From: Hydractinia symbiolongicarpus
Taxonomy: Eukaryota; Cnidaria; Hydrozoa; Anthoathecata; Hydractiniidae
DNA length: 64,000 nt
Direction: 5' to 3'
Assembly (NCBI RefSeq): GCF_029227915.1
Contig: NC_079875.1
Coordinates: forward strand, 24,312,001-24,376,000
This document shows, piece after piece, positions 1 to 64,000 of the stretch. The notes under the pieces are model-generated. The model saw only the letters and a list, made by a program, of their open reading frames with translations. It ran no database searches and was not told where the DNA came from. Both the position numbers and the translations under genes were made by a program. The first letter of the stretch is position 1; each line of letters starts with the position of its first letter.

Positions 1-357
1 AGTTTATGTCAATGATGGTATTTCCTTCGTACTTCTAAAAAAGTTCATATTCTAATTACAAGCATGATTCAGCCGCCATAGATTTAGTCACCAGTCCCCA
101 ATTTCGTCCGGACAAGGTGGTCCTGGATGTTTTGTGTCTTGTGAATGCAATAAAGGGTTTGTTTGGAAAAACTTTATGCAGTTCTCTGTCGTTTATAATG
201 ATTGACCAATGTTTCTTGAAAATATTTTTCACAGGAATAAACGCTCTATGATAAGGGATGATAAAGGGCAAAACGTCATTGTTATGGACGCCGCTGCTTA
301 TTTCGTCGATTTTGCTCCGTTTCTTTTTGTTATTAATTTTTCTCCCGTTTTCTCCCG

Positions 358-981
358 TTATTTATTTTCTTTGAGTTTCTTTATGTTATTGTTTAGTACG
401 TCCTCCTGGTTCATATTTAAAACTTGTTTAAAAGTTGAGTTGACCATACGGAACTTATAGCCCCTCAATAGTAAGTTGCTTTTAAGTTGGTCCAACTCTT
501 TTCGAAGTAGTATATTATTTTTTGTTATCATACGATAGCGCAGGGCTTGTGAGTAAACAATACTCTGTTTTGTGTGATATGGATGGTAGCAGTTGTGGTG
601 CAATAAGGTTCGTGTGTCAGTAGGTTTGATGTATAGCTTTGTTTTGAGGTCTCCCGTTTCTGGATCAAGATAGACAGTGGTATCCAGAAAATCTATTTCC
701 TCGATAGAAAATTTATAAGTAAACTTTATTGTTGGGTGTACTGAATTGAGGTACGTAAAGAACTCCTTGAGTTTGTTTTCTCCATGCTCCCATATAAAAA
801 AAATGTAATCTAAGAAGCGGAGGTAAATCGTAAGAAGGCCTGGAAACTTTTTAAATATGTGTGTTTCTTCCAACAAGCCGAGAAAAAGAGATGCATATGT
901 TGGTGCAACCTTCATTCCCATAGCAGTTCCTATTAGTTGTAGAAAAATTTCGTCAAGGAACTGAAAATAGTTGTTTTCCAA
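358..981 (-). pseudogene. PLE reverse transcriptase, catalytic C-terminal half
   Basis: It continues the Penelope RT with the block GTAMGMKVAPTYASLFLG, then the catalytic block, then FLDTTVYLDPETGDLKTKLY, which is typical of PLE proteins. The catalytic block reads RFLDYIFFIW where the family normally has two adjacent aspartates. One catalytic Asp is therefore replaced by Tyr, which should abolish polymerization. A further C-terminal PLE segment (PFIIPYHRAF and IFKKHWSII) is found in another frame between 56 and 340, followed by a stop before any GIY-YIG domain. Confidence 0.8.
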
Positions 982-2100
982 AATAAAGGAGAACAGTACG
1001 CGTGTAACTTGTTCGTTTGGTGTAAAGTTTGGTAGTTGATACTAAAAAAAATTTTCATGAAGTGTATACACGCGTCCACACCTTCTTTGTGTGGTATGTT
1101 GGTATACAGCGACGTAACGTCTGCCGACACTAAAACAGCATTTTTCTTTATTTTTGGTTGGTTATTTATGCGTGTGATAAAGTGTTTCGTATCCTTTATA
1201 CAGGATTTCAGCTTGGGTAGGAGTGGTTGTAAACAAAGATTTAAAAATTCTGATATATTTTCCGTAGGTGAATTCACAGCTGATACAATTGGTCTACCAG
1301 GGTTGCCATCCTTGTGAATGTTAGGTAATATATAAAAAAGTGGCATTCGGATGAGGCTGGTAGGTGTTATGAATTTTGCTGTGTTTTTATCTATTTTGTA
1401 ATGATAGAGTAAAGTTTCAATAAAGCTGTGTATGTTTGTCGGATCAGCCGAGATCTTTGAATAGTACGTTTTATTGTCAAGGTGCTTGCGTACTTTGTCA
1501 ACGTAATCATATTTGTTCATGATGACGATTGAGCCACCTTTATCGGCTTTTTTAATTACTATGTCTTTGTTTTTTGAAAGGTTTTTTAGACTTTTGTATT
1601 CTTCGGGAGTGCAGTTGTATTTATCTTTCAGGAGGGGGGAATCGTTAATGAACATTTCAATGTCAGCATGGATGGAGTTGATAAATTTTAGGAGTGTTGT
1701 GTTTTTAGGTTTAGGTGCCATCCAGTCAGACCGACGGTGAAGACCTGCTTGAGGTCGCGGGTTCTGATAAAAATAATATTTTGTGTACATGCGGTTTCGT
1801 AATTTATTGAGCGCTAACGTAAGGTGTTCGCGAGAGTTAACATATGTAGATGTTTGAACATATGTGAGCCCTTTATTTAGAATGGAGTGGTCATGGTTGG
1901 TTAAAGTAATATTTGAGAGATTGACAACAAGGTCATTTGTTTGTTTATGTTTTATTTTCTTATAAAATTGTTGTTTAACGTTCGAGTTATAGAGAGGTTC
2001 GGGTGATAGAGAGTATAAATGGCCAATTAAGCGTGATTTTTCTCCCTTATAAGAAATGGGGACGAAATCTTTCTTTGTACAGGATAAAATCTCGAACGAA
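933..2100 (-). pseudogene. PLE reverse transcriptase, N-terminal half
   Basis: This part codes the PLE N-terminal region and the first RT motifs. Visible landmarks in order are LNKGLTYV near 1870, KKADKGGSIVIMNKYDY near 1530, PLFYILPNIHKDGNPGRPIVS near 1310, and the first catalytic block SADVTSLYTNIPH near 1105, whose Asp is present. The frame is open upstream of the first Met at 1790, so the real start lies further upstream. After about 1036 the frame degenerates and the protein continues in another frame. The element is old and not expected to encode an active polymerase. Confidence 0.8.
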
Positions 2101-2110
2101 CTGAAAAAAT

Positions 2111-2777
2111 AAAAAATATTTTATCTCAACGATTTATTCTTGGGAAGAAAAGACATCCGAAATTCGAGTTTGCTTTCTTGTATGAAACATTAAGACTCTA
2201 TTTACGTTTACAGAGCCAAAACAATGCAAAAAACTGCTTGCGTGATATAAAGCTCTAGATACATGTTGCGACGTTCGAGTTATAGAGAGGAAATACCCGA
2301 ACAGACAAATAATAAAAAAAAAATAAGACAAAAATTCAGTGGAACAGAGAGACTTGTCTCATGTTACAAATGTATGGATTAAATTTGTTCGATTCGGGGA
2401 ATTTTTCGGTTAAAGCCAAAGAATAAAAAAAAATGGATTAAAATGCGCGAAAAAGAGAGCTTTGTATCATATTAGATGTGTATGGATTGCAATTTTTTCA
2501 GTTGGAACTTGACACAAAAAAAGAATTCCGGCCAGAATCTAGTATCGAAAAGAAAATATGAGCTTGCGCGTTAAAACACTTTTAATCTAATTTTTTTCCT
2601 CAAAAAATTAATTTTTAACAGACACGGTACGGATGGAGCTTGAGTAAAACGATGAGGCTAATTATGTTGGCGTTGCAGAGGCCGACAGGAGAGATAAAAA
2701 ATAACAAGAATGCTATTGCATCAAGTTTTATTACATAGAGTCCATAGAACACAAAGCCAATTTACGACTATAATTAA
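2111..2777. other. A+T-rich spacer between PLE and KDZ gene
   Basis: No supported gene. A 17-bp string, ttcgagttatagagagg, occurs at about 1982 inside the PLE and again at about 2275. This suggests a small duplication or an end repeat of the PLE. Confidence 0.4.
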
Positions 2778-3621
2778 CTATTCTCCATTGATTAACACGC
2801 TACATATATGAATAACTTCATCATTCGGAATTGTAAAATTAAAAAATTTACAAAGATTTTCAAAATCTAGTTTTTTCGCAGAGCAAATTTTACCACCACG
2901 TTGATCATTCCGATGAGTGTCAATAAAAATAATTCTTGTCTGATCTATAAACACGGACATGGCGACGCCTTTTACTACGACTACGTAGAATAAGTTATCA
3001 TTGCATTCGGAACGTTTGGCACTGATGTAAGATAGAAGAGAGTTATCTTGTGTACCAAAAAACACATTCCTTTCCTCCGTCAGCGACAACATGTTTGACG
3101 ACAATATTTGTAACGCTTCTGCTGTGTAAGAAGCCAGATTTTTTATTAGTACGATAAAGATAGTTACCAATGTCAATTGCACCGCAATATATAGGCAAAA
3201 GAATATCTTCGTAATTTGACTTCTTCACAGCAAAACCCAGCAATAAGGATATCACAACACAAGCGTTGCTGCCATTTGCATCACCAAGTGTACTTTGGGA
3301 AAGTAATGGAGGAAAAAATATTGTTTCTAGACTTCCCATTTCCACACAACAGAATTCATCTTCTAACAAATTAACAACATATTCCTCTCCTGCAGTTCGC
3401 AATACACCTTCATTAAGTAATTCTATTTCATCTCCAGATGACGATGGAGAAGATGCATTATCATCAGAGCTCTCTTCATCACTTTCTATCATTTCAGCTC
3501 CCTGCGTTACATAAGTTTTGTCCAGCCATATTCCAAAACAATTAATCCCATTTTCGATGGCTTGCTTATACTGCATAATACCTTTTATCGTCAGCCCTAT
3601 TTTTCCAAGAGAAATCGATTT
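2778..3621 (-). pseudogene. KDZ gene exon 15: acidic linker and papain-like protease-like domain
   Basis: The last exon starts at 3621 after CTAG. It runs through an acidic and Ser-rich linker (IESDEESSDDNASSPSSSGD) and then a segment with LGDANGSNACVVISLLLGF. After a frameshift near 3140 it reaches VKGVAMSVFIDQTRIIFIDT followed by HRND, and stops at 2778. An N-A-C motif at the start of a hydrophobic helix, followed about 100 residues later by a strand ending in D-T-H, resembles the Cys and His of papain-fold viral-tegument-like or USP-like proteases. Both proposed catalytic residues are present, but the frameshift separates them. The fold is inferred from the motif only. Confidence 0.5.
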
Positions 3622-3882
3622 CTAGAAAATTAATATGAATAATGTACTACTCACTCAAATAAGACATATTTTGTACATGCATTTTAATTTAGCACGCATG
3701 TAGGACTTCAATGCGATTTGATGCTCTATTTTTTATTAAGATCTCAGGACTGAAAGTTCTTCATTGTTTATTAAAAAGAGTGCTGATAAAAACATGCCTA
3801 TCGAAAAATAAATAAAGAAAAAAAATATAACAAGCAAATATAAATAAATAAATAAATAATCTGACATTCCAAACTAACTTAC

Positions 3883-5062
3883 AACATTTAAAATATTCGT
3901 TTTGTCTTTCAATGAGGTGACATCAAGGAGCGAGTCATTTATTTCTAAGAAGAAGTTTTTGAGTATTCTGAATTCTTTACATTTCTGTTTCAGGAGATTG
4001 TACTTCTGCAAACAAAACTCTAGGTAGTTTTTCATTTCTTGCTGCAATATTATTCTCTCTTCTACAACTCGACGATATTTTTCGTAGATTTCGACACAAG
4101 ACCGTCTATCAAGGGCTTTGAAAATAAATGAAATTAAACTTATTTATCAACTCATGGGAGTCTTTACCCGTGCCAGGAATTCTACTCACCAGAAATATTC
4201 ACACAATCTCCATTTCTTGTAGTCCATGGAAAGCAACCGTTTAAAACACAATCCTTTGTGCAGGTGAATGGAAACAAACGCCGATACTCAAACAATGCTT
4301 TTGATAGGGTGTTTATTACAGAAGCAAGTTTTGCTCTAACAACATGTCTACGCTTGCTGGTATCTAATAAATAAATTTTACAAGTATTTTTAACAAATTG
4401 AAAATGTATTTGCTTTTATTAGCTATAAAAACATTTTTTGGATGTATGTAAGGAATATTATCTATCTTACTACCTGCAATTTTCTTGAGTGACACCTCCT
4501 AGCTGACTTTTTCCATAAAGTTCTTTTCTATTTTTTGTTGTAATACTGGTTTTCATACATTTGACTTCAACGATTCATATGATTTCTTCAGATGCTCAGG
4601 AGATAAATCAGAAACTGTCACCAATGATTCAAATTCTACTTTCTTATTTACTTTTTTCGATTTGAATTCATTGTAACTACCAAATACATCTGGGAAATAA
4701 AATGCTCGTGCTGATGTGGGAAATTCAATCGTGCAAGCATTCTCTTTTAATTCATTATATAACACCAGCAGTTTCTCCGTGTGTGATAGTTTGTGGTTAT
4801 AATGAAGTTTTACACCTATAAAAAAATAGCAGAAGCACTTTTTTAGGATATTGTTTGCAAAAAAATACATTTGTTCAATTATGGCACACTATTGGTAAAT
4901 GAAACAAACTGTAAGAACAGTTTCTAAAAAAACTGTGTAACCTGCAACACTAGTTTGGATGTCAACTTTCCATTGTTCAATTTGTTTTGGATTGTAAGTA
5001 ATTTTTAGATGTTTTAGAGTATTTTGTAGATTATTCCACATTGTTGCTATTTCTGTTTCATT
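3883..5062 (-). CDS. KDZ gene exons 11-14 (helical C-terminal part of transposase)
   Basis: Exon 11 (4942-5062) encodes NETEIATMWNNLQNTLKHL. Exon 12 (about 4553-4816) encodes LLVLYNELKENACTIEF. Exon 13 (4200-about 4362) encodes KRRHVVRAKLASVINTLSK and a Cys-containing segment, CTKDCVLNGCFPW. Exon 14 (3883-4115) encodes a predicted coiled coil, VVEERIILQQEMKNYLEFC, ending at a GTAAGT donor. Glu-rich coiled coils after the catalytic core are usual in KDZ proteins. The exon 12 donor (GTATGA) and exon 13 acceptor are my best guess; the others are clean. Confidence 0.6.
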
Positions 5063-5160
5063 CTAAAAAATTAAAATAAAAGCAAAATATTAAACATTTT
5101 CAATTAAAAATGACAACACAAATGAGACATGCTGAATATATATAACATCAAGATTACCAC

Positions 5161-5440
5161 CTTTAGGTACCGCTTTTTAAGGTCATGAGCCAACGTTGAA
5201 ATTTTTCTTTTGTTTCACGCCATCATCATTTCTGTGATTGTTTCCTCACGATCTTCAAAAATAACACCTTCTGGTCAAACGTATTGTGTATTAAATAAAT
5301 TCACTTAAAAAATGCAACCTACGTTCAGGAGTTTGGTATTTTGTTGTGTTTCCACATCTTGACAAAAAACTAAAAACTTGCTCAGTGTCTTCACCAGTTG
5401 ACCTTCCAGTTCCCTTTATCGATTCTCCACTCCACAGCAC
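5161..5440 (-). pseudogene. KDZ gene exons 9-10: core continuation with a stop codon
   Basis: Exon 9 (5323-5440) encodes WSGESIKGTGRSTGEDTEQV and SFLSRCGNTTKYQ, matching the KDZ block G-R-S-x-GE-x-x-E before a serine-rich segment. Exon 10 (5161-about 5268) encodes EDREETITEMMMA, an in-frame TGA, then NKRKISTLAHDLKKRYLK. The splice sites (GTAGGT, and GTGGTA after exon 10) and phase 1 junction fit. The TGA is one of three lesions that make the gene a pseudogene. Confidence 0.7.
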
Positions 5441-5568
5441 CTACAAATATATTAAAGTCTATTTATATTTATTATTACAACTAAGAGAATCTCACGACTT
5501 AGACTATTAGTCTGTATAAGGTAATTTTCACCATATTCCCCCTACAAAATTTAAAAAGTTATTTGAAC

Positions 5569-5889
5569 CTGACAGTACAATGCATGCCCTTTAGCGTGCA
5601 TGACAGATAAAGCTGGAGTCACTGTTGAAGCAATAGCATGTTCATGAGATGTAACAAACTTCCAAAATTTGCACATGACATCAGTGAAACAATACTGCAA
5701 TGAATTGTAATTCTTTAATAAGTACATTGGATAGCCAAAGAGCTCTCCTTGAAACATATTTAAAACTTTTTGCCCAATCCTGTGTCGACATGTACTGAGA
5801 ACAATTCCAGTTTCTTCTACAGAGTTCGAATTTCGTTTTGAGATGCTTGCTGCAGACCATATTCCACCACACCTATTATCCACTTCGAC
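5569..5889 (-). CDS. KDZ gene exon 8: transposase core
   Basis: This 107-codon phase 0 exon carries the most diagnostic KDZ segment: CGGIWSAASISKRNSNS, then EETGIVLSTCRHRIG, then NMFQGELFGYPMYLL, then CFTDVMCKFW, and finally SVMHAKGHALYCQ. In the family this segment is a DDE/RNase H-type transposase fold, with acidic residues in the DETG, GE and D-C blocks. Here the first Asp of DETG is Glu. The acceptor is CTAG and the donor is GTTCAA, a weak donor. The exon is uninterrupted. Confidence 0.8.
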
Positions 5890-6785
5890 CTAGAAATGTT
5901 AATTTTTCCATTTTAGGCTACTTGTAAGGTAAGAAAATGTTAACCCTATTGGGACTTGACCTCAAAATCCCAGACAAAATACTAAAAAACAACATTTGCT
6001 TTACAACTAAACTATTGGGTTGTGTATATTCAGATGAAAAAGGTTTACAATACAGCAAGCTGCACTGAAGTATCTTGTCTACAGGGACGGTGGATGTAAA
6101 TAAAATTGGGATTAGGCTCCCAGAAGAAGGTGCTGAATACACTTTCTTGCTTATTACAAGCATGAGTACTGTCCAACTTGGACCTATAACTATTCACTGA
6201 GAAAATCATAAAGAGAAAAAACAATCCTTCAATCACAAACAATACGACACAAGACAGATCTAACAACATAAACGGACTGGTTACAGAACAAACACAAATG
6301 GAAAAAATGTATATGTCAAAAATATATATTATAAAAAAAGAATTATATAAAACCCTCCTGTGCGCCAGAACTTGTGACTCTGGCTGTAGCTTTCCACATG
6401 TGTTACAGGGCCCCAACACTCAGGCTTACACAGGAGGTTGTCATGACAGGACCAGCCTGTACATATTTTGACTAAGGACAGCAGGGTTGTCAAGCCTGAA
6501 GACCAAGTTAGTAAACTTGGGCACCTTACTGAACTGGGGTAAAAAGTGGGGTCGTTACACCCAAAGACAAGCTGAAAGCAAACCCCCTTGCTAAGCTTCT
6601 TTTAAGTTACCAGAGAAGAGTGAGCTGAACTCTTTACCCTCTGGGTATTGACGGCAAACTGGTTCGAATGAACTAGCTGGGGTAATATAAAACCGCTCGG
6701 ATTTACATTTTCCTCCCCCATGACCCTGGAAGTACAGGTTTTATAAACGTAATGATAAATGTATAAGAAAGAAAGAAAAAGCGGA

Positions 6786-7690
6786 TCAACAGCGAACGTA
6801 ACAAAGAATATAATATGAATTGTTGTTGAGAATAGGTGGAGAGCATTTGCAAACCGCTCTATCATTGCAGTGGTACCAAGAATTTGTGGCAGGATCCTTA
6901 ACATAAGCCCAATAATGACCTGCGGTTAATGTACCGGAGTGATTAATTGTTGCTAACAATGAGTAGTTCTGATTAAACATTGTGTCCGTATCACTGACGA
7001 ATGGTAGTTGCAGGAGAGAGTCACGTAAAGAAACACATTCAACAACTCTGTTGTCTTTTACCAGATGTTCACCATGTTTTAAAAACCTTTTAAGATGCAG
7101 GAATAAGATTTCACTACTCCTGCTGATTTGCGTTTCTCTAGTACTCTCTCTATGTGCAAAGCATTGCGGACAAAACCACTTGTTTCCATCAGTTAGAATT
7201 TCCGGTTCTAAAAATTTGCTGACACAAGATTGGATTTTAGATGTCATTGGCAGTGTTAAAATGTCCTGCATTTCGACATTTACCGAGGTGCACAGGCAGG
7301 TGTTACAGCTTACGGACATTGAGATTTCAGTTGAGATTTTATCTGCAGCAATCGGGGAAAATCCCTTAAGGGCGTCCAAAACCACAAACAAAATCTCTGC
7401 TACATCTTGCTGAGTATTAAATTGGAAGTCCAGTTTCCCATCAGAGTGCATTTGACGTTTAAGGGCCCAGAGAAAATTCGAAGGGTCAACAGGTGACAAT
7501 GATTGCTTCAGCTTCGCCATGTTAAGCGAAATAGACCTCGCAATAGGTGATAAATGAAACGATTCTGACCCACTCTGGCACCAGAGTGTTGGAATGGTAC
7601 TTAATACTTGCAAAATGGCGTTGGCGTAACAAGTGTTGCCTTTGTTTAAAAAACCGATGTTTTTTATAGACACTAATTGGTTGAGTGTCA
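6786..7690 (-). CDS. Ubiquitin-specific protease (USP, C19) domain, copy A
   Basis: The frame contains the Cys box GFLNKGNTCYANAILQVL (Cys at residue 43 of the 323-codon frame that begins at 7757). It has the QQD box FNTQQDVAEILFVVLDAL, two CX2C zinc-ribbon pairs (CNTC and CPQC), LHLKRF, the His box HSGTLTAGHYWAYV (His 281) and the terminal WYHCNDRAV with its Asp/Asn. All USP catalytic elements are visible, and the length of about 300 residues fits a compact USP. It follows the RLE directly; in copy B the junction is in frame, so the USP is read as the C-terminal part of the element's protein. Role in the element is unknown; removal of ubiquitin from element proteins or host factors is a guess. 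Confidence 0.85.
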
Positions 7691-9150
7691 TTTTTATTTT
7701 GGCTAACCTTTTTAGATGGCCCCTTTCGGCGAGATGAAACACCCTTGGTCTCCACAATGGGCAAAGCCTGCTTGGATTTGGGTAATTGCATTAAGGAGTC
7801 AGTTGACCAAACATTGGATTCACGTGCCAGCCAGATACAAAAAGAAGACCTCATACTGATTTTACCGAGATCATTTGCAGTGGAATAAGCAAGTTTGTTG
7901 GTGAAACCCATTCTTTTTAAACAGGCAGTGGTGGTTCTTGCACAATATCCTCTTGCTCCTACTTCCACTGCGAAGAAATCAACTTGCCAGCCATTAACCA
8001 TAATCACATTCATTAAACAGGAATATTTGGCAACTTTTGTGGAGTGCCAAGCATTCATGTTTTCCTCACATGGGCAAGTGAGTTCTACAATAATAACGCG
8101 CTTAAGGTCATTTGAATATAACACAAGGTCCGGTTTAAGCTCAGAAATGGCAATATGGCTAGGAAACACATAGTTCGAGTGTGTGTCAGCAACAATCTTC
8201 CAATCTTTGGTAAGGTGCAGTATACCTGACACTTTAGATTTTGTATGTGCCTTTGACCCGGCTCTCAGAAAGGTTATTTTTTGACAATTTTTAGGAGGTT
8301 CAGAAGGAAGCTCAAAAATGAACTTTTTCAAAGTTTCTACCAAATGGGTAAGTACAGAATCGTGTCTAAAGGTATATCTACCCTGGGAAAGAGCAGTTTT
8401 ACAAGCACCAAGAATGTGAGCAGAAGTGCAAATTTCTTTGTGACATAGGAAACATGATGGTTCTGTATTTATTTTCCACCTCCTTAGGTTACTTGGTGAT
8501 GGCAGAACATCGTAAGTGGATTGCAGGCAGAAAGATAAGAGGTTAGGAGGAGTTGCTAGGATGTTCTTCCATGAAAGATCAAACTTTACGTAGTTCTCCC
8601 ATCTTGTCCATTGGCCCTGCACCTGAAGTTGCAGTGCCTTAGATAGATAGCTTTCCTCGTCAATCTCAGCCGATGTTTTTGCGATTAACTTTCTGTACTT
8701 GTGAGTGGTTTTTGGTGGTATTACTTCCATTTTACAAATGCCAAGACCGGTTCGTCCACGCTGTACAGGACCCCTTATGGTCTTGTACTTTAATTCACCC
8801 TCAGCTATGTTAACTGCATCGCTCACCTTCCAAGAACCTGCCTTTAAAGATGGATCGAGTGTTGACAGAATCGGATCTTTGGAGTGACGCAAAAGTAGGT
8901 GGCCGCTAATCTTTGCGGATTTTAAAATAGAAGTGAGGCTCTTAATGGGCAGAGGGCAAGGAGAGGAGTCAGCATATAGGGAAATGTTTGTGATGGAACG
9001 GTGTAAGTTCAGCCATTTTCGTATGAACACTGAAACCTTTTGCTCTAGGCGCCCAGCAACAGACATCGAGACCTCGTATATTAACAGTGGCCACTGAATT
9101 CGCGGGATCAAAAGATGTTGCAAGATCCAAAGTTTTTGCGCTCCAGTGTA
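7522..9150 (-). CDS. RT thumb, zinc knuckle and restriction-like endonuclease (copy A)
   Basis: A 533-codon frame carries, in order, RT thumb sequence (residues 1-50), a connecting region (QGQWTRWENYVKFDLSW near 170), a CX2C-X8-H-X4-C zinc knuckle at residues 224-241 (CFLCHK ... HILGAC), and an RLE core with PD at 331-332 and Glu at 347 (PDLVLYS ... VIIVELTCP). It ends with SSFCIWLARES, a motif shared with the other copies. This order is that of R2/R4/NeSL-type retrotransposons, where RLE nicks the target to prime reverse transcription. The frame then runs past its natural junction; homology to the USP continues in another frame from about 7690, so one frameshift lies between. Confidence 0.8.
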   Translation of the reverse strand, partial: YTGAQKLWILQHLLIPRIQWPLLIYEVSMSVAGRLEQKVSVFIRKWLNLHRSITNISLYADSSPCPLPIKSLTSILKSAKISGHLLLRHSKDPILSTLDPSLKAGSWKVSDAVNIAEGELKYKTIRGPVQRGRTGLGICKMEVIPPKTTHKYRKLIAKTSAEIDEESYLSKALQLQVQGQWTRWENYVKFDLSWKNILATPPNLLSFCLQSTYDVLPSPSNLRRWKINTEPSCFLCHKEICTSAHILGACKTALSQGRYTFRHDSVLTHLVETLKKFIFELPSEPPKNCQKITFLRAGSKAHTKSKVSGILHLTKDWKIVADTHSNYVFPSHIAISELKPDLVLYSNDLKRVIIVELTCPCEENMNAWHSTKVAKYSCLMNVIMVNGWQVDFFAVEVGARGYCARTTTACLKRMGFTNKLAYSTANDLGKISMRSSFCIWLARESNVWSTDSLMQLPKSKQALPIVETKGVSSRRKGPSKKVSQNKNDTQPISVYKKHRFFKQRQHLLRQRHFASIKYHSNTLVPEWVRIVSFITYCEVYFA

Positions 9151-9205
9151 TAAGGACTTATTAATGACACCAAAATAAAATTAAACATTGCGAAACGTGC
9201 CTTAC

Positions 9206-10203
9206 CTTTTTCATACATCTTTCAGAACCATATAATTGTTGGAAATATTCATCAACTTCACTATTTGTCTTGAAAAATGTTCCCTTGTAATACGTTGGCC
9301 GCTTTCGTCTAAATATATTTACATAAAAGTTTTAAAGACATTTCCAATGGAGTTTTTATTAAACGACAAGTGTCAATATAGCATTTTAAGCAACGTACCT
9401 TCCTGAGGATTTGAATCGATATAATTTAAAGTTTCCATCAATATGGCAGCTATGCTGGGAAGCTTCACATGATGGACATTCAAATGGATTTTGCATCTGG
9501 CAAGAACTGTGTTCAAACATCCAGTAATTCCACTCTTTGAAAGACTGAGAAAATGAATTGTGATGTATCTTACCATTCTAAATAATTAAGCATAAAAATG
9601 AGTTTTTTATTTAAATTTTATAGCTTTATCTGTTGTTTTTTGTATTTTTTTGCGATTGAGTAACCAATTCTGAACGAAAGTTTTGTCATGCTAATCTTTA
9701 TGTGCAACCTGTTTTTTTAAAAAACAACAACAAGATGATTAAAAAAACAAATCAGTAGATAGCAGTGCAACTGTTTCAGAAAATTATATTGATATTGTAC
9801 TGGATACCCAGCAGGAGTAGCTAACTTCCACCGTCATAGGTGTGTTGGTAAGATTGAGGATAATTTTTACAAGTTAAAAAGGATTTGATGGAGATATATA
9901 TATCAAGGTCATTATATAGAAAGATCAACTTACTCTACCATTTTTGTTAGATATATCCGACAATGACAAAAGAAATGATTTTTCTGAGCTTCCAGGCATT
10001 CTTTTTCGCCCTAGAATTGTGAATAAGTGTATTCATCAAATATTGAAATCAGAAGCATGTTTCTGAGACAAAAATAAACTTATAGCTTTATATATATTTA
10101 CCTTTTAATGTAAGAACAACACATGTATCTTCTAAAGGTTGTTTCAACAAGTCTGTTCCACCACAACGTTCACATTTTGGGTAATACAACATTGGCATTC
10201 TCA
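9206..10203 (-). CDS. KDZ gene exons 4-7 (region between CxC domain and core)
   Basis: Exon 4 (10102-10203) encodes MPMLYYPKCERCGGTDLL. Exon 5 (9934-10010) encodes RMPGSSEKSFLLSLSD. Exon 6 (9399-9577) holds FECPSCEASQHSCHIDGNFK, which matches the KDZ pattern of a CPxC pair followed by hDGNxKL. Exon 7 (9206-9308) encodes TYYKGTFFKTNSEVDEYFQQ. Phases run 1, 0, 2 and 0 across the four donors, and all join. The longer open frame over exon 6 (9373-9576) is a shadow in a different frame. The element's own intron after exon 7 received the retrotransposon at 6.0-9.2 kb. Confidence 0.7.
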
Positions 10204-10286
10204 CTATAATTAGAAATATAAAATTATGCATAGATGCATAAACAACCTCATAAAAATTTTCAACCTATAAAAAATGAATTAGCTAC

Positions 10287-10654
10287 CAGCAGAAACAATT
10301 TTGTAAAATTCGTTCACTACATCTAAGGGTGTCAATGGCTCAAGATATCTTTCAAGATAACATGAACGGTCATGCAATGGGTTAACTAAATGTATTATAG
10401 TGTCACAATTATAACAAAGGTTCTTCTGAGTACATCATTGCACTTCACAACAGCTTTCTTTTCATCACACACATCACAAGTATCACAAATTGCTTCTTCA
10501 CTTATTAATGTGTCCCAAATTATATTTCTATTGCTTATCCATTGTTCATGGCTAACTACAATTCTTTCGTGCCATCCTTTATTGTATTTTTTCTTCCTTG
10601 TTTTCACAAAAGAAGATAGTAGCTGTACAGACGGCTTTATAACTTCATCATAAT
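10287..10654 (-). pseudogene. KDZ gene exon 3: CxC zinc-binding domain
   Basis: The exon encodes HERIVVSHEQWISNRNIIW followed by a cysteine cluster CDTCDVCDEKKAVVKC. After a one-base loss near 10415 it continues as LCYNCDTIIHLVNPLHDRSC. Paired cysteines followed by the H...PLHD block are the hallmark of the CxC domain found N-terminal to KDZ transposase cores. The acceptor (CATTTAG) enters in phase 1 and the donor (GTAGCT) leaves in phase 1, matching exons 2 and 4. The frameshift splits the domain, so this copy cannot make an intact product. Confidence 0.75.
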
Positions 10655-10738
10655 CTAAATGAAAAAATACAACATCAGCAACAATATTGAGGAGTAATAA
10701 ATAATACATACAAAATATATTTACAAGTTTACACTTAC

Positions 10739-11369
10739 TACAACCAGAGGATAATGTCTGATTTGGTAATTCATCTACTAAAGATACATTCTCAGTCTCA
10801 CATTGTATTGACAAAGTACCTACAAATTCATTGTCTGATTTTAGTTAAAGGTTTAGAACAAGATATATACTAGTAGGTTTGCACCCTAGTGATATTTTCG
10901 TAGACAAAAAAATCAATAGGTATGTATAGCTAGCTTGCTAATATTGTGATGCATCGTTTATCTATAGCTTTAAGGTAGGTTCTCTCTAAAAATCTCTCTA
11001 GCTAGCTAGCTATATATTGTACTCCTAGTTTCAGGGTGTCAGTCTAAAGAGGCTTTAATGTGGCTTTTGGGTAGCTTAAAAGCGACTATAGGTACTACAC
11101 TAATATCAGAAATCAAAAGGTTTTAAGCTAGTTATATCACCTGATTTCTCCGAGTATGTACATACTGACTCTTCCTCTTCTTGTTGTGTTTTTCCTTCAC
11201 CTTTAGCAGAGCCCAATGTTCTTTTCTTATTATAACGTCTTTTTGGTATTACTCTAGGTTTGTAAACCCTGCTACCAGCGCTGGACCTACCATATTCCAC
11301 AAATTTTGACTTTGGTTTGGGTTTTGGTTTAAGTAATTTTGCAAGAGCATTAATAGAATCTGAAGCCAT
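10739..11369 (-). CDS. KDZ gene exons 1-2 (N-terminal basic region)
   Basis: Exon 1 (11141-11369) starts MASDSINALAKLL and is rich in Lys and Pro (KPKPKPKSK), then Arg/Lys and Glu (QQEEEES). This looks like a disordered nuclear tail. It ends in phase 1 at a GTGATA donor. Exon 2 (10739-10819) lies between an AG acceptor and GTAAGT, is 81 nt long, and keeps phase 1 on both sides. The ATG at 11369 was chosen because the upstream TTG is weaker and the downstream phase fits. These exons carry no recognised domain of their own; assignment comes from linkage to exon 3. Confidence 0.6.
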
Positions 11370-12139
11370 AGACAAGAGAATTCATTTAAAGTTTACTGCT
11401 CGGTTCAACAACTACGCTACCATTATTGTTATTTTGTTGTGTCGTCACTTTACGCGGCTTCAAAGTTAAATGATAATCATTGTACTTTTATGAAATACGA
11501 TTTAATGATTATCATTATATTTTTTGAGTGACCGTGTTGAATGTCTGTATGGTCAATGCCTATATTCAATGCCTATATCCTTTGCAAGGAATACAACAAA
11601 CAGAATGGTAAAACTTGCACATAGAGAATTTGACAGACGCAAACGGACACCGAAGCGAAAATGCACAGGGAAAGATACAATTTATGAGTGTAAGAAGTGC
11701 AATGTATCGCTTTGCTTTATAGAATTCTTTTTGGATAATTCATAGTTATAAGAATCATGTTGATTTTAATAATGAGGTGACAAAACAGCAAGCTGTAATG
11801 ATAATACTTGTTTAAAGACAGGTGGTTATGCCTATGTAGAGGTTATACCCTCTAAAGATTTCGAAATAATCCAAAATCTTCCTTGTTGCAAGGATTGGGC
11901 AAATTATACGATGACCAGTTTGACTAACATTAAAGTAACACAGTACACAGGCACAAAGAAGAACCTTCGAATACAACAGAAAACAAAACAATGATAAAAC
12001 AGCTACAGTTTAGAGACAATAGGGGCATTAGGGGGGGGGCATTTTTTAATTCGAATTTTTTAAAAAAAATATGATAATTTTTTTTCCAATTATTGCCTAC
12101 ATAATTTTCCAATTATTACCTACATAATCTTTGAAGCTG
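11370..12139. other. Non-coding upstream flank of the KDZ gene
   Basis: No supported gene. An inverted repeat gataatcatt ... aatgattatc lies at about 11472-11515 with a spacer of roughly two dozen bases. It could be a promoter-side palindrome or part of a transposon end, but no partner was found at the 3' side of the KDZ gene. A poly-G/poly-A run lies near 12030-12070. Confidence 0.35.
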
Positions 12140-12560
12140 ACTACTAAAAGAGAATAGGAGTAACTAGATCGGGCTGACCAAGAAACCGCCCTTTAGAAAG
12201 GTAGACTTGGAACCCAGCGGCGGCAACACAGAAAACCATTACATATCATCTCGAACTTAAACAAGTAATTCACTTCAGCACCCAGTCAACATTTATGCTT
12301 CGAAATCTGCCACGCTCCATTCTTTGGAAGGAGTTATCAATCGTCTTGAGATTACGATTGAAGACCCATCTTAACCAGAGAAGAAAACACTCTTCACTCA
12401 CCAAAAACAAAACGCCTTCACGATCTACGGTCTTTCCCACCGTCAGTGGTCTTTCTCACAGTCACTAGTCTTTCCCAGTGTCAACCAGTCTTTCCTGGCA
12501 GTCAACTGGATCTGTGTAAGAGACTAGTCTTTCAAGACAGAGATCTTAATGAAGAAAGGA
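12140..12560. repeat. About 400-bp repeat, inverted relative to 54.06-54.48 kb
   Basis: Read on the minus strand this stretch matches the plus strand at about 54060-54480, including the segment with several imperfect copies of an about 20-bp unit of the type ACTGNCNGGGAAAGACC (12425-12510). It adjoins an RLE/USP copy in both places, on different sides of it. Identity as an element flank, an intron-like insert or a separate element is open. Confidence 0.55.
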
Positions 12561-12840
12561 GGCTTCTCTCCAAAGAATCAGAAGCCAGTGGAGAAAATAA
12601 TTTACAAAGAGGTGGCAAGTCACCGCAATGATGATCTCAACCTGTTAGGTCTTTGGAAATAAGCTGGAGGTTGTACTCCTCTAGAGAAAATGCCTCTAAA
12701 AGCACAATTCTCCCTTTTTACAAGGAATTAATTAAAAATATATATAAAAAAATAAAAAGGACAACACATTTGAAAAGATGAACAGAACTTTAACCAAGGG
12801 CAGGTAGGTTTCGACCCATATTTCTGAACCTAAGTACCCT

Positions 12841-12903
12841 GGATGTCTAGCTGGTTCACCTCGAAAAGGTCCGCGGACGGTCATCAGCAGAAACTAGACA
12901 TCC
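12841..12903 (-). ncRNA. Conserved UTR stem-loop, copy B
   Basis: The arms ggatgtctag and ctagacatcc pair perfectly and enclose a self-complementary block gtccgcggac and a second small hairpin. Four homologues lie in the window. It belongs to the element's 3' UTR and could be a recognition structure for the RT; that is inference. Confidence 0.6.
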
Positions 12904-12954
12904 CTATCTTCCTAAAGTAAACTTTGACCATTTTCTGTAGAACTGTGCTATTCT

Positions 12955-13215
12955 TTGTTTTTAACTCAGGTAATAAGTGGAGTCGTTACTCTCCAAAGAC
13001 AAGATCATGTGTGATCAAAACCCATCTGCTAATACTTTTTTTTAACTGGGGTAATAAGTGGAGTCGTCACTCTCCAAAGACAAGACCTAGTATGATCAAA
13101 CCCCCTTGCTAACTTAATTTTTATTTGATTTTGTTTTATTTTTGACTGGGGTAATAAGTGGAGTCGTCACTCTCCAAAGACAAGACTGAGTGTAGTCAAA
13201 CCCCCTTGCTGACTC
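12955..13215 (-). repeat. Three tandem 3' UTR units of the RLE/USP element
   Basis: Units of about 70-90 bp each contain the minus-strand strings AGCAAGGGGGTTTGA, CTTTGGAGAGTGACGACTCC and ACTTATTACCCCAGT. The middle string can fold as GGAG ... CTCC. Homologous units occur at about 6535-6595, 51385-51445, 52665-52965, 55610-55885 and 59730-59830, always downstream of a USP or in a UTR remnant. Confidence 0.75.
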
Positions 13216-13233
13216 ATTCCGGTTAAAATATTC

Positions 13234-14337
13234 TTATCTCAGCTCTTCTAAAACGAAAACATATGACTCGTGACTGTTTATAAGGCGGTCATCACAAAAA
13301 ATTACTGCTCTATCGTTGCAATGTATCCACCTGTGTACCATTTGGTCGAAGGCTATGGTTGTGTAGTGACCATTATTTAAGTTGCCGCAATGGTTGATAA
13401 TAGCCCTTAATTGAAAATTTTTACGAAATTTCACTTCTCCATCTACGGTTAAAGGTATGGAAAGGGTACCAGGGTAAGCAGTAATACGAGAGGCAATTTT
13501 TGACACAAGGCCGTTGGCACTGGCAAAACGTTTTAGCTGTAAAATGAGATGGGAACCGCACGACACTACCTCTTTTTTAACTAGAGCAGTTTGATGAGCG
13601 TTGCAAACATGACAGAAGTAGGCATTGGTGTCTGACAACTCCTCGCTTTCGAAGAAATTATCTAAGGAAGATTGTAACCTAGGGTGCAGAGAAAGTTGGA
13701 TGCATGGTGCTATAACTTCTGAGGAGCTGGTAATATGACATGAATTGCAAGTGGTTGATGTCTTGATACCAATACTAAAAAGACTTCCAAGAAATGGAAA
13801 TTCTAATGACAGACCAGGTAGGAGATATTCAAGAACCTCGGGGGCGTCGTGCTGAGCAAAGATATTAAATGCACTTCCCTTCGCAGCCAAGATATAATGT
13901 TTCATAGCACGCAAAAAATGGGAGGGATCAACTGGACTTCTAGAAACAGCTAAAATTTGAAGAACACCTACAAATGCTTCGCCTAACTTTGAGGTTGTTT
14001 TGCTGACAAAAATGGCTTCTTTAACTTTTGGAAGGTTATAAAAACATTGTAAGATGGAGTTTGCATAACATGTGTTTCCCAAGTTTTTTAGACCGCTATT
14101 CCTAAAATCAGGGTTAGATGGCAATACAACTGTTGTTTTGGAAGGCCTTGTAGCAGGTTTTTCGGGTTTTTTGATTTTACAAGATTTTGTGTGACTTGCA
14201 GAAGATTTCTCAAGGGTTTTTGATTTTTTACATTCCATATTTGTAACAGAAGAAACTTCAGGAATGATTGGGGCCTTTTCAGGCTCAACCCAAGTGGTAG
14301 AATTACGAGACATCCAGATGTAAAAAGAAGCACTCAT
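13234..14337 (-). CDS. RLE C-terminus fused in frame to USP domain, copy B
   Basis: A 367-codon frame without stop codons. Residues 1-16 are the end of the RLE region (SASFYIWMSRNSTTW). Residues 17-80 form a Lys/Ser/Pro-rich linker. Residues 82-367 are a USP: Cys box LKNLGNTCYANSILQCF with Cys 90, zinc pairs CNSC and CHVC, HLILQLKRF, His box NHCGNLNNGHYTTIAF with His 324, and WIHCNDRAV with Asp 342. All catalytic positions are intact although the rest of the element is missing. The sequence differs strongly from copy A, so at least two USP subfamilies exist. The first Met is probably not a true start, since homology extends a few codons upstream. Confidence 0.85.
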   Translation of the reverse strand: MSASFYIWMSRNSTTWVEPEKAPIIPEVSSVTNMECKKSKTLEKSSASHTKSCKIKKPEKPATRPSKTTVVLPSNPDFRNSGLKNLGNTCYANSILQCFYNLPKVKEAIFVSKTTSKLGEAFVGVLQILAVSRSPVDPSHFLRAMKHYILAAKGSAFNIFAQHDAPEVLEYLLPGLSLEFPFLGSLFSIGIKTSTTCNSCHITSSSEVIAPCIQLSLHPRLQSSLDNFFESEELSDTNAYFCHVCNAHQTALVKKEVVSCGSHLILQLKRFASANGLVSKIASRITAYPGTLSIPLTVDGEVKFRKNFQLRAIINHCGNLNNGHYTTIAFDQMVHRWIHCNDRAVIFCDDRLINSHESYVFVLEELR

Positions 14338-14350
14338 GGAGGTGATTCTG

Positions 14351-14799
14351 AACAGAGTCTGTTACCACGGTCATCCAACAACATAGAGACACGTAATTAT
14401 GTGCCTAAATCAACTTCTAAACGACACTTGACACCTAAACTGTTTTTCAAACCAACTAAAATTCATATTACCATAGCAACAATATGCACTTACATTGTGC
14501 CTCAAAATATCAAACAAATTTATACTGTAAAACGGCCTGTTGACACAAATCTTCAGCAAAACGTAACGCATGGGCACCTTTAGCCGTGTCCAACTCTGAA
14601 ATTAGCCGTACTAAAATCCTAAATTGTGTTTTACTTATAAAAGAGACCTGAGTACGAAGTTTTAACCGGTCTCTTAAATTGATTATAACCCATATCGCTA
14701 TGGCAACAAATAATACTCACATTGCGCTTTTTTGAAAAACACAAACAACAGTCGACAACGGCCCATTTAAATGGCCCTTCAACTATATATGGCTACACA
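14351..14799. other. No gene seen
   Basis: A+T-rich sequence between the truncated RLE/USP copy B and a LINE tail. No coding homology or repeat structure recognised. Confidence 0.4.
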
Positions 14800-15236
14800 T
14801 GTCTTATAATCGAGCTCTTTTCACTCGAGTAGTTGTCGTAGCAAGACATACATACGCAAGATATAAATACGCATCATGAATCAAAACGATCCTTTGAATT
14901 TTTAGAGCTGCAAAAGTGTGGAATAATCTTCCAGACCAAGTGACCTGTGATGGAAGTCTGCTTTCGTTTAAGACTTCCATCTCTAATGTATTTGGCAAAT
15001 TCTAATGGAGATCACTTTTTAACTTTTTAATTTTTGTTTTTCATTCTTTTTCTTTTCAATTTTCACAGATTATAAATGTTACTATGTTTGATTGAGCTGA
15101 GGCAGTCTAAGGTTTATCATTTTTTGTTTGTTTTTTGTTCTAGTGGCCCCCAGTGGAAACAATCCACTAACTATAGGTTTTTGTGATTTTCTGGGCTAGC
15201 CACTTTAAATATTTATTATTATTATTATTATTAATT
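14800..15236 (+). mobile_element. 3' end of a CR1-like LINE (5'-truncated)
   Basis: On the plus strand the reading AAKVWNNLPDQVTCDGSLLS then FKTSISNVFGKF and stop (about 14905-15004) matches the extreme C-terminus of CR1/L2-type reverse transcriptases. A short 3' UTR follows and ends in a TTA microsatellite tail (about 15210-15234), as these elements usually do. Only the last few tens of codons remain and there is a frame change just upstream, so the fragment has no coding function. Confidence 0.65.
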
Positions 15237-15640
15237 TGTTTCCGTTGCACGACAATAAGAACGGTAAGTTGAAAAAAGAAAATTGTTTTTACTAACTGAT
15301 GAGAATACCTAAACCAAGGTATGGTCCACTATCATAATGAGTTATTGATTAGTCCGTGTTAGGACGGGGCCGAAAACTCCAATGACGGTAGAAATCAACT
15401 GATGATCTCATTATTCATTTAGTTTTTTAAAAAGAACGAAACACAAATTGCCAATATCAACACTTATATATTGGTAGATAACCAGAGCAAACTACAACAA
15501 CATGTTCGCTCAAACAAACTTAAAATAAACCAATTTAATTGTTCAATGTACGATGGGGAAAGCGAGAGGGAATAACACACTGATTTTCACACAATATAAA
15601 GGAGTTTGCTTACTTTTTACTAAAAATTTGTTTCGTTTTG
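15237..15640. other. No gene seen
   Basis: A+T-rich spacer between two LINE 3' fragments. Nothing supported. Confidence 0.4.
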
Positions 15641-16052
15641 TTACGATCCGGTTGATATGGATATAATCCAAGCTCGATGGAGGTTATTTGGGCATGTTCT
15701 CAGATTACAGAAAGACACACCCGCTCAACTGGCTATGAATCACTATTTTGAACAATCGCAAGTATCAAAATTCAAAGGTCGTCAACGAATTACGTTACCA
15801 ATCAGTTTAAACAATGATATAAGAAGAGCAGTGGAATCTGATAACAGTTTTGCAATAAAATTTGGCGTCTCGCAATTGATTTCGAAACATGACCTAAAGG
15901 TCTTAAGGGTAATCGCTGAAGATCGAAGTATATGGAAGTCCCTTTCAAGACACATATATATTGCAGCTGAAGCAACTACTTATACTGAAGAAAATCTTAC
16001 AGTAGATGATAGAAGCGAAGACAGCTGATACATACATACATACATACAAGAG
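15640..16052 (+). mobile_element. RTE-like LINE 3' fragment with TACA tail
   Basis: A 123-codon frame (15657-16028) begins MDIIQARWRLFGHVLRLQKD, followed by a TPAQLAMNHYF block and a GRQR-TLP block. This is the conserved C-terminal region found after the RT in RTE-like LINEs. It is followed within a few bases by (TACA)n at about 16030-16050, a microsatellite tail typical of LINE 3' ends. The 5' part of the element is missing. The family name is by motif memory, so RTE-like is tentative. Confidence 0.6.
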
Positions 16053-16130
16053 GTTCGAGAAGTTTGTACAAAAAGTTTAATACTGGAGAGGATATTGTGG
16101 TTAATCCTAAAATTTCAAAGTTGAACTGTT

Positions 16131-16440
16131 AATTTCACAACAGTAACTAGAATGTAGGATTCACGGGACTAAATTACTTATTATTATTATTTTATTATTA
16201 TTATTCATATTTATTTACAGGTGTCCTAATCAGGGTTCATAAAGACAACCTTGGTATCAATAAGTTTCCTGTACATTATTTATTATATACTTGTATATAC
16301 AGGAACCTTATTGATACCAGGATTGTCTTTATGAACCCTGATTAGGACACCTGTAAATAAATATGAATAATAATAATAAAATAATAATAATAAGTAATTT
16401 AGTCCCGTGAATCCTATATTCTAGTTACTGTTGTGAAATT
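16131..16440. mobile_element. 310-bp fold-back element (near-perfect palindrome)
   Basis: The sequence starts AATTTCACAACAGTAACTAG and ends with its reverse complement. The two arms of about 140 bp are almost identical, differing at a few positions such as aatgtagg versus cctatatt. The centre is a short loop between CCTGTA and TACAGG near 16273-16308. Each arm carries an ATT microsatellite. No open frame. It is best read as a fold-back MITE; no clear target-site duplication is visible. Confidence 0.8.
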
Positions 16441-16517
16441 GTGTGTAGTTGATTGAAATATAAATTTTCTAAACAGATACACAAAATCGTGTAGCAATAC
16501 TTTATGACAATACCGCT

Positions 16518-16790
16518 TCGACATAAAGAACCAGTATAGAAAGTGTTGCGGAGAGGTGGCCAAGGCAAAGGCATTAAGCACGGCAAGGAAAGGGCACGGC
16601 AAAGGCAGGCAAGGAAACAGGAAGAGGAATCAGCAAGGCAGGGGTAGACAAGGCATGGGAGGCACAGGCATGGGAGGCATAGTAGGGCATAGTAGGCAGG
16701 CACCAGAAAAGGCATAGGAAGGGTAGGCAAAGGCACGGTCAGTGCTGGCAAGGCAATGGAACGGCAAGGCAGAGGGGTGCCTGACTTTAA
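16518..16790. repeat. GGCAAGG-type minisatellite, locus 1
   Basis: Degenerate tandem sequence built from GGCAAGG, AAAGGCA, GGCACGG and GGGGTAGGCAAGGCATGGGA. The left flank (ccagtatagaaagtgttgcg) also precedes locus 3 at 40.1 kb. Minus-strand frames through it give Cys/Leu/Pro-rich peptides that are translation artefacts of the repeat. Confidence 0.75.
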
Positions 16791-17145
16791 TAGAAAATCT
16801 CCCCCCCTACAACTCAAAGATTGCGTATACTCAATATATCTAAGATATGAATGAATGAATGAATGAATGAATGAATGAAATAAACATATATTTCAGTTTA
16901 CTAGGAGATAAATATACATTATTAATTAAAACTTTTGCCCTAGTAAACCCCGGAAACTGCCAAAGTTAGCAGAGCTCGAAGTATGACAGCCACCGTGGAC
17001 AATACAAAACACACAACTTACACAGACAACACTACAAAACAAGACAGACAAGCGAAAAAATGTGAAAAATATTGCAATTGCCAATCCCAAGAAAAAAGTG
17101 GTGTGAAAGTGATTGTGAACAATAGTAATTTTAGGTATATATAAA

Positions 17146-17652
17146 TTAAACATAATTAGACAACAATGTATGCTTTATTAGAGATTTAAGTCTATGCAAA
17201 GGGAGATCTAAAAGTCTTATTTCAGGTAAGGTATTCTGACAACTAGACCATGATAGGACACTTTGATGCCTAATGGATTTCAAACCAAATGCAGAAGTAC
17301 GAACAGCACGCAAATTTATAAGGCCTAGGCTGTTAGCACGAGTATTATGAGAGTGAGAGAAGTCAATTGAAAAGGTACCAATCAGAGGAACAGGTAGATT
17401 GTTGTGAAATAAATTATAAATAAATAATACATTTTGCAGTTTCACAGTATCTGTGAATTTAAGGATGCCTAAATCTTTATAATATTGGTTTGCATTTGTT
17501 CTATGGTTGGCAAAATTCATAAGACGTAAAGCACAATTTTGAAGGACAGTGATTCGGTTCACTTGTAAACTTATGGACTGACCCCAGACTTGGGTGCAAT
17601 AATTTAGATTTGAGTGGAAAAGAGCATTATAAACTGACAGAAGAACATCCAT
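17146..17652 (-). pseudogene. LINE reverse transcriptase C-terminal domain
   Basis: It continues the RT in a shifted frame, with SVYNALFHSNLNYCTQVWG, LQNCALRLM and HNTRANSLGLINL, all typical of the thumb and C-terminal region of CR1-like RTs. It ends in a stop at 17146; the 3' UTR and tail follow. Confidence 0.7.
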
Positions 17653-18570
17653 TGGCTTATTTTTGCAATGATTCCATTAACCTTTTTCAATTTGGTTGCA
17701 ACTGAATTAATCTGGGACTTCCATCCTAGGTTAGAATCAAGCAGTACACCAAGATATTTTATAGTTTCACTAGGAAAAACCTTTTGACCACCAATAGAAA
17801 GCTTAACTTCACAGTTAAAGGGTTTAGAGGGATGTCTAAAGAGTATATATTCCGTTTTACTAGCATTAAGAGATATTTTGTTAGCACTGAGCCAGTGCCA
17901 GAGGAATCTAAGATCAAGATAGACTTTTTTGACGAGGGATTTCAATGAGGGATTAAAATGCAGCAAGTTTGTATCGTCAGCAAAGTGATGAACTAGGGAA
18001 AATTTTATTGCTTCGTGTAAGTCATTAATATAGAGCAAGAAAAGAAGTGGGCCAAGTACAGATCCTTGAGGAACACCATGCTTCATAAATACCTTATTTG
18101 AGAAAATACCTTTAATGGAGACAAACTGATCACGGTCAGAAAGATAGGATTTTAATAAATTTAAGATATTACCTCTAACGCCATAATGAAACAATTTTTT
18201 CAATAAGATTTCATGGTCAACAGTATCGAAAGCTTTTTGGAGATCTACGAAAATTCCACAAACATAATCACCTTTGTCTAGGTTGTCAGCAATTTTTTGA
18301 ATCATGTTAAGCAAGGTTTGTGAAGTGCAATAGTTTTTTCTAAAGCCAAACTGTTGTGAATATAGGACCTTGTTTTTGTTAAGGAACTTATAAAGTCTAT
18401 CATGAATCAGTTTTTCAAAAATTTTGTCAATATTTGATAACAATGAGATTGGTCTATAGTTTGTGCAGTCGAGTTTGGATTCTTTCTTGTGAATAGGGAT
18501 GACTTTAGTTAATTTAAGTTGAGTTGGAAAAACACCTAAGGTAAATGAGAGATTAATAATTTTAGATAAG
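17604..18570 (-). pseudogene. LINE reverse transcriptase core
   Basis: It contains YRPISLLSNIDKIFEKLIHD, GFRKNYCTSQTLL, the catalytic FVDLQKAFDTVDHEILL, GVPQGSVLGPLLFLLYINDL and HHFADDTNLL, so both catalytic blocks are intact, including the FADD motif. The remaining C-terminal RT sequence (LNYCTQVWGQS and beyond) lies in another frame at 17146-17652. The family is CR1/Jockey-like by motif spacing; the exact clade is not certain. Confidence 0.8.
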
Positions 18571-18572
18571 GG

Positions 18573-19745
18573 TCAAGCAATTTCATTTTTAATAAGACTC
18601 AAAACATTATAAGGAATACTTGATGGACCACTGGACTTTTTAGAGTTTATAGTAGATAAATATTTCAAAATCTCCTCTGGAGTGGTGGGTGACAGGAACA
18701 TTGAATTGGGTACACTGTTTTTTAGAAACTGATTAAAGTTTTTAGGTGTGTGAGGAATTTTCTTGCGAAGGTTTGTTGCGACAGAAGAAAAAAAGTTGTT
18801 GAAAGTATTGGCTACAGTTAAGGGATCTGTGGTTATAGATTTATTAATGTTAAGTGAGATTAAATTAGATTCATTGCGACTACTAGAAGAGATTAAGGAC
18901 CTTATACCTTTCCAAATGTTACCAATATTCTGGATGTTTTTTTTGAAATAATCAGAATAGTAATTCTTCTTACTGGTTCGACACAAGGATACAATCCTAT
19001 TACGATATCTTTTATATATTTCTTGGATGTTAGACTTAATGATAGGGTTTTTTGCACACATAAAAGATTTATAAAGTTTGTCACGGATTTTCATGGATTT
19101 TAGAATACCTTTGGTCATCCAAGGATTTTGTGGTTCAGTTTTTGATTTTGTTGATAATATAGTTTTATATGGAACATGGATATCCAAAATGTCCTCAATG
19201 GCTTTGAAGAAATTGTTAAAAGATGTGTTTACATCTTTATCACCTGTACAAAGTACATTTTCCCAATTTAATGCAGAGACTTCATTTGAGAAATTGGTTT
19301 CGTTAAATTTAGACCAGTCTCTCACTTTCAGTTTTTGTGGCTTAGACTTTTCATTAGTTCCATTGATAATAAGGAACTGAGGCAAGTGATCAGAGATGCA
19401 TGTTATAACATTACCAGAAATAGTGTTCAATTCATCAAGGGTAGTGAAAATATTATCTATGATAGTTTGACTTGACTCAGTCACTCTAGTAGGCAGGACG
19501 ATATGAGGAAAAAGTCCAAAAGAATTAATAATATCTAAGAAATTTGTTGCATGAGTATTAGTATTTACTTGCATAATATCGATGTTGAAGTCACCCATCA
19601 GTGTCAGAGATTTTTTTTCAAGCGAGATTTTTTCCAGGAGAGGCATTAAAATATCATTGTTGAAGATCTCAACAGGCATTTTAGGATGTCTGTAGATACA
19701 ACCTACAACAACATTTTTTCGGTTTTTGCGAATGACTTCAAGATA
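18573..19745 (-). pseudogene. LINE apurinic-type endonuclease and RT N-terminus
   Basis: The frame carries the C-terminal half of an APE-type endonuclease: VVVGCIYRHP upstream of the first Met, LTLMGDFNIDIMQ near residue 25, TIIDNIF near 72 and CISDHLPQF near 93, with the catalytic Asp, Asn and His visible. It runs into RT domain 0 (KKSSGPSSIPYNVLSLIKNE) and stops near 18573. The N-terminal half of the endonuclease is absent because of truncation. The same frame resumes after the stop, so a single nonsense change separates it from the RT. Confidence 0.75.
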
Positions 19746-19756
19746 AGTATCATATT

Positions 19757-20080
19757 AGTCCAGGAGTATAGAAAATATTGAGGTGCAAATATTTCAAATT
19801 CAATATCTCAAATAGCACGGCAAGGAAAGGGCAAAGGCAGGCAAGGAAACAGGAAGAGGAATCAGCAAGGCAGGGGTAAGCAAGGCATGGAAGGCACAGG
19901 CAAGGGCATAGTAGGCAGGCACCAGAAAAGGAATAGGAAGGGTTGTAAGAGGAATCAGCAAGGCGGGGGTAGGCAAGGTATGGGAGGCACAGGCAAATGC
20001 AGGCACCAGAAAAGGCATGGGAAGGGTAGGCAATGGCAACAGGAAGAGCAATCGGTAGGCAGGGATAGGCAAGGCGCTCA
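19757..20080. repeat. GGCAAGG-type minisatellite, locus 2
   Basis: Same degenerate repeat as loci 1 and 3, with GGCAAGGAAACAGGAAGAGG repeated with variations. The left flank (gagtatagaaaatattgaggtg) resembles the right flank of locus 3 (gagtattagaaaatatccaggtg), so the repeat is part of a larger dispersed element. Confidence 0.7.
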
Positions 20081-20688
20081 TATACTTGCAATCCCTGCCC
20101 GTTGCGACCCAGCGCTGCTTAAGCAAAAGTTTAGCTGGGCGAACTCCTGATTTTACCTAACCTTTCTGATCCAACGCATTTATAAGTAATTTCTCGTGCT
20201 TGGTATTTTTAGCTTTTTTTTTTTTTATTTTTTTTTTTTATTAACTGTCTTTCAGGCACTTCCATATTTCACAATGGCTATTCGTCCTATTAAAATAATA
20301 ATAATATTTAAATAAAGAAATAAGTTATTCTATAAAAAAAGACACTGTAAAACTGTAGACAAGATTAGCAGAGTTCAAAGTGGCGAAGGATTGAAAGACA
20401 TCGATATAATAGATTCTGACGGAGAATTAAGACCAGAACATATGAAAATGAAAATTATACACCAAAATATATAATAAAAAAAATATACATATATTAAATA
20501 TATTTATTATTCGACGGGCTTAAGAAATAAAAACAATCGAGCAAATGAACAAAAATTGAGACTAAGTAGAGCAGAAGGAATAAATCAAAGCATAAAGTAT
20601 TGCTCGTGGATTGGTCTCAATCGGTCAGTAGATGTTAAGTTAGGATATTGAGAAATTGTCGTTTTTAAAAAACAAAAACAAAAAAAAA
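20081..20688. other. No gene seen
   Basis: Contains a poly-T tract (20213-20240) and A+T-rich sequence up to the LINE 3' end. Nothing supported. Confidence 0.4.
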
Positions 20689-21489
20689 CTAGGTATGTTG
20701 CATAATAAAAATCGCAAGACCATGGTCTAATAAATATTTTTTCAAAAAAGTACGAAATTTTTTGTGATCAGGTTCTTCCCTGATAGCTTTGGGAAGATCA
20801 TTTAGAAGGCGACTTGCCTTACCAAGAAACAATTTCTCCGACACATTGATTTCATACTTAGAAATAACTTCGTCAACATTACGAGTTCCACGTCCAGCAA
20901 TTCTCAACTTGAAACCTTTCAAATACGATGGAAACTCATCCTGGTGAATCGATTTGTGGGCAAGTTTTAAAATTTCAAAGTGTATTTGTTGCTGGATTGG
21001 TAGCCAACCAAGTTGTATTACATCCTCGAGCGTGGAATATCTCAGCGTTACAAAAGACGCAATTCTGCACAATAGTTTATCAAGTTTTTTCAGCTGGAAT
21101 AGTGGCAGGTTCCAAAACAATGAACAGCAATAGTGAATTTTCGAAATTAGAAGGGCTTCTGCCAGTTGCTTCCGCAAACGAAATGTTGCTGTGCGACGAA
21201 GATAGCGAAGAACGTATAGTTTCGCATAAACTGATTGAGAGAGTTTATTGATATGGGTTTCCCAGGTTAGATTTTGATCGAACTGGATGCCAAGAAGTCT
21301 GTAAACGGTAACGCGTTCGATCAGTTGGTCCGAGTGGTGGATATGGAATGTTGAATGGTTGGGGTTCATGAGGTCGTGAAGTTTTGCCATTCTCGGTGTT
21401 GACAAAAGCATGATTTTCGTTTTTCTGTTATTGAACGCAAGATTATTTGTGGTCGACCATTGCTTCAGCTGGTCTAATCGTTGAGTCAA
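20689..21489 (-). pseudogene. LINE reverse transcriptase C-terminal domain
   Basis: Contains KTKIMLLSTPRMAKLHDL, VTVYRLLGIQFDQNLTWETH and a C-terminal region LLNDLPKAIREEPDHKKFRT, which match the relative at 46 kb (FKILGVHFSKHLTWNLH, LHFNDLPFQLRQMENYNKFT). The stop lies at 20689, followed by an A+T-rich 3' end. Confidence 0.75.
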
Positions 21490-21512
21490 GTTGTTGATTG
21501 TAGGTTGTATGT

Positions 21513-22637
21513 TTATAGTCTTACAATGTTCATAGATACTTGTATCGTATCGTCATATTGGTTTGTGGTCCCACCATCGACGTTGTCTTGTAGGTCGACC
21601 GTATAAAGGTTAAATAGTACAGGACCAAGAATTGAACCTTGAGGTACACCAAATAACACTGTTCCGTAGTCAGCTTGTTTGTCGTCTATCTGAACGAATT
21701 GGCGGCGGTCACTGAGGTACGATAACATCAGCATAGCAGCATTGTTGGAAAAGCCTATCCTTCGTAATTTAATCAACAGGGTTTTGTAATCTACAGTGTC
21801 AAATGCTTTTGAATAGTCCAGAAATGCTGCTAGCGTGACCTCGCCTTTGTTCATCGCGCCAACGATGTCGTCTCGAATCTTCATTAAGAGTGTTTCGGTC
21901 GAGTGACGCTTGCGGAAACCGGACATCGTTTGGTGGTATATATGGTTCTGTTCGATATAATCAACGATCTGTCTTGCCATTAAACGTTCGAAAAGCTTTG
22001 ATAAGATCGGTAAAACAGTGACAGGTCTGAATTGGTCTGGAGTAATGGACTGTTCTGTTTTTGGAATTGGTGTTACTTTGCCGATTTTCCACAGCTGATG
22101 AAAGGTGTTTTTAGCTATCCCTGAGTTGATGATGTGAGTAAGTGGGGATGCGATGTGGTCAGCAATGGGTTTGATGAGTGCTACAGGGAGGTTGTCGTAG
22201 CCAGCGGAACAGTCGCTTCGAAGATTTTTAATTTCTCTGAGCACTTGATCGTATGTGACAGGACGAAATTGGAATTCTTGGTCAGCTTCAGTAACGAGGT
22301 CTTGAAGAAGGAGTTGAATTTCTTCTTTAGATGTCGGTTGCGATCCAAGGATTTTGGGTGCCGTAGATATGTAATGTGCGTTTAGTTCGGAGGGTTGGAT
22401 GTTTATAACGTTTTTATTTGGATGGAGGAATCGGTGGATTAGTTTCCAAACCTCTTTAGGCTTTTTCGATGAAAGAAGTCTGCGGTAGAAAGTCTTTTTG
22501 GTGTATTTTATCTGTCTTTTTAGAGCGTTTCGAGCATTTCGAAATTCATTCCAGTCGGCATTCAACTGAGTCTGGTGGGCTAAAGTACGCTTTTCGTGAC
22601 AAGTTTGTTGTAGGTTGGTGATTTTTAAGTCTTTCAT
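21513..22637 (-). pseudogene. LINE reverse transcriptase, main part
   Basis: RT motifs in order: SDCSAGYDNLPVALIK, PDQFRPVTVLPILSKLFERL, MSGFRKRHSTETLL, FLDYSKAFDTVDYKTLL and FGVPQGSILGPVLFNLYTVDL. The catalytic block that should read YADD appears as NQYDDTIQ, so the Ala is missing and the sequence then leaves the family pattern. The first catalytic Asp block is intact. The frame continues at 21489 in another phase. Confidence 0.8.
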
Positions 22638-22931
22638 TCAGGGTGCCGGAGGACGGGTGACCTTGATTCTCTTCAACGGTGCGTGACGTTCGATGCACTC
22701 AAAGAGTAGATGGTTGAGTGTGCTTAGGCTGTCATCGGTACAATCAGTTGCATAAACGACATTGAAAGGGATGGTTGCGGTGTCAGCAACATACGCCGAC
22801 AGGTCAAAATTTCTCATGTCACGAATGATCTTGTACCGTGGTTCAAATCTGGCTACACGAGTATTGATGCAAGCGAATACAGCATCGTGGTCGCTGATTT
22901 CTGGTGTTGGAAGAACTTCACAGAATTTCAC
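22638..22931 (-). pseudogene. LINE endonuclease C-terminus
   Basis: Contains EISDHDAVFACINTRV, the final SDH block of the APE endonuclease with catalytic Asp and His, and ends in RVTRPPAP before a TGA. The relative at 48 kb reads RPPAPWMKELKI through this point, so the stop is a point mutation. Confidence 0.75.
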
Positions 22932-24007
22932 TTTGCAGGAGGAATTGGTCGAGATGTGATCGAGTAGGGATAATCCTTTTCGTGATGGAGAGTTGCAGCC
23001 TGAGTGAGGACGAACGATCGAAGGGTTTCAAGGTAAGAGTCTTTAATTTGAGAGTTCTGCAAAAGATCAATATTGAAGTCACCTGTTATCACCACATTTC
23101 CTGACCATTCGAGAGTAGCGTTTCCAATGATGCGGTCGAAGTTGTCGAGCCATTCTGCTTTTTCTTGGTGTGTGAAGTTCGGCTGGTAGGCGACACAAAG
23201 GAGTAGCTTCGAGTGTTTGTTTTTCCCATCGATTTCAACCCACAAATGTTCGAGAGCTGGATTGATATTGACGATATCCTTGCGCAAATTATGCTTTATA
23301 TTATCCTTGATATAAACGCCTACACCACCACCACGCTTGTTATCTCGATTATGGTAGTACATTGTGTAACCTTCGATCTTTACGTACTCGAGTAGGAAAG
23401 GGTTGTCTTTTAGCCAGGTTTCGGTGAGGGTTATCGCATCAAAATCGTACTTGTGTACAAAAAGCACAAATTCGTCGAATGTAGACACCATTGACTGAGT
23501 GTTGAGATGAGCGATACTAAACAAGTTTCTGTTTTGGTTGAGTTGTTCGAGTTGAAGGTCTTGGAGCTGTTGTTGAGCAACTTCTTGCTCGATTTGGGAT
23601 AGGTCTCGGACGTTGCAAAATGGTAGGATGGAAGGCAAGCAGTTCGGACACAACCAGTCGGTTATTGTAGATTTTCTTTTAGGATCGACACAACGGAGAT
23701 GAGTCTTCTGTTGGCATCGACAGCAGCTGACGAGTTTGCTGTTTTTGCGAACCGTTTTCGGACACAGGGAACACGAGGACGGTCCAGGATTCGATTTGAC
23801 ATCGCCGGACAAAAGAATATCAGTACCTGAGATCTTAAGCTGAAATGTAGCAGAATGGTTTGCGTACAGACGGATTGGCGAGCAGAATCTTCGCTTGTTG
23901 TTGTTTTTCGTAGGAGCAAATCTCGATCTGTCGGTCGACTTTTCCAATCTGCACGACAAAAAATACACCCGAAGAAGCAGCGTGACAATCTTCTTCTTTT
24001 GAAACAT
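22928..24007 (-). pseudogene. LINE N-terminus: 2A-like motif, PHD finger, endonuclease
   Basis: The first 67 residues are basic and then hydrophobic. GDVKSNPGP at residues 68-76 resembles a 2A ribosome-skipping motif, except that the usual Glu is Lys. A C4HC3 PHD-type finger follows (CSLCPKTV ... CCRCQQKTHLRC ... WLCPNC, about 79-125). The APE endonuclease starts near 165 with LNTQSM, then TETWLKDN, GGGVGVYIKD and VITGDFNIDLL. The catalytic Asn, Glu and Asp positions are visible. PHD fingers in LINE N-termini are known from CR1-type elements. The frame ends in unrelated residues after a frameshift near 22930. Confidence 0.8.
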
Positions 24008-24010
24008 GTT

Positions 24011-26075
24011 TAAGCTCTTAAAACTGCAAGTTCGTCAAAAATTTTGCGAAAAAACTTCTAAATTTTTACTTTTTGAACGTCAGTTGAAAAAAAACGTCAG
24101 TTCGTTAGCTTGCAGCCGTTAGCGCACTTTTTGAAATGTTATTATTGTTCATGTTTCTTGCATATTGCAGTGAAAAAGGCATGAAATATATATCTTGTTC
24201 GCTTGGTTTATTTGATAAATTAGTGAAATTTCTAGTAGCTAGCTGATAAACATGTTTTTTTTCAGAAAGCAACGAAAAGCTAATATATATTTTAGTTGTC
24301 GTTCATTAGGTACAAGCCTTTTTATGTTTTGTCAGGAATGCATTATTTCCCCTTAGAAGGGCTTTTGTGCAAAAAAAATTTTGCATTTTTCTTTTTTAGA
24401 TTGATTTTGTTTACTTTTACTTTACTAAAAACATGTACTTCGGCATACTTTTCGTCAAGCACGTGGCGAGTTTTCAAAAAATTGACGTAATAGCCGATAT
24501 CTCCCAGCTTGAATGCCAAGCGGCTTCTTGTTACAAGATCGTGAGCTTGTATTAAAACGCAAATGTGTCCCACAAGAATGGAAATTTTTGCCTCTCTGAG
24601 CACCGAAACGGGAGTAGTCGTGTGTTCGAATCTCATCTTGGTAACTATTTTTTCTTTGCTGTTATAAAATTTTATTTTTTAAACAGATAAGATAAGTGTT
24701 TAAAAGCATTATTTAACTAACTGGTAAAGTAAAGGTGTTTCCACCAAAGTTTACAAAAGTGAATGTAGGCTAAATTAAGGTCTCCCCAAATGCCTGGAAA
24801 GTAGTCTGCGAAAAATAAAATTTCCACATTGAGTAAGAAAGAAACGAAGACGCTCCACCATATCAATTTATTAAATATTTCGATTTTACAAAAGTTGGTT
24901 AAAATATAAGCGAAAGGCAAATTATATAATGACGAGAACGCAATTCTTTTCGCTACGCTAATGACACGCCAACATAGAGAAATATGATTTCGGAAACACT
25001 CCGAAAGAACGTAAATTTTCCGATTCCCTTCTCGTTCTTTATCTCTGTGCCATAAGTGCGCAGGATTGTTTTTAATTTAGTTTGCTGTTTGTGACAGTTC
25101 TGGTAATATATATTTTTTAACTAGCTATTTCCTTTTTCGAACAATTAAGATTTACTCGTACATTATTTTTTTATTTTGCTTTTTCTCACTGAGTGACTCT
25201 CTTATAACCCGTTCTTTTTTTTTTTTTGGGGGGGGTGTACTTAAAGTTTGGAGGAATTTTCCGTTAAGAAGATCTCACAAATCAATTTTGAAAAATAATT
25301 GCCGTGTGTAACAAATATTATTGCCTATCTGAATAGCAAAATATGTCGTGTCTAACTACGTAACAGAAATCACAATCTGATAGACAGCTTTTTGTAAACT
25401 TTATCCGCGAGGTTGTTTACGTATCTCATACGTCTTGTTTATTTTAATTTCCTTTGATGTTTGGATTTTTTATTATCCATTTTTAATTGAAATAATGCTT
25501 GCTGTTAAAATTTTGGCGGATATGACAAAAATCCGCTTTCTTGTTTGCCTTGCATTTACTTTTTTCAAGATATCGAGTTTCTACCAGGGACGAGTGTTAA
25601 ACCGACCCTTGCCATGTCAATCTACATTTTCAAAGGAATAAATAGGATTTTGTAATTTAATATTATGAACAATTATTAGTAATATCGTACAAATAAAACC
25701 TATCTATATCTAATTACTGCAGGCATATTGGGGAACGACCACGTTTAAATATAAAAATTCTCAAATCGCTTTTTGAGGTGCTATTGTTAAGCTGTTATAA
25801 GCTGTTTTATACCTAAAAAGGCCTAAATTTGACATTTTTGTGCTGGTGTCAGCCTTTTTTGTGTTAAAATTTTAAAAAAAAATCGATGCTATCATTTGAC
25901 AGGAAAAAAAAGCTGTTTTAAAAAATGGTATGGTTTTCCATCTTACGATTTGCTGTTTAGGAGATATTCAATGTTCAAAAATGAACAAAAGTCAAATTTT
26001 TGCTAAGTCAGCACATTTCTTAAGTAAACACCCCCAATATGCCTATATATAAATAAAATTAAAAAAATAAAAACA
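24011..26075. other. No gene seen; A+T-rich intergenic sequence
   Basis: Only short frames without recognisable homology. A poly-T/poly-G run lies near 25213-25235. A B-box-like string (gtgttcgaatctc) lies near 24615 but without a tRNA fold. Confidence 0.45.
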
Positions 26076-26624
26076 TTAATACGGTCTCATACGACCTCTT
26101 CCTCCACGGCGACCTCTTCCTCCACCTCGGCCCCTTCCTCCACCACGACCCTTAAATTCCTTCCGTCCATTATGGACCCACCGTCCAAACGCCTCAGCGT
26201 CCATAGACCCACTGTGACGCAGCCTGTACTCCAGGAACTGCGTCCATACTTTAACTAGAAAAGAACACAATGAAAAGGTTAATTCTATAAAATACATAGA
26301 AAAGACTGAAGTACACCATAGTTTTAGGTCCTAACACAAATTTTGAACATTTAAAAAGAGATATCTTACTTAATTTTGCGTCTGGTGCCGTTTTGGTGGG
26401 ATCATCGTCATCTGTCCACTCGACCCCACCTTGCTTTATCCACCGGCCAAAAGATCTATATCCCAGTGATCCGGGATATGTAATTCTGTGTGTGATGAAT
26501 TTACCATAAAGTGCAACTAAAAAATATGAGTTCTTTGATAAATTTTTTATTCATAACTAAGACTAATAATAACAATGACAATAATATACTTACCAAGTTC
26601 AACATCAATCTCGTTTTGTGACAT
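26076..26624 (-). CDS. Three-exon gene, 118 codons, duplicated motif and RGG tail
   Basis: Exons on the minus strand are 26594-26624, 26370-26516 and 26076-26254. Donors are GTAAGT and GTAAGA, acceptors are TTTTAG and TTCTAG, and both introns are phase 1. The total is 357 nt including the stop. The start MSQNEIDVEL follows an AG that could close a 5' UTR intron. The protein has two copies of a roughly 30-residue motif: LYGKFITHRITYPGSLGYRS then FGRWIKQGGVEW, and VWTQFLEYRLRHSGSMDAEA then FGRWVHNGRKEF. An acidic spacer (TDDDD) lies between them and an Arg/Gly-rich tail (KGRGGGRGRGGGRGRRGGRG) at the end. The repeats fall in separate exons. RGG tails often bind RNA. I do not recognise the family; no transposon motif is visible. 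Confidence 0.65.
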
Positions 26625-26981
26625 TATTTCAATTTGCTAAAAATACAAATAAATCAGTTGCAAAATATCACAAATCATTGTTTCTAGACTATCAATATAA
26701 TTTCGGACAATTAGAAAAGAGGTATTATTTATAAATGTTTTATAATGGATTTTAAAAATAGTCAAAGGATTTACAAGTTGCTACATAAGGACAAAAAATA
26801 CAGTAGTCAATTTTATATATATTTATTTGGGTATTCATAAAATGTGAACGGTCCCTTAACTGTCTGATGCAGACGATTTATTTTTCTTGAATTATACTGT
26901 TTTTTTTTATCATCTTTTATGTAAAAGACATGAAATAAAACTACTAAATAGCGAAAACTACTGAAAAGGAAAAAAAAATAT

Positions 26982-27255
26982 CTTATTGATACTAATTTTC
27001 GCGCAGCGGAAAAAAAATCTATTTTGCGCGTATTAATTTTTGTGCAATAATAATATTAACGTATTTCGCACGTATTAATTTTTGCGCCAAATTCAATTCC
27101 CCAAAAAATACTAAGAAAAAATATAGACGCGTTTCTTTTACGTAAGCTATGTAATTATATTTTCGCGCGTATTATTTTTCTGCGTAATTTGTGTACTAAA
27201 TATCGAGCAATAACTAACTTTTCGCACAAATACGCGAAAATTAGTACGAATAAGG
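26982..27255. mobile_element. MITE with about 23-bp terminal inverted repeats
   Basis: The left end cttattgatactaattttcg and the right end (reverse complement ccttattcgtactaattttc) are inverted copies with few mismatches. The interior is rich in the string cgcgtattaatttt in both orientations. No coding capacity. The target-site duplication is unclear. Confidence 0.6.
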
Positions 27256-28453
27256 TAGTGAAATTCATTTTTCAAAAAGAAAAATTTAGGAAGAATGAAT
27301 TTTCGCAAAATGGACAAAAACTTGCTAAATTAATTCCCTTATGGTAGCTAAAATTTACTGACTGAAGTCACAAATAATCTATGCTATGGAACAAAACAAT
27401 ATCGAAGGAAATATTCGGTGTCAATTGGTTTTGTATAACAAGTAAATGTACCAACATATCTCGCCTACTATATACAGCCATACGTATCCAGAAGACGTTT
27501 AACGTAAGTAGCTCCAGAGGTAATATAAAATCTTGGTTTGAATTCTACGTGACTAGGCTTCTGTGTAAAAGTAGACCTTCAATCTGTCTATTAACTGCAA
27601 TACTCGCAAACTTCTAATAATTGTTCTCACTTTGCAACCTTGTTGTCACTACGAAGGGTCCTATAACGGTAAGATACTATACTAACAACTCATATAAGCA
27701 AGGGGAATTATTTGAGGATTATGATGAAGTTAGAACAATCAAATTCGTAACACAGGCTAGAACTAAGCATCCACCACTCTCCACCCTTAATGCTACGATT
27801 TCAGAAATAAGCTTGTAAAGCATATGCTTACCAAATAAATCCTCCACGTATGTCTCATCCTCCACGTATTTCTCATGTCTGATACCACTGTCAGGGTGCG
27901 TCATGGATACCATTGTTAGTGTTAAAAATTTTCCTAAATGGTTCACAACTAGAATGGTAATTTTTGAACTAAAGTAACTGCATTATGAATTAAGCAGTCC
28001 AAAAATTAAATGACATGACATGTATCGTTTGGCCGTCCTGACTCACTGTTAAAGAGTAGTCTGAAAAATACTGATATAAAAAATTAGCAAAAATTTCACT
28101 GGTGGTACAATCTCATAATCATGTCACATTTTATACAGATGTGAAATTAAAAAGGGTGTGGTTTCATAATGAAAATGGCAGTCCCGCCTTTATGTAGTAC
28201 ACATTTAAATATAAAATTAATTAATAAGAGCTACTTATCTGGTTGTTTTTTTATTTAAAATGACTGCCACATTATATCTTCCAGTAGAATTTGTAAAAAC
28301 TTGCTAACGTCTTCCACTTGGGAGTTTATTATAGTACCTGAAAACAGGAAAAAGAAAAAAGAGAGCAACAAAGGAACATAAAGTGTACAGTATAATTCAA
28401 ATTACAAAATACATTAACTTTTAAATATTTGGTGCTAATTCGATTGCTTCTTA
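27256..28453. other. No gene seen
   Basis: Several short frames of 60-78 codons on both strands without recognisable motifs. A small local repeat (tcctccacgtatgtctcatc then tcctccacgtatttctcatg) lies at about 27840-27875. Confidence 0.4.
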
Positions 28454-28461
28454 ATTGATTG

Positions 28462-28764
28462 TACACCTTATGCGTACAACTTATTTTTGTGGATTTAGCC
28501 GAAATCCGCAAAAATAAGTTCTCTGAAAAATTTAAAAAATCTGTTATCCGTAAAAATTTTATATTTGTTCGTACTTCAATTTCCTGCAGGACCTAAGGAC
28601 ATTGAGTTCTTTGTTGCACATTTGAAAAACATTTTCCTGAATTCATTCCTCTACTACCTTTTCGGCATCTGCAAAAATTAATTTTGCTTAATCCTGGAAA
28701 ATAAAGTCATCCACAAAATAAAGCATTTTGGGCCAGATTCACAAAAAATTTGTACGCATAAGGT
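28462..28764. mobile_element. MITE with 8-bp target-site duplication (hAT-like)
   Basis: The inverted ends accttatgcgtacaa (28465 onward) and ttgtacgcataaggt (ending 28764) match exactly over 15 bp. The octamer attgattg flanks the element at 28454-28461 and 28765-28772. An 8-bp duplication is the hAT signature. The ends resemble those of the MITE at 26.98 kb (ccttat-cgtac). Confidence 0.75.
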
Positions 28765-28772
28765 ATTGATTG

Positions 28773-29618
28773 CCGGTCTCCTCCATCCCCTTACAACCGG
28801 ACCTATCCTCACCGATATATCTCTTTAATGTCCTCACATAATTTTTAGGTTTTTTCCTTCATGGTTTGAAATCAAGACTGTGTGATATCTTAGGGGATCA
28901 TAGTATCATTATGGTCAGTTAAAAATTATTTTCATTGTTATATAGTGAAAGTCTTTCCATAGTACTCATTTTGAGGAACATTAAAGTGTCAGATTTTACA
29001 TTTCAGGATTTACTGACATTGGTTACAAAAGTCAATGATGATGATACCTAATTTGTAAAATAAAAATAAAAACACAAAAATTGTTTTAGTGAACTTAGTA
29101 AAACTTGAAACTTAGTAATATGAACCCCCTGGGATAATTGTAAGTATACATACTATACACGGAACTAAATGTTTAGAATGTCATACACATTAACACATAA
29201 AATTTAGTACAAAAAAAGGGGAGGAAACCAAGAAGTGGCCCACTTTTAAATTGACTTAGCTTAATGTTAAAAACCTTTTGTTTTACATTCTTAGAAGGAA
29301 AAAAGACAAGAAGGTAAATCAACTCAAAAGTCAGGTTACAAACTTGATTATATTAGGGCCTTCAGTAAAGACTTGGTATGTGTTAATGAGCATGTATTTT
29401 AGACAAAAAGCCTTGTAAATAAAAGATTTTTCAGTGTTAAATAAGGACAATTTAAATTTGATGCACAAATTATCAAAATTTTAAGAAACTCTGAGTGCAC
29501 ACAAATGCTTAGGCTTCTTACAAAAAACGAGGATTAATTTGCCTTTAAATTGAGTTTGGTGATAATAATCACACATCTTGATGCCTGATTTTAGGCAGAG
29601 TATTTTTAGTTTATTTTA
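28773..29618. other. No gene seen
   Basis: A+T-rich sequence up to the Helitron-side tandem repeats. Nothing supported. Confidence 0.4.
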
Positions 29619-30297
29619 ACCATGATTCTTGGATACATCTTACTATACATTGATATTAAATCGAGTATCTGACTTCGGCTTATTACATCCAATAATTACG
29701 AATTCATGGGCAGACGGTTGTTTTGAGAAACAACTATTCTGTCTGTTGAACTAAAAACTTGTACCATGATTCTTGGATACAGCTTACTACACATTGATAT
29801 TAGATCAAGTGTTTGACTTCGGCTTATTACATCCAATAATTACGAATTCATGGGCAGACGGTTGTTTTGAGAAACAACTATTCTGTCTGTCGAACTAAAA
29901 ATGTTTACCATGATTCTTGGATACAGCTTACTACACATTGATATTAGATCAAGTGTTTGATTTCGGCTTATTACATCCAATAATTACGAATTCATGGGCA
30001 GACGGTTGTTTTGAGAAACAACTATTCTGTCTGTCGAACTAAAAATGTTTACCATAATTCTTGGATACAGCTTACTACACATTGATATTAGATCAAGTGT
30101 TTGACTTCGGCTTATTACATCCAATAATTACGAATTCATGGGCAGACGGTTGTTTTGAGAAACAACTATTCTGTCTGTTGAATTAAAAATGTTTACCATG
30201 ATCTTGGATACAGCTTACTATACATTGATATTATAATCAAGTATTTGACTTCGGCTTATTACATCCAATAATTACGAATTCATGGGCAGACGGTTTT
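29619..30297 (-). repeat. 144-bp tandem repeat, 4.7 copies, with internal hairpin
   Basis: Units start at 29619, 29763, 29907, 30051 and 30195, an exact 144-bp spacing. Each complete unit holds gttgttttgagaaacaac, a 7-bp perfect stem with a TGAG loop, flanked by cagac and gtctg that can extend the stem. The repeats lie between the Helitron stop and the 3' flank. Copies 2-4 are nearly identical; the outer copies are more diverged and the last is partial. Confidence 0.85.
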
Positions 30298-30424
30298 TAT
30301 TTTGTTTATTTTCTAAATCAAAATTTTACTTCGCATATTGATTTCACAACAAATATATGAACATATACAATGTTTTTTAATGTATATTATCTGCAACATA
30401 GGTTAATTTCAGTTGTGATTATCA

Positions 30425-33021
30425 TTATGATTGAGATGTGCATATAATGCATGAGCAATCTGCAGATGGTGAAGGACAAACTGCATCTTCAATATCATCA
30501 TCGCAAAACTCGTCAAGGTCTTTCAGCAAGTTAATATACTTTACTATAGTGATATCAAATTTTATGATGGTTTCATTTGATAATGCTTTCAGCCGTTGCT
30601 CTTCCTCTTGTCTGGCTTTCATACGAGGATGTGTATTAACGTACAAGAGACGTTCTTGAGTAATTGGCTCGACAAGTGCCCAATTCCTTTCTTTTTCGCA
30701 TCTTGAAAATGCAGTGTAAGCTGTACCAAGGTTATTTTTTCCATCTGAATTGATTGTTGTAACTTGATACGCATGTGGGTGGCAGTTTTACCATCTCCAA
30801 TCGACATACCCTGACTTTTAGCAATTGTTATTGCATATCCTGGCATCAATGGCAAGCCATTTCTGCTGCAACAATTAGATTCACATCGACCTTCAACAGC
30901 AGTAATTGGTATCCATGTTGGATGTTCTGGAATCCATATTGGGCCTTTATAATTTGGGAAATCGACAATGACAGCTATAGGAAATTCAGGTGGTGACATA
31001 TTTGGCGAATAAAGGATTGCAATTACTTTTCCCATCGCACCATTATTAAGACCGAGGCCCGTAAGACCTTTTTGGTTCTTAGTGAGTATTACAGTTGCAC
31101 CAACTGCCATTAAAGATCTCAGCGGTATTTGACCCAGTTGCTTATCAGTCAAAGAGTGGTGTTTACCATGGCCTCTTGATGGAATTACAGCAACAGGCAC
31201 ACCAAGGCTAGCTAATTTATTGTGATTTTCCTCATTAACTTCATTCCATGTTTCCATCAATGTAAGGACGCGACCATGCGTAAAGTTACATTTTTCGGTT
31301 TGTGGCAAAGCATCTTCGTAACGACTATTTATATCTTGCCAGTCTTGTTGAGTGATCGATCCATTACGTATTCTAAGTAGTCGCTGCAAAAGAGCTAACT
31401 GATCTGGGCCTTGACGCATTGTTTCTGTAAGAACAATAACATCTTGAAACGAGCGATAGATTGCATAGCCAGCAAAGTTGATTGTCGAATCATCGCGTTT
31501 TGGTGGCTGATGTAGATCCAAAGCACGAATTGGTCTAAGCTGACCAAGGTCACCAAAGAAATTGACAGCTGGTACACCACCATAATAATTATCAAAGTCT
31601 CCCGTAGCCTTGCAAAATCTTTGGCTGCACCAGGCCACAAGAAGCTTCGACTGCAAGCTACGTTCATCAATATTAAGTTGAAATAATTTCAGTTCATTGT
31701 TTTCATGCATACCTGTATACTTCCTCAGCTTTCTTAGAGATACATCACCCAACGGATAGTCAGAAAGCTGGACAGAATTTAAATTCTTATCTTTTTTCAG
31801 TTTGTGTGGTGGTGGAGTCATTGAATGTATAGTGCAACCATTAGGTATGAGGACTGATGCTGCACCAGTTGGGGCCAAGTTCATAACAGCAGAATTTCGC
31901 TTAAAAATAGGACGAACGATTCTGGTGAGCGCAGTAATGATGAATGTTTTCCCAACACCAGCTGTTCCTTGTAATAATAAACGTAATGGCTGGGTACCTG
32001 TTGGCAAAGTTCCTTTTGCAACTTGCAATAAATGCTGAAGATTTATACCAATGACTGTTCTCTGTAATTCATTAGCATTTAAGATGTTTATTTGGGGTAA
32101 GGTACAATCATCAGCCAGCTGCAATTCATTTCTTTCTGCTTCTTCAGATATAGATTGTAACCATGTGTCAGCATTAATTGGCCATTGACTACCAAAACAT
32201 TGAATTGCATAATTATTCCAATCAAATGTAGGCCCTCCATTGGGAAGAACTTGTTGTACATCCGGCTCATTGATATCAGCAACGTGATGCCTTGCAATAT
32301 CTCTCATTATCGCTCTGTCTATGTTCATTTGTGCAATGACTGAATTTTGGGAACTTTGAGAACTTGCATCTGTATATTGTGATGATTGACATGAAGACTG
32401 ATTATCGGTTTCATTATTGATTACACGAGTGTGACTTTGTTTTCTCTCACTCTTTTTATCGAATGATTGTTTAGCCTCCTTCAATGCATCTATTAATATA
32501 GGGGGACAGTTTTCAGTTTGAACAAAGGAAGCCAAAGCAGCAGCAAATGACTCATGTTGTCCCTTCAATTCTTCAGTATTATGCCACGTTCCAACAGAAA
32601 ATCTAACGAGCATAGCTTTTGCATAGTCCTCAGTAACAGGCCAAACAGGTTTTGTAGATATTCCTGTAAAAACTGGCACGTGATCTACTTTGCAGGTACA
32701 ATTACATTTCTTGCTCCAGCTCCATAATGATATTTCTGGCTCAGTTTCTCTACGCTTATCGCTCAAGTATTTATCCAATGTGCTATTCTTTGTAACGGTT
32801 CCATCTTCACCAGACGTATCCAATGCTCGGAAGCCACTGATACCAATGTATCGAAAATTCCTGGTACATCTAGTCAAACGGCCACCACTATTAATAAAAT
32901 CTGCCGCAGCACCTGGTACATCTACTAGACCAGCAATTTTTTGAAGTAGTCGTTGAGCCAAATTTTTAACAGTGCATCCATCAGCAGTGTTTTCAATGAG
33001 ATGCCGATAAACATGTACCAA
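30425..33021 (-). pseudogene. Helitron2 PIF1-type DNA helicase
   Basis: An 800-codon frame (30619-33021) plus a C-terminal piece in another frame (30425-30760). Walker A is GTAGVGKT at residues 352-359. A Walker B/Q-like block reads FFGDLGQLRPI. Further helicase blocks are LTETMRQGPDQLALLQRLL, GATVILTKNQKGLTGLGLNNG and a C-terminal AITIAKSQGMSIGDG. The segment before Walker A is a linker rich in Ser and Gln. The protein would unwind donor DNA during rolling-circle transposition. The C-terminal frame ends in a Cys-containing tail (CSCIICTSQS). Confidence 0.85.
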
Positions 33022-33029
33022 ATCTTAAG

Positions 33030-34695
33030 TTGAGGCTGCCCCCTTGCAAGCATAACCAGCAATGTATTTTTAAAGAGCCATAAGATCCTGATCGATAATG
33101 ACTTGACTGTCACAATTTGCTAGCCAACTAAGCAGACGTTTTAACATGCATCATTAGGCGAGGATGATCGCGCGGTCCCTCATATCTAGGATGTTCCCCT
33201 TTTGTTATGACAGCATGAAAAGGATGAATCTCTTTGCCACTTGTTTTTTTGGTTTGTGGATCAAGATCACCAAAATGAAAACGACAGTACTTTTTTTGAG
33301 CGGTATTCTTTTCCTTATTATTCTTACGACGATAACGCAAACAACTGGAATTACAATTATGGAGACCTATTCTATTAACAAGATAAGTATGTTGCTCTCT
33401 TATACCACCTTCATGGTTAGCGACATCTGCAAGTTCTTGCGCCAATGGGTTATGGTCTGGAGGAGCTTGACTTCCTTCTGGTGTTGGCCATTGATTTTTG
33501 TTTGGAACCCAAGTTCTAATTCCAGAGGTATCTATAATTTCATTTCCCCCAGCAGGATGCAGTGAAGTAAATATGGGTGAAAAAATGTCATCACTGTCTT
33601 CATTTGTGGTTTGCAACCAATTTTGAAGTTCTTGTGCAGCAGTTTGGGATGCTTGTGAGTCAGGTACATCATTCGACAATCCATCCATGATTGTTTTGAC
33701 CTTTTGAGCGTGTTTAGAGGACGATATAATTGCGTGACCATGTATCTCACCTCGACCTTTAGCGAATTCATATCGCCACCAACTATCATTATATTGAAAC
33801 ACTTTCTTGTTGACTGTGGCAAAGTAGTTTATAGTCCTTGCATCAAAATACTGTGTGACGATATGAAGATTTTGTAGAATCATTTCCCGCTTGAATTTGC
33901 TGTCGTTTTCCATTTGTTGCCGCACAGTATCTTCGTTTAAATTGTTCATTAAGGCATGATACTTAATAAGTAATTCATGTAATGGTTTCCAATGAAATTC
34001 TGCACAACTGTTGGTATCAAAATAGCCCGGTAAATCGCCAAACTCCTTTCGTCTGAAAAACAATAGAGCATCCACTTTTTTTTTTGGTCTCTCCAGTATG
34101 GATCAGTATTCACCAGGTTTTTTCCAATACTAATAATTTTTCGTGGAACTGAATCATCGTCATTTTGTAAATTATCTCTCAGTTCAGCAATTGTGAGATG
34201 TGCATCATTTAATTGTTGGGAAACAAGAAAGCTACTCTGCTGTAGTGCTTGCATTCGTAAGTGCATATTCAATAAGAAAAATTTTAAGTATGGATGACGC
34301 GCTACACGATTATCAGAACAATAATATATATGTTCGATGTATTCTTCAAAGTTAATTTTACTCAACCTTGGAACCGTTAAGTCACAATTTCCATTAATAA
34401 AAACAGTTGGGTATGCCATAGTAAAAAACCCAGGAGTTTTTAATTCTCGAATAGGCTGCTCTCGTGTATATTCCAAATTTGCATTCGTAATTGTGCCATG
34501 TTCAAGAGCTTGATTAACTGCATCCTCAGAGCCCAAGAGCTTCTGCAGTATTGTTCGCAACTCTTTGTCAGCATCTTTAGATTCAAGTGGACAAACTAAA
34601 CCAGAACGGGTTATACTTTCATCATCTTGAGGTAAGTTTTCCAGAAATTGATTTTCAGCAGGACCCTTGTCTTCCTCTGGTATAATATGTGGCAT
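33030..34695 (-). pseudogene. Helitron2 HUH Rep endonuclease region
   Basis: Two overlapping frames (33949-34695 and 33128-34075) carry the Helitron N-terminal region (FFTMAYPTVFINGNCDLT, RHPYLKFFLLN) and the Rep core (NYFATVNKKVFQYNDSWWRY, then EFAKGRGEIHGH). The HUH metal site is HGH at residues 112-114 of the second frame. The nucleophile motif with two tyrosines, KYIAGYACKG, is found further on near 33060 in another frame. Both hallmarks are preserved in sequence but separated by frame breaks. The protein would nick and rejoin DNA ends. Confidence 0.8.
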
Positions 34696-34928
34696 TTCAA
34701 CAACAGATGCATTTTCAACTTTACTGAATTTCGAGTTCCTTTTTTTTTAATAACCACTATTCCAACCTGAGATGGTAACGATGGCAATTCTTTAGCAATT
34801 TGCATTCTCTGAAGAAAACTGATACAATGTCCTTTTGATGCAAGCATGCCATATCGCAGGAGGTGTATATTCATGATAACAGTGATACGACGAATCAATG
34901 CTACTTCCAGTATGGTCAAATTTTGCAG

Positions 34929-36704
34929 TTATGGTGGTACCGGTAAAAAATGCATATCGTTATGGCGGATGTTATCGTGTAATGGGCCCAAATCATCATC
35001 ATCAACTGACAGTATACCGGAAAATCTAGCAGGAGTTGTTACATTCTTTTTAAAACGACTAAGGCTCTCCCGATGACACCTGTCACACCTTTTATCGCTG
35101 AAAATTTTCCAAGGCTTTACCGTAATTGGTTTTGTTTCATTTTCTGCAGTAGGACTGATAGGGAGAGTAGCATGAAATACTGGCCGGGTTTCACGACAAG
35201 TTTTACAGGTTGCCAAGCTATGTAACTTCTCACCTTCCTCAAACTGTATTACAGCTGCCACAACATCAGGATTTTGATGAATGGTGGAGGTTTCATTTCC
35301 ATAAATTTGATCTTGTTCAGTGGTCTGGTTGTCTGTGACAATTGTAGGCACTGACTGTGTGGATGGTATGGACTGTGTGGTTGGTAAAATATTCACCTGG
35401 TTGTGTGTAATAATTGGAAGTGTATTAGGTGGCGGGGCGCATGTACGTTTGCAGGCAGGTGGTTTTTTCAAATTGGCATTTTTCTGCTTATCCATGGCTG
35501 TTTTAGAAACGGTTTTTTTGCAGCTATAACTTATTCGCCTGTGTCTGTTTATTGTTTCGATATTTGTTTCATTAACTTTAGGTTCTTCATATTTAATATT
35601 CAACTGCAGACACTTTAGCTTCAAAGCAGCTTCTTTATTATAATTTGGCTTGCGTTTAGACTTGCATTTAGACTTGACTCTTTTTGGTATTATAGTAGCA
35701 GACATATAAGATTTCATTATTTTTTCTACTAGGAAGTCTGGATTTTGATTCAAAGTAGTAATTTCCATTTCAACAGGTTTTTGATTGGTTATATTTTTAG
35801 GATTTTGTGATGACAAACGAGGATATTTTTTAGATGGACTGAGTGATGTGGGTGATGTAACGGAAGGATTGCTCACTTTGTCATCAAAGACCAACGATTG
35901 GTAGTGATTTTCATTAACCTTACCAAGCAAAATAAAAGCACCCGCAGTGGTACCATCAGTCAATAGATGTGCCACTTGTTGTTCACCAGGAATATCATGT
36001 GTTTCATCATGAGTAGGACTAATAAGGGTATATGGGTGTATTGCAGTACTGGTATCAGATGTTATCAAAATGTTGACACCCAGCATTATTGAAGCAGCTC
36101 GTATAAAAATTTCTACAACATCAACAGTAGACCTTGACTGAATTTGTAAGTCCCGTTCCCACTCTTCAGAGCTTATGGATAAAAAGTCTCTGTTAATTTG
36201 AAAAATTCCTACATTACTATTTTCGCGAACAAACTTGACCACAGCTGCTCGTAGTTGGAGGTGATTTTGAAAGTGTAGGTCAGGGGGGACAATTTGTCTG
36301 ATCTCAGGGCGACTAAGTTGCTGTACTACTGCTCTATAAAAGCAGTTGCCATCCCCTATTGTCACTTCTTGATATGTTATATTTGACAGACCAATACTTC
36401 TAGCATAAGCGACTATACGATCAGCAGAATTCGACTGATTTAGAAGATAGGTGGCATAAGATTCCTGTAGTGATATTTGAAAGTCAATATCATTGTTATT
36501 ATAGGGTCCAGGATTGCTTTCAATGTCACCAGATAACAATAACAGTAATTTCAAAGATGCAAGATTGATATTACAGCTCAGACAACACATGAAAATTATT
36601 GAAATAAAAAGTTTCAAAAAATGATTGAAGTCGTTGTTATTATCCACCTTGTCATCAAAAACCATTCCTGAATAGCTGTGAAAATTTATTGTTTCATTTG
36701 TCAT
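34929..36704 (-). CDS. Helitron2 N-terminal protein: 2A-like motif, OTU protease, zinc segments
   Basis: A 591-codon frame. Residues 25-58 are strongly hydrophobic (LKLFISIIFMCCLSC ... LKLLLLLSGD). GDIESNPGP at 59-67 is a consensus 2A ribosome-skipping motif. The OTU domain follows: QEVTIGDGNCFYRAVVQQL with Asp 117 and Cys 120, and the His box NENHYQSLVF near 270. Then come a basic low-complexity linker (CKSKRKPNYN) and cysteine pairs CKTCRETRP and CDRCHRES. OTU cleaves ubiquitin chains in other proteins. The 2A would release the hydrophobic leader from the OTU-Rep protein. Compared with copy 2, about 90 residues after IVVIKKKGTRNS are deleted. Confidence 0.85.
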   Translation of the reverse strand: MTNETINFHSYSGMVFDDKVDNNNDFNHFLKLFISIIFMCCLSCNINLASLKLLLLLSGDIESNPGPYNNNDIDFQISLQESYATYLLNQSNSADRIVAYARSIGLSNITYQEVTIGDGNCFYRAVVQQLSRPEIRQIVPPDLHFQNHLQLRAAVVKFVRENSNVGIFQINRDFLSISSEEWERDLQIQSRSTVDVVEIFIRAASIMLGVNILITSDTSTAIHPYTLISPTHDETHDIPGEQQVAHLLTDGTTAGAFILLGKVNENHYQSLVFDDKVSNPSVTSPTSLSPSKKYPRLSSQNPKNITNQKPVEMEITTLNQNPDFLVEKIMKSYMSATIIPKRVKSKCKSKRKPNYNKEAALKLKCLQLNIKYEEPKVNETNIETINRHRRISYSCKKTVSKTAMDKQKNANLKKPPACKRTCAPPPNTLPIITHNQVNILPTTQSIPSTQSVPTIVTDNQTTEQDQIYGNETSTIHQNPDVVAAVIQFEEGEKLHSLATCKTCRETRPVFHATLPISPTAENETKPITVKPWKIFSDKRCDRCHRESLSRFKKNVTTPARFSGILSVDDDDLGPLHDNIRHNDMHFLPVPP

Positions 36705-37400
36705 ATTTTTGGAGTGGCTAGCAGCTACATTTTAAAAAGAACCAATGGTGGCACGATATGCTTGGACAGATATCATGATTAGTTTGTCTGATTGTTCTAC
36801 AATGCTACAATTGACTACAATGAGACACGATTTCTACGATGCTACGGTTGCTACCGCTACCTAGAGCTGCAGTTAGCACCTAAATCAGATTAAACAAAAG
36901 TAAATCTACTTCCTTGCTGACTGTGGCAATGTATTTATAGTCCTTGCATCAAAATACAGGACAGAGCAGGGGACAAAAAAAGAGATACAAACAGTAAGCT
37001 ACAATTGCTAGCTATCTAGCTTACGCCAAAATGCAGGGACACAGCGGGGGCAAAAAAATCAGATATAAAGATGCACCTAGCTGCAATTTATACCTAGCTA
37101 AATGTTTGGTTGTTTTCTAACACAAGACACAGACAAAATTATCAAATAATACTTATCCAATAATCCAGGAAGTATCAATTTCGTTCCAGCAAACAAACAA
37201 CGCGCTGCAGAAAATTTCCAGAGGGTTTGAAAAAAAGTTGCGCCAAAAGAGTATATTTCGATCGCCTAAACCACGTGTTCCAGTTTGTCCAATCAAAGCA
37301 AAAAATGTTTGTGTTTGGAAAGATTCACGTGATCCATTCTGTCCAATCAAATAAAAAATGTTTGTTTTTGGAAAATTTACCAGAGCACTTCTGTATTATC
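36705..37400 (-). other. Helitron2 5' leader with two-unit 56-bp repeat
   Basis: The 60 bp before the ATG match the leader of copy 2 (ccaatggtgg and gatatcatgatt are shared). A two-unit direct repeat lies at about 37262-37372, each unit holding cacgtg-tcca-tctgtccaatca and aaaaaatgtttgt. Part of it (ccacgtgatccaatctg) recurs at 45383 beside copy 2. These may be terminal repeats used by the transposase. Confidence 0.5.
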
Positions 37401-39575
37401 AAATTCCCAGTTTCAGACGCAATATTTCCCGGGCCAATGACATTACTTTTTTTTTATAATCTGACGAATTAGAAACTGCTCAAATGTAAATAAACATGGT
37501 AATGACAGCAACATTAAAAAGTCAAGAATTAGAAATAATCAGAGAAGTCCACGATAAAGGCAAAAAAGTTTAGTAAAAAACGCCTTTTTTGGTTTCTTGT
37601 GCCTAGCAGGTTTATCACCACAAAACTTTTTACCATAAAGTGATAGATCTATTATAAAAAGAAAGCATTTTGGGCTCTATAAATGAAAGTGATAAATGTA
37701 CGCAATTCCCCCTCTACGACTCAAAAGATTACCTATTATACTCAATATAGCTAGTATCATATACTTATGAATACCTGCTTGTTGCAAGATAATTATATTT
37801 TTCCTAGCCCTGTCCAGGATTTGAACCTGGATCTCTCATTTGCATGAGTGTCATAGCCATTAGACCAACAGGGCATGAATATATATATATATATATGAAA
37901 AACTTTACATGTGCATCTTATATATGCTCACATAGCCTTTTTACTAACTAGACAGGGGTACCTGGCGTTGAAATGTCTGGTTTAGTCGCAAGTAACTGTA
38001 ACACCCGTCGTTAAACGTCTGGTGTAGAGCGATTTATACGTTTTGTAAACTGTGCTACACATTCATGTGGAGCGCTTTAGTACAAGTATGCAGTATATCA
38101 TAAATTATGTGAACCACACACAACAGTAAGATGTTTCAGGTGTAATATATTTTTCAAATAATAACTTGTCTTCAAAAATACAGTTTATATGTTGTGCCCA
38201 TCTTAGCGAATTTCTCAAAACTTAAAAGTGAATTACAATTCAGGGTGAGCGCTTAGTATAGGTAAACAATGTTGCACATCCATATAGGTTTAATACCATT
38301 TCAAACATAAAATTAGCGCAACTTCTGTTAAATAGAAACACAGGTAACAGGTTGCTGTTAACACTGGGCTGAGTGATTTGCACAGGTATACTGTTTCGCA
38401 CATACGTTTCGGCATAATACCCATTTCCAAAAAACTATCCTAACTTCGGTTCAAACAAACAGACAGTTAACAAGCTGTTTTTATCCTACGCACCTAAAAC
38501 AATTTTACTTTGTGGAAAATTTTGTAACATTTAAAAATAAAAATACAGTTTATAACCTGTTTTTACCCTCTTAAAGCAAAAAAAAAACTGCAATATTTTA
38601 TGGGAAAAGTTTATTTCCTGACGTGTGTACAATATATATTGCTAGCTACAATCGTCCACGAAAATATAGCTGTCTATTCCACCTTAATGTTAAGAACTGC
38701 CCTTTTGTGGCTAAGCAACGTAAACAATTACACGTGACATAGCTGTATATAAACATTGATCACGAGTGAGAACAGAACGTACTATCTGCAAAATATCTAG
38801 CTGGCTATGTTTGGCCATTTTGTGGACGATTGTAGCTAGAACAAGCTGTATGATGGGACATTCCTACAGAGTAGAATTATCTCACTCACTGTGTAGTATA
38901 TATGTATAATAGCTAGCTAGAGGATAGGCAGAAAATCTTTCTCAAAGAATTTTTCTATGCTAGCTATGTTGCTGATTTTATGCCAGCAAAAATAGCAATT
39001 TATTGCTAGCTACATGGGTAGTTCTATCCCAGCTAAGTAGTTAATTTTATGCAAGCTTTGTAGCTAGTTTTATGCTAGCTATATGGCATTGTTTGTTGGT
39101 TTTTATGCTAGATAACTCTTACAGTAGCTAGGTAGCTAAATGCTATCTAAGTTCTATTATTATTCTATCTAAATCTGCAGTTTTAAGCTAGCTAGCTTTA
39201 GGTGTGAGTGAGAATAAGAATGGGTTCATTACATGTAAAAAATATTGATATACTAGCGAGCTAAACATACCCTTTCTTCGTTTTCATGAACAAGCCCTTC
39301 CTCCGTCGGCTGCGATATAGCTAGCTTAGATTAACGGAAGTTTGAGTTTGAGGCGCTATGTTATCCGAGAAAAAGTCACATGATATTAGTCAAAGTGACC
39401 ATATATCACATGGCTAAAGCTAACTTAATCTCAACTGGAAATCCCCACTAGCCCATCTTTAAAAATAACAAAAGCACTCCATCGCCGTACCTTAGATTTT
39501 GTCTCGCTGAATCATAAATTTACGGGGAAAATGACCACAGTAAGCTACTGGGCAACCCAGTCAAAAAAGTTGACG
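37401..39575. other. Non-coding region; one tRNA-like sequence and AGCTAGC-rich stretch
   Basis: No coding gene supported. Between about 38930 and 39200 imperfect copies of a string like ttttatgctagctatgt recur. The tRNA-like segment at 37807-37874 is listed separately. Confidence 0.45.
37807..37874 (-). tRNA. tRNA-like sequence or SINE head with shortened anticodon loop
   Basis: On the minus strand a perfect 7-bp acceptor (GCCCTGT/ACAGGGC), an A box (TGGTCTAATGG) and a T arm (CCAGG-TTCAAAT-CCTGG) are present. The D arm has three pairs. The anticodon arm is CTCAT-GCAA-ATGAG, a 5-bp stem with only four loop bases, so total length is 68. The overall sequence resembles tRNA-Pro. Without a seven-base loop it cannot decode, so it is a tRNA pseudogene or the promoter head of a SINE. 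Confidence 0.55.
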
Positions 39576-39654
39576 AAAATTGAAAATTTTGATGTATACG
39601 TGCGGAAATCCTATACACTCTCCTCCGTCCCTTATATTTGGCTTATTTAATGAG

Positions 39655-39715
39655 GAAATGGGCTCCGCTACGCTCCGGGCGCTGACGCGCCCTCCGCTTC
39701 TCTCCGCAAAAATTT
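39655..39715. repeat. G+C-rich hairpin
   Basis: gggcgctgacgcgccc (39677-39692) is a perfect 6-bp stem with TGAC loop, inside a locally G+C-rich segment flanked by ctccgc on both sides. It stands out in A+T-rich sequence and may be a MITE remnant. Confidence 0.5.
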
Positions 39716-39868
39716 TTACACTTACTATCACAAACTGTTTTTCTGTTCACTTAGAACTTCCTAAATACTTTTTCATAAAACAATAACAATTAAGGGGTCA
39801 CTCACGTATTGATTATAAATTTTTCACCGTCGTTTATACGCTAATGAGTGGATGGGTAACTATTTAAA

Positions 39869-39977
<109 letters not shown>

Positions 39978-40094
39978 CGACATATATTTCAAGCATCCAT
40001 AAATTACAATGGTTCTTAATGCAGAAACGTGTAAATACTAAATGTATGTGCAAACGTAAATATAAATTCAATCAGTTATAAAAACAAAATGAAC

Positions 40095-40460
40095 ATGAGC
40101 AACCAGTATAGAAAGTGTTGCGGAGAGGTTGCCAAGGCAAAGGCATGAAGCACGGCAAGGACAGGGCACGGCAAAGGCAAGCAAGGAAACAGGGCACGTC
40201 AAAGGGCACAGCAAAGGCAGACAAGGAAACAGGAAGAGGAATCAGTAAGGCAGGGGTAGGCAAGGCATGGGAGGCACAAGCAAGGCAAAGGCATTGAGCA
40301 CGGCAAGGAAAAGGCTCGGCATAGGCAGGCAAGGAAACAGGAAGAGTAATCAGCAAGGCAGAGGTAGGCAGGGCATTGTAGGCATGGGCATGGCAGCCAC
40401 CAGAAAAGGCATGGGAAGGGTAGGTAAAGGCAAGGGATACGGCAAGGAACGGGCAAGTGC
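40095..40460. repeat. GGCAAGG-type minisatellite, locus 3
   Basis: The longest of the three loci, with the same units and the same left flank (ccagtatagaaagtgttgcg) as locus 1. The right flank includes tacaactcaaagattacgta, which also follows locus 1 (tacaactcaaagattgcgta). Confidence 0.75.
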
Positions 40461-40926
40461 CTTAATAGAAATTCGTCCATTTACAACTCAAAGATTACGT
40501 ATTCTCTAAGCTTGTATCATATTCCGGGAGTATTAGAAAATATCCAGGTGTCATAGCGTCAAAAAAACTATCATTGTTTGATAAATTTGAGATTAAAAGT
40601 CAACTTGGCACCAATAAATTTAATTAACAATATTGGTCTTTCATAACTCTAAAGTCAAGGTACAGAAATGATCCAAAGTCATTATTAAGGACGGCAACTG
40701 GTAACTATGCTCTGCAAAAAGTAATACAAACAAAGCAAAGCGTAAAGGCAAACAGGTATACCAACCTCGTCCCCAGGACTTTACTGAGCCTATATCCCCC
40801 AACCTCCATCCCAGGGCTTTTTTGATAAAAGAGACGGCGTTATAAAAAGAGACAAAGACCCCGAAGTTCGAGGTTTCTCCCCCGGTTTATTAATTAGGAA
40901 AAAAAATCATTTTCAAAAGAAGTAAA
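40461..40926. other. No gene seen
   Basis: Includes the right flank of minisatellite locus 3. Nothing else supported. Confidence 0.4.
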
Positions 40927-41544
40927 CTACGCCTCACAACATTGATAAAAATACTCAGGAAAACACATGACACAAGTGAACTCTGAGCTTAGTTTTCCCC
41001 CGGAAGCACGCCACAGGTGAAAATTGTGCTGCTGATACTTAAGGTGAACTGATTTAAACTTACTAACTGATTTTTTAAAGAGGTTGACTCCTCTTCTCTC
41101 CTTCTAATTTCCTCATTCTATAAAAAAATTGAAACTGCCTTATTGGACATTCCTACTAAATACCGAAAGGGTAACTAAATAATGGAAAAACGCTATGAAA
41201 GTTGCTGTCCCATATAAATAGCGAGTACACACAAAAAGACATGAAAAGTAAACCAGTACACTATTTGTTGTGTTTGCAAATAAAAATGTAAGTACTAAGT
41301 AAAAACTCACCAATTGACTTTTTAACGAGGTTGACTCCTCTGTAAACCTTACAAGGGTGCTTCTTACAAAACCCTACATCAAAATGAGAAAACGAATGTA
41401 TATATTTGCAACAAAATAGTAGGTATTATTTTTAGAAGTAGTATTTTTATTTCAGATTAAGCCCACTTACCAGTTCATTTTTTAAAGAGGTTATGTCCTC
41501 TTGGGTTTTCTTTGTGTTGCCTGTTCGGCAAATTATTTTTTGTT
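40927..41544 (-). CDS. Three phase-matched small exons (coiled-coil type), partial gene
   Basis: Minus-strand exons are 41471-41544 (GTAAGT donor), 41311-41373 (GTGAGT) and 41064-41117 (GTAAGT). The last two are phase 0 on both sides, 63 and 54 nt. Each exon ends with a similar heptad-like block: TQEDITSLKNEL, TEESTSLKSQL and REEESTSLKNQL. A possible terminal exon (40927-41037) would encode about 36 residues to a TAG. The exons look like repeated copies of one ancestral exon. They lie directly downstream of the truncated Helitron2 copy 2 in the same orientation. No family recognised; 5' exons are not seen. Confidence 0.45.
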
Positions 41545-41590
41545 CTAAATAAAAAAAACCTGTTCGGCGAATTATTTTTTTGTTCTAAAT
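41520..41590. repeat. About 38-bp tandem duplication overlapping an exon acceptor
   Basis: The strings ctgttcggcaaattattttt and ctgttcggcgaattattttt each precede gttctaaataaaaaaaa, so a segment including the acceptor of the exon at 41471-41544 is present twice in tandem. Confidence 0.7.
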
Positions 41591-41796
41591 AAAAAAAATA
41601 CAAATTAATTAACAAAGGAAGACTTTGAAATTATGACGTTCGTGAGAGTATTTGAACTGAAATGTGATAGTGACAGAAACTAGATACATACATGAATGCT
41701 TGCCATATTGATGTAAAATAGAACTAAACGTAGAGCAGATTAAAATAAATAGTACTACTTCTATGAAAACAGCCTGTATGAAAATCGAACATAAAC

Positions 41797-42400
41797 ATTT
41801 ATTAATGCATGATACTTTATCAGCAGTTCGTGTAAGAGCTTCCAATGAAATTCTGCACAACTATTGGTATCAAAAAAGGCTGGCAGATCACCGAACTCCT
41901 TGCGTCGAAAAAACATGGCATCTACCTTCTTTTTTCGTTCTCTCTAGTAAGGGTCAGTATTTACCAAGTTTTTACCAATACTGATGATTTTCCGTGGAAT
42001 AGAATCATCATTGTTTTGCAAATTTTCTCTCAGTTCTGCAATTGTGAGATGTGAGCATCATTTAATTGCTGAGAAACAACAAAGCTACCCTGTTGCAATG
42101 CTTGGATCCGCAATCGCATGTTCAATATGAAAAATTTTAAGTACGGATGTTTGGTTACACGGTTATCTGCGCAGTGGTATATATGTTCAATGTAGTCCTC
42201 AAATTTGATTTTTTTTAACCTCGGAACAGTAAAGTCACAATGACCATTAATAAAAACTGCAGGGTATGCCATTGTAAAAAAGCCTGGAGTTTTTAATTCA
42301 CGAATTGGCCTTTCTCGGGTATATTCCAAATTTGCACTAGCAACTGTGCCTTGTTGTAGAGCTCGATTGACTGCTTCTTCCGATCCTAAAATCTTTTGTA
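41797..42400 (-). pseudogene. Helitron2 copy 2: N-terminal Rep region
   Basis: Contains FFTMAYPAVFINGHCDFTVP and HPYLKFFILNMRLRIQALQQ (42030-42329), then in another frame EFGDLPAFFDTNSC and the homologue of copy 1 up to about 41797. The HUH motif and everything downstream are missing. Confidence 0.7.
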
Positions 42401-42448
42401 ATATTGTTCGTAACTCTTTGTCAGCATCTTTAGGTTCAATGGGGCATA

Positions 42449-44107
42449 CTAAACCTGACCGAGTGATACTTTCATCATCATCAGGTCTTGTTGAAATTGA
42501 TTTTCCACGGGACCCTTGTCTCCTTCAGGTATAATATGCGGTAACTCGACAACAGGTAAATCAGGTAATTCTGAGCGTTTTTCAGGTAAATTTAGAATAC
42601 GATCTTTTTTGATAGAGACATCCTTAAAAAACTCGTTAGGTAAATACTGAAAGTAATGTCCTTTTAATTTACGATTAATGTGGTCAGGGCCATTATATAG
42701 ATGCGTGTTTAGAATATCTGGCTGTTCAACTCCACCTTCAGGAAAACCAAAACACAAACCACGCAAAGCTTTGTCAACTTTATTTCTTTGTACAGTGTAT
42801 TGTTGAACTGAAATCCGGCTTCCCTTTTTCTTTATAACAATTATCCCTACATCTGCTGGCAATGACGGTAATTCAGTAGCAATTTGCATTCTTTGTGGAA
42901 AACTAATACAATGACCTTTAGATGCAACCATACCATAACGCAAGAGGTGTACATTCATAATAACGGTGATGCGACGAATCAGTGCTTCTTCCAATATTGT
43001 TAAGTTTTGAAGATATTGCGGTACAAGTGAAAAATGCATATCGTTATGGCGAATATTATCTTGTATTGGACCCAAAGCGTCATTGTCAACACTAAATATA
43101 CCCGAATATCTGGCAGCTGTCATCACATTTTGTTTTAAATTACGAATACTTTCAGTATGGCATCTGGAACATCTTCCATCACTTGAAATTTTCCAATGTT
43201 TGACAGAAATTAGTTTTGTTTCATTTCTGGCAGTTTGATTAATGGGTGAGGTAGCATGAAATACTGGTCGGATTTCAAGACAAGTTTTACAAGAGGCTAA
43301 ACTATGTAACATCTCACCCTCCTCAAACTTTTGTACAGCTGCAACAACAGCAGGATTTGGATGAATGGTAGAAAGTTCTGTTTGAAATATTTCTTGCTGG
43401 CTGATTGGTTCATTGATAGTAACGGTAGAGGGTATTGGTTGATTAATAGGTAAATTTACTGATATTGATTGTGCATTTTTTGTTTTTGAGGTTGGCAAAT
43501 TTGTTGGCAACATATTTTCCTTACTGATTGCTTCATTGATAGTAACGGTAGAGGATATTGGTTGATTAATAGGTAAATTTACTGATATTGATTGTGCATT
43601 TTTTGTTTTTGAGGTTGGCAAATTTGTTGGCAAGATATTTCCCTTACTGCTCTTAGAAACTGGTTGTGGAACTGTTATTTTTTGTAAACGTTTTAGTCTG
43701 CCATTTATTCGGTTACGTCTTTTTCTGGTTTCAGTAGTTGTTTCGTTGAGTTTTGGTTTCTCATATTGAATATTCAAATCAATACATTTTTGCTTTAAAG
43801 CATACTCTTTAGCTGAGAATTTATTTTTTTGCAGTTTAAACTTTGATTTATCGGCTGACATGATAGAATTCATTAAATTTTCCACTAGAAAATCCTGGCT
43901 TTGTTCAAAACGGTTTTCTCCTAAATTAGTTCTTTGATAATTTGTATTTTTAGGTTGAAATATATTTTCCGATAAAAACCGAGTAGCTTTTTTAGGTGGA
44001 CTACAAGTTAATATACTAGTCATACTTGCAGAATTACTAGTGCAAGTGTTCACATTGTTATCAAATATTAATGACTGGTAGTGATTATTGTTAACCCTTC
44101 CAAGCAA
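42449..44107 (-). pseudogene. Helitron2 copy 2: linker, zinc segments and pre-Rep domain
   Basis: A 552-codon frame begins with the OTU His box and runs through a basic linker. It contains an internal duplication: ILPTNLPTSKTKNAQSISVN occurs twice (MLPTN in the second), each followed by LPINQPI and STVTINE. Cysteine pairs CKTCLEIRP and CSRCHTES follow, then SKGHCISFPQRM and a region (CFGFPEGGVEQPDIL) that is deleted in copy 1. It ends after a frame change at about 42470 and the protein continues as YTRERPIRELKTPGFFTMAY. Confidence 0.75.
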
Positions 44108-44221
44108 AATAAAGGAGCCTTTATTTAGTATTTGTACTGCCTGTTGATCAGCAGAAAGTTCATGAGTTTCTTCGTAAGTTGAAGCTATAACAGTGTAGGG
44201 ATGCTCAGCGGTGGTAGTATC

Positions 44222-44977
44222 CTAGGTTATTAAAATGTTGATTCCTAACATTATTGCCCGAATAAAAATCTCTTCAACATCCACGGTTGGTCTTGACTGA
44301 GCTTGTAAAAAATGTTCCCATTGTTCAGGGCTAATCATTTCAACAGTTCTACATTCCACAAAAACTGGCTTATCATTATTTTTCCGTACAAAATTAACAA
44401 CAGCTGTTCGAAGTTGAAGGTGATCGTCAAAATGTAGTTCATGGGGGATACATTGTCTAATTTCAGGTCTATGAAGTTGTTGTATCACTGCTCTATAGAA
44501 ACAATTACCATCACCTGCTGTCACTTCCCGATATGTGACATTGGACAGACCAATACTTCTAGCATGTGCAACTATTTGATTGGCAGAATTTGAGTTGTTG
44601 AAAAGATACGTGGCATATGATTCCTGACATGCAATCTGGAAGTCAATATCATTATTGGTAACAGGCCCGGGATTAATTTCAACGTCACCAGATAACAACA
44701 GCAGTAATTTTATCGATGCAAGGTTAATATTACAGATTAGCAGGCACACAAAACTCATTAAAATGAAAGTTCTTAAAAAGCAAAAATAGTCTTGGCCAGT
44801 AGTGTCAAAAACCATTTTATAATTTGAATACTTGTGGTGATTATGATTTGTTACTGTATTGTTATGGCAGTGACTAGCAGCTGCGGTATAAAAAGCACCA
44901 ATGGTGGATCGATATGCTTGAACCGATATCATGATTTGTAGGTAGCTAGCTAACTTTAGGCAAAACGAGTTAACCAA
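44222..44977 (-). pseudogene. Helitron2 copy 2: 2A-like motif and OTU N-terminal half
   Basis: The frame holds a hydrophobic stretch (FILMSFVCLLICNINLASIK), then GDVEINPGP at residues 97-105, a consensus 2A-like motif, then the OTU Cys box REVTAGDGNCFYRAVIQQL. It stops at 44222 in a segment that is open in copy 1. The OTU His box (NNNHYQSLIF) follows in the next frame near 44080. The Met used in copy 1 corresponds to MVFDTTGQD at residue 55 or a nearby one, so the first 50 residues may be 5' UTR. Confidence 0.8.
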
Positions 44978-45270
44978 TCAAGCACAGAAATTGCACAGAA
45001 CACAAGTTTCAAAAATAATCTAAATTAACTCAGCGAGCTATGCAACTAACTTCGGGAAATGAAGTTATCCAAGCAGGCAAACAAAATAAACCAAAAAATA
45101 ACTTTAAAAATAAACTATATAAAGTTTATCCAACTTGTGGCCTCCCCAACCAGTCGGCAAGAGAAGCTATCCAAAAGCAGACAAACAAAAAAATAAACAA
45201 AACACAGAAGTTTCAAAAACTATCCAAAGTAATTATCAAATAATAACTTATCCAATAATCCAAGGCTTGT

Positions 45271-46059
45271 GGTCAAGAAACTTTCATGAAAACTCGCATC
45301 TGAAATTTCAAATTTCAAGAGGGTTTATAAAATAACTTAAGCGGGAACTTTAAGTACCCAAAGCCCGGATACAAAATTTAACCACGTGATCCAATCTGAC
45401 GAGTCAGAACTCGGTATTTTTCTATTAAATGTCTATCGGGCGTAAGAAACAGAACCGGATTCGTCGTACTCGTTGGAGACCAATGTCTACTGGAAACAGC
45501 ATAAAATAAAGCTGTCTCGATTAGCCAGATTTTCACGGAACCTTTTAAAGAAATGACCATAAAAAAAGTGGGGTAAGTGGGTCAAAAACGCCTACGTTTT
45601 CATCAAAATTTCACGTACTGGGGGAACCGCGGAAATTTGTCACGCTCTAATATATTTATGGGAACGAGGAAAATAGCTCCGTTCGAGCAATGGCTCTTTC
45701 TCCGCAAAAAGAGTATAGACGAAGCAGTCAAATAATCATACAAAGTCTTGAACTGTGAAAACGCATTGAACGGCATTAGGATAAATGAACCATTATAATT
45801 GATCAAAGCTAAAGGAGGCTTGGTAGGTAAAGCACGACCGATAATTAAACTAAAAATTAGGAATAGTAAAAGTTAACATAGTCAATTGAGTGAGAAAAAA
45901 AAATATTTGAAAAATCTCTAGAGGGTTGCAACCTCTAACTATAGTAGAACCAGCTGTCATTAGACAAGAAATATCATTACAGCTAGCTGTTTTGTCACCT
46001 CATCATCAATACTGACAAATCTGTATCAAGAAAAGGCTAAGATAAAACAGATAAATAAA
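45271..46059. other. No gene seen
   Basis: Spacer between Helitron2 copy 2 and the LINE at 46.06 kb. It contains ccacgtgatccaatctg, shared with the 5' side of Helitron2 copy 1. Confidence 0.4.
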
Positions 46060-47250
46060 TTAAAAATCAGAACAACTTAAAAGTCTGGCTGTTGCCCTAT
46101 CAAAAAAATATTTTTTCGCTAAGTTTGTAAATTTGTTATAGTTTTCCATTTGCCGAAGTTGAAATGGAAGGTCGTTGAAGTGGAGGGCAGCAGTGTGGGC
46201 AAAAGTACCCTCAATATTGTTTGTCTCAATTAAATTTGTTCTTATAGTATTCGTTCGTAACGATCGTTCGGTTACAGGGAAAAAAGATAGTTTCAGGTAA
46301 CTTGGCCAACTTTCTTTGTTGAACAGAGCTTTGTGTGCAAGTTTTACAAAAGAAAGAGATATTCTTTCTTCCACTGGAAGCCATTGTAATGTTAGCACGT
46401 CATGATCACTGCAACGACGACGGCAAACGAAACTTGCTGAAGATCTTTGCAGCTTTTGTAATCGTTTCGAAAGATATTTTGGTAAATTACTGAAGATGGT
46501 ATTACAGTAATATATCTTTGTCAAGATTAAGCTCTGTGCTAGTGATTTTCGAAGATTAAAATCGGCTGCACGTTTAAATTCCTGTAAAGATCGTAAAAAA
46601 GCATAACCACTTTTAATAATTGCGTTCACATGTAAATTCCATGTCAAATGTTTGCTAAAATGCACTCCAAGTATTTTAAATGCATTAACACGACCAATAG
46701 ATTTATCATCATTTACCAAGGTGACATTATAATCAAATAAATTATGCTTTCGCGACATTTGACTCGTTGAAAACAGCATAAGTTTTGTTTTACTGACATT
46801 AAGACGTAAATTGAAGCGTGAGGACCAATCATAAATACGTTCCATTTCGTGTTGCATTGATAATATGCCATCTTTTATCTTGTCTACTTTAACACGCCGT
46901 TGTAGTGTTGTATCGTCGGCATATTGAAGATAAGTACTTGGTCCATTGTTGCTTAGCAAAGTAACATAAAGATTAAAAAGAACAGGACCGAGTATGCTAC
47001 CTTGAGGTACTCCAAATTTCACCAACAATTTCTGCGATACTTTATCGTCAACCTGCACAAACTGGTATCTGTTACTGAGATAATCATCAATTAGTCTAAT
47101 AAAATGTTTCGAGAAACCTAATTGGTGAAGATGACCCATCAAGGTAGGATAGTCAACAGTGTCAAATGCTTTAGAAAAGTCTGCAAATATAGAAAGCGTG
47201 ATTTCACCGTTCTTCATGGCATGTAAAATATCATCTTTTAGTTTTAACAA
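46060..47250 (-). pseudogene. LINE reverse transcriptase catalytic and C-terminal part (second copy)
   Basis: Contains FADFSKAFDTVDYPTLMGHL, VKFGVPQGSILGPVLFNLYV and TYLQYADDTTLQRRV, so both catalytic blocks are intact here, unlike the first copy. The thumb and C-terminal region (KTKLMLFSTSQMSRKHNLFD, LHFNDLPFQLRQMENYNKF) are complete to a stop at 46060. It needs only the frameshift at 47265 to be explained to give an intact RT. Confidence 0.8.
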
Positions 47251-47277
47251 AATGGTAGTCGTAGAGTGTCCTTTTCT

Positions 47278-48740
47278 CTATCCAGATTGTGTTGAACAGT
47301 AGACTGAGCTTTTTTCGATGAAGTTCGTGATTTGCATCAATATAATCCTCTCGAATACTTTGGACAGAACTGGTAGGACACTTATTGGACGGTAGTCAGC
47401 TAGATTAGAAGGATTTGTTACTTTAGGGATCGGACAAATACGACTAATTTTCCATTGCTCTGGAAAGGTGGGATTATCAATACAGCAGTTAATAATATGC
47501 GTTAACGGCGAGGCGATATAGTCAGCAACATATTTTATATACCTTGCGGGAATATTATCAAATCCCGTTGAACAGTCAAGTCGTGAGGATCTAATTGCAT
47601 TTATAACATCTTGGAAAGTAGCATGTGTTAATTGAAAAGAGTTAGGTTTATCAGTAAAACTGTTCATCTGAGAAGTTGTTGTCCCTGGAAGGTGTTTGTT
47701 TATTCCGGTTGTTCTTGTAGCAGTACTATTGAAGAATTCGTTAACGGCATCAGGATTTACATTGACATTTTTCGGATTTGGGTGGAGGATTTTGTTAATG
47801 ACTTTCCACACATCTTTTGTGCTTTTATTTTTAAGTTTTCTCAAAAAAATTGATTTAGTTAAGCTTATCTGCTTTTTAAGCTTGTTACGAATAGCTCTTA
47901 GCAGATTCCATTGTATGTTGTTAGTAGTCCCACGTACTTCCTTCCTTAGACGGTTCCGTTCACGTTGAAGCTCAGTTATTTTAAGTTCCTTCATCCAAGG
48001 TGCTGGTGGCCTAGTAAGTTTAACCCGTTTAAGAGGTGCGTGTGTATTTATGCATTCTATGATCAAAGTGTTTAACACATTTAGTTTGTCGGACATGTCT
48101 TCCATGGTATAAACGATGCTTAACGGAACTCGGCTGAAGTCTTCAATAATTCTTTCATCACGGACAAACTTGTACCTCGGATTGTATTTGGCAGGTTTAC
48201 TCTTAAAGATGCAAAATGGTGCGTCATGGTCACTAATTTCACCACAGTAAACAATATCCTCATAAATGGTTTTTAAAGACTGGTCAGAAATGATGTGATC
48301 AATCATAGCAACATCCTTTCTTGTTGACTTAGAAACTTGTTGTGACATATTATACGTTTCAAGAATGTCCAGATAAAGACGGCTTTCGACTGTCGATTTA
48401 TTTAAATTTATATTGAAGTCACCTGTAATAATAATTGAACCTTCATTCATTGCAACAATCTGAGACAACAAGTTATCAAATTTTTCTAGCCATGATAGTT
48501 TATCGGCAGGTTTACTACTTGGCTGATATACCGTACCAAGAAGGATATTAGATCTTTTGCATTTACCAGAAATTTCAATCCACTGATGCTCTATTGTTTT
48601 GTCAAGTTCATTAATGTCTTTCCTCTCCTTAAACTTGATCGACGTTTTAATGTAGAAACCAACGCCGCCACCTTTTCGTTGATCACGATTGCTATAACCA
48701 AACTGATAGCCTGGGATTTGTTTAGCCTGGGATTTGTTTA
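47278..48740 (-). pseudogene. LINE endonuclease and RT N-terminal part (second copy)
   Basis: Endonuclease blocks: GGGVGFYIK, GSIIITGDFNINLNKS and YCGEISDHDAPFC, with catalytic Asp, Asn and His visible. RPPAPWMKELKITELQRERN retains the Trp that is a stop in the first copy. RT domain: SRLDCSTGFDNIPARYIKYV and LADYRPISVLPVLSKVFERI. The frame reaches YCSTQSG and is then broken. The frame is open upstream of the first in-frame start. Confidence 0.8.
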
Positions 48741-48764
48741 GCCTGGGAAATGTTTAAAATACAG

Positions 48765-49110
48765 CAAGCGGTACTTAAGTATCTTGTCTACATGGACGGT
48801 GGATGTAAATAAAATTGGGATTAGGCTCCCAGAAGAAGGTGTTAAATACACTTTCTTGTTTATTACAAGCATGAGTACTGTCCAACTTGGACCTATAACT
48901 ATTCTCTGAGAAAATCTTAAAGAGAAAAAACAATCCTTCTATCACAAACGATACGACACAAGACAGAGCTAATAACATAAACAGACTGGTTACAGAACGA
49001 ACACAAATAGAAAAAATGTCTATGTCCAAAATATATAATATAAAAAAGAATTACATAAAGCCCTCTTGTGCACCAGAAGTTGTGACTCTGGCTGTAGCTT
49101 TTTTGATGTG
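48765..49110 (-). repeat. Dispersed repeat shared with 6045-6420
   Basis: About 340 bp with high similarity to the distal 3' UTR of RLE/USP copy A (shared strings cttgtctacatggacggtgg versus cttgtctacagggacggtgg, and ttacaagcatgagtactgtc). It is in the same orientation as at 6 kb, opposite to the RLE/USP copies that follow. It may be a solo 3' UTR of the copy A subfamily. Confidence 0.6.
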
Positions 49111-49174
49111 AAACTATTGTGTCAAGAAATATAGAAATACAAATGAAAGTAAAATTTGCGGTTTCTCCTTGTAT

Positions 49175-49305
49175 CCTACTCTTGATAACCTGCAGTTGGA
49201 AGTACAAGGGCAGTGGACCAGATGGGAGAATTACATCCGAAATGACCTGTCCTGGAAATCCATTCTTACCGTGGCACCAAACTTGCTTTCTTTCTGCATA
49301 GATTA
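49175..49305 (+). pseudogene. RLE-element fragment (copy C)
   Basis: The plus strand reads LEVQGQWTRWENYIRNDLSW then LLSFCI, closely matching copy A (LQVQGQWTRWENYVKFDLSW). It breaks off at about 49305 into RT sequence of copy D. Only some 40 codons are present. Confidence 0.7.
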
Positions 49306-51364
49306 TCAATCATACTATTTTTGGCAGCTATAAATGTAATCATTGAGTATGTGTGCGCCTAAGAAGAGTTAAAAAGTTGTGTTCCGCTTGGCGATTCAGA
49401 CCATCCTCCGGTTAAAGCCTTTATGGATGACATATTTTTAATGTCTTCAAGTGTCCCTCAAACTCAAAACTTGTTGGATCGTTGTGTAACAGCCCTTCAT
49501 TGGGCTGGAATGGGCTTTAGACCTTCAAAATCACGAAGCATTGTTATAGCTAATGGAAAAGTTTTAGATCAGTCTCCTTTTTGTGTCCTGCAAGAACCAA
49601 TCCCATCTATTTACGCAAACCCAGTTAAGTTTCTTGGCCGGACGATAAATTCAACATTGTCAGATTCAGCTGTTGTCCAACAGGTTATTGTTAACGCTGT
49701 AGAGCAAGTCAAACTCATAGATAAGTCTTCCCATAGAGGCATTCACAAAGTGTGGTTTTTGCATCATCTTCTAATTCCCCGAATACGATGACCTTTTTTA
49801 ATTTACGAAGTTCCGATATCTCGTATTGTTTCACTATAACAAAAGTTTTCTTTCTTCATAAGAAAGTGGCTGAGACTCCATCACTCTATTTCTAACATAA
49901 GTTTGTATTCCGCTTCATCTCCGAGATTTGGCTGATCCTCTAGTCTCAGACTCTCCCCCAGACTTAAAGGCTGGACACTGGAAGGTAGATCAAACAGTAA
50001 AATCAGCAGAGAGTCAACTCGAGTTCAAGAAAATACTTGGTTTCCACCAGTTTGGTAGAGCAGGCTTGGGACTGGTAAGCCATAGGAGTGTCCCAGCAAT
50101 TGGTACCCATTCTTACCGCAAACTTGTATCAGATGTTGTGCAGGACAATGAGGAAGACATCTATTATGCTCAAGCCGTTCAGCTTCATGTCCAAGGTAAC
50201 TGGACTAAATGGTGCTCGTTTATTAAATACGATCTTTCTTGGAAGAGCCTACTGTCTCTGCCGCAAAGTTTATTTTCGTTTTGAATCGGCGCAACCTATG
50301 ACACGCTTCCTTCTCCTACAAATCTTGTCAAGTGGGGAATTCAAAATGACAAAAGTTGCACCCTATGTAAAAAACCCTCTTGTAACGTGTCCCACATTTT
50401 AGGCGCTTGTAAATTAGCCCTTTCACAAGGTAGATTTACGTACCGCCACGATACTGTTCTACGTGTGTTAGTGACAGCCATTCAGAAGTTCTTATTCGAT
50501 TATGATTATTACATAATTATGATTATTACAAAACCATCTAGATGTCATAAAATATGCTTTGTTCCAGCTGGTACACGTCTTCCTACCAAAAAAGCGTTCA
50601 AAAATTCAGGGAATCCTTCACCTGGCCGCTGATTGAGATTATTGTCAGACTTAGATTCGACCTTAATAGTACCACCATATCTTGCTGTAACTCAACTTCG
50701 TCCAGACATACTTTTAACTTCTGCCATGACCAAAACTGTAATTATCCTTGAATTAACTTGCCTATGCAAAGAGAACATGGAGACTTGGCATGGAGTTAAG
50801 GTTGATAAATACTCGTCACTTTGTTCTGTCATGAGATTAAACAATTGGTCTGTGCATTTCTTTGCTGTTGAAGTAGGAGCAAGGGGATTTTGTTCCGAAA
50901 CAGTTGTAGCACCATGCATCCAGCTTTCTCTGCACCCTACGTGCGAGGAGTTGTCAGACACCAATGCCTACTTCTGCCATGTTTGCAACACTCATCAAAC
51001 TGCTCTAGTTTAAAAAGAGGTAGTATCGTGCGGTTCCCATCTCATTTTACAGCTAAAACGTTTTGCCAGTGCCAACGGCCTTGTGTCAAAAATTGCCTCC
51101 GGTATTACTGCTTACCTTGGTACCCTTTCCATACCTTTTACCGTAGATGGAGAAGTGAAATTTCGTAAAATATTTCAATTAAGGGCTATTATCAACCATT
51201 GCTGCAAGTTAAATAATGGTCACTACACAACCATAGCCTTCGACCAAATGGTTCACAGGTGGATACATTGCAACGATAGAGCAGTAATTTTCTGTGATGA
51301 CCGCCTTATTAACAGTCACGAGTCATGTTTTCTTTTTAGAAGAGTTGAGGTAAGAATATTTTAA
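49306..51364 (+). mobile_element. RLE-class LINE with USP, copy D (RT to USP, internally deleted)
   Basis: In order: RT catalytic block (KAFMDDIFLMSSSVPQTQNL), KFLGRTINSTLSDSAVVQQV, thumb (KVWFLHHLLIPRIR then stop), connecting region (QGNWTKWCSFIKYDLSW), zinc knuckle CTLCKKPSCNVSHILGAC, RLE core (RPDILLTSAMTKTVIILELT) and then, after a deletion, the USP from APCIQLSLHP onward. The RT part is nearly identical to copy E at 57.2-57.7 kb. Multiple stops and frame changes; not functional. Confidence 0.8.
50890..51364 (+). pseudogene. USP C-terminal half, copy D
   Basis: The reading jumps from the RLE (VEVGARGFCSETV) straight into the USP (VAPCIQLSLHP, then CEELSDTNAYFCHVC), so the RLE C-terminus, linker and USP Cys box are deleted. 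A stop follows HQTALV; then HLILQLKRFASANGLVSKIA, the His box region NHCCKLNNGHYTTIAF and WIHCNDRAVIFCDD. The His box has Cys in place of Gly. Confidence 0.75.
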
Positions 51365-51835
51365 CCAGAATGAGTCAGCAAAGGGGTTTGACTACACTCA
51401 GTCTTTTCTTTGCAGAGTGACGACTCCTCTTATTACCTGAGTTAAAAACAAAGAATAGCACAGTTGAACAGAAAGTGGTCAAAGTTAATTTTAGGAAGAT
51501 AGGGATGTCTAGTTTCTGCTGATGACCGTCCGCGGACCTCTTCGAGGTGACCCAGCTAGACATCCAGGGTACTTAGGTTCAGAAATATGGGTCGAAACCT
51601 ACCTGCCCTTGGTTAAAGTTCTGTTTATCTTTTCAAATGTGTTGTGTCCTTTTTATTTTATTTTTTTATATATATATTTTTTTAATTCCTTGTAAAAAGG
51701 AGAATTGTGCTTTTAGAGGCATATTCTCCTGAGGAGTACAACCTCTAGCTTGTTTCCAAAGACTTAACAAGTTGAGTTCATCATTGCGGTGGCTTGCCAC
51801 CTCTTTGTAAATTATTTTCTTTCTAATCACAGGAA
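51365..51835 (+). other. 3' UTR of RLE/USP copy D
   Basis: One UTR repeat unit (about 51385-51445), the stem-loop (51503-51565), a T-rich stretch (51645-51690) and the terminal region with ggtggcttgccacc (51787-51800) ending tttgtaaattattttcttt. The order matches copy B exactly. Confidence 0.7.
51503..51565 (+). ncRNA. Conserved UTR stem-loop, copy D
   Basis: Arms ggatgtctag and ctagacatcc, inner self-complementary gtccgcggac and a small hairpin cctcttcgagg. Same layout as the minus-strand copy at 12841. Confidence 0.6.
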
Positions 51836-52640
51836 TCACTAAATTTGGGCAACACATTTTACATCAATTCTATCTTGCAATGTTTTTATGTGTTACCCGC
51901 AGTCGATTTCAATATGGCGATAGGTAAAAGTTTTGTGAGTATTCTACGCAAACTATTCTCCTCCAAGGTTCCAGTGAACACTTCTTCATTTCTAAATGCA
52001 TTAAAAGGCCATGTTTCTAATGCAAGGGGTGCTGCTTTTAATCCGTTCTCTCAGCAAGATGCCCTAGAGATTCTTGAGTATCTCATACCAGAGTTCTCCT
52101 TAGCCTTTCCTTTCTTTGGCTCGTGTGAAAATCTGCACTACTTGCAGCGCTTGCAATAATATTAGCACCTCTGAGCAAGTAAGTCCATTTCTTCAACTGC
52201 CCTTGACATCGACTGTACAATCTTCAATAGATGGCTTTTTGGAGAGTGAAGAATTGTCAGGTGTCAACTCGTACTTCTGTCACTACTGCAATAGTTACCA
52301 AACTGCAACAGTTGAAAAAGAGGTCGCAGAGTGCAGTTCAACATTGGTTCTGCAGTTAAAGCGCTTTGTCTAAGGTTTGTTCTCCTGTCACATCTTACCC
52401 GGGCACCGTTTCCATACCTATCACTGTAGACAGTGAAGTATCTTGTCGCAAGCACTACAACTTAAGGGCTGTAATTAACCACTCTGGAAATTTGAACAAT
52501 GGCCATTACACTACTGTTGCTTATAACCAAGTGCATGGTAAGTGGTTTCATTGCAACGACAGAGCAGTGGTCCCTTGAAAACAAAGCTTGATTAATGGTG
52601 TACAACCTTACATCCCTTTCCTTGAAGAGCTTAGGTAGAT
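51836..52640 (+). pseudogene. USP domain, copy F, catalytic Cys replaced
   Basis: A third USP subfamily: LNLGNTFYINSILQCFYVLP (the Cys box Cys is Phe), FNPFSQQDALEILEYLIP, CSACNN and CHYCNS zinc pairs, STLVLQLKRF, INHSGNLNNGHYTTVAY and WFHCNDRAV. There are frame breaks near 52130 and 52370 and a stop just after RAVVP. The replaced Cys makes it catalytically dead even apart from the frame breaks. Confidence 0.75.
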
Positions 52641-53325
52641 TGCAGTCAGCACCACAACTTTCGGCTTATGTCAGCAAGGGGGTTTAACTATTCTTTTTTG
52701 TTATTTTATTTTTTTATATTTTTTTTGTAGTCTTGTCTTTGGAGAGTGACGACTCCACTTATTACCCGAGTCAAAATAAAAGCGAAAAACAAAAAAATTA
52801 CGCCAGCAAGGGGGTTTACCTGTACCAGGTCCTATCTTTGGAGAATAACGACTCCACTTGTTACCCCAGTCAAAAAAAAAAAAAAACATTATGTCAGCAA
52901 GGGGGTTTGACTACACTGGTCTTATCTTTGGAGAGTGACGACTCCACTTCTTACCCCAGTCACATAAGATTGTACAGAGTAGGACAGATGAAAAGTTATG
53001 GATGAAAGAAATGTCTAGTTTCTGCTGAAGACTGTTCGCAGACCTCTTTTGAGGTGACTCAGCTAGACATTTTTGGGTACCTTGGTTCAGGATTATGAGT
53101 CGAAACCCTTGTACCCTTTACCGAAGTCCTTTCCTACTCTCTATGTGTCTTTGTTTGTTCAATTTTTGTGCCATTTATCTCCTTGGAAAAAGGAAGAATT
53201 GTGTTCCTTTATATGAGCATATTCTTTAGAGGAGCAAAACCTCTAGAATTTAAATTTTAAGACTTAAGTGGTCGAGTTTATCATTGTGCGTGCACTTTGT
53301 AATTTTCATTCTATTCTTATCATTA
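52641..53325 (+). other. 3' UTR of RLE/USP copy F
   Basis: Three UTR repeat units (about 52670-52965), a diverged stem-loop (53009-53072) and the terminal T-rich and hairpin region, more diverged than in copies B and D. It ends near ctttgtaattttcattc at about 53312. Confidence 0.65.
53009..53072 (+). ncRNA. Conserved UTR stem-loop, copy F variant
   Basis: Arms aaatgtctag and ctagacattt: the two outer G-C pairs of the other copies are A-T here on both sides, so pairing is kept. The inner hairpin is cctcttttgagg. Confidence 0.6.
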
Positions 53326-54059
53326 CAGCTTGCTGTTTTGTCACCTTATTATCAATCTTATAACGTTTTACCGTCACCCAGCAACTTAAATCGTTGGAAC
53401 ATTTGCACTGAATCCAGTTGTTCCTTGTGTAGAAAACTTTTATGCACAACAGCACATGTCTTAGGCTCTTGCGAGGTTGCCCTTACTCAAGGCTGATTTT
53501 CTTTCTGTTCTCTGTGAGCTCAAAAGATACCATTTGTTAAAGCAGGTAAATCCCTTCCACTAAGCATTGGACATTAAAACCGTGTAAAGTTGTTTTGCAA
53601 GATGTACTAACTGTTGATTCCACTGAAATGACAGATGAACGATCCTTCACGCCATATACCTCTTTTAGATCTCCCTGGATTGCCTTCACCACCAAAACTA
53701 GTCTCAGCTTTCGATTCTTCCAAGCTAAAGTTCAAGGATTTCCAAGCTGTCTTACATTCTCGTTGTTTTCGTTGCTTTGGTTTCCCTAACAAGCCTTTAC
53801 GTTCCCTATTAAAATCCCTAACTTTTACCTCCATGAGTGCTTTTTTTTACATCTGGATGTCTCGAAATTCTACCACTTGGGTTGAGCCTGAAAAGGCCCC
53901 AATCATTCCTGAAGTTTCTTCTGTTACAAATATGGAATGTAAGAAATCAAAAAACCCTGAGAAATCTTCCGCAAGTCACACAAAATCTTGTAAAATCAAA
54001 AAACCCAAAAAACTTGCTACGGAGAGAAACCTCCTTTTTTTAATTAAACTTTCCGTCTT

Positions 54060-54480
54060 AAAAGACTAGTTTTATCTGCATTGCGATGTAGTTACTCCTA
54101 TTCTCTTTTTCCTGTTTCTTACACAGATCCAGTTGACTGCCAGGAAAGACTGGTCGACACTGGGGAAGACCACTGACGGTGGGAAAGACCATAGATCGCG
54201 AAGGTTTTTCGGTTTTGGTGACTGAAGAGTGTGTGTTCTTCATTGGTTAGGATGGGTCATCAGTTACAATCTCGAGACGATTGATAACTCCTTCCAAAGA
54301 ATGGAGTGTGGCGGATTTCGAAGCATAAAAGTTGACTGGGTGGTGAGGTGAATTACTTGTTTAAGCTCGAGACGATATGTAATGGTTTTCTGGGTTGCCG
54401 CCGCTGGGTTCCAAGTCTACCTTTCTAAGGGGCGGTTTCTTGGTCAGCCCAAGCATTACGATACGATTTCTCAAGTGTTC
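54060..54480. repeat. About 400-bp repeat, inverted relative to 12.14-12.56 kb
   Basis: It includes the short imperfect tandem units (gactgccaggaaagactggt, cgacactggggaagaccact, gacggtgggaaagacc) and the string gttccaagtctacctttcta, all found in reverse complement at 12.2-12.5 kb. Confidence 0.6.
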
Positions 54481-54879
54481 ATGTCAAAGGTCAGAAAGCT
54501 TTTCTGTTTCCAGGTTTGCTGCTTTTTATTCTTTGTCACAACCTCTCTAAGGGCTGGGTTCCAAGTCTACCTCTCTTAGCCCTGGGCTCTGGGTTAGTAG
54601 GTAAAAGCAACAACGATACGATTTGCAGCTGTCGACTTTTCTTTTTCCAAAGTTTAACAAAAGTTATTGGTTTTGGCGGACAGTGTCAATGAATGTGGCT
54701 GGTGTCTTACAGGAGGCAGGGGATGCTTACTCAAAGGCCCGCACCAGATCCCAAGCATGAGTAAATTTCACCAATCCTCGTGTTTCCACATTCATAGGTG
54801 TTTGTTTCAGTACAGTTGAAATCCATTAACTTTCCGATTATCCCTGTAAAGGAGAGAATGCAGAAGTTCTCCAGCAGCA
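54481..54879. other. No gene seen within copy G
   Basis: A partial second copy of the string ctgggttccaagtctacct lies near 54555. Otherwise nothing recognised. Confidence 0.4.
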
Positions 54880-55588
54880 AACAAAACAACCTCAAAGTTG
54901 GGCAAAGCATTTGTAGGTGTTCTTCAAAGTTTGGCTGTTTCTAGAAGTCCAGTTGATCCCTCCCATTTTTGCGTGCTATGAAACATCATATCTCAGCTGC
55001 GAAGGGAAGTGCATTTAATATCTTTGCTCAGCACGAAGTCTTTTTAGTATTGGTATCAAGACATCAACCACTTGCAATTCATGTCATATTACCAGCTCCT
55101 CAGAAGTTATTGCACCATGCATCCAAATTTCTCTGTACCCTACGTTACAATCTTCCTTAGATAATTTCTTCGAAAGCGAGGAGTTGTCAGACACCAATGC
55201 CTACTTCTGTCATGTTTGCAACGCTCATCAAACTGCTCTAGTTAAAAAAGAGGTAGTGTCGTGCGGTTTCCATCTCATTTTACAGCTAAAACGTTTTGCC
55301 AGTGCCAACGGCCTTGTGTCAAAAATTGCCTCTCGTATTACTGCTTACCCTGGTACCCCTTCCATACCTTTTGCCGTAGATGGAGAAGTAAAATTTCGTA
55401 AAATATTTCAATTAAGGGCTATTATCAACCATTGCGGCAACTTAAATAATGGTCACTACACAACCATAGCCTTCGACCAAATGGTTCACAGGTGGATACA
55501 TTGCAACGATAGAGCAGTAATTTTCTGTGATGACCGCCTTATTAACAGTCACGAGTCATATTTTTTCTTTTTAGAAGAGCTGAGATAA
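54880..55588 (+). pseudogene. USP domain, copy G
   Basis: The N-terminal part (FLRAMKHHISAAKGSAFNIF) is broken. From 55184 the frame is open for 134 codons: SDTNAYFCHVCNAHQTALVK, HLILQLKRFASANGLVSKIA, NHCGNLNNGHYTTIAF, WIHCNDRAVIFCDD and SYFFFLEELR with stop. The His box and terminal Asp/Asn are intact, but the Cys box is missing. Closest to copy B. Confidence 0.75.
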
Positions 55589-56002
55589 GAATATTTTAAC
55601 CGGAATGAGTCAGCAAGGGGGCTTGACTACACTCAGTCTTGTCTTTGGAGAGTGACGACTCCACTTATTACCCCAGTCAACAATAAAACAAAATCAAATA
55701 AAAATTAAGTTAGCAAAGGGGTTTGATCATACTAGGTCTTGTCTTTGGAGAGTGACGACTCCACTTATTACCCCAGTTAAAAAAAAATAATAATAATAAA
55801 AAAAATATTAGCAGGGGGGGGGGGTTGATCACACATGATCTTGTCTTTGGAGAGTAACGACTCCACTTATTGCCTGAGTTTAAAACAAAGAATAGTACCG
55901 TTGAACAGAAAGTGGTCAAAGTTAATTTTAGGAAGATAGGGATGTATAGTTTCTGCTGATGACCGTCCGCGGACCTCTTCGAGGTGACCCAGCTAGACAT
56001 CC
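55589..56002 (+). other. 3' UTR units and stem-loop of copy G
   Basis: Three UTR repeat units (about 55610-55885) and the stem-loop (55940-56002, arms ggatgtatag and ctagacatcc with one mismatch). Right after the stem-loop the sequence turns into RT N-terminal coding sequence of copy E, so the distal UTR is missing. Confidence 0.65.
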
Positions 56003-57720
56003 ACGAACTTGGAGCGCTCTCAAGAATGCTGTTTTCCACAACCTGTTAGGATCTCACCCTTTGTCAGAGAGAATGGAAATTCTGGAATCCACAATTTACC
56101 ATCATTCTTCCCTTCTCTTTGGATTTAAGGCTCAACCCACACATGCCCCATCTGGTTTAAACAGACGTGCCTTACAGTTGGTCATGTCGTTGGTAAAAGA
56201 GAAAAATTCTCTTCTTCAACAACTGGAAAACGTGTCGGACTCAATGCAGAGGGAACATTTACAAACTTCGCTAGGCAATGTTAAATTAAAGTTAACAACA
56301 TTACGCCGGGGAGAACGGAACAGAAAAAAGCAATGGAAGATCCGCAATGCAAACTGTGCATTTGGTAAGAATCCTTATCAGGCTGGTAAAGATCTGCTGG
56401 ATCCCAAATGCTCTATTAGGCTTAATGTTCCTAAAGAATCCCTAGATGCCCACAAATCTTCCGTGTTAGTTGATCCCTTATATGAGATACCGCTTTCGAC
56501 TCTTCCTGGTTTGCCTAGTGCTCCCAACGTCACGTCTGCATTTGATTCCTCCAAGTTTAATTTCAAGGACTTTCAAACCATCCTTCATACTCGGCGGAAT
56601 GCATCGTCACCCGGATTGCACCAAATACCTTACACTGTTTACAAGAATTGTCCTCAAAGTGCGTCCTTTCTTTTCAACCTTTTCCAATCTTGTTTAAAGA
56701 ATTCCTACATTCCTGTTCAGTGGAGGGTCGCTTCAGAAGTTTATAACCCTAAAAACAAGCCTCCATCTCCATCATCCATTAAGGAGTTTCGGCCAATAGC
56801 TCTCCTCAATGTGGAAGGAAAACATTTTTTCAGTCTTGTGTCAAAGCGCCTAGAAAACCACATCATTCAGAAAAACCAATTTATTAACAAATCCATTCAA
56901 AAAGGATGTATGGAAAAAGTTCTTGGTTGCTGGGAGCATATGTCTCTTGTCTGGGCTGCTCTGAGAAACGCCGTCTAGAAAAAATGCACTATCTGCAATA
57001 TGGCTGGATGTGGCGAATGCGTATCCCATTATACCGCATAAACTCATTTTCATGGCCCTTCGTCGCTATGGTGTTTCAGAGTCTTGGTTAAGGCTTATTA
57101 ATGCCTACTATGGCAGCCTCTGGAGCAAGTCATTCTCTTTTACAACCTCATCCAGCTGGCACCAACACTTTAGAGGTATTTTTATTGGATGTACATTATC
57201 AATCATACTATTTTTGGCAGCTATAAATGTAATCATTGAGTATGTGTGCGCCTAAGAAGAGTTAAAAAGTTGTGTTCCGCTTGGCGATTCAGACCATCCT
57301 CCGGTTAAAGCCTTTATGGATGACATATTTTTAATGTCTTCAAGTGTCCCTCAAACTCAAAACTTGTTGGATCGTTGTGTAACAGCCCTTCATTGGGCTG
57401 GGATGGACTTTAGACGAAGCATTGTTATAGCTAATGGAAAAGTTTTAGATCAGTCTCCTTTTTGTGTCCTGCAAGAACCAATCCCATCTATTCACGCAAA
57501 CCCAGTTAAGTTTCTTGGCCGAACGATAAATTCAACATTGTCAGATTCAGCTGTTGTCCAACAGGTTATTGTTAACGCTGTAGAGCAAGTCAAACTCATA
57601 GATAAGTCTTCCCATAGAGGCATTCACAAAGTGTGGTTTTTGCATCATCTTCTAATTCCCCAAATACGATGGTCTTTTTTAATTTACGAAGTTCCGATAT
57701 CTCGTATTGTTTCACTATAA
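56003..57720 (+). pseudogene. RLE-type LINE reverse transcriptase, copy E
   Basis: The frame to 56978 carries an N-terminal helical region (LVMSLVKEKNSLLQQLENVS), then RT blocks: NASSPGLHQIPYTVYKNCP, VQWRVASEVYNPKNKPPSP, FRPIALLNVEGKHFFSLVS and NKSIQKGCMEKVLGCWEH. After a frameshift near 56978 it reads IWLDVANAYPIIPHKLIFMA (first catalytic Asp), FRGIFIGCTLSIILFLAAIN and, after a stop, KAFMDDIFLMSS (catalytic Asp pair). The WLDxANAYxxxPH block is typical of R2/R4/NeSL-like RTs and unlike CR1 or RTE. The thumb ends in KVWFLHHLLIPQIRWSFLIY, which joins the first residues of copy A. Confidence 0.8.
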
Positions 57721-58318
57721 CAAAAGTTTTCTTTCTTCATAAGAAAGTGGCTGAGACTCCATCACTCTATTGCTAACATAAGTTTGTATTCCGCTTCATC
57801 GCCATGCCCGTTACCTTTAAAAAGTCTATCCTCTGTACTAAAATCTGCTAAGATCAGCGGTCATCTTCTCCTCCGAGATTTGGCTGATCCTCCAGTCTCA
57901 GACTCTCCCCCAGACTTATAGGCTGGACACTGGAAGGAAGATCAAACAGTAGAATCAGCAGAGAGTCAACTCGAGTTCAAGAAAATACTTGGTTTCCACC
58001 AGTTTGGTAGAGCAGGCTTAGGACTGGTAAGCCATAAGAGTGTCCCAGCAATTGGTACCCATTCTTACCGCAAACTTGTATCAGATGTTGTGCAGGACAA
58101 TGAGGAAGACATCATTATGCTCAAGCCGTTCAGCTTCATGTCCAAGGTGACTGGACTAAATGGTGCTCGTTTATTAAATACGATCTTTCTTGGAAGAACC
58201 TACTGTCTCTGCCGCAAAGTTTATTTTCGTTTTGGATCGGCGCAACCTATGACACGCTTCCTTCTCCTACAAATCTTGTCAAGTGGGGAATTCTGAAATT
58301 AACATATCCTTAGCAGCA
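56003..58318 (+). mobile_element. RLE-class LINE, copy E (RT region, no RLE core or USP)
   Basis: It supplies the RT of the family. N-terminal sequence, RT domains and the thumb through the connecting region (ARLLNTIFLGR region, shifted frame) are present to about 58318, where the direct duplication begins. From 57190 to 57720 it is nearly identical to copy D. Frame breaks occur near 56978 and 57255 and later. Confidence 0.8.
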
Positions 58319-58479
58319 ATCTGTTCTGCGGGCGGTGGTCGCCTTGAATTGGTTGCAAGCATTAAAAAACGACCGATAATTCCGTTACCATTATCCAATT
58401 GGGATAGTATGAAAGCCATACTTTTAACTTAAGTTGAACCTGCTTTAAGGAAAAGAAATGTAATGATAATTAAAGACGG

Positions 58480-58690
58480 TTAACATGGCGAAGCTAAAGC
58501 AACCATTGTCACCTGTTGACCCTTCGAATTTTCTCTGGGCTCCTTGAACGTCAAATGCAATCTGATGGGAAAGTGGACTTTCAATTTAACACTCAGCAAG
58601 ATGTAGTATAGATTTTGTTTGTGGTTTTGGACGCACTTAGGGATTTTCCCCTGTGCGCCTCGGTAAATGTCGAAATGTAGGACATTTTAA
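58480..58690 (+). pseudogene. USP fragment of the copy A subfamily, decayed
   Basis: The reading MAKLKQPLSPVDPSNFLWA, then FQFNTQQ-like sequence, matches copy A (MAKLKQSLSPVDPSNFLWAL), with several stops. It ends at about 58690 where a UTR segment (gaaatatgggtcgaaaccta) begins. The same fragment lies in the right-hand duplication copy near 62885-63100. Confidence 0.7.
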
Positions 58691-58694
58691 CACT

Positions 58695-59010
58695 GCCACA
58701 GAAATATGGGTCGAAACCTACCTACCCTTGGTTAAAGTTCTGTTCATCTTTTCAAATGTGTTGTGTCCTTTTTATTTTTTTATATTTTTTTAATTAATTC
58801 CTTGCAAAAAGGGAGAATTGTGCTTTTAGAGGCATTTTCTCTAGAGGAGTACAACCTCTAGCTTATTTCCAAAGACCTAACAGGTTGAGTTCATCATTGC
58901 GGTGGCTTGCCACCTCTTTGTAAATTATTTTCTTCTCTTCCAAAGACCTAACAGGTTGAGTTCATCATTGCGGTGGCTTGCCATCTCTTTTGTAAATTAT
59001 TTTCTTTAGA
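58695..59010 (+). other. 3' UTR fragment of RLE/USP element with duplicated terminus
   Basis: Distal UTR including aagggagaattgtgctttta and the hairpin ggtggcttgccacc. The last 60-70 bp (from ccaaagacctaacaggttga to ttgtaaattattttctt) are present twice in tandem (about 58871-58935 and 58940-59008). Confidence 0.7.
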
Positions 59011-59729
59011 AAATAAAATATATAAAACAAAAATAGTAAACACTTTTATTATAACTACCAGGTTAAGTCACTTGAGATAGAAGTTGTGTAACTACTGATG
59101 ACCTGAGAGGGACCTTAGTTAAGGTGAACCCGCTCAACTTCTTAGTGCACCAGTTAGTTCAGTGAAAAGGTTCAAAGCTGTTGGTGTACTTTGTGGGATT
59201 GGGCACGTAGTAGTCATAATAAAAATAAAAATAAAAACAAATAAAAATTAAAAAATAGTAAAACATGAAAACAAATAAATTTACTTCCCTTGGTTCGTCG
59301 CTTGAACTGTATGTCATGGTATTGATAATCTTAAGATTGGAACGGCTGGTGGCTCTCCGTTAGTTTTTAGGATGTGTAGTTGGTAGCGCTCTACATATGT
59401 GTATTCCCAGTGGCAATGTCTATGAATACCTTGTTGTTTCGATTTTTTATCTTTGTCAATATATGCATGGTATTTATGGATTAGTCTTGGTATTCTAAGA
59501 ATTCATGATGTTGTGGTTGATACCGCTCCACTAGTACGTGTAAAATGTCGGAGGTAGCGCTTGTGTTAAGTTTCAGTCTTGAATACTACATTTGAGAATT
59601 TTATACTGTGTTCTCCTATTTTTCTTATGATATGTCTTTACTGGTTGTACACATTTATTTTCTTATTCTGATCAGTAGGTTTCACGTATTTCTTAGCATA
59701 TTTCTATAGCTATCTTGATTATTACCCCC
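59011..59729. other. No gene seen
   Basis: Mostly within the left duplication copy. A+T-rich with a simple aaaataaaaa stretch (59219-59260). Confidence 0.4.
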
Positions 59730-60425
59730 AGTCAAATTTAAACAAACAAAAAAGAAAAAAAATTATGCCGTTTAACTGTACTGTTTTTATCTTTGGAGAG
59801 TAACCATTCCTTTTATTAACCTAGTCACGCAAGATAGTACTGCGTAGGACAGATTGAAAGTTTAACGGATGGAAGAAATGTCTAGTTCCTGCTAAAGACT
59901 GTTCGCAGACCTCTTTTAGGGTGACCCAGCTAGACATTTTGGGTAGCTACTTTGATTCAGGAATATGGTTTGAAACCCTTGTACCTTTTCAGAAGTCCTG
60001 TCCTGCTTTTTGTTTGTTTGCTAAAGTTTTGTTTGTATGTGACAATTATCTCCTTGGAAAAAGGAAGAAATGTGTGTTTTTAGGTGAACATTCTTTAGAG
60101 GAGCAAAGTCTCTAAACCTTAGATCTAAGACTTAACTGGTCGAGTTTATCATTGTGCGTGTCGTTTTTATTTTTTATTTTTTAATTATTTCCTTGAAAAA
60201 GGGAGAATTATGCTCCTACAGGCATTTTCTGTAGAGGAGTATAACCCTTAGTTTGTTTCCAAAGACCTAACAGGTTGAGTTCATCATTTTTATGTTGTGT
60301 AGTGCTATGTAACTGTCAGTAGATGTTGTGATGTAATATTTATGGACGGTCTTTAGTTCTTGTAAAAAAGGGAGATCTCGTATTGAATAAAGATCTCTAG
60401 AGGGTGTAACCTCTACAATTCACGC
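59730..60425 (+). other. 3' UTR remnants of the RLE/USP family
   Basis: One diverged UTR unit (about 59760-59830), a stem-loop variant (59876-59939) and then two successive distal UTR ends (about 60050-60160 and 60175-60285), plus a short third piece with gatctctagagggtgtaacctctac near 60390. This shows repeated insertion or duplication of element 3' ends. Confidence 0.6.
59876..59939 (+). ncRNA. Conserved UTR stem-loop, most diverged copy
   Basis: Arms aaatgtctag and ctagacattt remain fully complementary although the loop region has changed (tgctaaagactgttcgcaga). Retained arms with changed loop sequence point to a structure rather than a coding constraint. Confidence 0.55.
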
Positions 60426-62746
60426 CGTGGCACTCAAACAAGTCCGTGTTGTCCTCCCAATCAACCTACGTATGATTAATAACGATAGCAATTTTGAAAG
60501 CTACAAGTTTCATGCTTTGCAGCGGAGAAAACGATTGTCGCATGGGAAGTCGCGTGTGTACTTTTTTTATTTATATATATATATATATATGTATTCAAAT
60601 ATACGCGGCCGGGTCCGGGATTTACGAGAATCTCTGCGTGTCCCTTTTCGAGCAATTAAGCAGCTTTCACTTGACTGCTGATCAAATATGATACTATTTT
60701 TTAAAAGTACAACTTGCAGAAAGAATTCAACTACAGTGATCCTCTTATGAATTTGACATACAGCAAACACAAAAACTCTAAATAGAAAGTAATGTTACAC
60801 AAAGAAAAACTGAAGCAAATTCGCCAACATATGACGAATGAACAACTCTACGAATATAATTGCCGACAATGTAAGGTGCTTCAAATTGGTTGTCGGCGCT
60901 TCTATTGTAATCTGGGAAAGTTTTATGATGCCATACGGTGATATAACGGTGGGAATTAAAGTTATTGCCAACGATTTGTCCATGTGGAAAACGCTTCACG
61001 ATCGATCATGTTATATCCTAGAACATCGTATGGTTACAAACTGGCTTTAAACGAAAGTATCGTTTTGTTAACTGCGTTCACCAATATTTTACTAAGAATA
61101 ACAATTATTTAAGAATACAAATTATTAGACTTAACAGTTCGAGTGTGATAATTTGCAAAATACATCGTTGTTCGCTGTTATCCGTACTTTTCTGCCTAGC
61201 ATTGACCAACTATGTTTTCAAATGATCTAGCGACAGACTGGAAACTTCCCATGTATTTTGTCGATGTATTTGATAAGGATCTACGATATGGATCATTAGC
61301 CAAGTTTTATTCGTTGCAGTCCATCACCTACTTTCATGCAATGAAGTTGCCTGCCATTTATACCACATTGGTGTCGGGTCGAGTTTTTAATTGTCTTTGC
61401 GCGTTATGTTTTTTTTCTATGGGCCTTCTCAAGACCTTGGCCTCCATTATAATCTGAATCCTCCTTTTTATCACCACTAATCAAGACCCTTTGCTTACAC
61501 ATGTCTCTTATAAATCCATATAACTAAGCCACTATTCGCCCCATCCAATTTTTATGAGCTTGCAAGACAGAGTGCATGCAGTTGTCAAAAAATATTTTTA
61601 TTATACTTTTAAGAAGGATGTTTCTAAATTTTAAAGGTAGTTAGTAACGAGTTTATTGGATTGTGACTGACAATATTTTCCCCTGTGGCTGACGATATTT
61701 TTTTTTTCGATATTTTTGCATTCCTTCTTTTGGGCGATTAAAGGTGCGTAATCACCCTGTTGGAAAAAATTTTTGAGGTGCCTATTTTATTGCAAAAATT
61801 AAAAGATATATATAAGAAAACATTATCCTGAAAATTTTATTGAAAACTGACAACCAGAACATGTTGAAATGTTTCATAGAAAAAACAACCTCACCCCAAT
61901 TTCTCTTCGCCTACAGAACCGATATTTCATTGCATTGTACGAATGTTTTCATAAATGTATCAACAAAAATCCAAACATGATAAATCCGATAAATCAATAA
62001 AAGTTTCTGTGTTATTCTTTTTTATTTAAACGTTTTAACTTACTGAAATCAGACTTCTTTGCAACACCGACCTTTTCTTGTTGTTGCTGTTTATGAAAAC
62101 AGCTTCGCCTCGCTAGCTGTCTTGCTTTTTGATTATTTTACTTTGTTCAAACAGTTACTGGTTTCCTTATGGAGACATTATCAGATCTAGACAATCGGGG
62201 TACTTAAATTTTTAGAATTCCCCCCTTTATGCTCTAAATTTCATTATCTCCATAGTGCTTCAACTATCTCTAACTATCACAATGAGCATTCTCCCCCGTT
62301 GGGTTTTTTTGCTTATAATATGCAATAATCCCGGTCATGCTAATAAAAAAGAAAGAGCATGATATGCATCATAATTAATAACCACGAGACAATGCTGTAA
62401 TTTCTTCTGTTTTGTTTTGTCTGGTCTCCAAAAACAATGGCGAATAGAATAAAGAGAAAATTAAGTCATTTCTTCTGTGCCTTTCCAATAGGAATTCTGT
62501 GATAAAATCTCTAGCCATTTTTTGATGCCATGTCTTGCAAAGAAAAAACAAGCCAAAAAACAGCGTAAACGAAGCGTACCATAACGGCGATTTTATCGAA
62601 CTACATCCCAGTACTCATTTAAAGTTAAGGCCGTTTGTTTACTACGGTTTCATACGAACATTTTGCGACGGCACGCTTATTAGACGGGAATAAGAGATCA
62701 ACAAGATCAATAATTCCATTTCTGGAAATAAATAAAAAATGTACAT
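60426..62746. other. No supported gene; spacer inside the 4.4-kb duplicated unit
   Basis: Short frames at 60427-60681, 60838-61050 and 61212-61457 have no recognisable motif or splice context. An (AT)n run lies at 60570-60592. The segment 61.4-62.6 kb is A+T-rich and empty. Confidence 0.45.
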
Positions 62747-64000
62747 GCCTTGAATTGGTTGCAAGCATTAAAAAACGACCGATAATTCCGTTACCATTAT
62801 CCAATTGGGATAGTATGAAAGCCATACTTTTAACTTAAGTTGAACCTGCTTTAAGGAAAAGAAATGTAATGATAATTAAAGACGGTTAACATGGCGAAGC
62901 TAAAGCAACCATTGTCACCTGTTGACCCTTCGAATTTTCTCTGGGCTCCTTGAACGTCAAATGCAATCTGATGGGAAAGTGGACTTTCAATTTAACACTC
63001 AGCAAGATGTAGTATAGATTTTGTTTGTGGTTTTGGACGCACTTAGGGATTTTCCCCTGTGCGCCTCGGTAAATGTCGAAATGTAGGACATTTTAACACT
63101 GCCACAGAAATATGGGTCGAAACCTACCTACCCTTGGTTAAAGTTCTGTTCATCTTTTCAAATGTGTTGTGTCCTTTTTATTTTTTTATATTTTTTTAAT
63201 TAATTCCTTGCAAAAAGGGAGAATTGTGCTTTTAGAGGCATTTTCTCTAGAGGAGTACAACCTCTAGCTTATTTCCAAAGACCTAACAGGTTGAGTTCAT
63301 CATTGCGGTGGCTTGCCACCTCTTTGTAAATTATTTTCTTCTCTTCCAAAGACCTAACAGGTTGAGTTCATCATTGCGGTGGCTTGCCATCTCTTTTGTA
63401 AATTATTTTCTTTAGAAAATAAAATATATAAAACAAAAATAGTAAACACTTTTATTATAACTACCAGGTTAAGTCACTTGAGAGAGAAGTTGTGTAACTA
63501 CTGATGACCTGAAAGGGACCTTAGTTAAGGTGAACCCGCTCAACTTCTTAGTGCACCAGTTAGTTCAGTGAAAAGGTTCAAAGCTGTTGGTGTACTTTGT
63601 GGGATTGGGCACGTAGTAGTCATAATAAAAATAAAAATAAAAACAAATAAAAATTAAAAAATAGTAAAACATGAAAACAAATAAATTTACTTCCCTTGGT
63701 TCGTCGCTTGAACTGTATGTCATGGTATTGATAATCTTAAGATTGGAACGGCTGGTGGCTCTCCGTTAGTTTTTAGGATGTGTAGTTGGTAGCGCTCTAC
63801 ATATGTGTATTCCCAGTGGCAATGTCTATGAATACCTTGTTGTTTCGATTTTTTATCTTTGTCAATATATGCATGGTATTTATGGATTAGTCTTGGTATT
63901 CTAAGAATTCATGATGTTGTGGTTGATACCGCTCCACTAGTACGTGTAAAATGTCGGAGGTAGCGCTTGTGTTAAGTTTCAGTCTTGAATACTACATTTG
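62747..64000 (+). repeat. Direct duplication, right copy (runs off the window)
   Basis: Near-identical to 58341-59594. The sequence just before 62747 differs from that before 58341, so 62747 is the real left edge of the duplication. The right edge lies beyond the window. It contains the same decayed USP fragment and UTR fragment. Confidence 0.85.

What the first reader, a model, noticed from the sequence alone, without database searches (positions are those of the whole stretch)
6786..9150. RLE-class LINE whose protein ends in a ubiquitin-specific protease
Seen: RT thumb, CX2C-X8-H-X4-C zinc knuckle, PD...E endonuclease, then a complete USP with Cys, QQD, zinc ribbon and His boxes. Copy B at 13234-14337 joins the RLE C-terminus to the USP in one open frame, and copies D and G repeat the arrangement, so it is a family trait and not a chance insertion. 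Known: NeSL and Utopia elements of the same broad class carry Ulp1-type (SUMO) proteases. I am not aware of a USP at the C-terminus of such an element; that is from memory, not a search.
Basis: partly seen in the sequence, partly recalled or inferred. Interest (0 to 1): 0.88.

Follow-up and report, generated by a model that had tools for sequence, protein, structure and literature searches.

The report
Jumping gene carrying a ubiquitin-removing enzyme
A family of R2-like jumping genes in this genome makes one long protein that ends in a complete, conserved ubiquitin-removing enzyme, which suggests the element brings its own tool for tampering with the host's protein-tagging system.

Summary
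Window copy A (6032-9173, minus strand) is a 5'-truncated, 99.6% identical copy of an element whose intact relatives in the same genome encode one 1426-aa protein: R2-like reverse transcriptase, zinc knuckle, restriction-like endonuclease (RLE), then a complete ubiquitin-specific protease (USP, PF00443). Nine scored genome copies align over all 1426 residues; seven have no stop. RLE and USP occur together in seven related groups in this genome (USP identity to A down to 31%). RLE and USP trees share one family topology. All 26 open-frame USPs checked keep the Cys, His, Asn/Asp and zinc motifs. Between two sister families dN/dS is 0.09 (RT), 0.10 (RLE), 0.12 (USP), but 1.01 in the linker (rough: dS is high). 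So the USP is an old, selected part of the element. Ulp1 proteases in NeSL/Utopia are N-terminal and a different family; eight searches of open-licence papers listed no RLE LINE with a USP. Unexpectedly, all six full-length family-A copies examined sit directly behind a piece of their own 3'UTR, a HeT-A-like layout. Not settled: enzyme activity and substrate, RT clade, whether USP-less relatives exist, other hosts.

The parts
6032..9173 (-). Copy A: 5'-truncated RLE LINE, 99.6% identical to the intact element in L031 (3126-6266); 3' end at 6032
   Evidence: blastn; the 3' end agrees within 3 nt with L031, L032, L040, L041, L042, L043 and L046
7525..9180 (-). Open frame with the end of the RT, zinc knuckle and RLE (first 7 nt lie outside the element match)
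   Evidence: zf-RVT E 1.3e-5, just under its cut-off
8401..8454 (-). CX2C-X8-H-X4-C zinc knuckle
   Evidence: sequence; the four residues are invariant in the three sequences of alignment A3
8083..8133 (-). RLE PD...E catalytic motif
   Evidence: sequence; P979, D980, E995 invariant in the three sequences of A3
6798..7658 (-). USP catalytic domain of copy A; one frameshift in the linker just upstream separates it from the RLE frame in this copy
   Evidence: Cys, QQD, two CXXC, GHY, CND present
6032..6788 (-). 3'UTR of copy A (757 nt); the same sequence, whole or in part, lies upstream of full-length copies elsewhere
13237..14361 (-). Copy B: RLE C-terminal tail (by eye) in one open frame with a complete USP (USP at 13255-14094), family B
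49190..51355 (+). Copy C: RT/RLE joined to the C-terminal half of a B-type USP (internal deletion, decayed)
51842..52635 (+). Copy E: USP of a third type (like L007), three frames, decayed, Cys box changed
   Evidence: resemblance to L007 and Cys box by eye
53356..55585 (+). Copy F: RLE pieces and B-type USP, decayed
56004..58698 (+). Copy G: RT and RLE pieces ending in an A-like USP fragment, lying inside the 3'UTR of copy F (13 nt of that 3'UTR missing); a mosaic
62882..63104 (+). Copy H: duplicate of the A-like USP fragment of copy G

Best explanation
It is an RLE-class, R2-like non-LTR retrotransposon lineage whose single polyprotein (1426 aa in family A) ends in a USP-class deubiquitinase that is kept by selection as an element function. 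Shown by sequence: the one-frame fusion, recent multiplication, 5' truncation with a constant 3' end as expected of target-primed reverse transcription, inheritance of the USP with the RLE over long divergence, and intact catalytic residues. Inferred: the USP removes ubiquitin in cis, from the element's own protein and RNP (or from host proteins holding it), so the complex survives proteasomal turnover long enough to nick DNA and reverse transcribe. Also inferred: transcripts start upstream in a neighbouring copy, so new insertions often carry a piece of 3'UTR ahead of the 5'UTR.
For: Domain content of the two 1426-aa proteins: RVT_1 E 8e-16, zf-RVT 5e-5 (under cut-off), UCH E 4e-32; for one of them R2 retrotransposon structures 9nl2 E 6e-20, 9nl3 and 9dou over the RT, and USP8, USP15, USP2 over the end. 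Intact copies: 9 rows align over 1-1426, 7 without a stop, on five contigs (33 of 3457 candidates scored). 24 of the 30 best USP hits have the RLE upstream within 1.5 kb. Same family topology in RLE and USP trees of 11 copies; RLE and USP distances r = 0.997 over 210 pairs of 21 copies, inflated by many near-identical copies. dN/dS of family A against sister array C13: RT 0.09, RLE 0.10, USP 0.12, linker 1.01 over 42 codons. Cys, His, Asn/Asp and both CXXC in 26 of 26 open USPs. No GG dipeptide in the family-A protein, so no ubiquitin-like site for the USP to process its own chain.
Against: No activity, expression or substrate data. The cis-protection step rests on analogy: Helitron VTD/OTU domains are proposed, not shown, to protect transposition proteins (PMC9741609, passages). 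The USP structure model failed (pLDDT 30.5), so fold support is by sequence only. The dN/dS values are rough: dS is 1.35 (RT), 2.1 (RLE) and 2.2 (USP), the linker stretch (residues 1090-1135) overlaps the end of the RLE stretch, and in A against A2 the linker gives 0.66, not 1. The USP changes more in amino acids than the RT (pN 0.366 against 0.192, A against A2), which would also suit a trans substrate in an arms race.
Confidence: 0.55

Rival explanations
1. Same element, but the USP acts in trans at the insertion site: carried by the RLE to nicked DNA, it removes ubiquitin from histones or repair factors, dampening the damage response or opening chromatin.
For: The USP lies directly behind the endonuclease in one protein. 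The Ginger authors proposed that OTU/Ulp1 domains act on DNA repair (PMC2836005, passages). Histones and repair factors are established USP substrates (general knowledge).
Against: No extra chromatin-binding domain was found by Pfam; no direct data.
Confidence: 0.3
2. The USP is a polyprotein-processing protease that cuts the element protein.
For: Viral deubiquitinases often also process polyproteins (PMC9741609, passages). The RLE-USP linker is fast-evolving.
Against: USPs cut after a ubiquitin C-terminal Gly-Gly (general knowledge); the family-A protein has no GG in 1426 aa and the A2 frame read has one, at its residue 112, far from the RLE-USP border. No ubiquitin-like domain reaches a Pfam cut-off (APG12, E 0.04, at 676-730, is below its cut-off).
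Confidence: 0.06
3. The USP is a passenger: a host USP fragment carried along or amplified by segmental duplication, with no role for the element.
For: Many copies are decayed, and tandem arrays exist. Close pairs inside families have dN/dS 0.38-0.90 (three pairs).
Against: dN/dS 0.12 in the USP against 1.01 in the linker between sister families; 26 of 26 open copies keep the Cys, His, Asn/Asp and zinc motifs; matching trees in diverged families; different 3' flanks at seven family-A insertions (by eye).
Confidence: 0.03
4. For the layout: the element inserts into its own 3' end (self-targeting), rather than being transcribed from an upstream copy.
For: Exact 3'UTR-to-5'UTR joint in 6 of 6 copies; tandem arrays.
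Against: 0 of 7 truncated copies with upstream sequence to read (window A, L049, L026, L009, L010, L016, L017) have a same-family 3'UTR before them, as self-targeting would require; only 143 and 187 nt were readable at L016 and L017, and a USP fragment precedes L017. L018 was left out: an inverted piece precedes it. The start points of the upstream 3'UTR piece vary (111 to more than 753 nt).
Confidence: 0.2

Closest known systems
NeSL and Utopia RLE retrotransposons with an N-terminal Ulp1-like protease (PMC4640811, passages)
   Same: RLE class; a cysteine protease of the ubiquitin/SUMO system in the element protein
   Different: There the domain is Ulp1 and N-terminal; here it is a USP (C19) at the C-terminus. 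No Ulp1 hit in the two 1426-aa proteins.
R2 retrotransposons (PDB 9nl2, 9nl3, 9dou, 8gh6)
   Same: RT homology over about 430 residues; single ORF; zinc knuckle and RLE after the RT
   Different: No 28S or other Rfam family at the flanks read; no USP in R2 (recalled)
Ginger1 DNA transposons with C-terminal OTU or Ulp1 (PMC2836005, passages)
   Same: C-terminal ubiquitin/SUMO protease on the mobility protein
   Different: Cut-and-paste DNA transposon; other protease families
IS5-like transposase with Peptidase C19 in Trichomonas vaginalis (XP_001314237.1, mentioned in PMC2836005, passages)
   Same: The same protease family (C19) joined to a mobility enzyme
   Different: DNA transposase, one protein mentioned; not a retrotransposon
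Helitron VTD and OTU deubiquitinases (PMC9741609, passages)
   Same: Transposon-encoded deubiquitinase; VTD activity reported there, OTU untested
   Different: Rolling-circle DNA transposon; unrelated protease families. A Helitron-like frame with a weak OTU match lies in this same window.
LINEs with a C-terminal helicase (R1/TRAS; PMC6338049 passages; PMC4686597, start of abstract in the listing)
   Same: Accessory enzyme added behind the RT of a LINE
   Different: Helicase of viral origin; TRAS/R1 is an APE-class LINE (recalled)
HeT-A/TAHRE (PMC5537684, passages)
   Same: Head-to-tail copies, with a 3'UTR directly ahead of the next 5'UTR
   Different: HeT-A is telomeric, with promoter activity reported in the 3'UTR; here copies lie in varied flanks and promoter use is inferred

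Membership tests
RLE-class (R2-like) non-LTR retrotransposon | RT of the R2 kind | tested here: met
   RVT_1 E 8e-16; R2 chains E to 6e-20 and, for family B, 2e-13
RLE-class (R2-like) non-LTR retrotransposon | CCHC knuckle and PD...E endonuclease behind the RT | tested here: met
   Sequence; the residues are invariant in three families. zf-RVT is just under its Pfam cut-off, and no Pfam model hit the RLE itself
RLE-class (R2-like) non-LTR retrotransposon | 5'-truncated copies with a constant 3' end, no LTR or integrase | tested here: met
   19 of 22 rows end at residue 1426 with varied starts; 3' ends agree within 3 nt; no integrase in Pfam
RLE-class (R2-like) non-LTR retrotransposon | N-terminal zinc fingers or Myb (R2, Utopia) | tested here: inconclusive
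   No Pfam zinc finger in the N-terminal part; no dedicated search was made
NeSL/Utopia | Ulp1-like protease (NeSL; one Utopia) | tested here: not met
   No Ulp1/C48 hit at E 1 or better in the two intact proteins
NeSL/Utopia | Insertion in U2 snRNA genes (Utopia) | tested here: not met
   No Rfam family at gathering score in 10 family-A loci, which hold four outer 5' flanks of 707-1105 nt and six 3' flanks of 588-945 nt; five outer 5' flanks and seven 3' flanks look unlike each other by eye
NeSL/Utopia | Insertion in spliced-leader genes (NeSL) | tested here: inconclusive
   Only the Rfam scan bears on it
NeSL/Utopia | Place in the RT tree | not testable with these tools
   No reference RT sequences of Repbase clades; the homologue database was switched off
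USP (peptidase C19) deubiquitinase | Cys box, QQD box, His box with Asn/Asp, zinc ribbon | tested here: met
   26 of 26 copies chosen for an open USP frame have Cys, His, N/D and two CXXC; the QQD box is QQH in L007 and QHD in copy B. L004, L005, L013 and L020 were not open and not counted. Profile aligned to USP8 and USP15
USP (peptidase C19) deubiquitinase | Deubiquitinating activity | not testable with these tools
   Needs the expressed protein
HeT-A-like head-to-tail element | 3'UTR directly ahead of the next 5'UTR | tested here: met
   6 of 6 full-length family-A copies read upstream; also sister array L047 and one family-A2 copy (L050)
HeT-A-like head-to-tail element | Promoter in the 3'UTR driving the downstream copy | not testable with these tools
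   No transcript data

The most novel reading that the evidence does not exclude
A lineage of R2-like LINEs that made a deubiquitinase an inherited part of its integration machine: the USP rides with the endonuclease to the cut site and edits ubiquitin on chromatin or repair proteins there, while the lineage moves as a head-to-tail, transcribed-through element. That would be a new way for a retrotransposon to control the host response at its own insertion.
Probability: 0.25. Interest if true: 0.88.

Novelty: new variant of a known kind. Interest (0 to 1): 0.74.

Why it matters
Ubiquitin and SUMO proteases turn up in DNA transposons (Ginger1, Helitrons) and in NeSL/Utopia, with roles that the passages read here call proposed, not proven. 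Here a USP is fixed in a retrotransposon lineage with recent intact copies, measured selection on the domain and a set of related families. That makes the question 'what does a transposon want with a deubiquitinase?' directly testable with one small (about 290 aa) catalytic domain and a single catalytic residue. The head-to-tail layout is a second lead: a LINE with something like terminal repeats.

Tried and rejected
Chance insertion or assembly chimera: rejected by intact copies at separate places with different 3' flanks. Passenger domain: rejected by selection and motif retention. USP-less sister: the C13 array looked USP-less (match ends at residue 1084), but its DNA holds a decayed USP. 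Copies G and H as independent fusions: rejected, G is a mosaic whose USP fragment stops inside the domain. Ribozyme or known RNA at the joint: none (the one hit, E 8, is at chance level). Target site: no shared sequence seen by eye in five outer 5' flanks (L034's printed flank is still element sequence) or in seven 3' flanks; one family-A2 copy (L049) sits in a Helitron with about 6-11 nt of target missing, depending on where the ends are drawn, and no clear duplication.

Led nowhere: AlphaFold model of the USP from two sequences (pLDDT 30.5), so no fold search was made. Viral contigs, GTDB genomes, plasmids and phages gave no relative. The host species was not identified. L037, L038 and L039 gave no family-A UTR match and were left out of the count of six: L037 and L038 lie at family-A2 copies, L039 lies upstream of a copy truncated at residue 88. 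L044 gave no family-A match and was not studied further. In one search the script stopped in its last comparison with a division by zero; the earlier comparisons stand. Literature: searches found no paper holding all the terms; others (248 papers, 20 listed; 23, 20 listed; 2; 5; 29, 20 listed) were judged by titles and starts of abstracts, with passages read in PMC4640811, PMC9741609, PMC13188248, PMC5348765, PMC2836005 and PMC6338049; the five papers, which hold both terms, were not opened.

Full report
What is in the window. On the minus strand, 7790-6786 is an open frame holding a complete USP (PF00443, E 3.4e-33, profile 1-254 of 254), and the overlapping frame 9180-7522 holds the end of an RT, a CX2C-X8-H-X4-C knuckle and a PD...E endonuclease. 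Copy B (14361-13234) runs in one open frame from what looks by eye like the RLE tail into a second USP (E 1.5e-31). The two USPs are only about 32% identical and RLE_A is about 47% identical to that of copy C, so the window holds different families, not one duplicated block. Copies C and F repeat the order in decayed form; G is a mosaic.

The intact element. The window lies at contig C1:24312001-24376000 of a 481-Mb genome. The genome search with PF00443 returned 150 matches from 149 scored candidates of 1016 first-look candidates, many with long open frames. Two full copies were read (L031, L032). Each has one frame of 1426 aa, a 5' region of about 333 nt and a 3'UTR of about 757 nt, and the two are 99.7% identical over 5848 nt. 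Window copy A is a 5'-truncated copy, 99.6% identical to L031 over 3142 nt. Pfam finds RVT_1 (339-609), zf-RVT (828-892, just under cut-off) and UCH (1137-1423) in both proteins. PDB sequences give R2 retrotransposon proteins over 289-720 and USP8, USP15 and USP2 over the end.

How general is the fusion. The search with the intact protein scored 33 of 3457 candidates and gave 41 rows, so its counts are of a capped list. Twenty-two rows have 97% identity or more. Nine cover residues 1-1426, seven of those without a stop; 19 of 22 reach residue 1426; two more (ending at 1161 and 1145) continue into the USP in an adjoining frame (rows); one, covering 135-787, lacks it. Of the 30 best USP hits fetched, 24 have the RLE upstream within 1.5 kb on the same strand. 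The six others are L001 and L002, 28% and 24% similar to the element USP and probably host genes (inference), and L003, L010, L013 and L020, which show the USP only. Groups: A; sister array A' on C13 (about 75% in DNA; L047); A2 (56-58%; L049 has an open frame of 1422 codons, of which about the first 20 are Helitron sequence because the copy is truncated near its start); A3 (L006, L012, L015); B (copy B, L048); B2 (L007); Bx (L005). L048, the one family-B copy read at length, has a stop before the USP and lacks the Cys box (by eye), so family B is known open only from copy B's RLE tail and USP.

Is the USP kept. RLE and USP trees of 11 copies have the same family topology (unrooted: A2 next to A3; A with A'; B with B2, then Bx); only the order of three near-identical A2 copies differs, with support under 0.76. 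Supports between families are 0.977 or more, except 0.805 on one USP branch. Between families, synonymous sites in the USP are saturated (pS 0.74-0.89) while pN is 0.275-0.512. In the comparison least saturated (A against A'), dN/dS is 0.22 N-terminus, 0.09 RT, 0.10 RLE, 0.12 USP and 1.01 in 42 linker codons; dS is 1.35 to 2.2 in RT, RLE and USP, so the ratios are rough, and A' is decayed now, so they average selected and unselected time. In A against A2 the linker gives 0.66. Close pairs inside families give higher ratios (0.38, 0.73 and 0.90 in the three pairs with at least 15 differences), as expected of recent copies that decay freely. All 26 copies chosen for an open USP frame (24 of the 28 loci L003-L030, plus window A and B) keep GNTCY, GHY, C[ND]D and two CXXC; the QQD box is QQH in L007 and QHD in copy B.

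How it may work. The protein is an R2-like endonuclease and RT with a C-terminal USP. The USP, closest in sequence to solved USP8, USP15 and USP2, has no added targeting domain, so the rest of the element protein must supply the target: itself and its RNP (cis), or host proteins at the cut site (trans). I favour cis protection (0.55) over trans editing (0.3), because the fusion gives one active site per element protein and the same role is proposed for Helitron deubiquitinases (PMC9741609, passages). Self-processing is unlikely: the family-A protein has no GG. These steps are inference; only the sequence facts are shown.

Layout. In 6 of 6 full-length family-A copies whose upstream side was read (L031-L036), the 5'UTR is joined directly to the 3' end of another 3'UTR piece; this piece is 753 nt or more in L031 and L034, 479 in L032, 289 in L033, 204 in L035 and 111 in L036. 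The same joint is in A' (L047) and in one A2 copy (L050). Five outer 5' flanks look different by eye. None of 7 truncated copies with readable upstream sequence has a same-family 3'UTR before it (window A, L049, L026, L009, L010, L016, L017; only 143 and 187 nt readable at the last two); L018, preceded by an inverted piece, was left out. The simplest reading is that the RNA starts in an upstream copy and is cut short at varied points during target-primed reverse transcription, much as HeT-A uses the 3'UTR of its upstream neighbour (PMC5537684, passages). No RNA data were available.

Compared with what is known. NeSL and one Utopia element have an N-terminal Ulp1-like domain (PMC4640811, passages). 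Ginger1 DNA transposons have C-terminal OTU or Ulp1, and a C19 peptidase joined to a Transposase_11 domain in Trichomonas is mentioned (PMC2836005, passages). Helitrons carry VTD and OTU. In the searches (open-licence PubMed Central papers only) no listed title or abstract start names a USP in an RLE or other LINE; most listed papers were not opened. Subscription papers, Repbase reports and preprints were not searchable. Hence 'new variant of a known kind'.

Limits. One host only, unnamed. The clade is not placed. USP-less distant relatives were not excluded (24 tries to unanswered). Activity is untested.

Noticed in passing
L031 143-898, L032 708-1187, L033 953-1243, L034, L035, L036; also L047, L050: The full-length copies read upstream are each preceded by a piece of their own 3'UTR joined exactly to the 5'UTR, a HeT-A-like or pLTR-like layout.
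   Followed up: partly
window 34929-36731 (-), with a similar start at 44222-44977 (-): Helitron-like frame with a weak OTU match (E 2.4e-4, just under cut-off) and a DxExNPGP 2A-like motif (recalled motif) near its start; a PIF1 helicase lies at 30619-33024. A second ubiquitin-system protease in a different mobile element of the same window.
   Followed up: partly
window 22928-24034 (-): APE-type LINE frame with a PHD finger just under its Pfam cut-off and a 2A-like DVKSNPGP motif (recalled motif) ahead of it.
   Followed up: partly
L049 789-5800 against window 32480-32487: A near-full-length family-A2 copy sits in a Helitron copy with about 6-11 nt of the target missing and no clear target-site duplication.
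   Followed up: partly
window 12950-13214 and 55582-55900: Tandem repeats of about 80-100 nt with the core TCTTTGGAGAGTGACGACTCCACTT behind family-B USP ends.
   Followed up: no
L018 1-626 and 624-3126 (element sense): Two family-A pieces in opposite orientation meet within 3 nt.
   Followed up: no
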